From the NCBI RefSeq assembly GCF_002078605.1, contig NZ_MSJR01000003.1, positions 1 to 64,000 on the forward strand: a DNA stretch of 64,000 nt. Reading direction: 5' to 3'. The notes under the pieces are model-generated. The model was not told where the DNA came from. It did no database searches and saw nothing but the letters and a program-made list of their open reading frames with translations. Origin of the DNA: Salegentibacter sediminis. Its GTDB lineage: Bacteria > Bacteroidota > Bacteroidia > Flavobacteriales > Flavobacteriaceae. Positions 1 to 64,000 of this stretch are shown here, in pieces. Every line of letters starts with the position of its first letter. The first letter of the stretch is position 1. A program made the translations under genes and the position numbers.

Positions 1-468
1 ACCTGCTAAGTTAACCCGATTCTTATCCCAGGATATCTGAATAGGATCGGGTACTTTGGAGATTGATTTAATAAGTGGGGCAAACCTCCTGTTAAATCCC
101 AGATAAAGAGGTGTTCTGTATTTAGCGGCCAGCTCTAATAACTTTTCCGATTCATCTAGAGAATAGCTCAAAGGTTTGTCTACAAAAACAGGAATTTTTG
201 CATTTAACAATTTTGAAAGAATGGGAGCATGACTTTCCGTGGAGCTATGAACCATTGCTGCATCTGGTTTTGAGCGAATAAGATCATCTATGCTCGGGCA
301 GGTGTTATTTATTCTAAATTTATTCGAAAGCTTTTTTAAAGTATCGGTGGTTCTGGTACAAAGTATTGGATCTACTTTAGGATGATTTGCTAAAATTGGT
401 AAATAGGCCTTTTGAGCAATTCTCCCTAATCCGATTAAGGCAATTCTAATTTTAGGTTTGTTGGACAT
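1..468 (-). CDS. Gfo/Idh/MocA family oxidoreductase, N-terminal part
   Basis: The gene reads leftward from an ATG at 468 and runs off the window edge, so only the first 156 codons are present. They form a Rossmann fold start with the dinucleotide-binding motif GLGRIAQ near residue 13. The VDKP motif near residue 117 matches the EKP/DKP signature of the Gfo/Idh/MocA family, whose members oxidise or reduce sugars and related polyols with NAD(P). There is no signal peptide, so a cytoplasmic enzyme is expected. The substrate cannot be told from the fragment. The dehydrogenase C-terminal domain lies outside the window. Confidence 0.85.
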   Translation of the reverse strand, partial: MSNKPKIRIALIGLGRIAQKAYLPILANHPKVDPILCTRTTDTLKKLSNKFRINNTCPSIDDLIRSKPDAAMVHSSTESHAPILSKLLNAKIPVFVDKPLSYSLDESEKLLELAAKYRTPLYLGFNRRFAPLIKSISKVPDPIQISWDKNRVNLAG

Positions 469-562
469 TTGATGAATGTTTGTAATTTATCAATGCTGGG
501 TATTTATTTTAAAATTTCCGCAGTTGACCGTGGGCTCGGTAATTTGATGTTTAAGTTTCATT

Positions 563-604
563 AAAGGTATTCAAAAATATATTCTTTTTGAAGGCTCTAC
601 CTTT
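563..604 (-). terminator. Interrupted long hairpin, possible terminator
   Basis: The arms AAAGGTA plus TTCAAAAA (563-577) pair with TTTTTGAA (585-592) and TACCTTT (598-604). The loop is 7 nt and a 5-nt bulge interrupts the 3' arm. On the minus strand it sits 15 bases after the stop of the decayed fragment at 619-741, which suggests it was that gene's terminator. There is no long U-run, so the role is inferred. Confidence 0.4.
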
Positions 605-618
605 GATAAGAATATTGT

Positions 619-741
619 CTAAATTTTAATTCTGCACCCCGCATTATCAAAACTGGTAAAAATAAGGCCTTGAGGATTTTCCTGCGAATAAACTTTTCCT
701 GACATGTCAAAGATTTCGTAACTTCTGTTTAAAATTTTCAA
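619..741 (-). pseudogene. Decayed fragment resembling a T9SS C-terminal sorting domain
   Basis: Read on the minus strand, 40 codons are open and end in TAG. The peptide contains YEIFDMSGKVYSQ, then a PQGLIF turn and a basic end (RIKI). This pattern resembles type IX secretion (Por) C-terminal domains: a strand ending in D-x-S-G-K, a turn with G-[LI]-Y/F, and a basic tail. A TAA lies directly before the open stretch and no start or passenger domain is visible, so this looks like the surviving 3' end of a deleted gene. The family assignment is by pattern only. Confidence 0.4.
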
Positions 742-743
742 TT

Positions 744-1283
744 ATGAAAGCATCATATAAGCAGGTAGAGATCGAAATCTCAAGAGGCGATATTGCCGAC
801 CAGGAGGGGGTAGATGCCGTGGTAAATGCCGCAAATGCCGAATTGGCCATGGGCGGGGGAGTGGCAGGAGCAATTCATCGGGCTGCAGGACCTCAACTTT
901 ACGAGGAGTGCAAACCGCTGGCTCCCATCCAGCCCGGTGAGGCCGTTATTACCGGCGCTCATAATTTGCCTAACCAATATGTTATACATTGCCTGGGGCC
1001 TGTTTATGGGCGGGACAAACCGGAAGATAAACTCCTGGGAAACTGCTACTCAAATGCCCTTAAGCTCGCCGAAGAATATAAAATTAGCAGTATCGCCTTC
1101 CCGGCCCTGTCTACAGGTGCTTTTGGATATCCTATAACTGAGGCCACCAAAATTACTTTTAATACAATTTTAGCGGAGGTTCCCAGGCTAAAACACCTGC
1201 AAAAACTTAAATTTGTGCTTCACAGCGAAGGCGACCTAAAAATCTACGAGTTGGTTTTTAGGAATCTTAGCAAACAAACCTAA
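744..1283 (+). CDS. Macrodomain (ADP-ribose binding/hydrolase) protein
   Basis: This is a single macrodomain of 179 aa. The signature VVNAANAELAMGGGVAGAI lies at about residues 26-44, and the second ribose loop ALSTGAFGYP near residue 120. Family members of this MacroD/YmdB type bind ADP-ribose and hydrolyse O-acetyl-ADP-ribose or remove mono-ADP-ribose from proteins or nucleic acids. The protein has no signal peptide and should be cytoplasmic. The pncB start follows after 9 bases and pncA after 5 more, so the three genes very likely share one mRNA. That context points to clearing ADP-ribose metabolites alongside NAD salvage. The exact substrate cannot be told. Confidence 0.88.
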   Translation: MKASYKQVEIEISRGDIADQEGVDAVVNAANAELAMGGGVAGAIHRAAGPQLYEECKPLAPIQPGEAVITGAHNLPNQYVIHCLGPVYGRDKPEDKLLGNCYSNALKLAEEYKISSIAFPALSTGAFGYPITEATKITFNTILAEVPRLKHLQKLKFVLHSEGDLKIYELVFRNLSKQT

Positions 1284-1292
1284 GCCTTATTT

Positions 1293-2696
1293 ATGCTTGA
1301 TTTCACTGCAACTTACACCGATCTTTACCAGCTCTCTATGGCGCAGGTGTATTTTAACCGGGGCCATAAGAACGATATCGCAGTCTTCGATTATTTTTTC
1401 AGAAAAAATCCTTTTAACGGGGGTTATGCCATTTTTGCTGGCCTGCAAGACGTGCTAAAAATTATAGATGAGCTTAGATTTTCTGAAGAGGATATCGCGT
1501 ATCTGAAAACCCAGGATTTCGATGAGGAATTTCTCGAGTATCTTAAAGGTTTTAAATTCAATGGAAATATCTATTCGGTACAGGAAGGGGATGTTGTTTT
1601 TCCTACCCGGCCTGTTTTGCAGGTAGAGGCAAGTTTGGTTGAGGCTCAACTTATAGAGACCCTGCTGCTTAATTTTCTGAATTTCCAAACCCTGATTGCT
1701 ACGAAAGCAAACCGTGTTCGTCTGGTGGCCGGGGAACGAAGCCTTCTGGATTTCGGACTTCGCAGGGCACAAGGTCCCGGTGGTTATTATGCCAGCAGGG
1801 CAGCAGTGATTGGTGGCTTTAGTGGCACGAGCAACGTGCTTGCCGGTCGGGATTTTGATATTCCGGTTTCGGGAACCATGGCTCATTCTTTTATTCAGAG
1901 CTATGATGATGAGCTCTCGGCATTCAGAGATTTTGCTGAAGGAAGACCAAAAAAATGTGTTTTGCTGGTAGATACTTACGATACCTTAAAAAGCGGTATT
2001 CCCAACGCCATCAAGGTTGCAAAAGAGATGGAAGAGAAGGGACATAAGTTACTTGCTGTTCGCCTGGATAGTGGTGACCTTGCCTACCTTGCCAAAGAGA
2101 GCCGAAAGATGCTTGATAAGGCCGGTCTTGAGTATGTTAAGATCGCAGCATCCAATCAGCTCGATGAATTTGTGATAAAGAGCTTGTTGGAACAGGAAGC
2201 TCCTATAGATATTTTTGGGGTAGGGACCAACCTGGTTATCGGTAGTCCCGACGGCGCATTGGATGGGGTTTATAAGCTTACTTATTCTGCGGGAAAACCT
2301 CGTATTAAAATTTCAGAAAGCATTATAAAGATTACGCTTCCTCATAAAAAACAGGTTTACCGGGTGAAGAATGAAAACGGAGAAGCCATAGGAGCCGATG
2401 TGGTTACCCTCGTTGAAGAGGAGAAACCAAAACGAATGTTCCATCCTTTTGAGCCTTTTAAGTCTATGGAACTTTCAGGATTGAAGCTGGAGAAACTTCT
2501 GCAACCGGTTATGCTGGATGGTGAAATAAAAATGGACTTTAAAAGTCTTACCGAAATAGCCGATTACAGTAAAACAAGACTCTCAGAGCTACCTACGGAG
2601 TACAAGCGATTTAATAACCCACATATTTACAAGATCGGGATTAGCCAAAATCTCAAGGAAGAACGGGACCGGCTTATCTCTTCATTTAAAAAATAA
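1293..2696 (+). CDS. pncB: Nicotinate phosphoribosyltransferase
   Basis: This 467-aa protein matches the family across its length, from the N-terminal TATYTDLYQLSMAQVYF motif to the C-terminal extension typical of the longer bacterial form. The enzyme condenses nicotinate and PRPP to nicotinate mononucleotide in the Preiss-Handler route. His198 in GTMAHSF is the expected regulatory or phosphorylated histidine. The VRLDSGDL motif and the later GVGTNLV motif are the usual phosphate and ribose binding loops. It is the middle gene of the macrodomain-pncB-pncA operon and receives the nicotinate made by the next gene. Confidence 0.95.
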   Translation: MLDFTATYTDLYQLSMAQVYFNRGHKNDIAVFDYFFRKNPFNGGYAIFAGLQDVLKIIDELRFSEEDIAYLKTQDFDEEFLEYLKGFKFNGNIYSVQEGDVVFPTRPVLQVEASLVEAQLIETLLLNFLNFQTLIATKANRVRLVAGERSLLDFGLRRAQGPGGYYASRAAVIGGFSGTSNVLAGRDFDIPVSGTMAHSFIQSYDDELSAFRDFAEGRPKKCVLLVDTYDTLKSGIPNAIKVAKEMEEKGHKLLAVRLDSGDLAYLAKESRKMLDKAGLEYVKIAASNQLDEFVIKSLLEQEAPIDIFGVGTNLVIGSPDGALDGVYKLTYSAGKPRIKISESIIKITLPHKKQVYRVKNENGEAIGADVVTLVEEEKPKRMFHPFEPFKSMELSGLKLEKLLQPVMLDGEIKMDFKSLTEIADYSKTRLSELPTEYKRFNNPHIYKIGISQNLKEERDRLISSFKK

Positions 2697-2701
2697 GTGT
2701 A

Positions 2702-3313
2702 ATGAAAACCTTAGTGATTATAGATATGCAAAATGATTTTATTCCCGGGGGCGCCCTCGCCGTGCCTGGGGGAGATGAAATCGTTTCCTTAATCAATAGA
2801 CTTCAGGAGAATTTTGATTTGGTAATCGCTACCCAGGATTGGCATCCGGAAGCTCATGCGAGTTTTGCTGAAAGCCATCCTGGGAAGCGGGAATTTGAAA
2901 GCATAGATCTAAACGGGACAGAACAGGTACTTTGGCCGGTGCATTGTGTGCAGAATACAAAAGGAGCAGAATTCCACCGGTATTTAAAAACGGCTAAAAT
3001 TGAAGCGATCTTTAGAAAAGGCACCGACCCTGGGATCGATTCCTACAGTGGTTTTTATGATAATGCTCATTTAAAATCTACCGGCCTGGCAGGCTATCTT
3101 CGTGAAAAAGGCGTAGAAGAGCTCTACTTCTGTGGGCTAGCTGCCGAATATTGTGTGTATTTTTCGGTAAAAGATGCTCTACAAGAAGGCTTTAAAGCTG
3201 TACTTGTTGAAGATGCCACCCGGGCACTGGATTCCGATGATTTTAAAAAGGCTAAAGAGGATATTTTAGAAAAGGGCGGAAAGATCATTACTTCAGATGA
3301 AATAACCCATTAA
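2702..3313 (+). CDS. pncA: Nicotinamidase (pyrazinamidase type)
   Basis: This 203-aa isochorismatase-fold amidohydrolase converts nicotinamide to nicotinate and ammonia. The catalytic triad is visible: Asp8 in VIIDMQNDF, Lys106 in FRKGTDP and Cys151 in GLAAEYCV. Asp46 and His48 (TQDWHP) with His81 (WPVHC) make the likely metal site. It starts 5 bases after pncB and supplies pncB's substrate. Its stop codon overlaps the stop of the convergent gene on the other strand (3310-4086). Confidence 0.95.
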   Translation: MKTLVIIDMQNDFIPGGALAVPGGDEIVSLINRLQENFDLVIATQDWHPEAHASFAESHPGKREFESIDLNGTEQVLWPVHCVQNTKGAEFHRYLKTAKIEAIFRKGTDPGIDSYSGFYDNAHLKSTGLAGYLREKGVEELYFCGLAAEYCVYFSVKDALQEGFKAVLVEDATRALDSDDFKKAKEDILEKGGKIITSDEITH

Positions 3314-4086
3314 AAGTTAATATAGTAAACGTAGCCCACGCCAATCCAAAAAACCACATCATTAAATTTGTTGGCGACTACATCGTGGTTTAATCCGTCA
3401 ACCCAATCATTGCCATAATAATGCCATCGGCCTTCAAACATAAGGTCGTGACGCCACCCCAACCGGTATCTTGCTCCCATCACTCCTACAATAGAATAGG
3501 TAGTACCGCGTTCCAGGTTGATGCCTCCTACAAAGGCAGGAAAAACGTTTTTGGGATTTTCCAGCGAACCTAAATCAGAGTAGGCATCAGGTTTATAGGT
3601 TACAAAATGAGCTCCCAGCCCAATATAGGGGGAAAACCAGTAGCCAAAATTGGTGAAATCTCTAATTCTCAAAGGGTGATATTCCAGCAGTGTACCTACT
3701 TCCAGCACATTGGTCTTTCCATGCATGGCACGAAGAAGTTTTCCACCTATGGAATTTTTTGAGGCAACGGGCCCGTAATGTTCAAGATTGGAGCGTAGCC
3801 AGGTGAGTTCGTTTCGCAGCCGCAAATGACTCGCTAACCAGGAGTCGGTTCTTTGGTAATTACATTCATTGCAATAAGCAAGGTTCATAAAATGCAATAA
3901 ACCCACACCCAGTCCTGCATTAGCAACATTGGCCTGTAAATTCCATCTTTCGCCATAATCGGTTAAGAAGTTTGCCGGGCCGCCAAAAACCCCTATTTCA
4001 TGGGAGATGCCAAATTGTGCATGTACCCGGCCGTTTTGCAGTACCAAAAGAAAGAAAAAGACTAAGATTATCTTGATGTAGTACAT
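3310..4086 (-). CDS. THC0290_0291-type outer-membrane-like protein
   Basis: This 258-aa protein has a signal peptide (about residues 1-23, ending VHAQ). It begins with FGISHEIGVFGGPANF and then alternates short aromatic-rich strands to a terminal tyrosine/phenylalanine-rich segment, as expected of a small outer-membrane beta-barrel. The pattern matches a conserved flavobacterial family named after the locus THC0290_0291, recognised from memory. Four cysteines cluster loosely near residues 70-80 (CNECNY). No function is known. It is convergent with pncA and transcribed alone. Confidence 0.65.
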   Translation of the reverse strand: MYYIKIILVFFFLLVLQNGRVHAQFGISHEIGVFGGPANFLTDYGERWNLQANVANAGLGVGLLHFMNLAYCNECNYQRTDSWLASHLRLRNELTWLRSNLEHYGPVASKNSIGGKLLRAMHGKTNVLEVGTLLEYHPLRIRDFTNFGYWFSPYIGLGAHFVTYKPDAYSDLGSLENPKNVFPAFVGGINLERGTTYSIVGVMGARYRLGWRHDLMFEGRWHYYGNDWVDGLNHDVVANKFNDVVFWIGVGYVYYINF

Positions 4087-4232
4087 GCACCCCGGGATTG
4101 AAGTAATAGCAAATATATAAAAACTAGGCTAACAATAATCCTTTGGTATGACGAGGCTCATAATCCTTAAAGAATTATTAGTTAATATTATACGAAATGA
4201 TAAAAAATACTCCCTGTTTTTTGAATAACCCA

Positions 4233-4240
4233 TATATTTG
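4233..4240 (+). promoter_or_regulatory. Candidate -7 box upstream of gdhA
   Basis: TATATTTG followed by C matches the Bacteroidota -7 consensus TAnnTTTG. It lies 50 bases before the gdhA start. A TTG at 4221-4223 is too close to be the usual -33 element, so only the -7 box is supported. Confidence 0.4.
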
Positions 4241-4290
4241 CAAGGGGGTAACCCTAATTTATTGTAAAATCTATTAGCACTATTATAATT

Positions 4291-5634
4291 ATGGAACAAA
4301 ATGTAAAAGATTTCCTTGATAAAGTTTCAAAACGAAATCAAAACGAACCCGAATTCATGCAAGCGGTTCGTGAAGTTGCCGAAACCGTTCTCCCTTTTAT
4401 AGAAGAAAATAAGAAATACCAGAACAAAATGCTTCTGGAGCGTATGGTAGAACCCGAACGCGTTATAATGTTTAGAGTACCCTGGCTTGATGATAAAGGT
4501 GATATCCAGGTTAACCGTGGCTTCAGAATTCAGATGAATTCTGCTATTGGGCCATATAAAGGCGGTTTGCGTTTTCACCCTTCAGTAAACCTTAGTATTC
4601 TTAAATTCCTGGCTTTTGAGCAGGTGTTCAAGAACAGTCTAACCACACTGCCTATGGGTGGTGGAAAAGGAGGCTCAGACTTCGACCCAAAAGGAAAATC
4701 TGATAATGAGGTAATGCGTTTTTGCCAGAGCTTCATGAGCGAATTAAGTCGTCACATTGGTGCAGATACCGATGTTCCTGCGGGAGATATTGGGGTTGGA
4801 GCAAGAGAGGTAGGTTTTCTCTTTGGCCAGTATAAAAGACTTCAAAATGAATTTACCGGGATCCTAACCGGGAAGGGGCTTTCTTTCGGAGGCTCACTTA
4901 TTCGTCCTGAAGCAACCGGTTATGGAAATGTGTACTTTACCCAGAATATGCTTAAAACAAAAGGTGATAGCCTGGAAGGAAAATCAGTGGTTATCTCTGG
5001 ATCAGGTAATGTTGCCCAGTATGCTGCCGAAAAAGTGCTTGAGCTTGGCGGAAAAGTGCTTACCATGTCAGATTCAGGTGGGTATATTTACGAGAAAGAT
5101 GGAATTACCGCTGAAAAACTTCAGTTTATCATGAACCTTAAAAATGTGAAGCGTGGACGTATTAGCGAATATGTAGATGAGTATGCTTCAGCTAAATATT
5201 TTGAAGGGAAGACTCCATGGGAGGTGAAATGTGAGGTAGCGCTGCCATGTGCTACTCAAAATGAGCTTCACGAAGAAGACGCTAAAATGCTAGTGGATAA
5301 CGGTTGTATGTGTGTTGGAGAGGGGGCGAATATGCCTTGTACTCCTGAAGCCGTTGAACATTTCCAGAATGCCAGGATTCTTTACTCTCCCGGAAAAGCT
5401 TCTAATGCTGGTGGAGTAGCGACCTCAGGTTTGGAAATGTCTCAAAACTCTATGAGATATAACTGGACTTCTGAAGAAGTAGATGCCAAGCTTCACGCTA
5501 TTATGAACGAAATTCACGATCGTTGTGTGGAATTCGGAACCCAGGAAGATGGTTATATTGACTATGTGAAAGGAGCAAATATCGCCGGCTTTGTAAAAGT
5601 TGCCGATGCTATGCTTGCCCAGGGCGTGGTCTAA
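4291..5634 (+). CDS. gdhA: Glutamate dehydrogenase, NADP-type
   Basis: This 447-aa protein has the length of the hexameric bacterial NADP-dependent enzyme, which aminates 2-oxoglutarate to glutamate for ammonium assimilation. The catalytic Lys126 lies in PMGGGKGGSDFDP. The upstream substrate loop is GPYKGGLRFHP, and the nucleotide-binding domain carries SGSGNVAQYA near residue 236. NADP preference is inferred from subfamily likeness only. The gene is monocistronic: a -7 box lies upstream and a strong hairpin terminator follows 20 bases after the stop. Confidence 0.96.
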   Translation: MEQNVKDFLDKVSKRNQNEPEFMQAVREVAETVLPFIEENKKYQNKMLLERMVEPERVIMFRVPWLDDKGDIQVNRGFRIQMNSAIGPYKGGLRFHPSVNLSILKFLAFEQVFKNSLTTLPMGGGKGGSDFDPKGKSDNEVMRFCQSFMSELSRHIGADTDVPAGDIGVGAREVGFLFGQYKRLQNEFTGILTGKGLSFGGSLIRPEATGYGNVYFTQNMLKTKGDSLEGKSVVISGSGNVAQYAAEKVLELGGKVLTMSDSGGYIYEKDGITAEKLQFIMNLKNVKRGRISEYVDEYASAKYFEGKTPWEVKCEVALPCATQNELHEEDAKMLVDNGCMCVGEGANMPCTPEAVEHFQNARILYSPGKASNAGGVATSGLEMSQNSMRYNWTSEEVDAKLHAIMNEIHDRCVEFGTQEDGYIDYVKGANIAGFVKVADAMLAQGVV

Positions 5635-5655
5635 AAAACCTATAATTTTAATATT

Positions 5656-5690
5656 AAATGCCGCTACCTACCCGGAGCGGCATTTTTTAT
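5656..5690 (+). terminator. Rho-independent terminator of gdhA
   Basis: The arms ATGCCGCT (5658-5665) and AGCGGCAT (5676-5683) pair perfectly around a 10-nt loop, and flanking A/T bases extend the stem. A T-run follows at 5683-5688. It separates gdhA from recO and shows that the recO start cannot lie at the frame's upstream end near 5600. Confidence 0.9.
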
Positions 5691-5713
5691 ATCTTCGGAT
5701 AAAATTTTTCCAG

Positions 5714-6433
5714 ATGCCAGTCACTACCAAAGCTATTGTTATTAGTGCTCTGAAATACGGCGAAGCCGATCTCATTGTAAAGGCTTATACCTTTAGCGAT
5801 GGCCTTAAAACTTATATGCTCAAGGGAGTCTTAAAATCCAGAAAAGGTAAATTCAAGGCTTCGCTTTTTCAGCCCTTAACCCAGCTGGAAATTGTAGCTA
5901 AGCATCGCGGCAAGGGTACTATGGAGTATTTGCAGGATGCCCGGGTGGCCCATCATTACGAAAATCTGCATACCGATGTGGTGAAGTCGGCACTTATTAT
6001 GTTTCTTGCTGAAGTGCTTCGGAATTCCATTCAGGAGGAAGAGGCTAATCCGCCCTTGTTTAATTACCTGGAAAATAGCTTCATTATTTTAGACCAAACA
6101 GAACAGATAGGGAATTTCCATTTGTTGTTTCTGCTAAGGTTATCCGGCTTTCTCGGTTTCTCTCCTGAAGCATCTCAAAAAGACCTGGCCTGCTTTAATT
6201 TACTGGAAGGTAGTTTTCAGGAATTCAGTACCAATGAATATTGCATAGAAGGCGAAAATCTTGAGATTTTACGCAGGTTTTTGGGCATAAATTTTGATGA
6301 GCTAAGCCGAATTAAACTTAACCAATCAAGCCGAAGAAATTTTCTGAATATGCTGCTTTTGTATTACGAATTGCATATTGAAGGTTTTAAAAAACCCAGG
6401 TCGCTTTCGGTTTTCAATGAAATATTTAGTTAA
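5714..6433 (+). CDS. recO: DNA repair protein RecO
   Basis: This 239-aa protein is taken from the ATG at 5714. The reading frame stays open back to 5600, but that would start inside gdhA and cross its terminator. The N-terminal OB fold is recognisable (TKAIVISALKYGEADLIVKAYT), followed by the helical domain; the usual zinc-binding cysteines are absent, as in many Bacteroidota. RecO loads RecA onto SSB-coated DNA with RecR in gap repair. The stop codon is directly followed by the ATG of the TonB receptor gene, so the two are probably co-transcribed. Confidence 0.92.
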   Translation: MPVTTKAIVISALKYGEADLIVKAYTFSDGLKTYMLKGVLKSRKGKFKASLFQPLTQLEIVAKHRGKGTMEYLQDARVAHHYENLHTDVVKSALIMFLAEVLRNSIQEEEANPPLFNYLENSFIILDQTEQIGNFHLLFLLRLSGFLGFSPEASQKDLACFNLLEGSFQEFSTNEYCIEGENLEILRRFLGINFDELSRIKLNQSSRRNFLNMLLLYYELHIEGFKKPRSLSVFNEIFS

Positions 6434-8839
6434 ATGCGAGCATCATTTGCAGGAGCGATTCTTCTTTTCTTTATTTTTAGTCTTTCCCATGCCCAGGAGA
6501 TTCAGGTGCTGGAACAAACCAGCAATGAACCTATCCGGGGAGTAGCAGTCTTTAATGCTGATAAATCCAGGTCTACGATTACCGACCTTTATGGAGTCGC
6601 AAATATTTCACGGTTTAAAGATTCTGAAATGATCAGCTTCAAGCATATGTCGCATAAACTGGCTATTTTATCAAAAGCTGAAATTCTTGCCAATAATAAC
6701 AGGGTTTACCTTGAAGGGGATGAGAACCAGCTGGAACAGGTCGTGCTTTCGGCAGGGAGGTTCAAGATGTCTAAGGAAGAAACCACTCAGAAAATAGTGG
6801 CCTTAAACTCCCATGACGTGCAATTGTATGCCCCACAAACTTCAGCAGATTTGCTGGAGGGCAGCGGACAGGTTTTTGTGCAGAAAAGTCAGATGGGTGG
6901 TGGCAGCCCGATGATACGGGGTTTTTCTGCCAATCGTTTGCTAATTACGGTAGATGGAGTTCGTATGAATACCGCCATTTTCAGAAGCGGAAATTTGCAA
7001 AATGTAATTTCAGTAGACCCGCTTGCAGTAGAAAATACAGAGGTTATCATCGGCCCGGGCTCGGTGGTGTATGGAAGTGACGCCGTGGGAGGCGTGATGA
7101 ATTTTTATACGCTGAAACCTAAATTTTCAGCCGGGAAAACCGGGTTTTCAGGCAATGCCTATACCCGTTACGCCACTGCAAACAATGAAAAAACCATTCA
7201 TGCCGATTTCAATATTGGACGTGAGAATTGGGCCTTTTTAACCGGGGTCACCTATTCAGATTTTGAGGATTTGAGAATGGGATCTAATGGTCCTGAAGAA
7301 TACCTCCGGCCAGATTATGTGATTCGGCGCGGGAATCAGGATGTTGTAGTAGAAAATTCCGAAGAAAAACTTCAGAAATTCACGGGTTACGATCAAATCA
7401 ACCTGCTTCAGAAGATAAAATATATGCCCGGCAACGACTGGGATTTTAATCTGGGTTTAATTTACTCTACCACTTCCGATTTTCCGCGTTACGATAGGCT
7501 TATTCAGAAAAGAAATGGTGAATTCCGATCTGCTGAATGGTATTACGGGCCGCAAACCTGGTTTATGGGTAACTTCAAGATCAATAAAAAAGGGAATGGA
7601 ATTTTATATGATAAGGCGCAGTTAACAACTGCCTATCAGTTTTTTGAAGAAAGCCGGAATAATCGGGATTTTAACGAAGAGATTCGCTTTAATTCTACCG
7701 AAAAAGTAGATGCCTATTCAGCAAACCTCGATTTTGAAAAGGATTTTGAGGAAAGTCGTTTGTTCTACGGAACTGAATATGTTTATAACCTGGTGAATTC
7801 AAGTGCCAGGCAGTTCAATATTATTTCTGAAGAAACCCGGGCGGATGCTTCACGTTATCCCGATGCTTCCACCTGGCAGTCACTCGCCGCTTATCTTTCT
7901 TATCAGTGGAAGATAAATTCTGAACTAAGTTTTCAATCGGGAGCGCGGTATAATCATATTCTGGTAGATGCTGAATTTGATGAGCATTTCTTCGACTTTC
8001 CTTTTTCTGAAGCAAATATAAATACCGGGGCTTTAACCGGAAGTGTCGGCCTGAATTGGAGGCAAAGCCGTTTTTTTAGATGGAAGCTAAATCTTTCCAC
8101 GGCTTTCAGAGCTCCAAATATTGACGATGTAGGAAAGATCTTCGATTCTGAACCCGGAGCGGTGGTGGTCCCTAATCCTAACCTGAAACCTGAATATGCT
8201 TATAACAGCGAATTAGGTCTGGATTGGATGCCTTCAGAAAATCTTGAATTTTCTTTTGCTACTTACTACACCCGCCTTAAAGATGCGATGGTGAGAAGGG
8301 ATTTTCAGTTGGATGGAAAAACGGAGATTGATTACCAGGGAGAGCCCAGCCGGGTTCAGGCTATACAAAATGCCGCAAAGGCTTATGTGTATGGTTTTGA
8401 AGCTGGAGTTGCTTATAATATTTCCGTGGCCCTTAGATTGAGTTCTCAAATAAACTATACCAAAGGCGAGGAAGAGCAGGAGGATGGCTCTACGGTCGCT
8501 TTGCGTCACGCCGCTCCCCTTTTTGGAAACACTCATCTCACCTGGCATAAAAAACGCTTGAAATTTGATGTTTTTGCCGAATACAATGGGCAGATAGAAT
8601 ATGAAAATTTGGCTCCTTCAGAAAAAGGGAAGGCGTATTTGTATGCTTTAGATGAAAATGGGAATCCATATTCTCCCTCCTGGTATACGCTAAATCTTAG
8701 CGGGCAGTATGAAATAAGCGAAGCCTTGCTCGCCACAATTTCCTTTGAGAATATCACCGACCAGCGTTACCGAACTTACTCCTCCGGAATTGCTGCGGCA
8801 GGTAGAAATTTGATATTGGCGATAAAGTATAGTTTTTAG
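6434..8839 (+). CDS. TonB-dependent outer membrane receptor
   Basis: This 801-aa protein has a signal peptide (about 1-20, ending SHAQ), a short carboxypeptidase-regulatory-like domain (to about residue 95), a plug domain and a 22-strand barrel ending in the usual aromatic residue (YSF). The plug carries GGGSPMIRGFSANRLLI and IFRSGNLQNV, a style seen in receptors annotated for haem or haemoglobin, but the ligand is not established. No haem degradation or transport genes are nearby. The ATG abuts the recO stop, an arrangement that may be conserved in Flavobacteriia but has no clear functional logic. Confidence 0.9.
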   Translation: MRASFAGAILLFFIFSLSHAQEIQVLEQTSNEPIRGVAVFNADKSRSTITDLYGVANISRFKDSEMISFKHMSHKLAILSKAEILANNNRVYLEGDENQLEQVVLSAGRFKMSKEETTQKIVALNSHDVQLYAPQTSADLLEGSGQVFVQKSQMGGGSPMIRGFSANRLLITVDGVRMNTAIFRSGNLQNVISVDPLAVENTEVIIGPGSVVYGSDAVGGVMNFYTLKPKFSAGKTGFSGNAYTRYATANNEKTIHADFNIGRENWAFLTGVTYSDFEDLRMGSNGPEEYLRPDYVIRRGNQDVVVENSEEKLQKFTGYDQINLLQKIKYMPGNDWDFNLGLIYSTTSDFPRYDRLIQKRNGEFRSAEWYYGPQTWFMGNFKINKKGNGILYDKAQLTTAYQFFEESRNNRDFNEEIRFNSTEKVDAYSANLDFEKDFEESRLFYGTEYVYNLVNSSARQFNIISEETRADASRYPDASTWQSLAAYLSYQWKINSELSFQSGARYNHILVDAEFDEHFFDFPFSEANINTGALTGSVGLNWRQSRFFRWKLNLSTAFRAPNIDDVGKIFDSEPGAVVVPNPNLKPEYAYNSELGLDWMPSENLEFSFATYYTRLKDAMVRRDFQLDGKTEIDYQGEPSRVQAIQNAAKAYVYGFEAGVAYNISVALRLSSQINYTKGEEEQEDGSTVALRHAAPLFGNTHLTWHKKRLKFDVFAEYNGQIEYENLAPSEKGKAYLYALDENGNPYSPSWYTLNLSGQYEISEALLATISFENITDQRYRTYSSGIAAAGRNLILAIKYSF

Positions 8840-8948
8840 GTTTTCAACTTAAGAATTCAGGAATTGTTCTAATCGCTTTTTCCCTATTTCAGGTCGGCTA
8901 TTTTACTAAAAATCATTAATTTCGCGTTTCAATAGAAATTTCGACAAA

Positions 8949-11900
8949 ATGACCAATAAGTTCCCTGAATATAAAGGACTTGACTTACCCAAAGTAGCCG
9001 AGGAAATACTGGATTACTGGAAGGAGAACGATATTTTTGAAAAGAGCATAAGCACCCGCGAGGGGAAGGAGCCTTTCGTGTTTTTTGAAGGGCCACCTTC
9101 TGCAAATGGACTCCCGGGAATTCACCACGTGATGGCTCGTGCTATCAAAGATATTTTTTGTCGATATAAAACCCAAAAAGGCTACCAGGTAAAACGTAAG
9201 GCCGGTTGGGATACCCACGGTTTACCCGTAGAACTTGGAGTTGAAAAAGAATTGGGTATCACTAAAGAAGATATTGGCACCAAGATTTCCATAGAGAAAT
9301 ATAACGAAGCCTGTAAAAATGCGGTAATGCGTTACACCGATGTGTGGAACGAGCTTACCGAAAAAATAGGATACTGGGTAGATATGGAAAATCCATATAT
9401 CACCTACAAATCCAAGTATATGGAAACGGTTTGGTGGCTGCTTTCCGAAATTTATAAAAAAGGCCTTATCTATAAAGGTTACACCATCCAGCCGTATTCG
9501 CCAAAAGCGGGTACCGGTTTAAGTTCTCACGAACTCAACCAACCGGGAACTTACCAGGATGTTACCGATACCACAGTTACGGCGATGTTTAAAATCACCG
9601 ATTCCTCTAAAGCTTCGGTTGAAACAAACCTGGAAGGTGCGTTCTTAATCGCATGGACCACCACCCCGTGGACTTTGCCCTCAAACACTGCGCTTACGGT
9701 AGGGCCAAAAATCGAATATATTTCTGTAAAAACCTACAACCAGTACACTTTTGAACCAATTACGATTATAGTAGCAAAAGAACTTGCCAGAAAGCAATTC
9801 GACAAGAAGTTTAAGGAAGTTGAAACCGAAGAGGAGTTAAAAGCCTATGTGGAAGGCGATAAAAAGATCCCATTCTTAATGGGGGGAACTTTTACAGGAA
9901 AGGATCTTGTGGGGATAAAATTTGAGCAGTTGTTGCCGTATGCATTACCTGCAGAAAATCCTGAAAATGCGTTTCGTGTAATTTCGGGAGATTTTGTGAC
10001 TACAGAAGATGGTACCGGAATAGTGCATACTTCGCCAACTTTTGGTGCCGATGATGCGATGGTGGCAAAACAGGCCACACCACAAGTGCCGCCATTATTG
10101 GTGAAAGACGAAAACGGAAACCTTGTGCCGCTCGTGGATCTTCAGGGTAAATTCAGGCCAGAAATGGGAGAATTTGCCGGGAAATATGTGAAAAATGAAT
10201 ATTATGACGATGGGCAGGCGCCAGAGAAATCGGTAGATGTTGAAATAGCGATAAAACTCAAGGAAGAAAACCGTGCTTTTAAAGTAGAAAAATACGTTCA
10301 CAGCTATCCAAATTGCTGGAGAACCGATAAACCCATTTTATACTATCCCCTGGATTCCTGGTTCATAAAGGTAACCGAATTCAAGGACAGGATGTTCGAG
10401 TTAAATCAAACCATTAACTGGAAACCGAAATCTACCGGGGAAGGTCGTTTTGGAAACTGGCTGGCTAATGCCAACGACTGGAACCTATCACGCAGCCGAT
10501 ATTGGGGAATTCCTCTGCCTATTTGGAGAACCGAAGAAGGTAAGGAAGAGAAACTAATTGGCTCTATTGCTGAATTAAAGAAAGAAATGGCCAGGGCCGT
10601 AGAGGCCGGGTTTATGGATAAGGATATTTTTGAAGGTTTCCAGCCCGGAGATATAAGTGAAGAGAACTACGATTTGGTAGACCTTCACAAAAATGTGGTA
10701 GACCAGATCACGCTGGTTTCAGATTCAGGAAAACCAATGAAACGTGAAGCCGATTTGATAGATGTTTGGTTCGATTCCGGTTCTATGCCCTACTCGCAGT
10801 GGCACTATCCGTTTGAAAATAAAGAAAAAGTTGAAGGAGGTGAAAGAAAGGCCGATTTCATAGCCGAAGGGGTAGACCAAACGCGAGGTTGGTTTTATAC
10901 CTTGCACGCCATCGCTACGATGATCTTTGATGATGTGGCTTATAAAAATGTGGTTTCCAACGGACTTGTTTTAGATAAAAACGGACAAAAAATGTCCAAA
11001 CGTCTTGGAAATGCAGTAGATCCCTTCGAAACTTTGGCAGCTTTCGGGCCCGATGCTACTCGTTGGTACATGATCTCGAATGCAAATCCATGGGATAACC
11101 TGAAATTCGACATTGAGGGTATTGCTGAGGTGCGCCGTAAATTCTTCGGAACGCTTTACAATACCTATTCTTTCTTCACGCTCTATGCCAATATCGATAA
11201 CTTTAAATATGAAGAAGCCGATATACCTCTGGAAGAGAGACCGGAAATAGACCGCTGGATCCTTTCAGAATTGCATACCCTAATAGAAAAAGTAGATAAG
11301 TTCTACGCAGATTATGAGCCGACAAAAGCTACCCGGGCAATTTCAGAGTTTGTTCAGGAAAACCTGAGTAACTGGTTCGTACGATTAAGCCGAAGAAGAT
11401 TCTGGAAAGGCGATTATGAGCAGGATAAGATTTCGGCTTATCAAACCCTTTATGCCTGCCTGGAAACAGTGGCAAAATTAGGAGCTCCTGTGGCCCCATT
11501 CTTTATGGACAGGCTGTACAAAGACCTGAACCAGGCAACTCAGAAGGAAAGTTTTGAATCGGTGCATCTTGCTGATTTCCCGGTTTTTTATGATAAATTT
11601 GTTGATAAATCTTTGGAACGTAAAATGGAAAAGGCCCAAACCATCTCATCCCTGGTGCTTTCTCTGCGTAAAAAGGAAATGATCAAAGTAAGGCAACCGC
11701 TCCAAAGGGTAATGATCCCGGTGCTTGATGAGCAACAACGGGAAGAAATCCTGGCTGTGGAAGACCTTATAAAATCTGAAGTAAACGTAAAAGAATTACA
11801 GCTTATCGATGATGCATCCGGGGTCCTGGTGAAGCAGGTAAAACCTAATTTTAAGGTTCTCGGCCCCCGTTTTGGAAAGGATATGAAGCTGGTTGTCAGC

Positions 11901-12350
11901 AAGATAAATAGTCTAAATGCCACAGATATTACCACAATAGAGCGTGAGGGTAGTATCGATATTGAGGTTAACGAAAAAATGATTACTTTGGCCGCCGAAG
12001 AGGTGGAAATAACCTCCCAGGATATTGAAGGCTGGTTAGTTGCCAGCAGTGGTAATATTACAGTAGCCCTGGACGTTAGTATTTCTCCTGAGCTTAAAAA
12101 GGAAGGAGTAGCCCGGGAATTGGTAAACCGAATTCAGAACCTTAGAAAGGATTCCGGCTTTGAAGTTACCGATACCATAGATGTGACCCTACAAAAAGAC
12201 GGCATTGTCGAGGATGCCGTTAATGAAAATATAACCTATATCAAGAACGAAACATTAACTGCACACCTCGAAGTTGCAGCGGTGGTAGAAGAAGGTACAG
12301 ATGTAGCTTTTGATGACATTACCACTAAATTGTTTATTAAAAAACATTGA
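8949..12350 (+). CDS. ileS: Isoleucyl-tRNA synthetase
   Basis: This 1133-aa class I synthetase charges tRNA-Ile. The HIGH-type motif lies at residues 57-60 (GLPGIHH context) and KMSKR near residue 680. The editing domain with WTTTPWTLPSN lies between, and the anticodon-binding domain follows. The long C-terminal region marks the type 2 form also found in archaea and eukaryotes; type 2 enzymes are often less sensitive to mupirocin, an inference here. It starts an ileS to lspA cluster. The DksA-like gene begins 4 bases after its stop. Confidence 0.97.
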   Translation: MTNKFPEYKGLDLPKVAEEILDYWKENDIFEKSISTREGKEPFVFFEGPPSANGLPGIHHVMARAIKDIFCRYKTQKGYQVKRKAGWDTHGLPVELGVEKELGITKEDIGTKISIEKYNEACKNAVMRYTDVWNELTEKIGYWVDMENPYITYKSKYMETVWWLLSEIYKKGLIYKGYTIQPYSPKAGTGLSSHELNQPGTYQDVTDTTVTAMFKITDSSKASVETNLEGAFLIAWTTTPWTLPSNTALTVGPKIEYISVKTYNQYTFEPITIIVAKELARKQFDKKFKEVETEEELKAYVEGDKKIPFLMGGTFTGKDLVGIKFEQLLPYALPAENPENAFRVISGDFVTTEDGTGIVHTSPTFGADDAMVAKQATPQVPPLLVKDENGNLVPLVDLQGKFRPEMGEFAGKYVKNEYYDDGQAPEKSVDVEIAIKLKEENRAFKVEKYVHSYPNCWRTDKPILYYPLDSWFIKVTEFKDRMFELNQTINWKPKSTGEGRFGNWLANANDWNLSRSRYWGIPLPIWRTEEGKEEKLIGSIAELKKEMARAVEAGFMDKDIFEGFQPGDISEENYDLVDLHKNVVDQITLVSDSGKPMKREADLIDVWFDSGSMPYSQWHYPFENKEKVEGGERKADFIAEGVDQTRGWFYTLHAIATMIFDDVAYKNVVSNGLVLDKNGQKMSKRLGNAVDPFETLAAFGPDATRWYMISNANPWDNLKFDIEGIAEVRRKFFGTLYNTYSFFTLYANIDNFKYEEADIPLEERPEIDRWILSELHTLIEKVDKFYADYEPTKATRAISEFVQENLSNWFVRLSRRRFWKGDYEQDKISAYQTLYACLETVAKLGAPVAPFFMDRLYKDLNQATQKESFESVHLADFPVFYDKFVDKSLERKMEKAQTISSLVLSLRKKEMIKVRQPLQRVMIPVLDEQQREEILAVEDLIKSEVNVKELQLIDDASGVLVKQVKPNFKVLGPRFGKDMKLVVSKINSLNATDITTIEREGSIDIEVNEKMITLAAEEVEITSQDIEGWLVASSGNITVALDVSISPELKKEGVARELVNRIQNLRKDSGFEVTDTIDVTLQKDGIVEDAVNENITYIKNETLTAHLEVAAVVEEGTDVAFDDITTKLFIKKH

Positions 12351-12354
12351 GCTT

Positions 12355-12738
12355 ATGTCTGCAGAAGTTAAAGAACGTTACAATGACGCTGATTTGGCGG
12401 AATTTAAGGCCATTATCTTAAAAAAGATCGAGAAGGCCCAGGAACAGTTGGAAATTTACGAAAATGCTTATAAAAATGACGGGAATAACGGCACCGACGA
12501 TACTTCTCCCACTTTTAAAGCTTTTGAAGAAGGAAGTGAAACGATGAGTAAAGAAGCCAATTCACAGTTGGCCATTCGTCAGGAGAAGTTCATCAGGGAT
12601 CTTAAAAATGCTTTATTGCGTATTGAGAACAAAACCTATGGGATTTGTAGAGTAACCGGCAAATTAATAGCCAAAGAACGCCTTAAACTTGTGCCACATG
12701 CTACTTTAAGCATTGAGGCTAAGAATATGCAGCGCTAA
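12355..12738 (+). CDS. DksA/TraR-family protein with degenerate zinc finger
   Basis: This 127-aa protein starts at the ATG at 12355 (MSAEVKERY), 4 bases after ileS. A farther upstream start would lie inside ileS. It has a long helical hairpin and then a DksA-like C-terminal finger (YGICRVTGKLIAKERL), but only one of the four zinc-binding cysteines remains. This variant is common in Bacteroidota. DksA proteins enter the RNA polymerase secondary channel and, with ppGpp, change promoter choice; whether this form does so is not known. It sits in the ileS-lspA cluster and is followed by a hairpin. Confidence 0.85.
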   Translation: MSAEVKERYNDADLAEFKAIILKKIEKAQEQLEIYENAYKNDGNNGTDDTSPTFKAFEEGSETMSKEANSQLAIRQEKFIRDLKNALLRIENKTYGICRVTGKLIAKERLKLVPHATLSIEAKNMQR

Positions 12739-12759
12739 AACCACAATAAATAAATAAAG

Positions 12760-12804
12760 AAACGCTCTTTTTGAAAATATTCAAAGGGAGCGTTTTGCTT
12801 TTTT
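12760..12804 (+). terminator. Terminator or attenuator after the DksA-like gene
   Basis: The arm from 12760 (AAACGCTC, then TTTTTGAA) pairs with TCAAAGGGAGCGTTT (12781-12795) across a short loop with small mismatches. T-rich sequence follows to 12804. The next gene's ATG is at 12807, so the hairpin occupies the space where its leader would be. Confidence 0.75.
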
Positions 12805-12806
12805 GA

Positions 12807-13430
12807 ATGCTAAAGAACCTTTCAATACTACTTTCTCTATTTTTTAGTCTTTCTCTGTTTGGGCAGAAGGAAACGCTGGAAAGCATTGAAGCAAAATCTG
12901 TAGAAGCGATCCAGATTTTTGCTGATGAGGTATATAGCATTAACATTGAAACTTATGAAGGTTCTGAAATCCTTATCGCCACTCATTCAGAAGGGGAATA
13001 TTATAACCAGATAAGGCTCAATACCGAGATTAAGAATAAAAAGCTAATTCTCAGCACCAAATATCCTGAAGCGCTTTCCGGGGGCTATGATAAATTGAGT
13101 GCCCACAAGGTTTTCTCTTTAGACCTGCAGTTAAAAATACCTGCGGGCTTAAGGCTGTATGTTGAATCAAACCTGGCCTCGGTGACCGCAGCCGGAGAAT
13201 TTGAATTTTTGGAGCTTAGGCTCAACCAGGGATTTTGTGAACTTATAAATTTCAGCGGAAATGGTAATGTGCAAACCATTATGGGAAATATTTCAGTGGA
13301 AACCCGGAATACCCGCGTTGAAGCGGAATCCCGAAATGGAAAGCTGAATTTGCCCTTAGCTAACAAAGGCGGGAAACTTCTGAAGTTGTCTTCGGTGAAT
13401 GGTGATATTAGCCTGCGAAAAACTAAATAA
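12807..13430 (+). CDS. Secreted DUF4097-like beta-helical protein
   Basis: This 207-aa protein has a clear signal peptide (residues 1-19, ending LFGQ). The rest is made of regular short beta repeats (for example NGDISLRK and GNISVETRN), like the DUF4097 putative adhesin fold. No catalytic motif is visible. It lies between the DksA-like gene and lspA. The ATG at 12807 is fixed by the signal peptide, yet it directly follows a hairpin and T-run, so the gene depends on read-through or on a leaderless start. Function is unknown. Confidence 0.65.
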   Translation: MLKNLSILLSLFFSLSLFGQKETLESIEAKSVEAIQIFADEVYSINIETYEGSEILIATHSEGEYYNQIRLNTEIKNKKLILSTKYPEALSGGYDKLSAHKVFSLDLQLKIPAGLRLYVESNLASVTAAGEFEFLELRLNQGFCELINFSGNGNVQTIMGNISVETRNTRVEAESRNGKLNLPLANKGGKLLKLSSVNGDISLRKTK

Positions 13431-13436
13431 TAATTG

Positions 13437-13444
13437 TATTTTTG
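13437..13444 (+). promoter_or_regulatory. Candidate -7 box upstream of lspA
   Basis: TATTTTTG matches TAnnTTTG and lies 26 bases before the lspA ATG. No convincing -33 TTG was found at the usual distance. Confidence 0.35.
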
Positions 13445-13470
13445 ATGCGTTTATAATGCAATAGCTATAC

Positions 13471-14091
13471 ATGTCCTTAAAAAAAGCCGGAATAATTATA
13501 TTACTGATCCTCATTATCGATCAGATTTCCAAATTCTATATTAAAACAAATTTTGCCCTTGGCGATGAAATAAGAGTCTTTGAATGGTTCAGAATTTTAT
13601 TCGTAGAGAATGAAGGAATGGCCTGGGGAGCGAAAATCCCCGGTTCTTACGGGAAACTTGCGTTAACGCTCTTTAGACTGGCAGCAATTGTGGGCATAGG
13701 CTACTGGCTCTGGGATTCAGTAAGGAAAAATGGCTCAAAGATTCTTATTATTTCTATCGCCCTGATTTTTGCCGGGGCAATGGGCAACATCATAGATTCG
13801 GTTTTCTACGGAATTATCTTTAACGACAGTTATGGCCATATAGCAAGCTTTTTGCCGGAGGGAGGAGGCTACGGCACGCTTTTTCATGGAAAGGTGGTTG
13901 ATATGCTTTATTTCCCGTTATGGCAGGGTAATTTACCGGAATGGATTCCGTTTTGGGGCGGTAATTATTTCACCTTTTTTGAACCAGTCTTTAATATAGC
14001 CGATTCTGCAATTAGTGTAGGGGTGGCTCTATTGTTATTATTCAATAAAAAGGCATTTCCACCAGAAGAAGAAACTTCAGAAAAGAACTAA
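13471..14091 (+). CDS. lspA: Lipoprotein signal peptidase (signal peptidase II)
   Basis: This 206-aa inner membrane aspartyl protease has four predicted transmembrane segments and cleaves prolipoproteins before the lipidated cysteine. The catalytic aspartates are Asp109 in GNIIDSVFYG and Asp178 in FNIADSAISVG. It is longer than the E. coli enzyme because of an insertion at about residues 118-140, as is common in Bacteroidota. It serves the many lipoproteins encoded in this window, such as SusD and the DUF1080 proteins. Its 3' end overlaps the convergent receiver gene by 4 bases. Confidence 0.95.
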   Translation: MSLKKAGIIILLILIIDQISKFYIKTNFALGDEIRVFEWFRILFVENEGMAWGAKIPGSYGKLALTLFRLAAIVGIGYWLWDSVRKNGSKILIISIALIFAGAMGNIIDSVFYGIIFNDSYGHIASFLPEGGGYGTLFHGKVVDMLYFPLWQGNLPEWIPFWGGNYFTFFEPVFNIADSAISVGVALLLLFNKKAFPPEEETSEKN

Positions 14092-14504
14092 GCTGCGTTA
14101 TTCTTTTCAAAGATTTTCTCGAACTTTTTCAACTCAATTGGTTTGATCAAATAATCGGTGACCATATTGAATGATTTCGCTCTTTCAAGATCGCGAGGAT
14201 CTATAGATGAACTCACCACGTAAAGGGTAATTTTCTTTTCGAAATTGTTCTTGATCTTGATGAATTCACTTAGAAATTCCCAACCATCCATCACCGGCAT
14301 ATTAAGGTCGAGGAAAATAATATCGGGAAGTTTATCCTCGGTCATATTGCCCATAATTAATTGAAAATAGTCGAGTGCCTCTTTTCCGTTTTTGAAGATT
14401 AGCAGGTTTTCAGACAGCTTCTTGATCTCGATAATCTTTCGTACCAGGTTAACGTATATTTTATCATCATCAATAATACACGCTAATTCTACTTTTTGCC
14501 CCAT
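14088..14504 (-). CDS. Single-domain response regulator (CheY-like)
   Basis: This 138-aa protein is a receiver domain with nothing attached. The acidic pocket is Asp12-Asp14, the phosphoacceptor is Asp66 in FLDLNMPVMDGWEF, the conserved Ser/Thr lies near residues 98-100 and the lysine is Lys121 in LIKPIE. It lies 10 bases downstream of the PAS histidine kinase gene and is almost certainly its partner or a phosphate sink. With no DNA-binding domain, output must go through protein contact. Confidence 0.9.
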   Translation of the reverse strand: MGQKVELACIIDDDKIYVNLVRKIIEIKKLSENLLIFKNGKEALDYFQLIMGNMTEDKLPDIIFLDLNMPVMDGWEFLSEFIKIKNNFEKKITLYVVSSSIDPRDLERAKSFNMVTDYLIKPIELKKFEKIFEKNNAA

Positions 14505-14514
14505 GAGAATTAGT

Positions 14515-15963
14515 TTAAAATTTAATCTTAAAAGTGGTGCCTACATCTACGGTGCTGGTTACAGAAATTGAACCTCCCAATGTTTCCACCTGATTTTTGG
14601 TGATAAACAGGCCAATTCCTTTTGCTTCCGGATTGCTGTGGAATGTTTTGTACATTCCAAACATTTTGTCGCCGTACTGATCCAGGTCTATGCCCATCCC
14701 GTTATCGCTAATCTCAAGATACTCCTTGTCATTCTCGATGTAGGTTTGTATATAAATCACCGGTTTTCTCCCCGGATGTTTATATTTTATGGCATTCGTG
14801 ATTAAATTTAGTAAAATACTTTCAAGATACTCAGAGATATAACTAATTTCTTCAAGAGCGTTAAATTCAGCTACGATTTTTGCATTTTCCCGATTAATCA
14901 GAGAGGAAGTTGAAGCCATTACCCCACTTAATGCATCTTCAAATTTAATGATTCGCCTGTTTTTACTAAGTAGGCTTTGTTTATTTACAATTTCATTTAA
15001 TTGTGAAATAGCTGTATCCAGATTATCTGCTATGTCTACTACATTGGGAAGCAGTTCCAGTTTGTCGGCTTCGGTTTTGGCTTCCTTTAATAATTCTACA
15101 ATAAGACTTAGGTTGCTGCTGTGAGATCGTAAATGATGAGAAACGACATGGGCAAAATTAAATAGTCTTGAATTCTGTGTGGCGATAATATCCAGGGAAT
15201 TTTGAAGATTGAGCTCGTTGGTCTTATTCTCATCGATATCCTGGTAAACCCCGCGAATTCCAATTATTTCCTGTTCTTCGTTATAAACAGGTTTTCCGGT
15301 GGCTCTTACCCAAAACTCCTTATTATGGAGGCTAAGCATTTTCAGCTCTATTTTAAACGGAATCCCGTATTTTTCACATTTTTCGAACGAAGATAGTACC
15401 CTTTGATGATGCTCGGGCGCATAAAATTTCAAACGCTCCTCGTATGCCGGTTGATAATCGATGGGACAATTCACGATCTTTTTAGTAACATTATCCCAAT
15501 AAATATTCTTGTGCAAAGTATCTACATACCACCCACCGGTTGAAGTCATCTCGGCGGTTTCGTGGTAGTAAAAGAAATTTTCTTCAATGGTGTATTGATC
15601 GCGTTTTGCCTGATGAATATTAACAAACAAAAGCACGGCGGTTTCCCGGTTGCTGTGGTCTTTGTTCTTTAAATTACGACATTCAAACCAGCGGTATTTA
15701 CCGTTGTTCAGTTTCAGTTTTAATTCCAGGCTAAAAGGTTCATTCTGGGAAGTAAGTTTATCAAAATACAGCCTGAAATCGTAGCGATAATCGGGGTGAA
15801 GAATTTCCTTTAGAAAATATTCAAAAGGCTCGTTGGTGCCGGGTTTACCTACCAGGGCACTAAAATGATCAGACCAGCTAAGCTTTTTGCTGAAAAGGTT
15901 GACCTTCCAGTAGGCAATATCAAAATCTTCAAGAATACTGTTTAACTGAAGGTCGTTTAGCAT
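14515..15963 (-). CDS. Cytoplasmic PAS-domain sensor histidine kinase
   Basis: This 482-aa kinase has two or three PAS folds (about residues 10-120 and 135-250), a dimerisation helix with His276 in VVSHHLRSH as the likely phosphoacceptor, and a C-terminal HATPase domain. The HATPase has the N-box LITNAIKYKH and the G-boxes DNGMGID and GIGLFITK. No transmembrane segment or signal peptide is seen, so the signal is intracellular. It is co-transcribed with the receiver protein downstream. This kinase architecture is frequent in Flavobacteriia; the ligand is unknown. Confidence 0.9.
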   Translation of the reverse strand: MLNDLQLNSILEDFDIAYWKVNLFSKKLSWSDHFSALVGKPGTNEPFEYFLKEILHPDYRYDFRLYFDKLTSQNEPFSLELKLKLNNGKYRWFECRNLKNKDHSNRETAVLLFVNIHQAKRDQYTIEENFFYYHETAEMTSTGGWYVDTLHKNIYWDNVTKKIVNCPIDYQPAYEERLKFYAPEHHQRVLSSFEKCEKYGIPFKIELKMLSLHNKEFWVRATGKPVYNEEQEIIGIRGVYQDIDENKTNELNLQNSLDIIATQNSRLFNFAHVVSHHLRSHSSNLSLIVELLKEAKTEADKLELLPNVVDIADNLDTAISQLNEIVNKQSLLSKNRRIIKFEDALSGVMASTSSLINRENAKIVAEFNALEEISYISEYLESILLNLITNAIKYKHPGRKPVIYIQTYIENDKEYLEISDNGMGIDLDQYGDKMFGMYKTFHSNPEAKGIGLFITKNQVETLGGSISVTSTVDVGTTFKIKF

Positions 15964-16020
15964 CTGGCCGGTTAGTTTACCTAAAAGTAATAGAATGTTC
16001 TATTACTTACAAATAAATAC

Positions 16021-16590
16021 CTAATTTTTAAACTGATAGACCTTGTTGGGGGTTACGCAATAATCCAGTGCCACATCGGTATCATAGATCTCTTTAATCT
16101 CTTCTTCAGCTTCAAAAAAAGAAAGGCCAATCTTAATGACGTCAGGTTTACAGGAAGCGAGAAACTGGTCGTAATAACCTTTTCCGTAGCCTATGCGGTG
16201 GCCGTTTTTATCAAAAGCTAGCAGGGGTACAAAGACGAGATCAAGTTTTTTAGGAGCAATCTCAATGCCGCCAACGGGTTCAGGAATATTCAAGCTATTC
16301 TTTTTAATAGCAGTATTATCCGTTAAAAGAAAATGCTTCAATTGATGCTTTTTAATATCGGTTTTTGAAACCACCACATTTTTATCTTTCCCTTGCAGAA
16401 TATGAAGGGTGTATTCGGTATTAATTTCTTTTTGTTCGGCAATACTTAAAAAAAGGTGATAGAACTCGAGGTCCCAAATTTTAAGCTGCAGAAGATTATT
16501 GGCAATTTTCAAACTTAGCTCTTCAATTTCTTCTTCGGAAAGCTTTAAACGTAATTCTTTGTATTTTCTTCGAAGCTCACTTTTATTCAT
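16021..16590 (-). CDS. 5-formyltetrahydrofolate cyclo-ligase
   Basis: This 189-aa protein is taken from the ATG at 16590 (MNKSELRRKYKELR). The frame stays open a further 12 codons, but the chosen start matches the family and gives a short overlap with the upstream gene. The ATP-binding GYGKGYYDQFL motif near residue 135 and the N-terminal basic helix identify the enzyme. It converts 5-formyl-THF to 5,10-methenyl-THF, returning stored folate to use. The last eight bases of the upstream deacylase gene overlap its start, which suggests translational coupling. Confidence 0.93.
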   Translation of the reverse strand: MNKSELRRKYKELRLKLSEEEIEELSLKIANNLLQLKIWDLEFYHLFLSIAEQKEINTEYTLHILQGKDKNVVVSKTDIKKHQLKHFLLTDNTAIKKNSLNIPEPVGGIEIAPKKLDLVFVPLLAFDKNGHRIGYGKGYYDQFLASCKPDVIKIGLSFFEAEEEIKEIYDTDVALDYCVTPNKVYQFKN

Positions 16591-17566
16591 CTTCTTTCTT
16601 TGGTAATGAAATATGAAAAATTGCATCTCCCTGGTAAACTATAGGTGATTCGTTCACATTGAGAATATAACCAGTGTTAGATGCCTTTACTTTATGCCTG
16701 AACTTTCCGTATGGATCGGTAATAGTACCAATAAATTCGCCTTTTTCCACGTGTTTTCCGCAGGGAATTTTCACATGAAGGAGGCCGCTGTATTTCGCGC
16801 GCATCCAGAAACTATTTTCGATTAAAACCGTTTGGGTGACCGCATCGGGATATTCAAATTTAGGATTTAGCATTTCCAGATGGCTAAGAATACGCATGGT
16901 ACCTTCCACACCATGCCTGGCAATTTCTTTATCACTGGATTTAGATTTGCCTCCTTCATATAACAACACCGGGATTCCCAGTTTTGAACAGGTTTCCCTA
17001 AAAGATTTGGTGATGGTTTTAGACTGCATAGTGAAGGGCGCATTAAAGATATGGCTGTATTTTACGCTTTGATCATCTGCTTGCTTCACCCTTATTTGTG
17101 GGGCATTAAACCGGCTTGCACCACCTGTGTGGAAATCAAGACAAAAATTGGCTACAGGGAGTATTTTTTTGACGAACTGGTAAGCAAATCTGCTGGCCAG
17201 GGAACCATGTTTGGTGCCGGGAAACATTCGGTTAAGGTCTCTGCCATCCGGAAATTCACGACTTAAATTAAGAAAGCCAAAAATATTCACTACCGGGATG
17301 CAAATAATGGTCCCTTTCTGGGGTTTATTGATACCTTTAGAGATCACCTGTCTAACTACTTCTATCCCGTTGATCTCATCTCCGTGTATACCTGCAGTAA
17401 GCAGAACAACCGGGCCGGGTTTTTTAGCGCGTTCAATAATAACAGGTACATCTACCGAATTGGTGGTGTAGAGTTTAGCCATATTGAAATTGATGGTGGC
17501 ACTCTTCCCAGGTAAAACCTTTTCACCCAGAATCTCCAGAACATTATCTTCGGTTATTCTTGGCAT
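16583..17566 (-). CDS. Succinylglutamate desuccinylase/aspartoacylase-family deacylase
   Basis: This 327-aa zinc carboxypeptidase-fold (M14-like) protein has its metal ligands in place: His61 and Glu64 in GIHGDEINGIE and His146 in LDFHTGG. The substrate loop GRDLNRMFPG is typical of the family. A C-terminal beta domain follows. Enzymes of this type cleave amide bonds to N-acyl-amino acids or glutamate. Here it sits 3 bases after rimK and behind a retropepsin-like gene, a pairing also seen in Proteobacteria. A role in trimming or recycling RimK-added glutamate is possible but is inference. Confidence 0.88.
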   Translation of the reverse strand: MPRITEDNVLEILGEKVLPGKSATINFNMAKLYTTNSVDVPVIIERAKKPGPVVLLTAGIHGDEINGIEVVRQVISKGINKPQKGTIICIPVVNIFGFLNLSREFPDGRDLNRMFPGTKHGSLASRFAYQFVKKILPVANFCLDFHTGGASRFNAPQIRVKQADDQSVKYSHIFNAPFTMQSKTITKSFRETCSKLGIPVLLYEGGKSKSSDKEIARHGVEGTMRILSHLEMLNPKFEYPDAVTQTVLIENSFWMRAKYSGLLHVKIPCGKHVEKGEFIGTITDPYGKFRHKVKASNTGYILNVNESPIVYQGDAIFHISLPKKEDE

Positions 17567-17569
17567 ATT

Positions 17570-18442
17570 TTATACATTCCTTTCTATATACCTAATTATG
17601 GATTTAGCAATGTCTTTGCCGGTGGCTTCTTCAATTCCTTCCAGACCCGGAGAGGAATTAACCTCCAAAATTAAGGGCCCACGGGCACTCTGAAGCATAT
17701 CTACCCCGGCCACTCCCAGGCTCATTGCCCTGGCAGCTTTAATCGCAGCATTTTCTTCCTCATCGCTTAGCTGAATTACAGAGGCTGAACCTCCACGGTG
17801 CAGGTTTGATCGAAACTCTCCTTCCTTACCCTGGCGTTTCATCGCGCCAACTACGTGCCCGTCTACCACGAAGGCACGGATGTCTGCGCCACCGGCTTCT
17901 TTAATAAATTCCTGAACAATTACCCTGGCTTGTAAACCATTAAAAGCCTCGATAACCGATTCCGCAGCATTTTTAGTTTCAGCCAGTACTACTCCCAGGC
18001 CCTGAGTTCCTTCCAGTAACTTTATGATTAAAGGCGCACCACCCACATGTTCTATTACTTCATGAACGTCCTTGGAGTAATTGGTGAAAACGGTTTTCGG
18101 GAGACCGAGCCTGGCACGGGAAAGCACCTGCAGGCTTCTTAGTTTATCCCGGCTTCTAACCAGGGCCTGAGATTCTGTTGTGGTGAAAACACCCATCATT
18201 TCAAATTGTCGCACCACGGCTGTACCATAGAAAGTAACTGAAGCTCCAATTCTGGGAATTACCGCATCGGTCCCCTCAATCATCTTTCCTTTGTAAAAAA
18301 TGGAAGGTTTTCTTTTCTCGATCACCAGATCACACTTTAATGGATCTATGACCTCCACTTCATGCTGTCTTTTTTTTGCGGCTTCTACGAGTCTCTGGGT
18401 TGAATATAAATGACTATTCCTGGATAGGATTTTTATTTTCAT
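17570..18442 (-). CDS. rimK: RimK-type ATP-grasp glutamate ligase
   Basis: This 290-aa ATP-grasp protein matches RimK along its length. It has the N-terminal domain with [12 protein letters not shown], the ATP loop around [10 protein letters not shown], and the metal site [13 protein letters not shown] near the C-terminus. RimK adds glutamate residues to the C-terminus of ribosomal protein S6 and can also make poly-glutamate. The start at 18442 lies 29 bases inside the upstream protease gene, so the two are translationally linked. The true substrate here is not shown. Confidence 0.9.
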
Positions 18443-18863
18443 TTTGTTTTAGATTGAAAGAAACGTCAGTGAGTTGGGTGTCTACGATAAATTTTTTAGT
18501 AAGGAATTTGCGCCCTATAAGTACGGGAAAACGCATTTCCTGACGGGACGACAAAGAAAGTGAAATTTTATATACCTTATCAAAAATTTTAATGGTAGAC
18601 TCTACCTGATATCTTTTTTGAATTATCCCGTTGCTGCTACGTACAAAGACGATGTCGTAGTCTGCAAATGAGAATTCTTTCCCATTGTAAAGCGGATGTT
18701 CTTCATCGAGAAAAGTGCACAAAAGTAAATCATCCTCTTCCCTTATGTTTTCACAGTGAATTGAAGAGGTGTAAGCTCCGGTATCAATTTTTATAGCAAT
18801 ATCATTAAGGTGAAGTGCAGGGAAATCTGCCTTGTCAAAACGTCCAATTACGGTTTTCTCCAT
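18414..18863 (-). CDS. RimK-associated retropepsin-like protease (RimB type)
   Basis: This 149-aa protein belongs to the family long called ATP-dependent zinc protease (PF05618), now viewed as retropepsin-like. The single active-site motif Asp27-Thr-Gly-Ala lies in [10 protein letters not shown], so an active form would need a dimer. The flap-like and second-strand segments (VLIGRKFL near residue 120) fit a retropepsin half. It is the first gene of the protease-rimK-deacylase-cyclo-ligase operon. In Pseudomonas a relative is reported to act with RimK on S6; the same here is inference. Confidence 0.88.
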
Positions 18864-18964
18864 ACTGCAAGATAATAAAAAGGCAAAGTTTCTTTCTTAA
18901 GGAAGTGCGAAAATGTTACGGCTTAAAATAGTTTTGTAGAAGTTCTTAAACTAAAAGCAGTCAA

Positions 18965-19846
18965 TTATTTCAGAAGTATATTTTGAATATAGTCGTAGCT
19001 TTTAGACAGGCTTTCGAAGGGATCTATTTCAAAATTTTCCTGTTCAATGATTAGATGTTCCAGGCCTGAAGTCTGAGCGTAAGTGATGAGCTCTTTGTAA
19101 TTTATAGAGCCATTGCCAATTTCGGTATTTAAACTTTCATCAAGTTTCATCATATCCTTTATGTGCCAAAGCTTGAACCTGCCGGGATGTTTTTTAAAGA
19201 GCTTGACGGGGTCTATTCCTGCTCTTACTACCCAGTAAATATCGAGTTCGAAGTCAATTAAATCTTTGTCTATTTCAGTGAGAAAAATTTCCATTCCATT
19301 TCTGCCCTGGAAATCCTTAAACTCAAAAGCATGATTATGATAGGCTAATTTCAAACCTTGCTTCCTGCACATTTCTCCAATTTCTGTCAGTTTTTTAGCA
19401 GTTTGCTTGAAACCGTCAAGCGATTGTTGAAGAGATCCGGGGATACCTGGTATTATTACATATTTCTGATTCATAGTATTAGCCGCATCCAGAATATATT
19501 TAAAGTCAGAAATATTTTTTTCTCCAGTTAAATAATCGCCACCGGAATAATGCCCGGACGGGCTGTTTAGACCATAATCGGAAAGCATTTGCTTAAAATC
19601 GCGGGCCTCATGCCCCCAAAAAAGTGCTTTTCTTGAATAGCCATAGGTTTCAATTTCTTTAATTCCTACCTGAGATATCTTTGAAATTATATTCTCCAAA
19701 TCTTTCTTTTTTAACAAATCTCTAAGAGAATATAGTTGTAGTCCTAAAGCTTTATCCTGCTCGTTGGCCAATAAAATAGAGGGGCCAACAGCAGTTGCCG
19801 CCACGACTAATCCGGCCTGTTTTAAAAAAGTTCTGCGTCGAATCAT
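18965..19846 (-). CDS. TAT-exported sugar isomerase/epimerase-like TIM barrel
   Basis: This 293-aa protein starts with a twin-arginine signal (RRRTFLKQAG, then a hydrophobic stretch ending ILLA). It continues with a xylose isomerase-like TIM barrel. Likely metal ligands lie in YHNHAFEF, ELDIYWV and WHIKDM. Close relatives in 3-keto-sugar loci act as lyases or isomerases on oxidised sugars. It is divergent from the GMC oxidoreductase gene, with 135 bases between them, and should act in the periplasm with the rest of this cluster. The exact reaction is not known. Confidence 0.82.
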   Translation of the reverse strand: MIRRRTFLKQAGLVVAATAVGPSILLANEQDKALGLQLYSLRDLLKKKDLENIISKISQVGIKEIETYGYSRKALFWGHEARDFKQMLSDYGLNSPSGHYSGGDYLTGEKNISDFKYILDAANTMNQKYVIIPGIPGSLQQSLDGFKQTAKKLTEIGEMCRKQGLKLAYHNHAFEFKDFQGRNGMEIFLTEIDKDLIDFELDIYWVVRAGIDPVKLFKKHPGRFKLWHIKDMMKLDESLNTEIGNGSINYKELITYAQTSGLEHLIIEQENFEIDPFESLSKSYDYIQNILLK

Positions 19847-19981
19847 AATTATGAAATTTGAAGCAATTGAAATAAAATATTAGGTATTTAAATTGAAGTT
19901 AAGTAAAAAAATTAGTTATCATTAATTTTTTTTAAAATAGTTTATATATTGAAGTCTCAAATTTTAACCTGAAACTAAGAT

Positions 19982-21694
19982 ATGAAGAAGGCAAAAAATC
20001 AAAATGATGCTAAGCATTTTGATGCTATAGTAATTGGCACCGGGATTACGGGTGGATGGGCGGCAAAAGAACTCTGTGAGGGAGGATTAAAGACGCTTGT
20101 CCTGGAACGGGGCCGAATGGTAGAGCATATTAAGGATTATCCTACGATGAACGATGATCCCTGGGATTATAAATTCAAAGGACAGGTAACCAGGGAAGAG
20201 CTTAAAAGGCAGGAGAAACAGGCTAGAACGGGCTATACTATTAATGATGCCAGTAAGCATTGGTTTGTAGATGATATTAAGCATCCTTATAACGAGGAAA
20301 AGCGATTTGACTGGATTAGAGGTTACCATGTGGGGGGGAAATCCTTAATGTGGGCCCGGATGTCTTTTAGATGGAGTGATCTGGATTTTGAAGCTAATAA
20401 AAAAGATGGGTACGGGGTAGACTGGCCAATTCGCTATAAAGATATTGAAAGCTGGTATGAGAAGGTAGAAAAGTATATTGGAATAAGCGGAAAGGCCGAG
20501 GGGCTCCCGCAACTCCCCGATAGTATTTTTACACCTGAAATGCCTTTAAATTGTGTAGAAGAAGAGCTTAGAGAAGGGGTCGCCGCAAACTTTGATGACC
20601 GTAAGGTTATAAATTCCCGTGCAGCTAACTTAACCGATCCGGAGGGCAGGGAAGGAAGGTCTAATTGTCAATTCCGAAATCGTTGTATTAGAGGTTGTCC
20701 TTATGGAGCGTATTTTAGCAGTAATTCTTCTACACTTCCCGCGGCCGAACGTACAGGAAATATGAGCCTCCGACCAAATTCCATTGTCCATGAGATCATC
20801 TATGATGAAGAACAGGCAAAAGCTGTTGGAGTTAAAGTTATTGATGCTGAAACCAAAGAAAGTCTGGAGTTTTACAGTGACATAATCTTTTGTTGTGCCG
20901 GTGCAATTCCTACTACTTCAATTTTAATGCAGTCTAAATCTGACCGATTTCCCAATGGCCTGGGGAACGATAGCGGAGAGCTGGGACATAATCTCATGGA
21001 TCATCATTTCAAAGTTGGAGCTACCGCAAAATCAGATAATCATTTAGAAGACTATTATAAGGGAAGAAAACCCGCAGGATTCTTTGTGCCACGTTTCAGG
21101 AATATAGACGAGAAAAGCAAAAGAAGCGATTTTATTAGGGGGTATGGAATGCAGGGTGGAGCAAGTAGAACCGATTGGACAAAGGCAATAGGTGAACTTC
21201 AGTATGGGAAAGAGCTTAAAAAAGCAATTGTCGAACCTGGGGAATGGCAAATTGGAATAAACTGTTTTGGTGAATGCTTGCCATATCATGACAATAAGAT
21301 GTCGCTTAATTATGATAAGCTGGACGAATGGGGCTTGCCTACAGTTACTTTTGATTGTGAATACAAGGAAAATGAAATGGCAATGAGAAAGGATGCCAAA
21401 CGGGAAGCTGTTGCTATGCTTGAAAAAGCTGGGTTTAAAGATGTTAAAGGATATGAGGAGCCGTGTTTTCCAGGCAATGGCATTCACGAAATGGGGACCG
21501 CCAGAATGGGCCGTGACCCTAAGACATCTGTTTTAAATGGGAATAACCAAATACATGCTGTGCCAAATGTATATGTCACCGATGGTTCTTGTATGGCTTC
21601 CTCAGCTTCCCAAAACCCATCCCTAACTTATATGGCTATAACCGCACGGGCAGCAAATCATGCCGTAGCTGAATTCAAAAAGCGCAATATTTAA
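19982..21694 (+). CDS. GMC-family oxidoreductase, probable sugar 3-dehydrogenase
   Basis: This 570-aa flavoprotein has the FAD motif GTGITGG at residues 19-25 and the GMC C-terminal domain with catalytic His502 (GIHEMGTARMG) and Asn545 (SQNPSLT). Cys229, Cys235 and Cys239 (C-x5-C-x3-C) lie where glucoside 3-dehydrogenase large subunits bind an iron-sulfur cluster. With the DUF1080, Gfo/Idh/MocA and isomerase-like genes nearby, oxidation of sugars at C3 is the best guess. It has no signal peptide. The small TAT-bearing subunit and the cytochrome that normally accompany such enzymes are not beside it. Confidence 0.85.
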   Translation: MKKAKNQNDAKHFDAIVIGTGITGGWAAKELCEGGLKTLVLERGRMVEHIKDYPTMNDDPWDYKFKGQVTREELKRQEKQARTGYTINDASKHWFVDDIKHPYNEEKRFDWIRGYHVGGKSLMWARMSFRWSDLDFEANKKDGYGVDWPIRYKDIESWYEKVEKYIGISGKAEGLPQLPDSIFTPEMPLNCVEEELREGVAANFDDRKVINSRAANLTDPEGREGRSNCQFRNRCIRGCPYGAYFSSNSSTLPAAERTGNMSLRPNSIVHEIIYDEEQAKAVGVKVIDAETKESLEFYSDIIFCCAGAIPTTSILMQSKSDRFPNGLGNDSGELGHNLMDHHFKVGATAKSDNHLEDYYKGRKPAGFFVPRFRNIDEKSKRSDFIRGYGMQGGASRTDWTKAIGELQYGKELKKAIVEPGEWQIGINCFGECLPYHDNKMSLNYDKLDEWGLPTVTFDCEYKENEMAMRKDAKREAVAMLEKAGFKDVKGYEEPCFPGNGIHEMGTARMGRDPKTSVLNGNNQIHAVPNVYVTDGSCMASSASQNPSLTYMAITARAANHAVAEFKKRNI

Positions 21695-21793
21695 GTGAAA
21701 ATCTTATTAAAGCAATGCTGACGGGAGATGCAAAGATGTTATTACTTAAATTATTAAACAAGTATTTAAACATATCTTAATTTTTAAGAATGA

Positions 21794-21843
21794 TTTTTTG
21801 TCAATTGTGCAAAAAAGCTTTTACTTCGTTTTTATTAACGAAG
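21794..21843 (+). promoter_or_regulatory. Candidate susC promoter with overlapping inverted repeat
   Basis: TTTTTTG (21794-21800) and TACTTCG (21822-21828) resemble the -33 and -7 elements at a 21-nt spacing; the -7 departs from TAnnTTTG at one or two positions. A perfect inverted repeat, CTTCGTT (21824-21830) and AACGAAG (21837-21843), covers the -7 box and the expected start of transcription, as a repressor site might. Confidence 0.35.
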
Positions 21844-21896
21844 AATTAAGAGTATTAATTAACTAGCGCTGAATATCAAATTTAAATGTTAAAAGT

Positions 21897-24800
21897 ATGA
21901 GAAACCCCTTGATTGTGTTATTCGTATTTGTGTTTTTTCAAATACCCATTTTCGCCCAGGATGAAGTTGTCATTGAAGGTGTTGTCACCGACGCTAAAAA
22001 TGGAATGCCAGTTCCTAGTGCCAATGTAATTGAAAAAGGAACCTCGAATGGAGTTTTAACCAATTTCGATGGAGAGTTTAGTATTTCAGTTCCTATTGGA
22101 GCTACTCTGGAAATAAGCTTTTTAGGCTATTCTAAAGCCGAAGTGGTAGTGGAAAATGATTCCTATCTCGAAATTTCCATTGAACCATCGGCAGCCGATT
22201 TGGAAGAAGTTGTGGTTGTAGGTTATGGTACCCAGCGCAAAGCAGATTTAACAGGAGCAGTAGCTGTTGTTGATATGGAAGCTATGGGAAGACAGCCATC
22301 TCCTCAGGTAACCGAACAACTCCAGGGACAGGCTTCTGGAGTAACTGTAGCAAGCTCAGGGCAACCCGGGGAGGCTCCTCAGGTAAGAATACGTGGTATA
22401 AATACCTTTGGCGATTCTAATCCACTTTATATTGTAGATGGTGTTCCTACCGGAGATATAAATCACCTTAACCCTAATGATATTGAGAATATGCAAGTCT
22501 TGAAAGATGCGGGGTCTGCTTCTATTTATGGAGCTCGTGCAGCTAATGGGGTAATTATTATCACAACAAGAAGCGGAAAAGGAGAGCTTAAGGTTACTTA
22601 TAATGGTTATTATGGTACGCAAACGGTACCACAGGGGAATGTTTACGACATAGCTTCTCCTCAGGAACACGCTGAGCTAAGATGGATGGCCATGCAAAAC
22701 TCAAATCCCGGAGAACCAATTGTCGACAAACAATATGGTGACGGCGCCTCACCAACCTTACCTTATTATATTCTGCCTGGGGGAGCTGCCCAGGGGGAGG
22801 TAGATGAAGCTGCTTATTATGTAGATCCTTACTATACTGAATCTGGAGCGGTTTCCGGTTTTAACCAGATTATTAGGGCAAACCAGGAAGGAACGAATTG
22901 GTTTCAGGAAATATTCAACTCTGCGCCAATAATGAATCATGATTTTTCTGTGAGTCAGGGTGGAGAAAAGGGGAATTTCCTGTTTTCTTTAAGTCATTCA
23001 GATCAGGATGGTACTTTGAATAATACTTTTCTTAAAAGATATACCGCAAGGGTAAATAGCCAATTTAACATTAAGGAAAATTTCCGTGTAGGTGAAAACA
23101 TAGCGGTTTCGGTTTCCGATGGGAACAGGATTTCTGTAATTGGAGAAAACCCAATTAATCATGCCTATCGTATGCAGCCAATTATTCCTGTATATGATAT
23201 TGCGGGTAATTTTGCAGGAACTCAGGCTCCGTCTTTAGGTAATGCACAGAACCCTGTGGCCATCCTGGAGAGAAACAGAAATAATTTATCCCGCACGAGC
23301 AGAATCTTCGGGAATATCTTTGCAGAGTTGGATTTCATGGAAAACTTTACAGCACGCACCAATTTTGGAGGAAATTATTTTAATACCAATGGCCAGGTGT
23401 TTACCTATCCAACTTATGAAAATCAGGAAAATTCAACAATAAATCAGTTAAGTGAAAATGCTTTTACCGGGTATAACTGGACCTGGTCCAATACTCTCCA
23501 GTATTCTAATAATTTTAATGACCTTCATGATGTAAGTGTTCTGGTGGGATCGGAAGCTTATTACAATCAGTATGAGGAAATCTACGGGGTAACCCAGGGC
23601 TTTTACTCCTTTAATCCTAATTATGTTAATCTAAGTACCGGTTCAGGAACACAAACGAATTCTGGTTTTTATACTGAAGATGCATTGTTCTCTGTTTTTG
23701 GTAGAGTAGATTATACCTATAATGAAAGGTATCTTCTTGGTGCGACTATAAGACGTGATGCCACCTCCCGTTTTACTAACCCACGTCACGGATGGTTTCC
23801 AGCAGTTAGTGCCGGATGGCGTATTTCTGAGGAGGCTTTTATGGATGATGTTCTTTGGATAGACGATTTAAAATTACGTGGTGGATATGGTGTTATGGGT
23901 AACCAAAATAATGTAGATCCTGCTAATGCCTTTACTACTTATGGAAGTAGTCGTACTTCATCATATTACGATATTACCGGCTCGAACAATTCTCTTGTTG
24001 AAGGCTTCCAAAGATCCCGAATAGGAAATCCAAATGCGAGCTGGGAGAAGAACGTGAATGCCAATATTGGTATTGATGCTAATTTGTTTAATAACCGACT
24101 TCAAATAACTGCAGATTACTATAGAAAAGATGTTGTAGACTTGTTGTATAATCCAGAGCTTTCTGCTACTGCCGGGGTATCTACAGTTCCTTATGTAAAT
24201 ATCGCCGAGATGAAAAACAGCGGTTTAGATTTTTCGGCAACTACTTTTGCAGATTTGACCTCTGATTTACGAATGAATGCCACCTTAACTTTCACCAGTT
24301 ACGATAACGAAATAGTTAAAATTGCTGATGGAGTTTCCTATTTCGATCAGGAAGGAAGACGATTTAATGGGAGTGCCATTGTTAGAAATGCCGTGGGTCA
24401 TTCTGTAGGACAATTCTATGGCTATCAAATCCAGGGATTCTGGAATAGCCAGGCCGAAGTTGATGCGGCCAACCAACAGGCTCAGGAAGCTACTGGAAAT
24501 CCAAATCAAGAATACCAAACCAGTATTGGGGTTGGTCGTTTCCGATATGTAGATACCAATGGAGATGGTTACATTAACAGTGATGACAGAACATTCCTTG
24601 GAAATCCCAATCCAGATTTTACCGGTGGACTAAATCTTGAATTCAATTATAAGAATTTCGATTTCAGCATGTTCCTGTATGGAGTGTATGGAAACGATAT
24701 TTGGAACCAGGTTAAATGGTGGCATGATTTCTATAGTTCATTTGGTGGGGCAAAGAGTACAACCGCCTTATATGATTCTTGGACGCCAACAAATCAGAAT

Positions 24801-25112
24801 GCTACGGCTCCAATTCAGGAGACTGGTGGAACCTTTAGTACTGCCAATGTGCCTAACTCTTATTTTGTTGAGGACGGAAGCTATTTAAGAGCAAAGAACG
24901 TTCAGTTGGGGTATAGTTTCTCTCAGGATTTTCTTGATCGCTTAGGTCTTGACAGACTTAGAATCTATGTTCAGGCTGCTAACTTATTTACTATTACCAA
25001 CTATTCCGGAGTTGATCCAGAATTAACTGGAAGCGCTACGGCCTTTGGTATAGATGAGGGAGCTTATCCTACACCACGCCAGTTTATAGGTGGTATTAAT
25101 CTTACTTTATAA
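21897..25112 (+). CDS. SusC/RagA-family TonB-linked outer membrane transporter
   Basis: This 1071-aa protein has a signal peptide (ending IFAQ), a carboxypeptidase-regulatory-like domain (about 25-100), and the SusC signature VVVGYGTQRKADLTGAV near residue 108. The plug has VRIRGINTFGDSNPLYIVDG and GSASIYGARAANGVI, and a large barrel follows. SusC proteins import oligosaccharides, using TonB energy, from a SusD lid. The susD gene follows after 25 bases. It is the import gate of the 3-keto-sugar locus. The upstream 200 bases hold its own candidate promoter. Confidence 0.96.
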   Translation: MRNPLIVLFVFVFFQIPIFAQDEVVIEGVVTDAKNGMPVPSANVIEKGTSNGVLTNFDGEFSISVPIGATLEISFLGYSKAEVVVENDSYLEISIEPSAADLEEVVVVGYGTQRKADLTGAVAVVDMEAMGRQPSPQVTEQLQGQASGVTVASSGQPGEAPQVRIRGINTFGDSNPLYIVDGVPTGDINHLNPNDIENMQVLKDAGSASIYGARAANGVIIITTRSGKGELKVTYNGYYGTQTVPQGNVYDIASPQEHAELRWMAMQNSNPGEPIVDKQYGDGASPTLPYYILPGGAAQGEVDEAAYYVDPYYTESGAVSGFNQIIRANQEGTNWFQEIFNSAPIMNHDFSVSQGGEKGNFLFSLSHSDQDGTLNNTFLKRYTARVNSQFNIKENFRVGENIAVSVSDGNRISVIGENPINHAYRMQPIIPVYDIAGNFAGTQAPSLGNAQNPVAILERNRNNLSRTSRIFGNIFAELDFMENFTARTNFGGNYFNTNGQVFTYPTYENQENSTINQLSENAFTGYNWTWSNTLQYSNNFNDLHDVSVLVGSEAYYNQYEEIYGVTQGFYSFNPNYVNLSTGSGTQTNSGFYTEDALFSVFGRVDYTYNERYLLGATIRRDATSRFTNPRHGWFPAVSAGWRISEEAFMDDVLWIDDLKLRGGYGVMGNQNNVDPANAFTTYGSSRTSSYYDITGSNNSLVEGFQRSRIGNPNASWEKNVNANIGIDANLFNNRLQITADYYRKDVVDLLYNPELSATAGVSTVPYVNIAEMKNSGLDFSATTFADLTSDLRMNATLTFTSYDNEIVKIADGVSYFDQEGRRFNGSAIVRNAVGHSVGQFYGYQIQGFWNSQAEVDAANQQAQEATGNPNQEYQTSIGVGRFRYVDTNGDGYINSDDRTFLGNPNPDFTGGLNLEFNYKNFDFSMFLYGVYGNDIWNQVKWWHDFYSSFGGAKSTTALYDSWTPTNQNATAPIQETGGTFSTANVPNSYFVEDGSYLRAKNVQLGYSFSQDFLDRLGLDRLRIYVQAANLFTITNYSGVDPELTGSATAFGIDEGAYPTPRQFIGGINLTL

Positions 25113-25137
25113 TTTGAGAAATAAAAAATATTAAAAA

Positions 25138-26913
25138 ATGAAAGACAGAATCAATATTTTTAAAATACTGGCATTAGGATTAATAATGCTAAGTAGCTCT
25201 TGTGCTGAAAATTTTCTCGATAAACCTGCCTATGGGGCTTTGAGTGATGAGGTGCTGGCAGACGAGAAAGGTGTGAACGCCTTGCTTATAGGCGCGTATG
25301 GTGCCCTGGGAGGAACTACAGATTATGCTGCTCTTGGTGGAGGTAACCCTTGGGAAGCCACCCCCTCCAACTGGATCTATGGTGACATCACCGGTGGTGA
25401 TGCCCATAAAGGAAGTGATGGTGGGGATCAGGCCGCGATCAATTCTATCTCAACATATAATGTAGATCCAAGTAATGGGTTTTTTAATACCAAATGGAAA
25501 GCCTTATATGAAGGGGTTACAAGAACAAACGCAGTTCTGAAATTATTAAGTGAAATTGAAGAGATTTCAGAAGCAGATCGTGCAAATATCGCTGGCCAGG
25601 CTAGATTTTTAAGAGGTCATTATTACTTTGAGCTTAAGAAAATGTACAATATGGTACCCTGGATAGATGAAACTACAGAAAATACCAATGTGCCAAATGA
25701 TGTAGATATTTGGCCTAAGATAGAAGCAGATTTTCAATTTGCATATGATAACCTTCCCGCGACTCAAAGTGAAGTTGGAAGAGTGAACAAATGGGCTGCC
25801 GGGGCCTATCTTGGTAAAACTTATCTCTACCAGGAAAAATTTCCCGAAGCTAAAACTGTGTTCACTGAAGTAATAAACTCTGGAGTGACTTCTAATGGCT
25901 TGAGCTATGGTTTGGTAGAAAATTACCACGCCAATTTTAATGCAGAAACCGAAAATAGCAAAGAAACTGTATTTGCAATTCAAATGGTGGCTAATGACGG
26001 GACCAATACTATTGGTAATGCCAATACGGCATTAATGTTAAATTACCCTTATAACAGCCCCTTTAGATGTTGTGGTTTTTATCAGCCTACACAAGATCTT
26101 GTAAATGCCTTCCGTACAGATGAGGCTACGGGGCTTCCATACCTTGACAATTATAACAGTAATCCTGTTAAAAATGATATGGGTATTCTTTCTGACGAGC
26201 CTTTTACCCCAGACACTCAATCTCTGGATCCTCGTCTTGACTGGACGGTAGGAAGACGTGATGTCCCTTATCATGATTGGGGGTACCATCCGGGCTATAA
26301 CTGGATTCGTGAGCAGTCCTCGGGAGGGCCATACGCTCCTAAAAAACACATCTACTGGCAGTATCACGCTGATCAGTATTCCGATCAGAGTTCATGGGCA
26401 CCGGGTAATGCGATTAATATCAATATTATTCGATTTGCCGATGTTTTATTGATGGCTGCTGAAGCTGAAGCTCAAACCGGAAACTTTGATACCGCACTTG
26501 ATTATGTGAACCAGGTAAGAGGAAGAATAGCCGATAATCCTGAACACTGGTTAAAGGATTATATTGATCCTGAAAATCCAATGGACGGTTTTTCCAGCGC
26601 GAATGCAGCAAATTATAATATTGAAAGATATCCCGACGGGTACTTTACCTCTGAAGAACAGGCTATGGATGTTATTATGTATGAAAGACGTATAGAATTA
26701 GCCATGGAAGGACATAGGTTTTTTGATCTTGTAAGATGGGGAGTTGCAACAGAAGTCATTAATGATTTCATTGAGTATGAAAGCCAAATAACGACCGATG
26801 TTAGAGGAGGGAATTTTACCGCTAATGAAGGATATTTCCCAATTCCGCAGAGACAAATAGATTTAAGTACTACTGCAGACGGACCGGTTCTGCAACAAAA
26901 TCCCGGATATTAA
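25138..26913 (+). CDS. SusD/RagB-family glycan-binding lipoprotein
   Basis: This 591-aa lipoprotein has a signal ending in LSSSC with the lipidated cysteine at about residue 23. The SusD fold is seen in the N-terminal segment (ENFLDKPAYG), the TPR-like helices (ARFLRGHYYFELKKMY) and the C-terminal ERRIELAMEGHRFFDLVRWG block. SusD binds glycan at the cell surface and closes over its SusC partner. It is co-transcribed with the upstream susC, and a hairpin terminator follows. The glycan ligand cannot be told from sequence. Confidence 0.96.
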   Translation: MKDRINIFKILALGLIMLSSSCAENFLDKPAYGALSDEVLADEKGVNALLIGAYGALGGTTDYAALGGGNPWEATPSNWIYGDITGGDAHKGSDGGDQAAINSISTYNVDPSNGFFNTKWKALYEGVTRTNAVLKLLSEIEEISEADRANIAGQARFLRGHYYFELKKMYNMVPWIDETTENTNVPNDVDIWPKIEADFQFAYDNLPATQSEVGRVNKWAAGAYLGKTYLYQEKFPEAKTVFTEVINSGVTSNGLSYGLVENYHANFNAETENSKETVFAIQMVANDGTNTIGNANTALMLNYPYNSPFRCCGFYQPTQDLVNAFRTDEATGLPYLDNYNSNPVKNDMGILSDEPFTPDTQSLDPRLDWTVGRRDVPYHDWGYHPGYNWIREQSSGGPYAPKKHIYWQYHADQYSDQSSWAPGNAININIIRFADVLLMAAEAEAQTGNFDTALDYVNQVRGRIADNPEHWLKDYIDPENPMDGFSSANAANYNIERYPDGYFTSEEQAMDVIMYERRIELAMEGHRFFDLVRWGVATEVINDFIEYESQITTDVRGGNFTANEGYFPIPQRQIDLSTTADGPVLQQNPGY

Positions 26914-26938
26914 AATTTGTAGCCATTGATTATTTTCA

Positions 26939-26975
26939 AGAGAGTGTTTTTTTAAGCACTCTCTTTAATTTTCAA
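26939..26975 (+). terminator. Terminator of the susCD unit
   Basis: AGAGAGTG (26939-26946) pairs with CACTCTCT (26957-26964) around a T-rich loop and is followed by a T-rich tail. It ends the susC-susD transcript, so the Gfo/Idh/MocA operon downstream needs its own promoter. Confidence 0.85.
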
Positions 26976-26984
26976 TTTTGTCTA

Positions 26985-27002
26985 ACTAAACCAGGGTTTA
27001 GT
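26985..27002 (+). promoter_or_regulatory. Perfect 18-bp palindrome, candidate operator
   Basis: ACTAAACC (26985-26992), a 2-nt centre AG, and GGTTTAGT (26995-27002) form a perfect inverted repeat. It lies between the susCD terminator and the Gfo/Idh/MocA start, just after a TTTTG that could be a -33 element. The size and the AAACC/GGTTT half-sites recall LacI-type operators, but the centre differs and no regulator gene is in the cluster. Confidence 0.45.
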
Positions 27003-27027
27003 CAATACCCCGTAAAACTCAATAAGC

Positions 27028-28377
27028 ATGAAAAAACAAAGACGGTCTTTTATAAAGAGCCTTGGCCTGGCAGGAGCTACCGCAGCCATTATGCCCTCTG
27101 CTTTTGCCTCTGAAACAAAACAAATAAAGTTCCTGGAAAGAACTGCGGGAAATCTATTCGGTTCTAAACCTCTGGGATTAGCTTTAATCGGTGCCGGTGG
27201 AATGGGCGTTGCCGATGCGAAAACAGCATTGGAACACGATAATATTAAAATGCTCGCCGTTTGTGATTTGTATGACGGTAGACTGGAAGATTCAAAAACC
27301 CGATGGGGTGAAGATATATTTCTCACTAAAGATTATGAGGATATTCTAAAAAGAGAAGATATTGATGCCGTAATAATCGCCACTCCAGATCACTGGCATA
27401 AACAAATAAGCATTGATGCCCTAAAAGCAGGCAAACATGTGTACTGCGAAAAACCCATGGTCCATTCTGTGGCGGAGGGGCATGAATTGATTAATGCCTG
27501 GAAAAAATCTGGAAAGATTTTTATGGTTGGGAGCCAGGGCTTGTCTTCTTTGGGGAATGAAAAAGCTAAAGAATTACTTGCCCAGGGTGCAATTGGAGAT
27601 ATCAATTATGCCGAAGGATTCTGGGCCCGGAATTCACCATTTGGAGCCTGGCAATATCCAATTCCGCCAGATGCTTCTCCTCAAACAGTAGATTGGCAGA
27701 AATTTATCGCCAATACCGAAAAACGTCCCTTTGATGCAAAACGATTTTTCCGGTGGAGGAATTACCTTGATTATGGCACTGGTATGTCTGGAGATTTATT
27801 TGTACATCTTTTTTCCAGCCTTCATTTCATAACCAATTCATTAGGACCAAATAAGATCTCGGCCACGGGAGGCCTGCGTTATTGGAAAGATGGGCGGGAA
27901 GTTCCAGATGTATTATTGGGCATGTTCGATTATCCCGACTCTGAGCAACATCCCGGTTTTAACCTTTCTCTACGCTGTAATTTTGTTGATGGTACCAGCG
28001 GCAGTACATTCCTTAAAATTGTTGGGAATAAGGGCTCCATGGACGTCACCTGGGATGATGTAATGCTAAAACAAAACGACGTTGCCGCTTCAAATGACCC
28101 TTTCATGGAAGAAAAAGGCAGGGAACAGAGTCAAACACGCACTGACCGCAAAAAGATACTCCCACCTTCAGAAACCTTTTATCAGGTTGAAAAAGGATAT
28201 AAAGGAGCTCATTACGATCATTTTGCTAATTTCTTTCAGGCCATAAGGACCAATGGGCAGGTAGTAGAGGATCCGGTATTTGGATTCAGGGCTGCGGCTC
28301 CGGCCTTGCTTTGTAATGAAAGCTACAGGCAAAACAAATTCATGGGGTGGGACCCGGTGAAGATGAAAGTAATTTAA
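27028..28377 (+). CDS. TAT-exported Gfo/Idh/MocA-family oxidoreductase
   Basis: This 449-aa protein begins with a twin-arginine signal (KKQRRSFIKSLG) and is expected in the periplasm with its nucleotide bound. The Rossmann motif is GAGGMGV near residue 55, the family motif CEKP lies near residue 140, and the RFFRWRNYLDYGTG block near residue 240 is typical of the secreted subgroup. It may oxidise or reduce a sugar at C3, matching the DUF1080 partners; some family relatives (GH109) use NAD to cleave glycosides. It is the first gene of a four-gene operon ending at 31299. Confidence 0.9.
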   Translation: MKKQRRSFIKSLGLAGATAAIMPSAFASETKQIKFLERTAGNLFGSKPLGLALIGAGGMGVADAKTALEHDNIKMLAVCDLYDGRLEDSKTRWGEDIFLTKDYEDILKREDIDAVIIATPDHWHKQISIDALKAGKHVYCEKPMVHSVAEGHELINAWKKSGKIFMVGSQGLSSLGNEKAKELLAQGAIGDINYAEGFWARNSPFGAWQYPIPPDASPQTVDWQKFIANTEKRPFDAKRFFRWRNYLDYGTGMSGDLFVHLFSSLHFITNSLGPNKISATGGLRYWKDGREVPDVLLGMFDYPDSEQHPGFNLSLRCNFVDGTSGSTFLKIVGNKGSMDVTWDDVMLKQNDVAASNDPFMEEKGREQSQTRTDRKKILPPSETFYQVEKGYKGAHYDHFANFFQAIRTNGQVVEDPVFGFRAAAPALLCNESYRQNKFMGWDPVKMKVI

Positions 28378-28395
28378 TCCTATAAAATTCTGCAG

Positions 28396-29928
28396 ATGAA
28401 AAATCTATTTTTCGGGAGCTTTTTATTATTCCTTTTAATTTCTGCTATTCCCTTGGAAAACCCTATTTCTCCATATCCTGATTCTACGGTAGGGGATTTG
28501 GGGATTTTTGAAAACGAGGTCATTATAGGAGATTCTGACTTTCCTGGAGAAATGGAGTACAACCAGGAGTTGCAGGAATATTCGTTTTCATTTTCTGAAA
28601 ATCAAGCATCAGATGGATCTAACCCATACCACTACCTGTATAAATCTATTCAAGGCGATTTTATTCTTAGAGCTCATTTAAGCTTTGAAGATGCTGAGGG
28701 TTCGGGATCAACTGCCGGATGGATAATTCGTAATAATCTTAGTTCTCAATCTGAAGAGGTGATCGCTAAGGTGAATAGTTTAGGAGAAGCTTCCCTTGAT
28801 TCCAGGACAATGGATAGTTTAAAATCTGTTGACGCTCCCCGGGCAAAGGTGAATGTGGTCCAACTGGAGAGAAGGGGGAATGTTTACTACTTTTCTTCAG
28901 CAAAATTTGGGGAGCCTTTTTCAACCGTGAAAATTGAAAATGAAAATTTGAGGAACGAAGCCTTTGCAGGACTTTTCTTTGATCCTGGAGAAAACGGCGC
29001 TGGCGGAAAGCTTGTGGTAAATAACGTAAGGATTATAAAGCCTGCGGGACCAGATTTTGAGCAGTATCAGGAATATCTTGGCAGCAACCTGGAAATTCTG
29101 AATGTAGAAACAGGGAAACGGAAAATTTTGTATAACTCCGCTCATTCCATTCAGGCTCCTAACTGGGTGAACAAGGATAAAGATCTGGTCTATAATTCAA
29201 ATGGGTACTTATACCGGTATGATTTAAAATCAGAAAAAGTGGAGCAAATTGAAACCGGATTTGCAACCAGTAATAACAACGATCATGTTTTTTCTTTTGA
29301 TGAAAGTATTTTAGGAATAAGTCATCATAACCAGGAAGATGCCGGGGCATCATCCCTTTATATTATGGATCCTGCAGGAGATACGCTTCCGAAGAAAATT
29401 ACAAGAGATGGCGTAGGAGCGTCTTATTTGCACGGGATTTCTCCAGATAATAAACGCCTTATTTTCACGGGGGAGCGAAAGGGGAAAATGGATATTTACA
29501 GCATTGATATTGAAACTAAGGAAGAAACCCAGTTAACAGATACCGATTATCTGGACGATGGCTCAGAATATTCCCCAGACGGGAAATATATTTATTTTAA
29601 CTCTAACCGTAACGGCAAGATGCATCTCTGGAGGATGAAACCCGATGGGAGTGAGCAAGAGCAATTAACCTTTGATCCGAAGCATAATGATTGGTTCCCA
29701 CATGTCTCACCCGATGGCAAGTGGATCGCGTTCATCTCTTTTCCTCCCGAAATTGATTCAGGAGACCACCCGTTTTATCAACGTTGCCTGTTAAGGCTTA
29801 TGCCGGCAGATGGGGGAGAACCTAAAGTTATAGCCTACATATATGGTGGACAGGGCAGCATTAATGTCCCTAGCTGGTCGAGCGACAGTAAGCATATAGC
29901 CTTTGTCACTAATACCGCGTGCAATTAA
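28396..29928 (+). CDS. Secreted PD40-propeller protein with N-terminal jelly-roll-like domain
   Basis: This 510-aa exported protein has a hydrophobic signal (residues 1-18). Residues about 40-230 look like a concanavalin/jelly-roll fold of the DUF1349 or DUF1080 kind (GDFILRAHLSF, GWIIRNNL). Residues about 235-505 hold five or six TolB-like PD40 repeats, such as EYSPDGKYIYFNSNRNG and HVSPDGKWIAFISF. No catalytic motif is recognised. It lies 18 bases after the Gfo/Idh/MocA gene and just before two DUF1080 genes. A role in glycan binding, or as a partner of the keto-sugar enzymes, is inference. Confidence 0.8.
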   Translation: MKNLFFGSFLLFLLISAIPLENPISPYPDSTVGDLGIFENEVIIGDSDFPGEMEYNQELQEYSFSFSENQASDGSNPYHYLYKSIQGDFILRAHLSFEDAEGSGSTAGWIIRNNLSSQSEEVIAKVNSLGEASLDSRTMDSLKSVDAPRAKVNVVQLERRGNVYYFSSAKFGEPFSTVKIENENLRNEAFAGLFFDPGENGAGGKLVVNNVRIIKPAGPDFEQYQEYLGSNLEILNVETGKRKILYNSAHSIQAPNWVNKDKDLVYNSNGYLYRYDLKSEKVEQIETGFATSNNNDHVFSFDESILGISHHNQEDAGASSLYIMDPAGDTLPKKITRDGVGASYLHGISPDNKRLIFTGERKGKMDIYSIDIETKEETQLTDTDYLDDGSEYSPDGKYIYFNSNRNGKMHLWRMKPDGSEQEQLTFDPKHNDWFPHVSPDGKWIAFISFPPEIDSGDHPFYQRCLLRLMPADGGEPKVIAYIYGGQGSINVPSWSSDSKHIAFVTNTACN

Positions 29929-29946
29929 AACTATAAATAATAAATT

Positions 29947-30702
29947 ATGAAAAGAATTATTCTAAGCGTTTTTACGGTCACGGCAATGATGGCCTGTAAA
30001 AATTCTTCTGAAAATTCCGAAAGCGAATCGGAAGTGAAAGCAGAAGAAAAAAATGAAATTTCAAGTCAGGATGAAGATTGGCAATATCTCTTTGACGGCA
30101 AGAATGCTGATGGCTGGCGGGCATACAATGGGGAAGATGGAGAAGGCTTGCCTGATGGATGGATAATTGAAGACGAAACTTTAAAATCTCTCGGAAAAGG
30201 TGGAGATATTGGTGGGGATATTGTTTACGAAGAGAAAGAATTTGATGAGTTTGAACTTTATCTTGAATGGAAGATTTCTCCAGAAGGAAATAGCGGTGTT
30301 TTTTACCATGTGATAGAAGATGAAAAATATGACGCCCCTTACTTTGCCGCTCCCGAATACCAGATCATAGACCAACTTGGTTTTCCGCAGGAACTGGAGT
30401 CATGGCAATCTATTGGAGGAGATTATGGAATGTATGACCCTGAATATAATGAAGAAGACCTGAAAGAGATAGGTGAGTGGAATTCCAGCAGAATTAGATT
30501 CACCAATGAGAAAGTGACCTACTGGTTGAATGGCGAGAAAACACTGGAATTTGAACCCTGGTCTGAAGATTGGCAAAAAAGAAAGGAAGAAGGGAAGTGG
30601 AAAGATTTCCCGGATTACGGAAAAGCAAAATCCGGACTAATAGGCCTGCAGGATCATGGCAGTTTTACCTGGTTTAGAAATATAAAAATCAAAGAACTAT
30701 AA
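29947..30702 (+). CDS. DUF1080 (3-keto-disaccharide hydrolase family) lipoprotein, copy 1
   Basis: This 251-aa lipoprotein has its lipidated cysteine at residue 17 (MMAC) and an acidic linker (residues 20-45). The DUF1080 fold (PF06439) runs from WQYLFDGKNADGW to the final WFRNIKIKEL. GNSGVFYHV and the WNSSRIRF strand are family hallmarks. Members shown in other bacteria cleave 3-keto-glycosides. It has an insertion of about 40 residues around YGMYDPEYNEED that copy 2 lacks. It is third in the operon and stands 3 bases before copy 2. Confidence 0.9.
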   Translation: MKRIILSVFTVTAMMACKNSSENSESESEVKAEEKNEISSQDEDWQYLFDGKNADGWRAYNGEDGEGLPDGWIIEDETLKSLGKGGDIGGDIVYEEKEFDEFELYLEWKISPEGNSGVFYHVIEDEKYDAPYFAAPEYQIIDQLGFPQELESWQSIGGDYGMYDPEYNEEDLKEIGEWNSSRIRFTNEKVTYWLNGEKTLEFEPWSEDWQKRKEEGKWKDFPDYGKAKSGLIGLQDHGSFTWFRNIKIKEL

Positions 30703-30705
30703 AAG

Positions 30706-31299
30706 ATGAAAAATAAAGGAATTTTATTGGCTCTTTTGTTTGTAGCTTTAGTAGGCTGCAAATCGGAATCTCAGCTTTTTAATGGAAAAGACCTTGAGGG
30801 ATGGCAAGTGTACGGTACCGAACAATGGTATGTGGAAGACGGTTTACTGGTTGCCGAAAGCGGCCCGGATGCCGAATACGGATACCTGGCAACCGATAAA
30901 AACTATAAAAATTTCGAACTGGAACTGGAATTCCTTCAGGAGGCAGATGGTAACAGCGGAGTTTTCTTTCGTTCAGATATAGAAGGTACAAAGATTTCGG
31001 GCTGGCAGGTTGAAGTAGCTCCCCCTGATTTACATACAGGTGGGGTCTATGAATCTTATGGCAGAGGTTGGCTTGTTAAACCCGAAGATAGTAAGGAAGA
31101 TGTTCTCAATTATGGAGATTGGAATAAGATGAAGATAAGGGTTGAGGGAGATAAAGTTCAAACCTGGCTCAATGGGGAGGAAATGATCGATTTTTCAGAC
31201 GAAAAAATTGGTGATGCCAACGGAAAAATTGCTCTTCAAATTCACGATGGAGGTGGCATAAAAGTTTTCTGGAGAAATATTAAGTTAAAGGAACTATAG
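30706..31299 (+). CDS. DUF1080 (3-keto-disaccharide hydrolase family) lipoprotein, copy 2
   Basis: This 197-aa lipoprotein has its cysteine at residue 18 (LVGC) and the compact DUF1080 domain: QLFNGKDLEGW at the start, GNSGVFFRSD in the middle, and VFWRNIKLKEL at the end. It is a clear but divergent paralogue of the preceding gene and lacks that gene's insertion, so the two probably prefer different keto-glycosides or linkages. It is the last gene of the operon, and a strong terminator follows after 55 bases. Confidence 0.9.
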   Translation: MKNKGILLALLFVALVGCKSESQLFNGKDLEGWQVYGTEQWYVEDGLLVAESGPDAEYGYLATDKNYKNFELELEFLQEADGNSGVFFRSDIEGTKISGWQVEVAPPDLHTGGVYESYGRGWLVKPEDSKEDVLNYGDWNKMKIRVEGDKVQTWLNGEEMIDFSDEKIGDANGKIALQIHDGGGIKVFWRNIKLKEL

Positions 31300-31354
31300 A
31301 AACATTAGATAGAAAGTTTAAATCGGGATTAAGTAATCCTTAGTTATTCAGAAG

Positions 31355-31380
31355 CGCCTGTTTTTAAGACAGGCGTTTTT
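31355..31380 (+). terminator. Terminator of the Gfo/DUF1080 operon
   Basis: CGCCTGT (31355-31361) pairs with ACAGGCG (31369-31375), followed by five Ts. It ends the keto-sugar cluster on its right side. Confidence 0.9.
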
Positions 31381-31521
31381 ATTATTGAAAACATGCGTAG
31401 CTTTCAAGGCTTGTTTGTTTTCTTTTTAATTAAATGAAGAAAATCTTTCCTGACGATGAGAAAATCCTTTTTAAAGCTCATCGAAGCACTCCAAAAAGCA
31501 GCTGTAAAAATTAAAAAGCTA

Positions 31522-31529
31522 TACCTTTG
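31522..31529 (+). promoter_or_regulatory. Candidate -7 box immediately upstream of uvrC
   Basis: TACCTTTG matches TAnnTTTG and ends 5 bases before the uvrC ATG. If used, transcription would start at or next to the start codon and give a leaderless mRNA. No clear -33 TTG is present. Confidence 0.4.
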
Positions 31530-31534
31530 GGATA

Positions 31535-33328
31535 ATGGAAACACCTGCTTTAGATCTTCAACTTAAAACCCTACCTAATAGTCCAGGCGTTTATCAGTAT
31601 TTTGATAAAAACGGGAAAATCCTGTATGTGGGGAAGGCCAAAAATTTAAAGAAACGGGTCACTTCGTATTTTACCAAACGTCACGATAGCCATAGGATTG
31701 GGGTGATGGTGAAGAAGATTAATGAGATAAGACATATCGTTGTTGCATCAGAAACCGATGCACTTCTGCTGGAAAATAATCTCATCAAAAAACATCAGCC
31801 GCGCTTTAATGTAATGCTGAAAGACGATAAAACCTACCCGTGGATCTGTATTAAAAATGAACGTTTTCCCCGTGTTTTTCCCACCCGGAAACTAATAAAA
31901 GACGGGAGCGAATATTATGGTCCGTTCACGAGTTTTAAAACAGTAAACACCCTTTTGGAACTCATAAAAGGGCTTTATAAGTTGCGTACCTGTAATTATG
32001 ATCTTGCCGAGGATAAAATAAGAGCCGGGAAATATAAACTTTGCCTGGAATATCACTTAGGAAATTGCAAGGGCCCCTGTGAGGGCTTGCAGCCAGAAAC
32101 AGAATATAATAAAAACATCGAGGCGATACGCCAGATCGTAAAGGGTAATTTCAAGGATTCGTTGCATAAGTTCAGAGAACAGATGAAGGAGCATGCCGAA
32201 AGAATGGAATTTGAAGATGCGCAACGAATAAAAAATAAAATTGATGTCCTGGAGAATTATCAGGCTAAATCTACGGTGGTTAACCCAAAGATAAGTGATG
32301 TGGATGTCTTCTCTATTGTAAGCGATGAAGGTTACGGATATGTGAATTTTCTTCAGCTCTCTCACGGCGCGATTATTAGAAGTCATACCATTGAGATGAA
32401 GAAAAAGCTCGACGAAAGTGACTCCGAATTGCTGGAATTGGCAATTACCGAGATAAGACAGCGTTTTAATTCTAATTCCAGGGAGATTTATGTGCCTTTT
32501 AAGGTTGAAGCCGGAGAGAATGTAAAGGTCACTGTTCCTAAACTGGGAGATAAAAAGAAAATTGTGGAGCTTTCTCAGCGAAACGCGAAATATTACAGGC
32601 AGGAGCGGTTTAAACAGATGAAGATTGTAGACCCAGATAGACACGTGAACCGCGTGATGGCTCAAATGAAAGAAGATTTGAGGTTAAATGAAGAGCCAAG
32701 GCATATCGAATGTTTTGATAATTCCAATATCCAGGGAAGTAATCCTGTGGCGGCCTGTGTAGTCTTTAAAAACGGAAAGCCCAGTAAAAAAGATTATCGT
32801 AAATTTAATATCAAAACAGTGGAAGGCCCCGATGATTTTGCCTCCATGGAGGAGGTGGTGTTTAGGCGTTACCGTCGTTTGCTGAATGAAGGGGAGCCTT
32901 TGCCGCAATTAATAATTGTAGATGGAGGAAAAGGACAATTATCCTCAGGAGTGAAAGCGCTGGATAGCCTTGGTTTACGGGGGAAGATTGCCATAATTGG
33001 TATTGCGAAACGCCTGGAAGAATTATTCTATCCCGGGGATTCAATTCCGCTTTACCTGGATAAAAAATCTGAAACGCTTAAGATCATTCAGCAATTACGA
33101 AATGAGGCGCACCGTTTTGGGATCACCTTCCACAGGAATAAAAGAAGTAAAGCCGCTCTTAATACTGAGCTTGAAGAAATTTCTGGCATAGGAGAAAAGA
33201 CCGTAGTAGAGTTATTAAAGCATTTCAGATCGGTTAAAAGAATTAAAGAAGCCTCGCAAAAGGATTTAAGTGAGGTGATAGGCAAGGCCAAAGCCACAAT
33301 TATTTATCAGCATTACCATTCAACTTAA
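31535..33328 (+). CDS. uvrC: Excinuclease ABC subunit C
   Basis: This 597-aa protein makes both cuts in nucleotide excision repair, together with UvrA and UvrB. The N-terminal GIY-YIG nuclease domain is clear (SPGVYQYFDKNGKILYVGKA). A UVR motif for UvrB contact lies near residues 205-240, the RNase H-like nuclease domain carries ECFDNSNIQGS, and a helix-hairpin-helix pair closes the protein (ISGIGEKT). The patatin gene starts one base after its stop, which suggests co-transcription. Confidence 0.97.
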   Translation: METPALDLQLKTLPNSPGVYQYFDKNGKILYVGKAKNLKKRVTSYFTKRHDSHRIGVMVKKINEIRHIVVASETDALLLENNLIKKHQPRFNVMLKDDKTYPWICIKNERFPRVFPTRKLIKDGSEYYGPFTSFKTVNTLLELIKGLYKLRTCNYDLAEDKIRAGKYKLCLEYHLGNCKGPCEGLQPETEYNKNIEAIRQIVKGNFKDSLHKFREQMKEHAERMEFEDAQRIKNKIDVLENYQAKSTVVNPKISDVDVFSIVSDEGYGYVNFLQLSHGAIIRSHTIEMKKKLDESDSELLELAITEIRQRFNSNSREIYVPFKVEAGENVKVTVPKLGDKKKIVELSQRNAKYYRQERFKQMKIVDPDRHVNRVMAQMKEDLRLNEEPRHIECFDNSNIQGSNPVAACVVFKNGKPSKKDYRKFNIKTVEGPDDFASMEEVVFRRYRRLLNEGEPLPQLIIVDGGKGQLSSGVKALDSLGLRGKIAIIGIAKRLEELFYPGDSIPLYLDKKSETLKIIQQLRNEAHRFGITFHRNKRSKAALNTELEEISGIGEKTVVELLKHFRSVKRIKEASQKDLSEVIGKAKATIIYQHYHST

Positions 33329-33329
33329 A

Positions 33330-35552
33330 ATGAAAAAAGTCCTTTTTATATTTATGGTGCTCTGGTCAATCCTGGGGAACGCACAGGAAGAAGACCTTAA
33401 GGTGGGCCTTGTACTCAGTGGAGGAGGCGCCAAGGGGCTTGCCCATATTGGAGCATTAAAGGTACTTGAAGAAGCCGGGGTTCGAATAGATTATATTGGA
33501 GGGAGCAGTATGGGCGCGATTATTGGCGGCCTCTATGCTTCAGGGTATTCCGCCGATGAGCTGGATTCAATTTTTCACGAAACTAATTTTAATATCCTCA
33601 TTCAGGACGACCTACCGCGAAATGCTAAAACTTTCTATGAAAAAGAAGATTCAGAAAAATATGCATTGACTTTACCTTTTGATCGCTTTAAGATAGGATT
33701 GCCTACTGGCCTCTCCCGCGGCCAAAATATTTATAATTTAATGTCTGGTCTTACTATGCATAATGGAAACCTTGACAGTTTTGAGGATTTGCCTATTCCG
33801 TTCTTCTGTATCGCGGCCGATGTGGAAACCGGGGAGGAAGTGATACTCGATGAAGGTTCGCTCGCTCAGGCTGTCTCTGCCAGTGGTGCTATTCCTTCTA
33901 TTTTTAGCCCGGTAAAAATTGGGGACCGCTTACTTACCGATGGAGGCGTGGCAAATAATTATCCGGTGGAAGAATTGCGAAGACGAGGCGCCGAATTCGT
34001 GATTGGGGTTGATGTGCAGGACAGCTTGATGGATCGCTCTGAGCTAAAAGGTGTTTTTGATATTCTCACCCAAATTAGCAACTTCAGGACGATAAATGAT
34101 ATGAAGGAGAAAATCCCGAAAACCGATATTTATATCAAACCTGATATTTCTAAATTTTCTGTGCTTTCTTTCGATAAAGGGAAAGAAATTATAGACACGG
34201 GGGTTGTGGCTACCCGGGAAAGGATAGAAGATTTAAGAGAGGTTTCTAAACGACAGAAGCCTCGTGATTCCGAATTTTTAATCCCGCGTATCGATACCCT
34301 GCAAATTAGCACCCTCACCCTGGAGGGTAATAACAATTATCCCAGGGAATATATAATGGGAAAACTCCGTCTTAATTATTTCACCAAATTCACTTTCGAA
34401 GACCTCAATAATGGGATTAACAATCTTTCGGCTACTGGAAATTTCAACCGGATTAATTATCGTCTACTTCCCAATGAAGATGATAAATTTTATACCCTCG
34501 CAATGCAAATTGAAGAAAGCCACAATAAGACTTTTCTGAGGCTTGGAGTGCATTATGACGAATTATATCGCAGTGCTGCTTTACTGAACTTTACCCATAA
34601 GAGTTTGCTTTTTACCAACGATGTCACCTCTCTTGATGTGATTGTAGGCGATAACTTCAGATACAATTTCGACTATTACCTCGATAAGGGATATTATTGG
34701 AGTTTGGGCATACACTCCCGGTATAACAAATTCAGTGAAGATATTTCTTTTGATTTTGCCCGGCAAAATGCAGGTTTGGAAGACCAGGCGCTGAATAAGC
34801 TAAATATCGATCATATTGATTTCACCAATCAGATCTATTTCGAAACCACTTTTAAACAGGTTTTTTCCTTCGGAATTGGCGCGGAACATAAATATTTGAA
34901 AATAAAATCTGAAACCCTGGACCGCAGTTCTTCCGAGATTCCAGATAATATTTTTGAAAACAGCCATTTCCTAAGTGGTTTTGGAAATTTAAGGTATGAT
35001 TCTTACGATAATAAATACTTCCCGTCCACTGGTTTTTATCTTAACAGCGATTTTCATCTTTATCTGTATTCTTCAGATTATAACGAGAATTTTTCCGAGT
35101 TTTCCATCGCCAAAGGTGTAATGGGTTACGCATTAACGCCTTTAGATAAATTATCGCTTAGGCTTGAAACTTCGGCCGGCTTGAAAATTGGTAACGATAA
35201 CACCAATACCCTGGATTTCTTTCTTGGGGGTTATGGCAATAACCTGGTCAATAATTTTGAGCCTTTTCTGGGATATGATTTTATAAATATTTCAGGAGAC
35301 AGTTATATCAAAGGTCTTCTGGAACTTGATTATGAATTTATAAGGAGGCACCATTTGGTTGGCAGCGCAAATTATGCCAACGTAGGAAACAGGCTGTACT
35401 CTACCGGCGAATGGTTTTCAAGCCCGAATTTTTCGGGTTATGCCGTTGGCTATGGTCTTGAGTCCTTCATAGGGCCACTGGAGGTAAAATACACCTGGTC
35501 TCCAGAATTACAGTCCAGCACCTGGTTTTTTAGTTTAGGATTCTGGTTCTAA
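33330..35552 (+). CDS. Patatin-like phospholipase with Omp85-type barrel
   Basis: This 740-aa protein has a signal peptide (ending GNAQ) and a patatin domain with the oxyanion loop GGGAKG (31-36), nucleophile Ser60 in GGSSMG and Asp204 in LTDGGVANN. A POTRA-like segment (about 315-385, with ISTLTLEGNNNYP) follows, then a 16-strand barrel ending in WFFSLGFWF. The layout is that of PlpD-type (type Vd) secretion proteins, where the barrel carries its own lipase to the surface. In Bacteroidota the passenger may stay attached. Its last 18 bases overlap the convergent LLM gene. Confidence 0.9.
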   Translation: MKKVLFIFMVLWSILGNAQEEDLKVGLVLSGGGAKGLAHIGALKVLEEAGVRIDYIGGSSMGAIIGGLYASGYSADELDSIFHETNFNILIQDDLPRNAKTFYEKEDSEKYALTLPFDRFKIGLPTGLSRGQNIYNLMSGLTMHNGNLDSFEDLPIPFFCIAADVETGEEVILDEGSLAQAVSASGAIPSIFSPVKIGDRLLTDGGVANNYPVEELRRRGAEFVIGVDVQDSLMDRSELKGVFDILTQISNFRTINDMKEKIPKTDIYIKPDISKFSVLSFDKGKEIIDTGVVATRERIEDLREVSKRQKPRDSEFLIPRIDTLQISTLTLEGNNNYPREYIMGKLRLNYFTKFTFEDLNNGINNLSATGNFNRINYRLLPNEDDKFYTLAMQIEESHNKTFLRLGVHYDELYRSAALLNFTHKSLLFTNDVTSLDVIVGDNFRYNFDYYLDKGYYWSLGIHSRYNKFSEDISFDFARQNAGLEDQALNKLNIDHIDFTNQIYFETTFKQVFSFGIGAEHKYLKIKSETLDRSSSEIPDNIFENSHFLSGFGNLRYDSYDNKYFPSTGFYLNSDFHLYLYSSDYNENFSEFSIAKGVMGYALTPLDKLSLRLETSAGLKIGNDNTNTLDFFLGGYGNNLVNNFEPFLGYDFINISGDSYIKGLLELDYEFIRRHHLVGSANYANVGNRLYSTGEWFSSPNFSGYAVGYGLESFIGPLEVKYTWSPELQSSTWFFSLGFWF

Positions 35553-36545
35553 ATCAAAAGCTTCCGCTACAAGTTCAAAAGATCTCAGGCGTAATTCTTT
35601 TGAATAACTCATTGTAGAAATCATCACTTCATCAACATCAAAATCGCTTGCAAGTTGTTCCAGCTGTTCTTTCACCGATTCCTTGGTGCCCGAAACAATT
35701 CGTCCCGCATTTCGCTGAAGCAATTCCTTTTCTCCTGCACTGAATTCATATTTTGCTATTTCTGAAAACTCAGGATAATTCTGAAAATTTCCCCTTTCAA
35801 ACTGAAGCAGGATATATTCGATATACTTTCGCATATTGGCCGCGATTTCTTCGGTTTCACCACACATTAAAAACACCGAGACAAATGCTTTTGGGGATTG
35901 AAGGGAATCTGAAGGTTTAAAATTCTGACGGTAATTTTTAACGACTTCAGGAGATACCAGTCCGTTTATGAATTTGGCAACAGAAAGGCCCATTCCCATT
36001 TCAGCAGCTATTTTTACACTGCCTCCGCTAGAACTCAGAATCCATTGTTCGGGAATTGTCTTTACCTGCGGGATAGCATAGACTCTACCTTTTTCAGTTC
36101 CAGCGGTATCGCCAAAAAAATGTTGAAGATGCTCCAGTTGGGTTAAATAATCTTCTTCTTTAAAAGTGTTTGAAGGATTTAAAAGATAGGCGCTTACACG
36201 ATCTCCTCCCGGGGCACGCCCCATCCCCAGATCTATTCTATTGGGATAGAGGGCTTCCAGGGTCCTGAAATTCTCGGCAACTTTAAAAGCACTGTGATTG
36301 GGGAGCATAATTCCGCCGGACCCCAGTCTAATTCGTTTGGTTTCAGCGCCAAGTCTGCTTAAAAGTACTTCGGGAGCAGACCCGGCGATAAACTTTGAAT
36401 TATGATGTTCTGAGAGCCAAAACCTGTGATACCCCAAATTATCAGCGAGTTTTGCGGTTTCTATAGTTTCCTGTAAAGCTTCCTGCGAGTTGGCTCCGGT
36501 TCTAACAATCGATTGGTCTAGTATGCTAAGTTTAATGTTTTTCAT
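35535..36545 (-). CDS. LLM-class flavin-dependent oxidoreductase
   Basis: This 336-aa luciferase-like monooxygenase fold protein matches the bacterial MsnO8/LuxAB-like subgroup: LSILDQSIVRTG at the start, YHRFWLSEHHNSKFIAGSAPEVLL, then RIRLGSGGIMLPNHS and the late DEVMISTMSY strand. Such enzymes use reduced FMN and oxygen on small organic substrates. The native substrate is unknown and many relatives are only predicted. It is transcribed alone, convergent with the patatin gene and divergent from hmgA. Confidence 0.9.
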   Translation of the reverse strand: MKNIKLSILDQSIVRTGANSQEALQETIETAKLADNLGYHRFWLSEHHNSKFIAGSAPEVLLSRLGAETKRIRLGSGGIMLPNHSAFKVAENFRTLEALYPNRIDLGMGRAPGGDRVSAYLLNPSNTFKEEDYLTQLEHLQHFFGDTAGTEKGRVYAIPQVKTIPEQWILSSSGGSVKIAAEMGMGLSVAKFINGLVSPEVVKNYRQNFKPSDSLQSPKAFVSVFLMCGETEEIAANMRKYIEYILLQFERGNFQNYPEFSEIAKYEFSAGEKELLQRNAGRIVSGTKESVKEQLEQLASDFDVDEVMISTMSYSKELRLRSFELVAEAFDLEPES

Positions 36546-36721
36546 ATTTAGTTAATCGAAAGAGACTAATGTTCATTACATTTTGCTCCCGGGTTTTAGT
36601 GATGTTTTAAGAATGTTTAGCATAAAATTCCCGATATTTGTTTTTAAGGAAAATTAAAGCCTAAAAAATAGTAAATTCTCAATTTTCTTTATAAAATTGG
36701 GAGGCCTAAAAAAATAAAATT

Positions 36722-37879
36722 ATGCCTTTTTATCATAAACTCGGTAAAATTCCCCACAAACGCCATACGGTCTTTAAAAAGCCCGATGGCAGCCTTTACT
36801 ACGAACAACTTTTTGGAACCGTAGGTTTCGATGGTATGTCGTCTAATAGTTACCACGAACACCGGCCTACACAGGTTAAGGAAATTAAAGGAAGTTATAG
36901 CGTAAAGCCAAAGATCGCTTCAGAGAATAATATTAAATCTTATCGTTTTAAAGGATTTCAGGTAGTGCCACATCCCGATTATCTGGAAAGCAGGAAAGTG
37001 GTGCTTACCAATAGCGATGTGGATATTACGCTTGCCTCTCCGCAGGGATCCACAGAGGACTATTTTTATAAAAATGCCGATTCAGATGAATTATTATTTA
37101 TTCATAAAGGAACCGGAAAATTAAGAACCCATCTTGGAAACCTGGATTTTAAATACGGCGATTATTTATTAATTCCACGGGGAACCATTTATAAGATCGA
37201 CTTTGACGATGAGGATAACCGCTTGTTTATTGTAGAATCAAGACGGCCTATTTATACCCCGAAAAGATACAGGAACTGGTTCGGGCAACTGCTGGAGCAT
37301 TCGCCATTTTGTGAAAGAGACCTCAGGCAGCCCTATGAACTTGAAACCAATGACGAGAAAGGAGATTTTCTCATCAAAGTGAAAAAGCAAGGAGAGATAT
37401 TTGATATGGTGTATGCTACACATCCTTTTGATGTGGTAGGTTATGATGGGTACAACTATCCTTATGCCTTCAGTATTCATGATTTTGAACCCATTACAGG
37501 GAGAATTCACCAGCCGCCACCGGTTCATCAAACCTTTGAGACCGATGCGTTTGTGGTGTGTAGTTTTTGTCCGAGAAAATACGATTACCATCCTGAAAGT
37601 ATTCCAGCCCCCTATTCTCATAGTAATATAGATAGCGATGAGGTACTCTATTATGTGGATGGAGATTTTATGAGCCGAAATGATATTGAAGCGGGGCATA
37701 TCTCCTTACATCCTGCGGGAATACCACACGGTCCGCATCCGGGAGCTGTAGAAAGAAGCATTGGCCAGGTTGAAACCGAAGAACTGGCCGTAATGGTTGA
37801 TACTTTTAAACCTTTAAAACTTACGGAAGAGGCGATGAAAATAGCCGATGAAAGCTATTATAAGTCGTGGTTAGAGTAA
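36722..37879 (+). CDS. hmgA: Homogentisate 1,2-dioxygenase
   Basis: This 385-aa cupin-fold enzyme opens the ring of homogentisate to maleylacetoacetate in tyrosine breakdown. Likely iron ligands are His300, Glu307 and His336, in PYSHSNIDSDEVLYY and GIPHGPHPG. It belongs to the shorter bacterial form. The hpd gene follows after 31 bases and provides its substrate. The leader contains two copies of GCCTAAAAAAT and a short AATTTT/AAAATT hairpin of unknown use. Confidence 0.93.
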   Translation: MPFYHKLGKIPHKRHTVFKKPDGSLYYEQLFGTVGFDGMSSNSYHEHRPTQVKEIKGSYSVKPKIASENNIKSYRFKGFQVVPHPDYLESRKVVLTNSDVDITLASPQGSTEDYFYKNADSDELLFIHKGTGKLRTHLGNLDFKYGDYLLIPRGTIYKIDFDDEDNRLFIVESRRPIYTPKRYRNWFGQLLEHSPFCERDLRQPYELETNDEKGDFLIKVKKQGEIFDMVYATHPFDVVGYDGYNYPYAFSIHDFEPITGRIHQPPPVHQTFETDAFVVCSFCPRKYDYHPESIPAPYSHSNIDSDEVLYYVDGDFMSRNDIEAGHISLHPAGIPHGPHPGAVERSIGQVETEELAVMVDTFKPLKLTEEAMKIADESYYKSWLE

Positions 37880-37910
37880 AATTAAATCAAGAACATATAA
37901 AAATATTAAT

Positions 37911-39053
37911 ATGAGTACCGATAACACATCATTAAAATTGGAAAAGGTAATTCCCGATGCAGAAGATTTTCTTCCAATTCTGGGCACCGATTTCGTGGAG
38001 CTGTATGTTGGCAACGCCAAGCAGGCTGCCTATTATTACCAGCACGCCTGGGGTTTTGAGCCAGTGGCCTATTCAGGATTAGAAACAGGGAGAAAAGACC
38101 AGGTTTCTTATGTATTACAACAAGGAAAGATTAGAATTGTTCTAACTTCCCCATTGACACCCGATGGAGACCTTAATGCCCACATCAATAAACACGGGGA
38201 TGGGGTTAAAATGGTTGCGCTTTGGGTAGATGATGCCCGCAAAAGCTATGAAGAAACCACAAAAAGAGGCGCCAAATCTTATGTAGAACCTTATGAGCTG
38301 GAAGATGAGCATGGAAAAGCTGTGATTTCAGGAATTCATACTTACGGAGAAACCATCCATCTTTTTGTAGAACGAAAAGACTACACAGGTCCTTTTCTGC
38401 CTGGATATAAGGCCTATGCAGCAAGGACCCACACAAAAGATACCGGTCTAAAATATATAGACCATATGGTTGGCAATGTAGGCTGGAACGAAATGAACAA
38501 ATGGGTGGAATTCTATGCAAAAGTTATGGGCTTCGCTCAAATGGTTTCTTTTGATGATAAGGATATCTCTACAGACTATACTGCTCTTATGAGTAAAGTA
38601 ATGAGCAATGGGAATGGAAGGATAAAATTCCCTATCAACGAACCCGCAGAAGGAAAGAAAAAATCCCAGATTGAGGAATATATAGATTTTTATAATGGGG
38701 CAGGAGTGCAACATATTGCGCTCGCTACCGATAATATTATAGAAACCGTTACCGCCCTGCGCGATCGCGGAGTAGAATTCCTTTATGTTCCCGAGACGTA
38801 CTATGATACTCTTTTGGATAGGGTGGGAGAAATTGATGAGGAATTGGAGCCGTTAAAAGAACTTGGTGTTTTGGTAGATCGGGACGATGAAGGCTATTTG
38901 TTGCAGATCTTTACCAAGCCGGTTTTGGACCGCCCAACAATGTTTTTCGAAATCATTCAGCGAAAAGGGGCTCAATCTTTTGGAAAAGGAAACTTTAAAG
39001 CGCTTTTTGAAGCGATTGAGAGAGAGCAGGATTTACGAGGTACATTAAGTTAG
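37911..39053 (+). CDS. hpd: 4-hydroxyphenylpyruvate dioxygenase
   Basis: This 380-aa two-domain vicinal-oxygen-chelate enzyme turns 4-hydroxyphenylpyruvate into homogentisate. The iron triad is His185 (YIDHMVGNV), His268 (VQHIALATD) and Glu347 (FFEIIQRKG). The C-terminal helix with FGKGNFKALFEAIE closes the active site. It is co-transcribed with hmgA, so the two steps are linked. Fumarylacetoacetase and maleylacetoacetate isomerase genes are not in the window. Confidence 0.95.
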   Translation: MSTDNTSLKLEKVIPDAEDFLPILGTDFVELYVGNAKQAAYYYQHAWGFEPVAYSGLETGRKDQVSYVLQQGKIRIVLTSPLTPDGDLNAHINKHGDGVKMVALWVDDARKSYEETTKRGAKSYVEPYELEDEHGKAVISGIHTYGETIHLFVERKDYTGPFLPGYKAYAARTHTKDTGLKYIDHMVGNVGWNEMNKWVEFYAKVMGFAQMVSFDDKDISTDYTALMSKVMSNGNGRIKFPINEPAEGKKKSQIEEYIDFYNGAGVQHIALATDNIIETVTALRDRGVEFLYVPETYYDTLLDRVGEIDEELEPLKELGVLVDRDDEGYLLQIFTKPVLDRPTMFFEIIQRKGAQSFGKGNFKALFEAIEREQDLRGTLS

Positions 39054-39355
39054 GAGATTATATTTGCCAACTTAATCGATTATTTGAAAAATAATTAAAC
39101 TAATCCTACTGTTTAGGTTAAAGTTTATTTTCTGGTTGTGAATAAAGTTCAATTTAAGGACTTTTGCGCTCGCATTTTTGGAGTGGTTACCAAACAGTGT
39201 GATTTATTTTTTTCATAATTTAAGTTTTAGTTGGTTAATAAGACAAAAACCCTATCATTAATTTGATGGGGTTTTTTGTTTAATTACATTTGGAATAGAA
39301 ATTGTAAATATCGGTATAGTAACACGAATTTTACCTTTATCAGCAAGACAAAGCC
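39054..39355 (+). other. Intergenic region of 302 bases
   Basis: No protein gene fits here. TATATTTG (39060-39067) resembles a -7 box just after hpd, and a strong terminator lies at 39246-39277, about 190 bases past the hpd stop. A short transcript between the two is possible. The last 75 bases should hold the promoter of the DUF3108 gene; TACCTTTA near 39334 is the closest to a -7 box. Confidence 0.5.
39246..39280 (+). terminator. Terminator downstream of hmgA-hpd
   Basis: AAAACCCTATCA (39246-39257) pairs with TGATGGGGTTTT (39264-39275) through 12 pairs, one of them G-U, around a 6-nt loop. A T-run follows. It ends the hpd transcript or a small RNA in the gap. Confidence 0.85.
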
Positions 39356-40132
39356 ATGAAAAAAATATTTACAATACTTACCATCCTTTTAACCTTCGTT
39401 TCTGTACAGGCACAGTCGCAGCAGGCTTTTGAGGCCGGAGAATGGTTTCGTTTCCGGATTCATTATGGGCCCTTTAATGCCAGTTATGCTACTATGGAAG
39501 TGGAGGAAGCTACCTTGCGAAATAAACCTGTTTATCATATTAAGGGACGTGGAAAGTCTACCGGGCTATTGCATCTCTTTTTCAAAGTAGATGATGATTA
39601 TCAAACCTTTATCGATAAAAATGATGGAAAGCCTTATAAATTCATCAGAAAGATTGATGAAGGTGGGTATACCAAAGATCTCGAAATAGATTTCGATCAC
39701 AGCGATAATGAGGCACATGTATTTGATAGAAAACATGGGCAGAATAATACTTATACTACCCAGGAAAATGTGCACGATATGTTATCTGCATTTTATTATA
39801 TTCGCAACAATATTAAAAACGATGAGCTTAGTCCTGGAGATGAGATGAACCTCAATCTTTTTATAGATGATGAAACCATGAATTTCAAACTGAAGTTTCT
39901 TGGTCGGGAGGTGATTAAGACCAAGTTTGGGAAAGTTGCCACCCTAAAATTCAGGCCTTTGGTTATGGCAGGAAGAGTTTTTAAAGAAAAAGAAAGCCTT
40001 ACCTTTTGGGTTTCTGATGATGCCAATAAACTACCTGTAAAAATTGAGGCAGATCTTAAGGTTGGCTCCCTGGACGCTGACCTGGACGCTTATAAAGGAC
40101 TAAAACATCCCTTCAGAATAATTGTAGATTAA
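39356..40132 (+). CDS. DUF3108-family exported protein
   Basis: This 258-aa protein has a signal peptide (ending VQAQ). It is a DUF3108-type beta-rich protein with EAGEWFRFRIHYGPFNASYATMEV at the N-terminus and a FWVSDDANKLPVKIEADLKVG strand near the end. Family members are periplasmic, and no activity is known. The tryptophan dioxygenase gene starts 1 base after its stop and the M23 gene follows, so the three form one operon. Confidence 0.8.
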   Translation: MKKIFTILTILLTFVSVQAQSQQAFEAGEWFRFRIHYGPFNASYATMEVEEATLRNKPVYHIKGRGKSTGLLHLFFKVDDDYQTFIDKNDGKPYKFIRKIDEGGYTKDLEIDFDHSDNEAHVFDRKHGQNNTYTTQENVHDMLSAFYYIRNNIKNDELSPGDEMNLNLFIDDETMNFKLKFLGREVIKTKFGKVATLKFRPLVMAGRVFKEKESLTFWVSDDANKLPVKIEADLKVGSLDADLDAYKGLKHPFRIIVD

Positions 40133-40133
40133 C

Positions 40134-41099
40134 ATGGAAATCAAGCCGGAGATTGCCGAAAGAATTGCTAAACTAGAAGAGAAATTCAGAAATTCAGGAC
40201 AGGACCTGGGCTCGTATCTTGACGGTTTGTTATATGATAAATATCTTACCTATTGGGATTATATCAATATAGATACCCTTTTAAGTCTTCAGAAAACCCT
40301 TACCCATTTTCCCGATGAGAAAATCTTTATCTCTTATCACCAGATAACAGAACTTTATTTCAAGCTCATTATCCATGAGCAAAAGCAAATAATTGAAGCC
40401 AAAAATGAAGATGCGGCCTTTTATATTGAAAAATTCCACCGCTTAAACCGATATTTTAGAATATTAACCGATTCTTTTGATGTGATGATAAAGGGGATGG
40501 ATCGGGAACAATTCCTTAAGTTCAGGATGGCACTTCTGCCGGCCAGCGGCTTCCAGTCGGCGCAGTTCAGGATGATCGAGATCTATTCGACGCCCCTGGA
40601 GAATCTTGTTCCTTTTGAAAAACGCAAAGATTTTTCTGCAGAAAATGATTTCGAGGAATTACTGGAAAACATCTATTGGAAAAAAGGTGGAATAGACCTG
40701 AAAAGCGGGGAGAAAACACTCACCCTTAAGCAATTTGAAGACCGATATATCGAAAGCTTTTTAAAGCTTGCCCGCGAAGTAGAAGGGAAAAGCCTTTATC
40801 ATATTTATCTGGGTCTTCCAGAAGAGATAAAAAATAATTCGGGATTGATCAATGCAATGCGTAATTTTGACGTTTATGTAAATATTAACTGGCCCCTGAT
40901 GCATATTGGTGCTGCTTATCGCTATTTAAATAAGGATAATAAGACCATTGCAGCTACAGGAGGAACAAACTGGAAAGAGTTTCTTCCCCCTGGATTCCAA
41001 AAAAATAGTTTCTTTCCCTATCTATGGAGCGAGACCGAATTTGAAGAGTGGGGAAAAGAATGGGTGGAGAATAAGTTTAATACAGAAAAAACAGCTTGA
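40134..41099 (+). CDS. Tryptophan 2,3-dioxygenase-family protein
   Basis: This 321-aa helical haem protein matches the TDO family at its key sites: His69 in YHQITELYFKLIIHE, Arg146 in PASGFQSAQFRMIEI, likely haem ligand His257 in NWPLMHIGAAYRYL, and the ATGG loop near residue 275. Family members open the indole ring of tryptophan to N-formylkynurenine, the first step of the kynurenine route. The ELY and ATGGTNW variants depart from classical TDO (ELW, GTGGSSG), so another indole substrate is possible. Its stop codon overlaps the TTG start of the next gene. No other kynurenine gene is near. Confidence 0.88.
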   Translation: MEIKPEIAERIAKLEEKFRNSGQDLGSYLDGLLYDKYLTYWDYINIDTLLSLQKTLTHFPDEKIFISYHQITELYFKLIIHEQKQIIEAKNEDAAFYIEKFHRLNRYFRILTDSFDVMIKGMDREQFLKFRMALLPASGFQSAQFRMIEIYSTPLENLVPFEKRKDFSAENDFEELLENIYWKKGGIDLKSGEKTLTLKQFEDRYIESFLKLAREVEGKSLYHIYLGLPEEIKNNSGLINAMRNFDVYVNINWPLMHIGAAYRYLNKDNKTIAATGGTNWKEFLPPGFQKNSFFPYLWSETEFEEWGKEWVENKFNTEKTA

Positions 41100-42337
41100 A
41101 AAAATTGAAAAAATTTAGTTACCTGATGTTGATAATGCTGGCTTTTATCGCCTGCAATGATGATGTGAAAGATGAAGCCATGAATAAGGAGATGGCCGCG
41201 GTGAAAGCACCGCCAGTGGTGAAGGAATATGGTTTTGTGCTCAACGATTTCGAGGTGGTGGTAGACACCATTTCCAGAGGTGATTTTTTTGGAAGTATCC
41301 TTGATGAGCAAGGGGTGAGTCCCGGAAAAGTACATGAGATTTCTCAAAAAGTAAAAGATACTTTTAACCCTGCCAGGATTATAGCCGGTAAAAAATATAT
41401 AATTCTAAAGGATAAAGACTCTGTTCAAACTCCCAAATTCTTCATCTACGAAAATGACAAAATAAATTATACTGTAGTAGACCTTAATGAGGCTACGGCA
41501 TATACCGCCAAACGCCCGGTGACGGTAAAGAAGCGGGAAATTTCCGGAGTTATTACCTCCTCTCTTTCAGAAGCTATGCAAAATCAGGGTTTAAGTAATT
41601 TGTTGGTTTATGAACTTTCAAATATTTATCAGTGGAGTATAGATTTCTTTAAGCTTCAGAAGGGAGATCAGTTTAAGATGGTTTACGAAGAAAAGTATAT
41701 CGATGACACCATTTTTGCCGGAATCGAAAATGTTGAGGCTGCTGTTTTTAAACATTCTGGCAGGCCTTTTTATGCCTTTAACTATGAAACCGATTCTATT
41801 ACCGGAAAAGCCAGTTTTTATGATGAAGAAGCCAAAGCACTTCAAAGTTTTTTCCTGAAAGCTCCCTTGAATTACAGTAGAATTTCCAGCCGTTATACAA
41901 AGAGAAGGTTTCATCCTGTACAGAAACGATGGAAAGCCCACCTTGGGACAGATTATGCTGCGGCCACAGGTACACCTATTGTAAGTACTGCCGATGGTAC
42001 TGTTATCGCCTCAAGTTACACCTCGGGTAATGGAAATTATGTTAAGGTGCGGCATAACAGTAAATACACCACGCAATATCTTCATATGACCAGGCGAAAT
42101 GTGCGAAAGGGCCAGCGGGTTAAACAAGGAGATGTAATTGGTTATGTAGGAAGTACTGGCCTGGCTACAGGACCTCATGTTTGTTATCGATTTTGGGTGA
42201 ATGGGAAACAGGTAGATCCCTATCGCCAGAATTTGCCAACTGCAAAACATATTGAAGAGGATCGTAAAGATGCTTATTTCGCTGCTATCGATGAGCTAAA
42301 ACAAAGGCTCGACAGTATTCCTTATCAGGAAATTTAA
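41096..42337 (+). CDS. M23-family peptidoglycan metallopeptidase lipoprotein
   Basis: This 413-aa protein begins at a TTG that overlaps the previous stop (TTGA). The first 20 residues form a lipoprotein signal with Cys20 (AFIAC). The C-terminal LytM domain (about 275-380) has the metal ligands His282 and Asp286 (HLGTDYA), His330 (YLHM) and His361, but the second residue of the HxH motif is Cys363 (GPHVCYRFW). The variant is frequent in Bacteroidota. It probably cleaves peptidoglycan cross-links or crossbridges at the inner face of the outer membrane. Confidence 0.9.
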   Translation: MKKLKKFSYLMLIMLAFIACNDDVKDEAMNKEMAAVKAPPVVKEYGFVLNDFEVVVDTISRGDFFGSILDEQGVSPGKVHEISQKVKDTFNPARIIAGKKYIILKDKDSVQTPKFFIYENDKINYTVVDLNEATAYTAKRPVTVKKREISGVITSSLSEAMQNQGLSNLLVYELSNIYQWSIDFFKLQKGDQFKMVYEEKYIDDTIFAGIENVEAAVFKHSGRPFYAFNYETDSITGKASFYDEEAKALQSFFLKAPLNYSRISSRYTKRRFHPVQKRWKAHLGTDYAAATGTPIVSTADGTVIASSYTSGNGNYVKVRHNSKYTTQYLHMTRRNVRKGQRVKQGDVIGYVGSTGLATGPHVCYRFWVNGKQVDPYRQNLPTAKHIEEDRKDAYFAAIDELKQRLDSIPYQEI

Positions 42338-42383
42338 TTCCATCCCCATTGGGATTATTTAGGCTTTTTAACTTTTAAGGTTA

Positions 42384-42413
42384 ATACGAGGCTGACTTCG
42401 TATTTATCTTTTT
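42384..42413 (+). terminator. Terminator after the M23 gene
   Basis: ATACGA (42384-42389) pairs with TCGTAT (42398-42403), with A/T pairs extending the stem, and a T-rich run follows. The stem is short, so efficiency is uncertain. Confidence 0.6.
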
Positions 42414-42421
42414 TAAATTTG
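42414..42421 (+). promoter_or_regulatory. Candidate -7 box upstream of pgi
   Basis: TAAATTTG followed by C matches TAnnTTTG and ends 35 bases before the GTG start of pgi. It directly follows the T-run of the preceding terminator. A good -33 TTG was not found. Confidence 0.4.
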
Positions 42422-42456
42422 CCATTCATTTGAATTTTTAATTAAAAATAACTGCT

Positions 42457-44088
42457 GTGAAAAATATAAATCCAACTCAAACAACTGCCTGGAAAAAATT
42501 ATCTCAACATTATAAGGAGGTGAAAGACCTGGAGATGAAGGAATTGTTCAAAGAAGATCCCGACCGAGCTTCCGGGTTCACCTTACAATGGGAGGATTTA
42601 TATCTTGATTTCAGTAAAAACCGCATAACCTCAACAACCAAGGACTTACTCGATGAGCTTGCCCGGGAGTGTGCTCTTCCTGAAGCTATTGAATCCTATT
42701 TTACCGGGGAAGCGATCAATAGAACAGAGAAGCGTCCCGTATTGCATACAGCATTGAGAGCTGCTGCTGATTCTGTTATTGAAGTTGACGGAGAGAATAT
42801 AATGCCGGAAGTTCGGGAAGTAAAAAGCAAGATGGAGAAGTTCTCCAACTCGGTTATTGATGGGAGTAAAAAGGGTTATACAGGTAAGGCCTTTACCGAT
42901 GTTGTAAATATCGGGATTGGTGGGTCTGATCTTGGCCCGGTCATGATCGCCGAAGCCCTAAAACATTATAAGAACCACCTCAATGTTCATTTTATCTCTA
43001 ATGTAGACGGAGATCATGTGCATGAACTTATTAAAGATCTTAACCCCGAAACTACCTTGTTTTTGGTGGTTTCTAAAACCTTTACTACCCAGGAAACAAG
43101 ATCTAATGCAACTACAATACGAAACTGGTTTAGAAAAACGGCTCCCCAGGAGGCGGTATCGCAACATTTTGCGGCAGTTTCTACCAATCTTGAAAAAGTA
43201 GAGGAGTTTGGGATTGACATCCAAAACGTTTTTCCAATGTGGGATTGGGTTGGTGGCCGGTTCTCCCTGTGGAGCGCGGTAGGTTTGTCTATTAGTCTTG
43301 CCGTGGGCTATAATAATTTTGAAGCTCTCTTAAAAGGAGCCCGCAAGATGGATCGTCATTTCAGGGAAACCGAACTTTCAGAGAATATTCCCGTACAGCT
43401 GGCTATGTTAAGCATTTGGTATAATAACTTTTTTGAAGCTGAAAGCGAAGCGGTAATCCCTTATACTCAATACCTTCACAGGCTTCCGGCCTACTTGCAG
43501 CAGGCCATCATGGAAAGCAATGGAAAAAGCGTAGATCGTAATGGAGAAAAAGTTAATTACCAAACCGGAACTCTCATTTGGGGAGAACCTGGTACCAACT
43601 CCCAGCATGCCTTTTTCCAATTGATTCACCAGGGCACAAAATTGATCCCTGCAGATTTTATTGGATTTAAAGAGAGTCTTTTTGGTGATGTTGATCACCA
43701 TAATAAATTAATGGCAAATTTCTTTGCTCAAACCGAAGCCTTATTACAGGGAAAAACTCCTCAGGAGGTTAGAAAAGAACTTGAAGAGAAAGGAATGAGT
43801 GGGGAAGCCCTGGAGGAACTATTGCCATTTAAAGTTTTTGAAGGAAACAAACCTACAAATACCCTTCTCTTTGATAAACTTACTCCCGAAAGCCTGGGTA
43901 AATTGGTGGCTTTATACGAGCATAAGATCTTTGTTCAGGGGGTGATTTGGAATATCTTTAGCTACGACCAATGGGGAGTAGAATTAGGAAAACAATTGGC
44001 AACCAATATTCTTGAGGAAATCGAAAATAAACACCTGAATAATCACGATTCTTCTACTAAGAACCTTATAAAATTCTTTTTGCAATAA
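42457..44088 (+). CDS. pgi: Glucose-6-phosphate isomerase
   Basis: This 543-aa protein has the length of the bacterial enzyme and interconverts glucose 6-phosphate and fructose 6-phosphate. The PGI signatures are plain: [15 protein letters not shown] near residue 150, [19 protein letters not shown] near residue 260 and [11 protein letters not shown] near residue 505. The catalytic Glu lies in the IMESNGKSV segment. A GTG start at 42457 is used; it matches the family N-terminus ([13 protein letters not shown]). The 190 bases after its stop hold the promoter region for the TonB receptor. Confidence 0.97.
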
Positions 44089-44159
44089 AAATAGCAGAAA
44101 TGTTAACATCTTCTAAATAGTTTTATCTCCACTTGAATTAGATAGTTCAAAAAAAGTTT

Positions 44160-44167
44160 TAGTTTTG
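44160..44167 (+). promoter_or_regulatory. Candidate -7 box upstream of the receptor gene
   Basis: TAGTTTTG followed by CGGCG matches TAnnTTTG. A TTG at 44133-44135 is 24 bases upstream, slightly beyond the usual -33 spacing. The TTTTGCGGCG part (44163-44172) recurs at 44237-44246, closer to the start codon. Confidence 0.4.
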
Positions 44168-44278
44168 CGGCGTGAAAGATGCTAAAGTTAAAAACCTTAA
44201 CATTTGGGTAAACTAAAATATTGAGAATTTAGCTTCTTTTGCGGCGAATTTTAATCTCAACACAAACAAAAATTAAAC

Positions 44279-46909
44279 ATGAGGAAACTATTAGCTTTAG
44301 CGTTGTTTTTAACAACTGCTACCATTTTTGCTCAGGGAACCATTACCGGAACGGTGATTGATTCTGAATTGAACAGTCCCCTTCCCGGTGCTACTGTTAT
44401 GGAAGTAGGTACCAATAATGGGACAACTACCGATTTTGATGGAAACTTTAGCCTGGATGTGAATTCGGCTACAGGTAGCATCAGTATTTCCTTCGTAGGT
44501 TACGAAAAAATTACCAGAAGGTTTAACGTAGCTCAGGGTGCGACTCAAGACCTTGGAAGAATTAACCTTAGTCCTGATGCCGATGCCCTTTCTGAGGTGA
44601 TCGTAGTAGGAAGAGGAGTAATTGACCTCGAAGAAGACCGTAGAACTCCTATCGCGGTTTCAACTATTACAAAAGCTGAGATTCAGAAAAAAGCAGCTGG
44701 TAACGTTGAATTTCCTGAAATTCTTAAAAACACTCCTTCGGTTTATGTAGCAAACCAGGCAGGTGGGTTTGGTGATTCACAAATGTTTCTTCGTGGATTT
44801 AGCCAAAACAACACAGCATTCCTTTTAAATGGTCAGCCTATTAACGGGATGGAAGATGGTAATATGTACTGGTCTAACTGGTCTGGTATTTCAGATATCG
44901 CTAATGCTGTCCAGGTACAACGTGGACTAGGTTCTTCTAAGCTTGCAATTTCTTCTGTAGGTGGTACCGTAAACATTGTTACTAAAGCTACTGAAAGAAG
45001 CGAAGGTGGTTTTGTAAGAGGTATGGTTGGAAATGGAAGCTACCTTAAAGGTACCGTTTCTTATGATACCGGAATTAACGACAACGGATGGGGCTTTTCT
45101 TTCCTATTAGATCACTGGCAGGGACACAGCAAGTATGCTGATGGAACTAAAGGACAGGGACAGAATTACTTTTTCTCTGTTGGTAAGAAAATGGGAGATC
45201 ACAACTTTAACTTCCTTCTTACCGGTGCTCCACAATGGCACGACCAGAACTTTTCTAAAAGTATGGACCTTTATGAAGAGTATGGTGTAAAGTATAACAA
45301 TAACTATGGTTTCTTAGATGGTGAATACCTAACCAGCCGAAGAAATTATTACCATAAACCTGTTACTAACTTAAACTGGGACTGGAATATTTCAGATAAA
45401 TCAGATCTTTCTACTGTAGTTTACGCTTCGTTTGGTCGAGGTGGCGGAACAGGAACATACGGAAACGGTCCTAACTATATTGACAACGGAATTGATTCAA
45501 ATCCAAGTGGAGCCTTTACTCAAGATGGATTAATAGATTGGGATTTTATCAAGAACGATTATAATGCTTCTATAGAAGGAGGATTAAGTGAGGGATACAA
45601 TGGAACTTTACTAAGAGCTTCTGTAAACAACCATGCCTGGTATGGTGCGGTATCTAACTTTAGTCACGATACAGAGACCGGATGGGCGTTTAACGTTGGT
45701 GCCGATTTGCGTTGGTACACTGGAGACCACTTCCGTCAACTTACCGATCTTTTAGGTCTTCAGGGAAGAATAGAGCCAATGGGAAGCCGTCCTGATGGTT
45801 ATGTGGTTTCTGAAACTTTTGAAGCTAACCCATGGTCTGCTTTGTTTGATTATGCCGATGAAGATCAACGAATCAACTACGATTATTCTGAAGATATTAA
45901 TTACCAGGGAGGATTTGGACAGGTTGAATATGCAAATGATATGTTCTCTGTATTCTTCCAGGGGGCTGTGTCTAACCAATCATACCAAAGAACAGACAGA
46001 GGTAACTTCGCGACTGCTAAAACTTCAGAGAAAGTAAATAAAACCGGATATAACCTAAAAGGTGGTGCATCTTTTAATATCAATGAGCAAAATGTTGTTT
46101 TTGCTAACGTTGGTAAATATTCCCGTCAGCCTTTTCTGGATAACATTTTCCCAAGCTATTCTGATAATACCGAGCTTGCAGATCCAGAAGTTGAGAACGA
46201 AGAGATCTTTGGTTTGGAAGCAGGTTACCAATTTGAAACAGCTGACTTCCAGGCTAACCTTAATGCCTATTACACCAAATGGGAAAACAGATTCTTAAAC
46301 GCTTCTGGTGAATACAATCCAAGTGGAAGTGAAGTTCCAGATTACGCTGATGCTTCTTTCCTTTTCACCAATATTGGGCAGGTTCACCAGGGTCTTGAAT
46401 TAGATGTTAAATATCGTCCTGTTTATGGATGGACGCTTAAAGCTTATGCAACTATTGGGGACTGGAAATATGATGGAACAACTCCGGTTAGGGTAAGAGA
46501 TAATGAAACAAATTCATTTGTTGACGAACTTGAGGCTAACCTAACTGACACCAATGTTGGTCTGGCTCCACAATCTTCTTTCGGACTTGGTACTGATGTT
46601 CAAATCACTGAGAAATTCAGTATGGATATGGACATCAACCACTTCGCAAATCTATATGGTTTTGTTGATGTAGAAGATGTAGCTTTCGCTACTCTTGAGG
46701 GTGATACTTACCAGTCTGAAAAGCTTGATGCTTACACTCTTGTTGACCTTGGAGCATCATACCAATTTGATCTTGGAGCTCAGAATATCCAGTTAAGAGG
46801 TAACGTTTATAATTTGTTCGATAACGAATACATTAACCAAAGAGACCAGTATGGGTACTATTACGGTAATGGCCTTACCTGGAACTTCTCTGTTAAATAT
46901 AACTTCTAA
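44279..46909 (+). CDS. TonB-dependent outer membrane receptor
   Basis: This 876-aa protein has a signal peptide (ending IFAQ), a carboxypeptidase-like domain (about 22-110), a plug with GGFGDSQMFLRGFSQNNTAFLLNGQPINGMEDGN-type sequence (about 150-185), and a barrel ending in VKYNF. The codon choice is regular and the gene reads like a highly expressed receptor. No SusD partner or substrate enzymes are close, so the ligand is unknown. It forms its own unit with a promoter region upstream and a strong terminator downstream. Confidence 0.93.
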   Translation: MRKLLALALFLTTATIFAQGTITGTVIDSELNSPLPGATVMEVGTNNGTTTDFDGNFSLDVNSATGSISISFVGYEKITRRFNVAQGATQDLGRINLSPDADALSEVIVVGRGVIDLEEDRRTPIAVSTITKAEIQKKAAGNVEFPEILKNTPSVYVANQAGGFGDSQMFLRGFSQNNTAFLLNGQPINGMEDGNMYWSNWSGISDIANAVQVQRGLGSSKLAISSVGGTVNIVTKATERSEGGFVRGMVGNGSYLKGTVSYDTGINDNGWGFSFLLDHWQGHSKYADGTKGQGQNYFFSVGKKMGDHNFNFLLTGAPQWHDQNFSKSMDLYEEYGVKYNNNYGFLDGEYLTSRRNYYHKPVTNLNWDWNISDKSDLSTVVYASFGRGGGTGTYGNGPNYIDNGIDSNPSGAFTQDGLIDWDFIKNDYNASIEGGLSEGYNGTLLRASVNNHAWYGAVSNFSHDTETGWAFNVGADLRWYTGDHFRQLTDLLGLQGRIEPMGSRPDGYVVSETFEANPWSALFDYADEDQRINYDYSEDINYQGGFGQVEYANDMFSVFFQGAVSNQSYQRTDRGNFATAKTSEKVNKTGYNLKGGASFNINEQNVVFANVGKYSRQPFLDNIFPSYSDNTELADPEVENEEIFGLEAGYQFETADFQANLNAYYTKWENRFLNASGEYNPSGSEVPDYADASFLFTNIGQVHQGLELDVKYRPVYGWTLKAYATIGDWKYDGTTPVRVRDNETNSFVDELEANLTDTNVGLAPQSSFGLGTDVQITEKFSMDMDINHFANLYGFVDVEDVAFATLEGDTYQSEKLDAYTLVDLGASYQFDLGAQNIQLRGNVYNLFDNEYINQRDQYGYYYGNGLTWNFSVKYNF

Positions 46910-46933
46910 GAATATCTAAATTATATATTCTTG

Positions 46934-46962
46934 AAACCACCCCTTTTGGGGTGGTTTTTTTG
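46934..46962 (+). terminator. Terminator of the receptor gene
   Basis: AAACCACCCC (46934-46943) pairs perfectly with GGGGTGGTTT (46948-46957) around TTTT, and the T-run continues to 46961. Confidence 0.95.
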
Positions 46963-46994
46963 TTTTAGGGTAAATTCAAATTTTTTAGTCTTTT

Positions 46995-47711
46995 TTAATC
47001 CTGAACCTGGAAAATTATAGGTAAGGCATAACTTACAATAACAGGTTTTCCACGTTGTTTTCCGGGTTGCATTTGAGGTAAAGCTTCTATTAATTTTACG
47101 GCTTCTTCTTCCAATTTAGCATGTGGCGCCCGTGCTTGAATATTTATTATATTTCCTTTAGTATCGATTTGAAATAGAATGGTAATTCGGTTTACCCCAC
47201 TGAGTCCTAGTTCACTTCCCAGGTTTTTATTGAAATTTTTATTCACATAATTGGTAATATTTTCACTCATACAATTTTTCCTTAAAGCATTATCTTTTAG
47301 AGCTCCACACCCGGGGTAAATGGGCACGTCTTCAATGAAAGTAAAAGGCACCGTTTCAACTTCTTCATCAGGTTTATGTTCAACTATTTCTTCTGGCTCC
47401 ACAAAATCATCCAGGCTTGTCTCGGTTGATTTTATATCATCCTCTTTAAGCTCGGGCTCGTCTTTAATAACTTCAATTACATCTGGAATTACGGGAGGTT
47501 TTGGAGGCGGATTATTCATCGGTTCGGTAACCGGTATCACTTCCTCTTCCAGAGGATCTAAGTAAACCTGTTGCTTAGCGAAGTCTTTCTTATCATAGGT
47601 CTTCCATTCTATTAGAAGGAAGCTGGCCAGCAAGCCGGCGATAAGTCCTATGGATAAAAACAGGTTTGATCTTTTCTGGAGGTCGGCTTTGGCATTTTTC
47701 TTAGGTTGCAT
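46995..47711 (-). CDS. TonB-family energy transducer
   Basis: This 238-aa protein has one N-terminal membrane helix (about residues 17-35), a proline- and acid-rich periplasmic linker (about 50-110, with NPPPKPPVIPDV), and a C-terminal TonB domain (about 145-235). The domain has VNRITILFQIDTKGNI and the family end IIFQVQD. Two cysteines flank the start of that domain (YPGCGALKDNALRKNC). It passes proton-motive energy to outer membrane receptors such as those in this window. ExbB/ExbD are not adjacent. It is convergent with the receptor gene. Confidence 0.92.
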   Translation of the reverse strand: MQPKKNAKADLQKRSNLFLSIGLIAGLLASFLLIEWKTYDKKDFAKQQVYLDPLEEEVIPVTEPMNNPPPKPPVIPDVIEVIKDEPELKEDDIKSTETSLDDFVEPEEIVEHKPDEEVETVPFTFIEDVPIYPGCGALKDNALRKNCMSENITNYVNKNFNKNLGSELGLSGVNRITILFQIDTKGNIINIQARAPHAKLEEEAVKLIEALPQMQPGKQRGKPVIVSYALPIIFQVQD

Positions 47712-47921
47712 AAGATATTAGATTAAAAGTTAGTAAACATTCGATGATAAGGGCAATAGAGTGGCTAGTATTTTGAATGGAAATCAATTAAAATGCCAAA
47801 ATTTTAATATAATGGAAGTTTGGGGCTTTGATTTAGGAACCCATATGCCTCTTTTAAACTATGAAGTACATTTAAGTGGCTTTTTTATAGAAAATCCTAT
47901 CTTTACTAAAAATTTAAATTT

Positions 47922-48365
47922 ATGTATCCAACCATACAATTCATACATTCTTATTGGGCTTATCTTGTCCTCATCGTTTTGTTTGTAGCCTCCGTAAATT
48001 CAATTATAGGTTATGCCTCTAACAAGGAATATGGGGCGACCAATTTTCGCCTTGCACTGTTTAGCCTTATCACCTCACATATTCAATTGTTAATTGGTCT
48101 TGTCCTGTATTTTGTAGCTCCCTATTTCAATGCTTTTTCTGAAGTGGGAATGGGTGGTGTCATGAAAGATTCTACACTTAGACTCTACAATGTTGAACAT
48201 CCTTTAATTATGATTATTGCGATTGTACTTATCACCGTAGGCTACTCTAAACATAAAAAGAAACTCACCTCGCAGCCAAAATTCAAAATCCTGGCTATCT
48301 TCTATACCATCGCATTAATTTTAATGCTTAGCAGGATACCCTGGAGTACCTGGCTTAATTTTTAG
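47922..48365 (+). CDS. Small four-helix membrane protein
   Basis: This 147-aa protein has four predicted transmembrane helices (about 10-28, 45-66, 90-110 and 122-140). Histidines fall near helix ends (HSYWAYLVL, SHIQLLIG, EHPLIMIIA), and relatives in Flavobacteriia are often labelled cytochrome b-like. The His pattern would allow haem binding, but this is not proven. It stands alone with 210 bases upstream, and its 3' end overlaps the convergent nuclease gene by 11 bases. Confidence 0.7.
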   Translation: MYPTIQFIHSYWAYLVLIVLFVASVNSIIGYASNKEYGATNFRLALFSLITSHIQLLIGLVLYFVAPYFNAFSEVGMGGVMKDSTLRLYNVEHPLIMIIAIVLITVGYSKHKKKLTSQPKFKILAIFYTIALILMLSRIPWSTWLNF

Positions 48366-49428
48366 GAACAACTTCCTTTATAAGATAGATATATACCGGG
48401 AAATGGTCGCTATAGCCGCCTACGTAGCCTCCGTACCCATAACTTCGGAAGGGATATCCTCTATATTGCCCGCTGGGAGTATGTAAATAGTTTTTATTAA
48501 AGATACCCGCTTTGTAGAATTGATATTGAGAATAATCTTTCTGAAGAAATCCGCTGGTAAGCATTATCTGGTCAAAGAGATTCCAGGCATCACGATAAGC
48601 CAAAGTGCCCAGCCCTTGTTTGAGCATATTTTCCATAGGATTATAGATTTCCCTAATGTCAGTCTCTTCGGCATTGGCTTTAGTCTTTAAAACCTCTTTA
48701 AAACTTTTATTGGTTGGATCATCGTTGAAATCACCCATACTTATAATTTTCGCATAGGGGTCTACCTGAAAAAGAGAATCTATGATCTTTTGGTTCAGCG
48801 CAGCAGCTTTTTCCCTTTTATAACTACTCCGGGCTTCACCGCCACTTCTGGATGGCCAGTGATTTACCATAAAATATATTTTTTCACCATCCAACAATCC
48901 GCTAACTACCAGTTGATCTCTTGTGTATACGCGTTTTTCAGAATCTATAAAATCATAGATCATAAGCCGGCGGGATTGGGAATTGGTGATTTTAAAAATG
49001 GATTTCTTATAAAGCAATGCAACATCAATTCCGCGTCGGTCGGGAGAATCGAAATGTACTATTCCATAATCTGAAGCTTTGAGGGCCTCCTCATTCAGAA
49101 GATCTTCCAGCACCCGCCGGTTTTCTACTTCACAAACTCCTATAATAGTAGGGGAGACTCCTGTGACTTCCTTACCAATATCAGCGAGCACTTTTGATAT
49201 ATTCTTTAGCTTGTCCTGGTATTTTTCTTTTGTCCATACATCTTTGCCTTCCGGTGTTCGATCATCGTCGAAGGTAAAAGGATGATTTTCGGTGTCGAAT
49301 AGATTCTCAACATTATAGAAGGCAATGGTATTGATTTTAAAATCCCGCTTTTCCTGGGCCAAACCATATTCAGCAAAAATCAAAAAACATAGATAAGCGG
49401 TTATCACCGGTATTTTTCCCCTAAGCAT
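48355..49428 (-). CDS. Secreted endonuclease/exonuclease/phosphatase-family protein
   Basis: This 357-aa exported protein has a signal peptide (ending GLAQ) and the EEP fold. Active-site blocks are FYNVENLFD, GVCEVENRRVL with the metal-binding Glu, NHWPSRSGG, GDFNDDP and the final SDHFPVY with the catalytic His. EEP enzymes cut nucleic acids or phosphodiester/phosphate esters. Exported relatives in Flavobacteriia are thought to release phosphate or nucleosides from extracellular DNA. It is divergent from a TonB receptor and a DUF5689 gene, with about 100 bases between, so one scavenging module is plausible. Confidence 0.88.
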   Translation of the reverse strand: MLRGKIPVITAYLCFLIFAEYGLAQEKRDFKINTIAFYNVENLFDTENHPFTFDDDRTPEGKDVWTKEKYQDKLKNISKVLADIGKEVTGVSPTIIGVCEVENRRVLEDLLNEEALKASDYGIVHFDSPDRRGIDVALLYKKSIFKITNSQSRRLMIYDFIDSEKRVYTRDQLVVSGLLDGEKIYFMVNHWPSRSGGEARSSYKREKAAALNQKIIDSLFQVDPYAKIISMGDFNDDPTNKSFKEVLKTKANAEETDIREIYNPMENMLKQGLGTLAYRDAWNLFDQIMLTSGFLQKDYSQYQFYKAGIFNKNYLHTPSGQYRGYPFRSYGYGGYVGGYSDHFPVYIYLIKEVVPKN

Positions 49429-49529
49429 TTCCTTACAAAAAATTTAAAAACAGCCATATAATGTACTGATTTTATGATTATTAAAAAATAATTAGCTAAA
49501 ATTATAAGATAATATTGGGGGGATTTTCA

Positions 49530-52343
49530 ATGAAGAAATCAATTATTCTTATAGGTTTTTGGCTTGGTTTTAATTCGGGGTTCGCACAGGAAACCTCTGT
49601 AAAAGGAAGAGTAGTTGATGCTGTTACTTATAAAAATATCCAGGGGGTGATTGTCGTAATAGAAAATACTTCTCATACCACGAACACCGATGAAGTTGGG
49701 AGCTTTAAGTTTACCGGCGAGAACTTACCAGTTGGCAATAAGGTCCTGCATTTCTCTAAAGAGAGCTATTTAGATTTAAGATTGCCCGTGGTTATTGAAC
49801 CGAGAGTTGAAAAGGACCTGGACCTGATTCCCTTTCAAAACGATCTCTTGCAGGAACAGCTTCAGATAAGCACCATTAGTCTTTCTGCCGATGAACTCAA
49901 CGAAGATGAAGCCAGTGTAGATAATATTGCTGGACTCCTGCAAGCCTCCCGGGATGTCTTTCTAAATGCTGCTGCCTTCGATTTTAGTCAGACATTCTTC
50001 AGGCCACGCGGATATGACAGTGAACACGCTAAGGTTCTCATCAACGGGATTGAAATGAACAAAATTTTTACCGGCCGTCCGCAATGGAGTAACTGGGGCG
50101 GCCTGAACGATGTGCAGCGCAACCAGGTGTTTTCTATGGGATTTGCTCCCAGTGAAGTTAGCTTTGGTGGACTGGCAGGAACCACAAATATCATCATGCG
50201 GGCCTCCCAGTACTCCCGGGGTGGGAGAATTTCCTACGCTTTTGCCAACCGAAGTTACAATGGCCGGGTGATGGGAAGTTACAGTTCTGGCGAATTAAAG
50301 AATGGCTGGGCTTTTTCTGTTTCGGCTTCCCGAAGGTTTGCGGAAGAGGCTTATAACGATGGGACTCTTTATGATGCCAATGCGTTTTATATTGCCGTGG
50401 AAAAGAAATTAAATGAATCTCACAGTGTAAATTTCACCGGGTTCTATACACCAAATATCAGGGGAAAATCTTCCCCTAATACCCAGGAGGTATTCGATCT
50501 TAAAGGGAGACGCTATAATGCTTACTGGGGTTATCAGGATGGTGAAATGAGAAACTCCAGAGTACGGGAAATAAAAGAACCCGTGCTGATGCTCAATCAT
50601 TTTTGGAAGGTTTCAGATAAAACTGAAATAAATAGTAATATTCTTTTTCAGTTTGGAAAGACCGGGAATAGCCGCATAGATTATGGGGGAACGCGGCTGG
50701 TAATGCTCAACGATCAGGAAAGCTTTATTGGAGGTGGGGCAAACCCAGACCCTACATATTATCAAAAATTACCTGGATATTTCTTGCGTTTTAGCGATAA
50801 TCCAAATTATGAGGCCGCTTTTAGAGCCAGGGATAATTTCAATGAAGAAGGTCAACTGGATTGGGCGAAATTATATGCTGCCAATCAGAGTGCCGGTTAT
50901 AGTATCTATGCTTTAAGTGAAGACCGGAATGACGATAAGCTCATGAGTGCTAACGCGATTATTTCCTCGGAATTAAGCCCAAACATAAGTCTTAATTCTA
51001 AACTATCTTTTACCAGCTTGAAGAGTCATAATTTTGCTTCTGTAAAAGATTTGTTGGGAGGAAGCGGATATTTAGACATCGATATTTTTGCTGAGGGTGA
51101 TGCCGAAACTTCTCTCGGAGATCGTGCCCAAAGCGATCTCCAAAACCCTAATCGAATTGTGGGGGTGGATGAACCTTATAAATATAATTTTGAACTACAC
51201 GCCACAAATACTGAAGCATTCCTCCAACTTCAATTTAATTATTCCCAGGCCGATTTTTATTTTGGGGCAAATTTCTCTCAATCTACATATCAGCGAAACG
51301 GACTATTCCAGAATGGGAATTTTCCGGATAATTCCTTAGGCAAAAGCAAGAAACTTGAATTCACTGGCTATGGACTCAAGGCCGGAGGGACCTATCGGTT
51401 AACGGGGAGGCATCTTTTTAGTGTAAATGCCGCATATCTAACAAAGCCGCCCAATTTGCGAAACTCCTTTTCCAATTCCCGTCAAAACAATGAAACCGTG
51501 GTAGATATTGATACAGAGAAAATCTATACGGCAGATTTAAGTTACCGATATCAGGCACCAAAATTAAAAGCAAGACTAACGGGTTATTTTACCCAAATCA
51601 ATGATGCTACCGAGATATCTTTTTATTATGCCGATGGGCTTTCAGGCCTTGGCCGTACCAGCACCACTGCTTTTGTACAGGAAATTCTATCGGGAATAGG
51701 AAAACGTCATTTTGGCGCCGAATTAGGCTTAGAATCACAAATAACTACAACAATAAAACTAAAGGCTGCAGCAGCGGTGGGTCAATATACCTATAGTAAT
51801 AATCCGTATTTATATTTAACATCAGATGATTTTCACGAGGCGGTACATTACGGGACCTCTTATCTTAAAAACTACCGAATTGCCGGAGGACCACAACAGG
51901 CGGTACAACTTGGTTTTGAATACCGCGACCCGGGTTTTTGGTGGTTTGGTACCAGCATTAATTTTTTCTCACATGCCTTTCTTGATATTAGCCCGCTAAG
52001 TCGTACAGCAAATTTTAAACAGGATACAGATGGCCTGCCCTTGCTTAATTATGATGAAGATATTGCCCGGGAATTACTGGAACAGGAGCAATTCCAGGAG
52101 TATTTTCTGATAAATGTAATTGGCGGTAAATCCTGGCTGATAAAAGGGAAATACCTGGGTTTTTTTGTAAGCCTCAATAATATTTTTGACGAGCTGTATA
52201 AAACAGGTGGATTTGAACAGTCTCGTAATGCCAATTACCGAACCTTAAAAACCGATCAGAATAGAGATTATCCAGTTTTCAACCCTAAATACTGGTATGG
52301 TACGGGCGCAAGTTATTATGCAAATATTTATGTGAGATTTTAA
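49530..52343 (+). CDS. TonB-dependent outer membrane receptor
   Basis: This 937-aa protein is taken from the ATG at 49530, which gives a clean signal peptide (MKKSIILIGFWLGFNSGFAQ); the frame is open five codons more to a TTG at 49515. A carboxypeptidase-like domain (about 22-100) and plug (about 110-235, with FFRPRGYDSEHAKVLINGIE) precede the barrel, which ends in ANIYVRF. The DUF5689 lipoprotein gene follows in the same direction. Together with the divergent EEP nuclease gene this suggests uptake of a breakdown product, but the ligand is not shown. Confidence 0.92.
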   Translation: MKKSIILIGFWLGFNSGFAQETSVKGRVVDAVTYKNIQGVIVVIENTSHTTNTDEVGSFKFTGENLPVGNKVLHFSKESYLDLRLPVVIEPRVEKDLDLIPFQNDLLQEQLQISTISLSADELNEDEASVDNIAGLLQASRDVFLNAAAFDFSQTFFRPRGYDSEHAKVLINGIEMNKIFTGRPQWSNWGGLNDVQRNQVFSMGFAPSEVSFGGLAGTTNIIMRASQYSRGGRISYAFANRSYNGRVMGSYSSGELKNGWAFSVSASRRFAEEAYNDGTLYDANAFYIAVEKKLNESHSVNFTGFYTPNIRGKSSPNTQEVFDLKGRRYNAYWGYQDGEMRNSRVREIKEPVLMLNHFWKVSDKTEINSNILFQFGKTGNSRIDYGGTRLVMLNDQESFIGGGANPDPTYYQKLPGYFLRFSDNPNYEAAFRARDNFNEEGQLDWAKLYAANQSAGYSIYALSEDRNDDKLMSANAIISSELSPNISLNSKLSFTSLKSHNFASVKDLLGGSGYLDIDIFAEGDAETSLGDRAQSDLQNPNRIVGVDEPYKYNFELHATNTEAFLQLQFNYSQADFYFGANFSQSTYQRNGLFQNGNFPDNSLGKSKKLEFTGYGLKAGGTYRLTGRHLFSVNAAYLTKPPNLRNSFSNSRQNNETVVDIDTEKIYTADLSYRYQAPKLKARLTGYFTQINDATEISFYYADGLSGLGRTSTTAFVQEILSGIGKRHFGAELGLESQITTTIKLKAAAAVGQYTYSNNPYLYLTSDDFHEAVHYGTSYLKNYRIAGGPQQAVQLGFEYRDPGFWWFGTSINFFSHAFLDISPLSRTANFKQDTDGLPLLNYDEDIARELLEQEQFQEYFLINVIGGKSWLIKGKYLGFFVSLNNIFDELYKTGGFEQSRNANYRTLKTDQNRDYPVFNPKYWYGTGASYYANIYVRF

Positions 52344-52484
52344 AGATGAAAGAGATGAAACCGACAGGCTGCCGGACCCAAAAATTGGCAACAAATAACT
52401 TGTCTCGATTAAATCAAGAGGAATAAGATAAGTAGTTTGGCCCGAATTCTCAATTGGGATAATAATTATAAACAGATGAGAGAG

Positions 52485-53861
52485 ATGAAAACATTTTTAA
52501 TGCTAGGATTTTTAGGATTTTCTCTGATTTCCTGCGTGAAGACCGATGATTTTGAAATCCCAAATGTAGAAACAAAAGAGTTCGAATTAGATGGGAAGGT
52601 CACTAATATTGCTGCAGTAAAAAACAATTTTGATTCTGAAAATAATGTTATCTATACTTTTTCAGAAACAGAAACCTATATGGAAGCCTATGTGGTATCC
52701 ACTGATGAAGGAGGGAATTTCTATAAGGAGCTGGTATTACAGGATCGTCCGGAAAGTCCCACTGCAGGAATACTGATTCTTGTAGATAATAATTCGCTTT
52801 TCGAAACTTTTGAATTTGGCAGAAAGATCTATGTAAGGCTGGATGGCCTTAGCCTTTGGCAAAACAACGGAGTGATTCAGCTGGGAAAACAAAACAGAGG
52901 TGATGTGGTAGCTATTCCTAACTCCCTGTTAGATGAGCATCTTATCAGAACTACCGAAACCGTTGAGATTACACCGCTCCCTTTAGAGATTTCTGAGTTT
53001 AGTACCAAACATCTTAATTTATACATTCGTCTCAATAATGTCCAGTTTAACAGGAACCTGGTGAGAGATGACCAAAGGTTTACTTTTGCCGGGGAACAAA
53101 CCGACCAGTATGATGGGGAGCGTCAGTTAGAAAGTTGTATTACCGGTGCGACCACGGTTTTATCCAGTAGTACTTTTTCCGATTTCAAATCGCTTTTACT
53201 ACCCCAGCAATCCGGAAGTATTGAAGGCGTGCTATCACGAAATTTTTATGACGAGTATTTTGTGATAGCTATAAATACGCCTGATGCCATAGATTTTAAT
53301 AAAAACCGCTGTGATCCGGTTTTTTTCTCTTGCGGAGATGTTTTAATCCCTGGCCCCGAAGTCATTTTTGAAGAAAACTTTACTAATATCACCAGCAAAG
53401 AAAAGCTGGAGACGGAAGGCTGGACCAATCTGAATGTAAATGGGGGGAACGAAAGCTTTGAACCAGGAGTCTTCGATGGTGATCGGTATATTAGAATTTC
53501 TGCTTTTAATACTGATGAAAATCCCCTGGAAGTATGGTTAGTGAGTCCACCTGTAGATTTAACCAATTCCACCATAGAGACGCTTTCTTTTGAAATTATG
53601 GCTTCCTACGATAATGCGACCATACTGGAAGTGTTAATTACTAATGAATATTCGGGAAACCCTTTGACCACCGAATGGTTGCTGTTGGATGCAAAGATTC
53701 CTGTAGGGCCTTCAAATCAGTATGGTAAAAAATATTTGAAATCCGAATTGGATATTTCCTGTCTCGATGGGGTAATAAATCTTGCCTTTAGATATTTGGG
53801 AGCAGGCCCCGATAAAACTACCACCTACGATATTGATAATATTCGTGTAACAGGGCATTGA
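52485..53861 (+). CDS. DUF5689-domain lipoprotein
   Basis: This 458-aa lipoprotein is taken from the ATG at 52485 (MKTFLMLGFLGFSLISC, Cys17); farther starts at 52437 and 52476 would spoil the signal. The N-terminal half is the DUF5689 domain, an OB-like fold (FSETETYMEAYVVSTDEGGNF, RKIYVRLDGLSL). The C-terminal part (about 300-458) looks like a choice-of-anchor or jelly-roll carbohydrate-binding fold, with EGWTNLNVNGG and the end YDIDNIRVTGH. It is likely a surface binding protein for the receptor upstream, as SusD is for SusC, but this is inference. Confidence 0.85.
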   Translation: MKTFLMLGFLGFSLISCVKTDDFEIPNVETKEFELDGKVTNIAAVKNNFDSENNVIYTFSETETYMEAYVVSTDEGGNFYKELVLQDRPESPTAGILILVDNNSLFETFEFGRKIYVRLDGLSLWQNNGVIQLGKQNRGDVVAIPNSLLDEHLIRTTETVEITPLPLEISEFSTKHLNLYIRLNNVQFNRNLVRDDQRFTFAGEQTDQYDGERQLESCITGATTVLSSSTFSDFKSLLLPQQSGSIEGVLSRNFYDEYFVIAINTPDAIDFNKNRCDPVFFSCGDVLIPGPEVIFEENFTNITSKEKLETEGWTNLNVNGGNESFEPGVFDGDRYIRISAFNTDENPLEVWLVSPPVDLTNSTIETLSFEIMASYDNATILEVLITNEYSGNPLTTEWLLLDAKIPVGPSNQYGKKYLKSELDISCLDGVINLAFRYLGAGPDKTTTYDIDNIRVTGH

Positions 53862-53927
53862 TTTTTTGCGTAAATTGAAAAATTATTATTCAAATTCAGC
53901 TTGTATATGAACTAACTTTACTAATCA

Positions 53928-54332
53928 ATGAAACTTCCTTTATCCCTCTGTTTTTTATTTTTCAGCCTGGGCCTTTGTGCCCAACAAACCCAGGACCTGG
54001 AAGGAACCTGGCGATGGACCTCTCCTAATGGGGAAGATAACTTTGAGCTTAGCCTCGAATATATCGATGGTAGCAAGATAAGAGGTAAACACTGTTCTGT
54101 ATACCATAATGGAGAAAAGATGGATTGTCAGAATAATGAAAACGATTATAGCATAAGTCTTATTAAAATAGCCAAAAATATTTACGATGGCACGATAGAA
54201 AGCAGATACAGTGCGACTGCCGGGAGAATTAGAGTTCAATACCACCCAACAGATGTTAGTTTAAGTTTTGTCTTAAAAGCATATCCCCCGGGGGAGTTCT
54301 ATTTGCCAGACAGGGCATTAATGTACCGATAA
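53928..54332 (+). CDS. Small secreted protein, DUF6705-like
   Basis: This 134-aa protein has a signal peptide (ending GLCAQ) and starts its mature part with DLEGTWRWTSPNGEDNFEL, a lipocalin-like opening strand. Two cysteines (KHCSVYH and KMDCQNN) may form a disulfide. It resembles the DUF6705 family of Bacteroidota by pattern. No function is known. The convergent gene at 54369 opens its mature part with a similar motif. Confidence 0.6.
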   Translation: MKLPLSLCFLFFSLGLCAQQTQDLEGTWRWTSPNGEDNFELSLEYIDGSKIRGKHCSVYHNGEKMDCQNNENDYSISLIKIAKNIYDGTIESRYSATAGRIRVQYHPTDVSLSFVLKAYPPGEFYLPDRALMYR

Positions 54333-54368
54333 AAAACCTATCTAAGTTGACAGCTTTTCTTTTTAATA

Positions 54369-55112
54369 CTATTTCTCTTTTTTCTTTTGGTAGGCTTTTG
54401 AATATGGAGACCAAACCTCATAAATAGGGTCTCCCTTTGAACTGGTACCTTTATGGTGCCACTCTCCGTCTTTAACTGCGTATTCAAACTCAAGGCTTGC
54501 CCCTACACGGCTGTCATCCCGGGAGAAAAATTCAATATTTTCAATGTATTTCCCATTTTCTGCGGAATAGGTGCCTCCTCCTGTACCGCTGAATTCTTTG
54601 GTAGCCGAATTAAAAGCAATCCATTGAAAGCGCCCTCCTCTTAATATTTTAATCGTTCGGCGGTCTCCCGGGGTCATGGTGTTCATTTTACCATTTCTTT
54701 CACGACCTGTAATCACCCAGTTTCCGGTGAGATCATCATTTTTATCTGATATGCGCTCCCAAATTTTAGTGTGTACCCCATCGGAGACTTCGAATCTATC
54801 TTCGCCCTCCCAGGAAATAGTGAAATCATTATTCACACCAATGGCATCGGGATCAGCGGTGTCAAAATCTCTATTTTCGCTTAAGGTTTCATCGTCGGGA
54901 AGCGTAAATTCTCCTCCTGCGGCGCTCATAAAGCTGTTATCAGGTAGAGACTTAACTCCCTGAGCAAAGTAATCATCCTGGTAGATTCTTATTACTTCCC
55001 TGTTAGTAACATCTTCTCCATTCATAGAAACCAGTTTCCAGGAACCTTCTATATTTTGAGCTGAAAGCATTCCAAAACAAAACAGCAGCGGTAAAAACAG
55101 TAAATTTTTCAT
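54369..55112 (-). CDS. Secreted lipocalin-like protein
   Basis: This 247-aa protein is taken from the ATG at 55112, where a signal peptide begins (MKNLLFLPLLFCFGMLSAQ). The frame runs open farther upstream, but that stretch crosses the hflX terminator and overlaps hflX, so it is not used. The mature part has two lipocalin-like repeats, opening with NIEGSWKLVSMNGED (about 20) and LTGNWVITGRERNGK (about 130). Relatives in Bacteroidota are labelled membrane or secreted protein. No catalytic motif is seen. It is convergent with the small protein at 53928. Confidence 0.65.
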   Translation of the reverse strand: MKNLLFLPLLFCFGMLSAQNIEGSWKLVSMNGEDVTNREVIRIYQDDYFAQGVKSLPDNSFMSAAGGEFTLPDDETLSENRDFDTADPDAIGVNNDFTISWEGEDRFEVSDGVHTKIWERISDKNDDLTGNWVITGRERNGKMNTMTPGDRRTIKILRGGRFQWIAFNSATKEFSGTGGGTYSAENGKYIENIEFFSRDDSRVGASLEFEYAVKDGEWHHKGTSSKGDPIYEVWSPYSKAYQKKKEK

Positions 55113-55152
55113 AGTATCTAAATTATTGATGCTAACTAATTTACAATAATTC

Positions 55153-55178
55153 AATAAAAAAACCTCTTTACAGAGGTT
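55153..55178 (-). terminator. Terminator of hflX
   Basis: On the minus strand AACCTCT (55178-55172) pairs with AGAGGTT (55167-55161) around a 4-nt loop, followed by a T-run from 55160 to 55155. It lies 32 bases after the hflX stop. Confidence 0.9.
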
Positions 55179-55209
55179 TGGGAGTTTTAAAGAAGAGGGG
55201 GAGATACTT

Positions 55210-56433
55210 TTATTCTTTCTCCTCTCCATATTTATCATATTCGGGATAAAGGAAATTATTATAAGGAAAACGGGTGATATGAATTTGTCTAACAGCTTCG
55301 TAAACCTTTTTTCTGAACTCTTCCATGTTTTCCTTATTAAGGGCTGAAATAAAGAGAACATTATCTCCCATCCTGTTCATCCAGGTGTTTTTCCATTCCT
55401 TGAGGCTATAATGAGCAGAAGTTCTCTCAGTCATGAGATCGTCTTCCTCAATTTTCTCAGCCTTATATTGATCTATCTTATTAAAGACCATAATAATTGG
55501 CTTGTCATTGCTTTTTATCTCACTCAAAATCTGGTTAACCGATTCTATATGGTCTTCAAAATTAGGATGAGAGATATCTACTACATGCAATAACAGGTCT
55601 GCTTCCCGAACTTCATCCAGCGTAGATTTAAAAGACTCTACCAACTGGGTGGGCAGTTTCCTTATAAATCCAACGGTGTCGGTAAGCAGGAAAGGGAGAT
55701 TCCTGATTACTACTTTTCTTACCGTGGTATCCAGGGTTGCGAAAAGCTTGTTTTCAGCAAAAACCTCACTTTTGCTTATGGTATTCATGAGGGTAGATTT
55801 CCCAACATTGGTGTACCCCACTAAGGCTACCCGAACAAGTTGCCCCCTATTTCCGCGCTGAACCTCCATTTGTTTATCTATGGTTTCCAGCTTTTTCTTG
55901 AGTAAAGCAATCTTATCCCGTACAATACGACGGTCGGTCTCGATCTCGGTTTCCCCGGGACCACGCATCCCTATACCTCCACGTTGTCGTTCAAGGTGAG
56001 TCCACATTCCCGCAAGTCGTGGTAATAAATATTCGTATTGGGCGAGTTCAACCTGGGTACGGGCGTAACTTGTTTGTGCCCGCTGGGCGAAAATATCCAG
56101 GATAAGGGTGGTTCTGTCCAGAACCTTACATTTCAGGATCTTTTCTATGTTCTTCTGCTGGGCAGGAGAGAGTTCATCATCAAAAATTGCGGTGCCGATC
56201 TCGTGTTCTTCTACGAATTCACGCACCTCGTTCATTTTTCCTGAACCAATAAAAGTCTTGGGGTTTGGCGAGTCCAGTTTCTGGCTGAAACGCTTCGCAA
56301 CCTCCCCACCGGCGGTATAGGTGAGAAACTCCAGTTCATCCAGGTATTCATCCAGCTTTTCTTCATCCTGATGCTGGGTTACTATCCCTATTAAAACGGC
56401 TTTCTCGTGAGTTAAATCGGTTTTTTCAATCAT
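55210..56433 (-). CDS. hflX: GTPase HflX
   Basis: This 407-aa GTPase has the HflX N-terminal domain (FIGSGKMNEVREF, DDELSPAQQKNIE), the linker block ERQRGGIGMRGPGETEIE, and a G domain with P-loop GYTNVGKSTL, switch DTVGFIRKLP and NKID. HflX binds the 50S subunit and splits stalled ribosomes, notably after heat stress. It is transcribed alone: a -7-like box lies 5 bases before the ATG and a terminator follows. Confidence 0.96.
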   Translation of the reverse strand: MIEKTDLTHEKAVLIGIVTQHQDEEKLDEYLDELEFLTYTAGGEVAKRFSQKLDSPNPKTFIGSGKMNEVREFVEEHEIGTAIFDDELSPAQQKNIEKILKCKVLDRTTLILDIFAQRAQTSYARTQVELAQYEYLLPRLAGMWTHLERQRGGIGMRGPGETEIETDRRIVRDKIALLKKKLETIDKQMEVQRGNRGQLVRVALVGYTNVGKSTLMNTISKSEVFAENKLFATLDTTVRKVVIRNLPFLLTDTVGFIRKLPTQLVESFKSTLDEVREADLLLHVVDISHPNFEDHIESVNQILSEIKSNDKPIIMVFNKIDQYKAEKIEEDDLMTERTSAHYSLKEWKNTWMNRMGDNVLFISALNKENMEEFRKKVYEAVRQIHITRFPYNNFLYPEYDKYGEEKE

Positions 56434-56438
56434 ATAGG

Positions 56439-56446
56439 CAAAGTTA
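56439..56446 (-). promoter_or_regulatory. Candidate -7 box immediately upstream of hflX
   Basis: On the minus strand TAACTTTG (56446 to 56439) matches TAnnTTTG and ends 5 bases before the hflX ATG, the same spacing as the box before uvrC. A leaderless transcript would result. Confidence 0.4.
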
Positions 56447-56518
56447 CAGAATAGATCGTAATAGTAGTTTTTCAGGCTTTTAATTCAACATAAATTTAAC
56501 GAAGAAAAGGCTATAGAT

Positions 56519-56553
56519 CTAAAAAACCTGCAAGGCAAAAGCAATGCAGGTTT
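56519..56553 (-). terminator. Terminator of the suf operon
   Basis: On the minus strand AAACCTGCA (56553-56545) pairs with TGCAGGTTT (56532-56524) around a 12-nt loop and runs into a T-rich tail. It follows the DUF3078 stop by 26 bases and closes the suf gene run. Confidence 0.9.
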
Positions 56554-56578
56554 AATTTACTTCTGAAATAAAAATGTT

Positions 56579-57475
56579 TTAGAAAGCGTAGTTAAATCCT
56601 AAACCAAACACCTCACGAATCTGGAAACCTTTCACGGCATTATCATCGTAAATTGCCTGAAAAATGAGGTTGGTAGATAGGTAATCGTTGATCTTCATAT
56701 TCATATTCATCGTGTAGTCTATATCTACATTCTGTGGATCTTCGAAATAGTTGGAGTAAAGGTTCAGTAGATTTTCCATTGAAACGTTTTCTATAATGCT
56801 GAATTTAGCATAGGCCGAAACCGAGGCGCCGAGTTCCCAACGGGCGGATTTTTCAGCATCAATACCAAAATAATCCCCATCAACATATCCCGGCGCTGAG
56901 GTGAAATCTGAATCTACCAGGATCATTCTTCCGGTTGCAGGGGAAATATTCACGTATAAATCTTCGCTTTTTTTCCAAAGCATACCGGGGCCAAACTGGA
57001 GGTAAGCCGGGGAAAGAAAATTGGTGTATTCGGTTCTTATCGTTTCTCCGGTTACATCATCCTGGCTGTATTTATAGCCTTTTGTGATTTGCGTTCTGAA
57101 ATTCAGAAACAAAGAATAATACCAATTAGACTCATTTATCTGCTTTCCTGCAATTGAGTTAAACTCGAGCCGGTCACTTGTTTTGCGGGCAAAATTATCA
57201 CTGCGTTGTTTAGTCAAGCCGTAATCCAGGATAAATTTATTATCCCAGGTGATATCGTCTCTTAAATAATTGAAATTATAGTTAAGCAAAAGATTTCCGG
57301 CGATATTCGAAGTACCGCCCCCCGTCCATTCATCATTAAAAGCGGATTGATTGAACATCAATGCAAAATTTCCTTCCTTGGTCCATCCTTGTTTTTGTTC
57401 TTCCTGCTCTTCTTCCTGGGCTGAGATATTCAAAACCCCGGCAAACAAGGCAAGACAGAGTATAATTTTTTTCAT
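56579..57475 (-). CDS. DUF3078-family outer-membrane-type protein
   Basis: This 298-aa exported protein has a signal peptide (ending NISAQ) and an acidic start (EEEQEEQ). A beta-barrel-like body follows, with GWTKEGNFALMFNQSAFNDEWTGGG, the DUF3078 mark, and an aromatic C-terminus (FGLGFNYAF). It closes the suf operon 54 bases after DUF2480. No link to iron-sulfur assembly is known. It may simply be co-transcribed. Confidence 0.85.
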   Translation of the reverse strand: MKKIILCLALFAGVLNISAQEEEQEEQKQGWTKEGNFALMFNQSAFNDEWTGGGTSNIAGNLLLNYNFNYLRDDITWDNKFILDYGLTKQRSDNFARKTSDRLEFNSIAGKQINESNWYYSLFLNFRTQITKGYKYSQDDVTGETIRTEYTNFLSPAYLQFGPGMLWKKSEDLYVNISPATGRMILVDSDFTSAPGYVDGDYFGIDAEKSARWELGASVSAYAKFSIIENVSMENLLNLYSNYFEDPQNVDIDYTMNMNMKINDYLSTNLIFQAIYDDNAVKGFQIREVFGLGFNYAF

Positions 57476-57529
57476 TGGTTAGTGTTTAATTTTTTCCGGG
57501 TTAAATTATTGAAAATACTTTTTGGAAAT

Positions 57530-58042
57530 TTAGATTTTAGCCTTTTTGTAAAGGGGAACCGATGAGCATGCTTCTCCATACATCAGGCTCTTAACAATAG
57601 GCTGAAGTTTCTCTATCAAAAGAAGATAGGCATTCTTCGGCACCGGTTTGTTGGAACAACCTTTCACAATTACAGGTTTATCCTTGAGATTACTAACATC
57701 CAGCTTCTCTATTATCTCTGAATATAAAATGCTTTCCAGGCTTTCCAGGTCTCCGTTTATCACTTTTTTTGCATAAGGTTGTAGATAAGTCGCCAAAAGC
57801 ATATAAGCCCAGGCAGGTACAATAGCATCGCTGGAGCAGGTGAGGGCTATGTATTTTCCTTCATATTTACTCCAGTCATGATTTTTGGCTACTTCTCTAA
57901 AATCCTTTTCCCGAAGCACAAAACCTTCCAGTAACCAGTCTTTTATATCAAAAAGAATTCGTTCCCCTTCCGGATAATAATCTTCCAGATTAAAGGTGAC
58001 CAGTTTACTGCCGGCTACCCGATTAATGATTTCTTCAGACAT
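57530..58042 (-). CDS. DUF2480-family protein
   Basis: This 170-aa cytoplasmic protein matches DUF2480, a family limited to Bacteroidota and found downstream of sufE and sufT. Conserved blocks are NRVAGSKLVTFNLEDYYPEGER, IKDWLLEGFVLREKDFR and a C-terminal KGCSNKPVPKNAYLLLIEKLQP. Three cysteines (CSSDAIVP, KGCSNKP and ACSSVP) could bind metal or a cluster. Its constant place in the suf operon suggests a role in cluster handling, but none is shown. Confidence 0.85.
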   Translation of the reverse strand: MSEEIINRVAGSKLVTFNLEDYYPEGERILFDIKDWLLEGFVLREKDFREVAKNHDWSKYEGKYIALTCSSDAIVPAWAYMLLATYLQPYAKKVINGDLESLESILYSEIIEKLDVSNLKDKPVIVKGCSNKPVPKNAYLLLIEKLQPIVKSLMYGEACSSVPLYKKAKI

Positions 58043-58063
58043 AGAAACTTTTTTGAAGGTGGT

Positions 58064-58387
58064 TTATAGTAATCCCAGTTCGAGTTTTGCTTCTTCGCTC
58101 ATCAGATCCTGGGTCCATGGCGGATCGAAGGTGATCTCAACCTCGGCATCTTTTACCATATCCAGTGATTTCACCCGTTCTTCAACTTCCATAGGAAGTG
58201 ATTCGGCTACCGGACAGTTTGGAGTTGTTAGGGTCATGAGGATCTTAACTTCGCTCTCGGTGTTTACCATCACGTCGTAAATTAATCCAAGTTCATATAT
58301 ATCTACAGGGATCTCGGGGTCATAAATAGTTTTTAAAACCTTTACGATCTTTTCCCCCAGTTCCTGAGTGTCTATTTCCTTTTCCAT
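58064..58387 (-). CDS. sufT: SufT-like (DUF59/MIP18-family) iron-sulfur assembly protein
   Basis: This 107-aa protein is a stand-alone MIP18 domain. LKTIYDPEIPVDIYELGLIYDV and the MTLTTPNCPVAESLP loop with its conserved cysteine are the hallmarks. SufT helps mature iron-sulfur proteins under high demand, probably as a carrier or targeting factor. It begins 1 base after sufE. Confidence 0.92.
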   Translation of the reverse strand: MEKEIDTQELGEKIVKVLKTIYDPEIPVDIYELGLIYDVMVNTESEVKILMTLTTPNCPVAESLPMEVEERVKSLDMVKDAEVEITFDPPWTQDLMSEEAKLELGLL

Positions 58388-58388
58388 C

Positions 58389-58814
58389 TTAATTTAATTG
58401 GGTTTGATATGCTACCGCATACATTTTAAGTTGTTTAATCATACTAACCAATCCATTGGCACGGGTAGGCGAAAGATGCTCCTTTAGACCAATATCATCA
58501 ATAAATTTTGTGTCGGCTTCAATGATATCAGCGGGATGCTGATTGGAAAATGCCCTGATAAGGATGGCTACTATGCCTTTGGTGATTATAGCATCACTAT
58601 CGGCAGTGAAAACCAATTTATCGCCTTTCAATTCAGCGTGAACCCAAACTTTGCTCTGGCAGCCTTTTATAAGGTTTTCATCGATCTTATATTTCTCATC
58701 AATAAGTGGCAAATTCTTCCCAAGCTCGATCATATATTCGTAGCGCTGCATCCAATCCTCAAACATTGCGAATTCATCTACGATTTCCTGCTGTATTTCC
58801 TTTATATTACTCAC
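58389..58814 (-). CDS. sufE: Sulfur acceptor SufE
   Basis: This 141-aa protein accepts persulfide sulfur from SufS and passes it to SufB. Cys52 in IKGCQSKVWVHAEL is the acceptor. The family block ISDAIITKGIVAI-like segment (DSDAIITKGIVAIL) and the C-terminal HLSPTRANGL confirm the assignment. It follows sufS by 41 bases. Confidence 0.95.
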   Translation of the reverse strand: MSNIKEIQQEIVDEFAMFEDWMQRYEYMIELGKNLPLIDEKYKIDENLIKGCQSKVWVHAELKGDKLVFTADSDAIITKGIVAILIRAFSNQHPADIIEADTKFIDDIGLKEHLSPTRANGLVSMIKQLKMYAVAYQTQLN

Positions 58815-58855
58815 TTTTCCTGATTTTTTGAAGCTTTAAAAGCTCGTTATTTTCT

Positions 58856-60094
58856 TCATGAAAGCATCATTTTTGCTTTTTTAACGCCTTCAATAAACCG
58901 GTCGATCTCTTCCCTGGTGTTGTAAAAAGAAAAGGAAGCGCGCACCGTACCCGGAATCTTATAAAAGTCCATAATTGGTTGTGCACAATGATGCCCGGTT
59001 CTCACGGCTATGCCCATTTTGTCGAGCAAGGTGCCAATATCATACGGATGAAGACCTGCAATATTAAATGAGATTACCGCGGTTTTCTCTTTGGAATTTC
59101 CGTAGATCTTCATTCCTTCAATTTCCAGGAGTTTGGCGGTGGCATATTCCAGCAACTCCTGTTCATATGCCGCAATTTTTTCAAATCCAATTGAATTCAT
59201 ATAATCCACAGCTGCTCCAAAGGCTATTCCTCCACAAATGTTTGGGGTACCCGCCTCAAATTTATGAGGAAGATCGGCGTAGGTAGTTTTTTCAAAACTT
59301 ACGCTGGCGATCATCTCACCACCACCCTGATAGGGAGGGAGTTTTTTAAGCCATTCTTCCTTTCCGTAAAGAATTCCAACTCCGGTTGGGCCGCACATTT
59401 TATGCGCCGAAACCACATAAAAATCTACATCCAACGCCTGAACATCGGCTTTGATATGAGGGGCGGCTTGTGCGCCGTCTATCAGTACAGCCGCACCATG
59501 AGAATGTGCTTTCTCGATAATATCCTTGATGGGGTTAATGGTTCCCAGAGCGTTAGATACGTGATTAAGGAATACTATTTTTGTTTTCTCCGAGATCATT
59601 TCTTCAAAAGCGCTGTATATAAGTGATCCATCTTCGTTCATAGGAATCACTTTCAAAACCGCTCCTGTTTTTTCGCAAAGCATCTGCCAGGGCACAATAT
59701 TGGAATGATGCTCCAATGCTGAAACCAGAATTTCATCGCCTTCCTTTAAAATACTGGCAAAACCGCTGGCAATAAGATTGATGCCGTGGGTGGTGCCAGA
59801 GGTAAAAATAATCTCGTAAGGCTTTTTAGCATTAAAATGCTTCTGAAGGCTTATTCGAGCCTGCTCATATTTTTCTGTAGCTTCCTGGGACAGGCTATGG
59901 ACTCCCCTGTGAATATTGGCGTTGTAGTTGGAGTAATAATCTACTATCACATCTATCACCTGTTGAGGGGTTTGTGAGGTAGCTGCGTTATCCAGATAGA
60001 CTAATGGGTATCCATTAATTTCCCTTTTCAGAATAGGAAAATCCTTTCTTATTTTTTCGATGTTAAAAGCTATATGTTCTGTAGCCAGGCTCAT
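58856..60094 (-). CDS. sufS: Cysteine desulfurase SufS
   Basis: This 412-aa PLP enzyme takes sulfur from cysteine. The internal aldimine lysine is Lys232 in SAHKMCGPTG and the catalytic cysteine is Cys370 in RTGHHCAQPIM. The short catalytic loop marks it as a type II desulfurase, which needs SufE. It follows sufD by 47 bases. Confidence 0.97.
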   Translation of the reverse strand: MSLATEHIAFNIEKIRKDFPILKREINGYPLVYLDNAATSQTPQQVIDVIVDYYSNYNANIHRGVHSLSQEATEKYEQARISLQKHFNAKKPYEIIFTSGTTHGINLIASGFASILKEGDEILVSALEHHSNIVPWQMLCEKTGAVLKVIPMNEDGSLIYSAFEEMISEKTKIVFLNHVSNALGTINPIKDIIEKAHSHGAAVLIDGAQAAPHIKADVQALDVDFYVVSAHKMCGPTGVGILYGKEEWLKKLPPYQGGGEMIASVSFEKTTYADLPHKFEAGTPNICGGIAFGAAVDYMNSIGFEKIAAYEQELLEYATAKLLEIEGMKIYGNSKEKTAVISFNIAGLHPYDIGTLLDKMGIAVRTGHHCAQPIMDFYKIPGTVRASFSFYNTREEIDRFIEGVKKAKMMLS

Positions 60095-60141
60095 TTTATT
60101 TTCTTTTTTAGGGTCAATTCAACCTGAAAATAAGGGAAATA

Positions 60142-61461
60142 TTAGAGGCTGAAACCTACTTCAACGTCAAGTTTTTCCGCAATTAGGGTGTTAATCCTTT
60201 TCTTTAATTCAGGAATTTTTACGCTTTCCAGAACGTTGTTTGCAAAGGCATACATCATAAGACCCTGGGCTTCCCTTTTTGGGATCCCGCGGGATCTCAG
60301 GTAAAATAATGCATCTTCGTCCAGCTGCCCAATGGTACAACCGTGACTACACTTTACATCATCTGCAAATATTTCCAACTGTGGTTTTGAATTGATGGTA
60401 GCCTTATCTGTTAGTAAAACATTGTTGTTAGACTGATAGGCATTGGTTTTCTGAGCTTCCTTTTCAACCACCACTTTACCATTAAACACCCCGGTGGAAT
60501 TTCCGTCGAAAATACCTTTGTAATCCTGGTGACTTTCACAATTGGGCTCAATATGGTGTACTAAAGTATTGTGATCTACGTGTTGTTTGCCCTCAATGAG
60601 GGTTACCCCTTTCAAGGTGGAATCTATATGCTCCCCCTTCTGATAGAAATTCAGGTTGTTCCGGGTCAATTTTCCACCTAAAGAGAAAGTGTGCACTGAA
60701 CAAAAACTCTCAGATTGCTGCTCTATAAAAGTATTATCTATAAGAGAGGCCGAAGTAGCGTCATTCTGAATCTTGTAGTAATCAACAATCGCACGTTTGT
60801 CGGCAAAGATCTCTGTCACCGCATTGGTAAGCACCGGGCTGTCGGTTAAGCTTTGGTGTCTTTCAATGATCTGTACGTGAGCATTTTCATCTACCACGAT
60901 AAGGTTTCGGGGTTGTAACAGCATCGCCGATTCTTTCCCGGTAGAGAAATTTATGATCTGGATTGGCTTATCGGCCATTTTATTCTTCTGAATATGAATA
61001 TAAGCGCCTTCGCGGGTGAATGCTGTATTTAAAGCGTTTAGTCCAGTTTTTGGAGCGATTTTGTTGAAATATTTATCGACAACCGCCTTGTAAGGAGATT
61101 TATTTAATGCGGAAGACATTAAACATACATCAATCTTATCGTGTGTGGTTTGGGAAAGATGGGAGGAATAAACCCCATCCACAAAAACTAAATCGTAAGT
61201 GTCAATATTATCAATAAGGTAATCTTTAATATCGCGATATTCCAGGCTGTCGTCCTTTTTAGGGAAAAAGCTGTAATCGTGCTTTAAAACCGAATTAAGA
61301 GACGTGTATTTCCAGGCCTCTTCTTTCTTTCCCGGGAAACCTATGCGATCAAAATCCTTAATTGCCTGATTTCTTATGTTATGTAAATCATCGTTCTCAC
61401 CTCCGAATTCCTCTTCGAAAGCCAGAAAAGATGACACTAATTTATCTTTTAATTCCATCAC
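60142..61461 (-). CDS. sufD: SUF scaffold subunit SufD
   Basis: This 439-aa beta-helix protein pairs with SufB and SufC in the scaffold complex. The C-terminal DDVKCSHGCTIGQLDEDALFYLRSRGIPKREAQGLM block is diagnostic. SufD helps with iron entry. It follows sufC by 70 bases. Confidence 0.95.
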   Translation of the reverse strand: MMELKDKLVSSFLAFEEEFGGENDDLHNIRNQAIKDFDRIGFPGKKEEAWKYTSLNSVLKHDYSFFPKKDDSLEYRDIKDYLIDNIDTYDLVFVDGVYSSHLSQTTHDKIDVCLMSSALNKSPYKAVVDKYFNKIAPKTGLNALNTAFTREGAYIHIQKNKMADKPIQIINFSTGKESAMLLQPRNLIVVDENAHVQIIERHQSLTDSPVLTNAVTEIFADKRAIVDYYKIQNDATSASLIDNTFIEQQSESFCSVHTFSLGGKLTRNNLNFYQKGEHIDSTLKGVTLIEGKQHVDHNTLVHHIEPNCESHQDYKGIFDGNSTGVFNGKVVVEKEAQKTNAYQSNNNVLLTDKATINSKPQLEIFADDVKCSHGCTIGQLDEDALFYLRSRGIPKREAQGLMMYAFANNVLESVKIPELKKRINTLIAEKLDVEVGFSL

Positions 61462-61531
61462 AAAATTCTATTTGTCATTTTCGCAAAGGCGAAAATTTTA
61501 ACTTTATTATTAGTATTTAAAACCCAGGCTA

Positions 61532-62281
61532 TTAAACCTGCTCCGGTTTTAACCAATCATAACCTTTTTCTTCAAGTTCCAGCGCAAGTTCTTTGCCTCC
61601 GGATTTCACAATCTTCCCGTCAACCAACACATGTACAAAATCCGGTTGGATATAATTCAATAATCGCTGATAGTGCGTGATTAATAAAACGGCATTGTCT
61701 TTAGTCCTTAATTTATTAACCCCTTTCGCCACAACTTTAAGGGCATCAATATCCAATCCTGAGTCGGTTTCATCAAGGATAGAGAGTTTTGGGTCAAGTA
61801 CTGCCATTTGGAAAATCTCATTACGCTTTTTCTCACCTCCTGAAAATCCTTCGTTCAGGGAACGGGAAAGGAATTTACGGTCGATTTCCAACAATTCAGA
61901 TTTTTCCTTGATGAGTTTCAGCATTTCATTGGCCGGCATATCATCCTGCCCATTGGCTTTTCGGTGTGCATTGATTGCAGCTCTCATAAAATTAGTAACC
62001 GAAACCCCTGGGATCTCAATTGGATACTGGAAAGACAGGAAAATTCCTTTGTGTGCTCTCTCGTCGGGATCAAGCTCTGAAAGTTCTTCCCCTTCAAAAA
62101 TTATCTCTCCCTGGGTCATATCAAAATCTTCCTTTCCGGCTATAACCGAAGAAAGGGTACTTTTCCCAGATCCGTTTGGTCCCATGATTGCGTGAACCTC
62201 CCCGGGATTGATTTCCAGGTTTATCCCTTTAAGGATTTCCTTATCGTCTATACTCGCGTGTAAATTCTTTATTTTAAGCAT
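61532..62281 (-). CDS. sufC: SUF ATPase SufC
   Basis: This 249-aa ABC-type ATPase drives shape changes in SufBCD. It has the Walker A motif GPNGSGKST, the signature [14 protein letters not shown] and the Walker [11 protein letters not shown]. It is a soluble ATPase without membrane partners. The lipoprotein gene lies between it and sufB. Confidence 0.97.
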
Positions 62282-62323
62282 ATATTCTAGGTATGCATTC
62301 CGCCGGTGACGGAACAGATTTAA

Positions 62324-62710
62324 CTATTCTTCAATTTCTTCTGAAACCTTTTCGGTTTCCAGAATTTCAATTATTTCTCTTATTTCGATGTTCTCTTCCC
62401 ATCCTTCCTGGTTGGAACTGGGAACAATTTTTCCTTTTATTTTTACTGAAACCATATCGAAATCTTCCTTCTGATAAGGTTTAACTTGTTCGGCCAGTGA
62501 CTTTGAGATAGAATCTATACTTACTCCGTAAACAAAACTATCCCCCCTGAAAACCGCAGTCTCTCCCACAAAAATGATTTCGCCGGTTAAGGTTGGAATA
62601 CTGTCTTGTTCTTCCTCTGCTTCAGCAGGTCCCATTAGTTCCTGCCGGCTTTCATCCTGGCAGGCTACCGCTAAAATCATTATGCTTAGTATGAATAAAA
62701 ATTTCTTCAT
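62324..62710 (-). CDS. Lipoprotein encoded inside the suf operon
   Basis: This 128-aa protein has a lipoprotein signal with the lipobox LAVAC (Cys17) and an acidic linker. The domain of about 80 residues (LTGEIIFVGETAVFRGDSFVYGV to EIREIIEILETEKV) looks like a small beta-rich fold. It has no recognised family. It lies 20 bases after sufB and 42 before sufC, on the same strand, so it shares the suf mRNA. An exported protein within a cytoplasmic assembly operon is unexpected. Confidence 0.8.
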   Translation of the reverse strand: MKKFLFILSIMILAVACQDESRQELMGPAEAEEEQDSIPTLTGEIIFVGETAVFRGDSFVYGVSIDSISKSLAEQVKPYQKEDFDMVSVKIKGKIVPSSNQEGWEENIEIREIIEILETEKVSEEIEE

Positions 62711-62730
62711 AGATTACATGATTACTTTAA

Positions 62731-64000
62731 TTATCCTACAGATCCTTCCAGTGATATCTCCAGCAATTTTTGCGCTTCCACAGCAAATTCCATGGGCAGC
62801 TTATTCAGCACCTCTTTACTAAAACCATTTACGATGAGGGCGATGGCCTTTTCGGTGTCGATCCCACGCTGGTTACAATAGAAGATCTGGTCTTCCCCAA
62901 TCTTGCTGGTGGTGGCTTCGTGTTCTACCTGCGCCGATTTGTTCTTCACCTCGATGTAAGGGAAAGTATGGGCCCCACATTTATTTCCCATTAAAAGGGA
63001 ATCACATTGTGAGAAATTTCTTGCATTTTCGGCACGGCCGTTAATTTGTACTAAACCACGGTATGAATTCTGGGATTTTCCTGCTGAAATACCTTTTGAA
63101 ATAATCGTGCTTCGGGTATTTTTTCCGAGATGAATCATTTTTGTTCCCGTATCGGCCTGCTGAAAGTTGTTGGTAACGGCAATCGAGTAAAATTCCCCGA
63201 TAGAATTATCTCCTTTTAACACACAGGAAGGATATTTCCAGGTTACTGCAGAACCGGTTTCCACCTGGGTCCAGGATATTTTTGCGTTTTTCTCGCAAAG
63301 TCCACGTTTGGTAACAAAATTATAAACACCGCCTTTTCCCTCTTTATTTCCGGGATACCAGTTTTGGACAGTACTGTATTTAATTTCGGCATTATCAAGC
63401 GCAATAAGTTCTACTACAGCAGCGTGCAACTGATTTTCGTCCCGGGTAGGGGCGGTACAACCTTCAAGGTAGCTAACATAACTGCTGTCTTCAGCAATAA
63501 CAAGCGTTCGCTCGAATTGGCCGGTCCCAGCCTGGTTAATCCTAAAATAAGTTGAAAGTTCCATAGGGCATTTTACGCCCTTTGGTATATAACAGAAAGA
63601 ACCATCACTAAATACCGCCGAGTTCAGGGCTGCATAAAAGTTATCGGTTTTGGGCACAACGGTCCCTATATATTTCTTCACCAATTCTGGATGTTCCTGA
63701 ATGGCTTCAGAAATAGAACAAAAAATGATGCCTTTTTCAGCAAGGGTTTTTTTGAAGGTAGTGGTTACAGACACCGAGTCCATCACCACATCTACCGCAA
63801 CCCCGGCCAGTTTCTTTTGCTCATCCAGAGAAATTCCAAGTCTTTTAAAGGTGTCCAGTAATTCAGGATCTACCTCATCCAGACTATTATATTTTGGTTT
63901 TTTATTGGGCGCTGAATAATATGAGATGTTCTGAAAATTCGGTTTTTCATAATGAACATTTGCCCATTCCGGCTCTTCCATTTTTTCCCAGGCGCGATAA
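62731..64000 (-). CDS. sufB: SUF scaffold subunit SufB, cut by window edge
   Basis: The window shows about 422 C-terminal residues of a protein near 480 aa; the frame stays open past 64000, where [15 protein letters not shown] is in line, so the ATG at 63981 is internal. Conserved SufB blocks are [40 protein letters not shown] and the [14 protein letters not shown] segment. SufB holds the nascent cluster. It is the first gene of the operon seen here; the promoter lies outside. Confidence 0.96.

Follow-up and report, generated by a model that had tools for sequence, protein, structure and literature searches.

A SusCD-linked gene cluster of Salegentibacter sediminis with a probable 3-keto-glycoside route and a LacA-type dehydrogenase lacking an adjacent LacC

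The eight-gene cluster at 18965-31299 of the window (the whole 64,000-nt stretch of Salegentibacter sediminis DNA analysed here) is probably, as read from its sequence, an import-linked auxiliary 3-keto-glycoside locus, which would be completed in trans by a LacC subunit encoded on another contig (C19). All eight ORFs are present, each with a clear family match, and the SusCD/GMC/Gfo-Idh/DUF1080 cluster of a preliminary description is thereby confirmed (Table 1). Its inventory also holds for the two DUF1080 lipoproteins and the Gfo/Idh protein with a TAT leader, but the isomerase-like protein is single, not several. The oxidise-and-cleave reading proposed there is the best fit to the cluster, although the route is already published and the likely cleaver is the TIM-barrel protein, not (only) DUF1080.

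Table 1. Features of the window cluster and of the second locus in the same genome
Feature	Location	Strand	Remarks
TIM-barrel protein (PF01261, AP_endonuc_2)	18965..19846	-	divergent from other seven; TAT-type leader; probable 3-keto-glycoside 1,2-lyase (beta-eliminase)
Divergent intergenic region, 135 bp	19847..19981	.	from ORF ends; probable promoters
GMC dehydrogenase, putative LacA-type catalytic subunit	19982..21694	+	Pfam; C-x5-C-x3-C motif
SusC/RagA TonB-dependent outer-membrane transporter	21897..25112	+	TIGR04056, 853 bits vs cut-off 368
SusD-like surface lipoprotein	25138..26913	+	PF07980 E 2e-45
Gfo/Idh/MocA NAD-type oxidoreductase	27028..28377	+	PF01408 E 1.4e-23; TAT-type leader
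PD40 protein	28396..29928	+	N-terminal beta-rich domain and beta-propeller
DUF1080/PF06439 lipoprotein D1	29947..30702	+	PF06439 E 4.1e-45; probable 3-keto-glycal hydratase or 3-keto-glycoside hydrolase
DUF1080/PF06439 lipoprotein D2, divergent subtype	30706..31299	+	PF06439 E 3.3e-41
Second locus	G000:C19 (L004:9512-17305)		LacA, LacC, DUF1080, TIM, Gfo/Idh proteins, NupG-type MFS transporter

The cluster is no chance grouping, because its gene order recurs in the genus. The order TIM< GMC> SusC> SusD> Gfo> PD40> DUF1080> DUF1080> is complete in three of the six genus genomes with a window-type GMC (the window genome, G001 and G009), is cut by a contig end in two (G003, G011) and is reduced in one (G014, S. 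tibetensis). Every computable comparison within the cluster gave a dN/dS of about 0.03-0.24. The combination is not unique: 14 of 80 compared loci hold a window-type GMC, SusC and DUF1080, and SusD is also present in 11 of these 14. The PD40 gene was found in only 4 of the 80, once as a 111-aa fragment. The exact set with PD40, which was suggested to be possibly undescribed, is thus rare.

The TIM-barrel protein is likely the cleaving enzyme, a putative 3-keto-beta-glucopyranoside-1,2-lyase, because such lyases are its best structural matches. In Pfam it matches PF01261 (E 3.3e-19), and among solved structures 8tcd (E 3.2e-32) and 8tct (E 1.4e-29). The top Foldseek matches of its AF2 model (pLDDT 78.0) are 8tct, 8tcr and 8tcd, titled 3-Keto-beta-glucopyranoside-1,2-Lyase (BT1/AL1), so that the protein resembles the lyases of B. 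thetaiotaomicron and Alistipes in both fold and sequence. These enzymes hold ranks 1-3 and 5 with 26-29% identity, and AtOGE (8bvk) is at rank 8. The eliminase assignment rests on rank, because IolE (rank 11), the hydratase AtHYD (rank 20) and 3-epimerases also match, more weakly. The motifs Y-H-N-H, E-L-D-x-Y-W, H-x-K-D and E-x-E align with 8tcd and may correspond to the metal site and the catalytic His. By eye, the protein starts with the TAT-type leader RRTFLK.

The Gfo/Idh protein matches DgpA (7xr9, E 2e-25) and 8tdf (E 2.3e-25), and starts with the leader RRSFIK by eye. Its score of 135.8 bits against NF058561 (BT_2158 glycoside 3-dehydrogenase), below the equivalog cut-off of 750, marks it as a relative and not a member of that family. 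D1 matches 3u1x (E 3.2e-48) and 8tda (E 5.5e-30), and D2 matches 4jqt (E 1.9e-30). Both score far above the cut-off of 26.8 bits for PF06439 (3-keto-disaccharide hydrolase, DUF1080), with 154.6 bits for D1 and 141.8 for D2, and both have a lipobox-like cysteine (C17, C18). The structures 8tda and 8tdf presumably come from the same Bacteroides/Alistipes 3-keto-glycoside enzyme set. In that set the first oxidation is carried out by NAD-dependent Gfo/Idh enzymes, and the NCBIfam names agree; the window differs from it by adding a LacA-type GMC. DUF1080 more likely acts after the TIM barrel than as the sole cleaver. Active-site residues of DUF1080 were not found in the available part of PMC9765024.

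The window GMC aligns with the fructose dehydrogenase large subunit (E 1.5e-36), and the alignment takes in the Cys motif together with a single His and a single Asn. A His opposite H1147 and an Asn close to the C-terminus are kept, but no Asn pairs with N1146 of fructose dehydrogenase. The C-x5-C-x3-C motif is found in all 112 GMC sequences compared, the window's included. (The set is limited to GMCs longer than 480 aa, and L035, L036 and L043 were dropped as repeats of L044, L045 and L051.) By its GMC fold, Cys motif and His/Asn pair, the protein probably classes as the LacA-type catalytic subunit of a LacABC-type glucoside 3-dehydrogenase.

The partners of such a subunit are not encoded beside it. 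The cluster holds no LacC, no LacB and no inner-membrane transporter, no PF13618 (LacC) match lies anywhere in the window, and no signal peptide was seen when the GMC translation was inspected by eye. The claim that the route runs mostly in the periplasm passes over these points. The genome has one LacC, adjoining a second GMC (LacA) on contig C19. The C19 locus and the window have LacA (68% identity), DUF1080, TIM and Gfo/Idh in common, whereas the C19 locus differs in having LacC and the NupG-type MFS transporter and in lacking SusCD and PD40 within the 20 kb annotated. Its Gfo/Idh and TIM enzymes bear no visible signals. For LacB, cytochrome c (PF13442) candidates are absent from the cluster; seven matches lie elsewhere in the genome, five of them over the cut-off.

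Because the window GMC has neither a visible signal nor its own LacC, we propose that its most likely way out of the cytoplasm is in complex with the C19-encoded LacC. The substrate, a glycoside or an oligosaccharide, would enter the periplasm through SusCD. The GMC flavoprotein would oxidise one hydroxyl of the sugar, with C3 the likeliest position, and its electrons would reach a cytochrome by way of an iron-sulfur cluster, as its motif and family suggest. The TIM barrel, probably TAT-exported given its leader, would cleave the glycosidic bond by beta-elimination. D1 may then hydrate the 3-keto-glycal product, or may directly hydrolyse the keto-glycoside, and the Gfo/Idh protein, with tightly bound NAD, may act as a redox enzyme on either the 3-keto sugar or the substrate. 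Besides LacC, the C19 locus could supply its transporter for the inner membrane and its own Gfo/Idh and TIM enzymes. If the GMC is exported in this way, two catalytic subunits from unlinked loci would share a single LacC.

Comparison within the genus and family is consistent with such sharing. The C19-type GMC occurs in 14 of 15 genus genomes and the window type in six, all of which also carry the C19-type LacA-LacC pair. In the GMC tree the six window-type sequences form a LacC-less Salegentibacter clade (SH-aLRT 97). Its sister is a pair of Christiangramia/Gramella GMCs that each have a LacC no more than 2.5 kb away, and the next one out has LacC within 300 bp. Among 199 family genomes, LacC is present in 105 of 105 with this GMC versus only 7 of the 94 others, a co-occurrence that does not by itself show sharing because adjacent pairs largely explain it. 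Of 185 columns without variation among LacC-linked GMCs, the orphan GMCs keep 177 (95.7%), within the range of five control clades (89.8-99.5%; the Flavicella control includes one GMC whose LacC is only within 2.5 kb). On the other side, most members of the orphan clade differ at 4 of 185 columns (2.2%), just above the LacC-linked controls (0.5-2.0%).

The pathway could also be the same with a GMC independent of LacC, which we regard as rather unlikely; the GMC would then be cytoplasmic, or would travel out alongside a different TAT protein encoded in the cluster, for instance the Gfo/Idh or the TIM enzyme. The absence of a visible GMC signal and the leaders on those two enzymes would suit it, as would the genus loci, where LacC is adjacent to the window-type GMC in none of six. 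However, the GMC retains the Cys motif of its membrane-bound, cytochrome-linked relatives, and the sister loci in Christiangramia/Gramella retain LacC inside the cluster. A second LacC-less lineage of 22 GMCs, keeping only 152 of the 185 columns (82%), would also suit it, but for 19 of the 22 the fetched locus contains a further GMC that does have LacC. One GMC is uninformative on the absence of LacC, since its locus, L086, is on a 3-kb contig ending at that GMC.

A reading without 3-keto chemistry appears improbable. Here the GMC would be a simple sugar/polyol dehydrogenase of the fructose-5 or glucose-1 type, in a locus for the oxidation of free sugars, with TIM, Gfo/Idh and DUF1080 as an isomerase, an inositol-type dehydrogenase and a lectin. 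The nearest solved structures of the window GMC are indeed fructose and glucose dehydrogenases. The IolE model, though, is matched only weakly by the TIM protein (53 bits, cut-off 290), whose best structural matches, the 3-keto-glycoside lyases, rank ahead of IolE. DUF1080 and TIM-barrel genes repeatedly accompany these GMCs, and genetic evidence from Caulobacter backs LacABC with DUF1080 in the part of PMC9007349 available. Decay of the cluster into a non-functional relic is suggested by G014, where SusCD is absent from the locus and the ORFs seen for TIM and PD40 are only 99 aa and 111 aa long. For the window such a relic is very improbable, since every ORF is full length and the six cluster genes on G003's contig give dN/dS of 0.028-0.120 against the window.

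If the 3-keto locus completed by C19 LacC is taken further, a broader scheme can be offered tentatively. One LacC, as TAT escort and electron-transfer subunit, might serve at least two exchangeable GMC subunits from unlinked loci, and new 3-oxidising specificity might be acquired by gain of an orphan LacA with a SusCD module. This may have arisen at least twice in Flavobacteriaceae, in trans in Salegentibacter and inside a single cluster in the Arenibacter/Maribacter/Zobellia group, and PD40 might be a further undescribed pathway enzyme. If an orphan subunit borrows a shared escort, adjacency-based LacABC annotation overlooks catalytic subunits, and a single gene could widen what a 3-keto pathway is specific for.

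A 2024 Nature paper reportedly deals with non-Koshland glycosidases. The pairing of GMC dehydrogenase with DUF1080 and the oxidise-and-cleave chemistry are already published. In the available part of PMC9007349, LacABC is described with DUF1080 in Caulobacter and Bacteroidetes. The likeness of the Caulobacter lacABC locus and its Pedobacter/Indibacter relatives to the window, as far as that text goes, is a LacA-type GMC with a periplasmic DUF1080 protein. Unlike that locus, the window adds SusCD, PD40 and a second DUF1080, and is without LacC, LacB and an inner-membrane transporter. Published mutant data are mixed: the same text gives a lactose phenotype for no DUF1080 gene of Pedobacter, and growth on raffinose-family sugars was unaffected by deletion of BT2157 and BT2158 in the available part of PMC11501099. 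The accessible text of PMC10628242 describes oxidation, elimination, hydration and reduction for the four-gene AtOGE/AtHYD operon of Agrobacterium; unlike in the window, SusCD is absent, and that text makes no mention of export. AtOGE resembles the window TIM protein in fold. That the exact set may be undescribed rests on the open-access papers listed, with no paper joining three of GMC oxidoreductase, SusC, polysaccharide utilization loci and DUF1080, and on the available part of PMC6298971, which has 0 occurrences of GMC or DUF.

The PD40 protein has a propeller of the 2ojh (Atu1656) type, with a sequence match of E 2e-62 and with 2ojh as the best fold match of its model (pLDDT 68.6). Its N-terminal domain has no Pfam match. 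An oligogalacturonate-lyase-like enzyme was considered and gave only weak sequence matches (E 8e-6, 2e-4); this identity is not claimed, because the best fold match is 2ojh, whose role is unknown. At least 29 PD40 matches exist besides the window. Twenty of these loci were fetched and the neighbours Pfam-scanned in six of the twenty; no consistent gene context emerged around PD40 in five plasmid records.

Loci of this type get passed over because searches for glycan use target classical hydrolases. As claimed before, a Pfam scan of all eight proteins matched no classical glycoside hydrolase or polysaccharide lyase family and no regulator family. As a polysaccharide utilisation locus the cluster has the SusC/SusD pair, without a classical hydrolase or lyase and without a local regulator. 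Rfam and tRNA scans of the window gave no match. The Bacteroidetes promoter pattern TTTG-N15-25-TANNTTTG matched the window 3 times versus 6.1 expected, with none in the cluster and none in the divergent intergenic region. The nearest regulators seen lie at 14088-15963 and comprise a response regulator and a PAS-type histidine kinase, with four housekeeping-type genes between them and the cluster.

The eight-gene locus of the preliminary description stands on both its ORFs and its family matches. All eight ORFs are full length, and Pfam and NCBIfam profiles typed their products as PF01261 (TIM barrel), GMC, SusC (853 bits against a cut-off of 368), SusD, Gfo/Idh/MocA, PD40 and two PF06439 (DUF1080) proteins, D1 and D2. 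PF06439 is the family titled '3-keto-disaccharide hydrolase'. Consistent with the absence claimed before, these profiles matched the eight proteins to no family of classical hydrolases, polysaccharide lyases or regulators. The divergent TIM gene lies 135 bp from the GMC gene, and the successive gaps in the plus-strand run from GMC to D2 are 202, 25, 114, 18, 18 and 3 bp. uvrC is found 235 bp downstream, and the minus-strand genes upstream encode a Zn-protease-like protein, RimK, an aspartoacylase-like protein and 5-FTHF cyclo-ligase. Further downstream, matches to homogentisate dioxygenase, hydroxyphenylpyruvate dioxygenase (N-terminal model) and tryptophan 2,3-dioxygenase models are grouped; these genes are probably for ordinary aromatic amino-acid breakdown.

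Positions of the features and members of the second LacC-less GMC lineage
Feature	Sequence or locus	Positions
Eight-gene cluster	window	18965-31299
Stretch compared for synonymous divergence	window	19982-31299
Aromatic amino-acid genes	window	36722-41099
Split third-type GMC with PF13618 gene	G009:C1	666905-671612
Large protein between SusD and GMC (Christiangramia/Gramella)	L046	6614-9982
Large protein between SusD and GMC (Christiangramia/Gramella)	L047	6576-9953
Second-lineage GMC loci, first part	L074, L076, L077, L087, L088, L092, L094, L097-L099	
Second-lineage GMC loci, remainder	L101-L103, L105, L107-L109, L115, L119, L120	

The 3-keto oxidise-and-cleave pathway proposed for the locus is plausible and remains putative, but it is not new, being a variant of known 3-keto loci. 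What is new is an orphan LacA (the catalytic GMC subunit) inside an import module that is probably completed in trans.

The window GMC is 96% identical to that of Salegentibacter flavus and 92% to that of S. tibetensis, which points to Salegentibacter as the genus. It aligns end to end with the fructose dehydrogenase large subunit (E 1.5e-36). The alignment retains the C-x5-C-x3-C motif, which we take to bind a 3Fe-4S cluster and which is present in all 112 GMC sequences compared, the window included. The His mutated in the H1147A chain and the Asn mutated to Ala in chain 8xcn are also retained, and no Asn stands opposite that of the N1146A chain. Of the 112 GMCs, 87 show an HxxG[TS] pattern.

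It is the small subunit that bears the TAT signal of the complex. According to PMC9007349, lactose use by Caulobacter requires lacA, lacB and lacC, all three. LacC (PF13618) was not found in the window. In the 3.26-Mb genome, of which the window is contig C16, one PF13618 protein and two proteins with the GMC C-terminal domain were detected. This sole LacC, with the leader MNRREALKNIG, adjoins the other GMC on another contig (C19), at a locus further holding DUF1080, two TIM-barrel proteins, a Gfo/Idh protein and a NupG-type MFS transporter. Of 15 genomes from the genus, 14 carry the C19-type GMC, 6 the window type and 7 a whole third-type gene (34% identity); the fifteenth genome (61% complete) has no GMC of the three types. 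The 22 PF13618 proteins of these genomes are at the 14 C19-type and 8 third-type loci, and none is beside the window-type GMC in its 6 genomes. All 6 carry the C19 GMC-LacC pair, and in the window genome, G003 and S. tibetensis (G014) its LacC is the only one. G009 has an extra third-type copy, matched as two pieces with about 2.6 kb between them, and a PF13618 gene comes next.

Across the 112 GMC proteins of the fetched loci, LacC lies within 300 bp in 79, within 2.5 kb in 4, and was not found in 29, namely 6 from Salegentibacter, 22 of a second lineage, from Arenibacter, Maribacter, Zobellia and related genera, and that of L086, which sits at a contig end. For 19 of the 22, the fetched locus also carries another GMC with LacC; for the three in L109 and L115, the stretch fetched shows no such GMC. 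The HxxG[TS] pattern is in 0 of these 22. Christiangramia crocea and Gramella sp. KN1008 form the sister group of the Salegentibacter orphan clade and have SusC, SusD, one further gene, GMC, TIM (56% identical to the window TIM), LacC and PD40 in a single run. The further gene encodes a protein of 1122-1125 aa, matching FG-GAP and UnbV/ASPIC in L046. In the simplest history, LacC would have dropped out of the window-type locus while the cell had another copy. In 199 family genomes, GMC (E 1e-200 or better) was found in 105, all within the 112 with PF13618; because the Fisher test (p ~1e-48) takes no account of kinship and adjacent pairs dominate it, it shows that the GMC family accompanies LacC in general, not LacC sharing in particular.

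The orphan GMC clade keeps 177 of the 185 columns invariant in LacC-linked GMCs, within the range of the control clades (176/196 to 185/186); most members differ at 4/185, just over the highest control (4/196). The second lineage keeps 152/185. The dN/dS between the window GMC and that of G003 is 0.028. These figures show that the orphan GMC is under constraint; they do not speak to LacC binding.

Cleavage had been credited to the DUF1080 proteins; the pathway stays plausible, but by its lyase matches the TIM barrel is the more likely cleaving enzyme. In sequence search the TIM protein matched 8tcd (E 3.2e-32) and 8tct (1.4e-29). When an AF2 model of the protein, built from a five-sequence alignment (pLDDT 78.0), was run through Foldseek, ranks 1-3 and 5 were entries titled 3-Keto-beta-glucopyranoside-1,2-Lyase BT1 or AL1 (E 3e-19 to 2e-17, TM 0.75-0.82), ranks 4, 6 and 7 were Parabacteroides proteins titled sugar phosphate isomerase/epimerase, and the A. 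tumefaciens eliminase AtOGE and hydratase AtHYD came 8th and 20th. AtOGE and AtHYD are described in PMC10628242 as members of one oxidation-elimination-hydration-reduction operon. Because of these fold ranks and this operon, the best reading is that the TIM protein would eliminate and hydration would follow. D1 is a standard DUF1080 protein, keeping the polar positions N115, E137, Q139, Q235 and H237 conserved across 103 aligned sequences, and D2 departs from them at two (Q101, E103). DUF1080 relatives such as 8tda act as hydratases. BT2157 is named 3-ketotrehalose hydrolase in PMC9007349.

The PD40 beta-propeller has 2ojh (Atu1656) as its best match, both in sequence search (E 2e-62) and by fold (TM 0.89 on the target). 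The N-terminal part of the protein is predicted, with low confidence, as a beta-rich domain, for which Pfam gave nothing even at E 1. PD40 matches (E 1e-80 or better) were found in 28 of 299 family genomes, that of G173 covering the propeller only. In 2 of 20 fetched PD40 loci (L131, L132), PD40 directly follows GMC-LacC and has DUF1080 behind it, once immediately and once with three short ORFs in between. DUF1080 is also near PD40 in L139 and L143, and Gfo/Idh in L136, L137 and L139. Among six loci whose neighbours were scanned, ThuA ('trehalose utilisation') proteins adjoin PD40 in two, L129 and L139, and L136 has a ThuA-domain protein nearby. L129 also contains GH1 and GH3, and L130 contains GH3; the GH3 gene is adjacent to PD40 in both, and in L130 a phage integrase lies on the other side.

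The preliminary description had proposed looking for the gene order in other Flavobacteriaceae. This GMC recurs with SusC and DUF1080 in 14 of 80 named loci (11 with SusD as well), and a PD40 gene is present in 4 of the 80, in one case as a fragment; these counts are lower bounds because the loci extend no more than 10 kb per side and some end with their contigs. The S. tibetensis locus (L045/L036) is reduced: SusCD are absent between GMC and Gfo, and for TIM and PD40 nothing longer than a 99-aa and a 111-aa ORF was seen.

In part of the 3' half of the locus, exchange between lineages looks more recent than in the 5' half. Synonymous divergence from the window to L037 and L039 declines along the locus: for GMC, SusC and SusD five of six comparisons were too high to compute and the sixth was 2.2, followed by Gfo (0.53, 0.92), PD40 (0.60, 0.43), D1 (0.20, 0.20) and D2 (0.24, 1.12). 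The TIM proteins of L037 and L039 share just 48-49% identity with that of the window.
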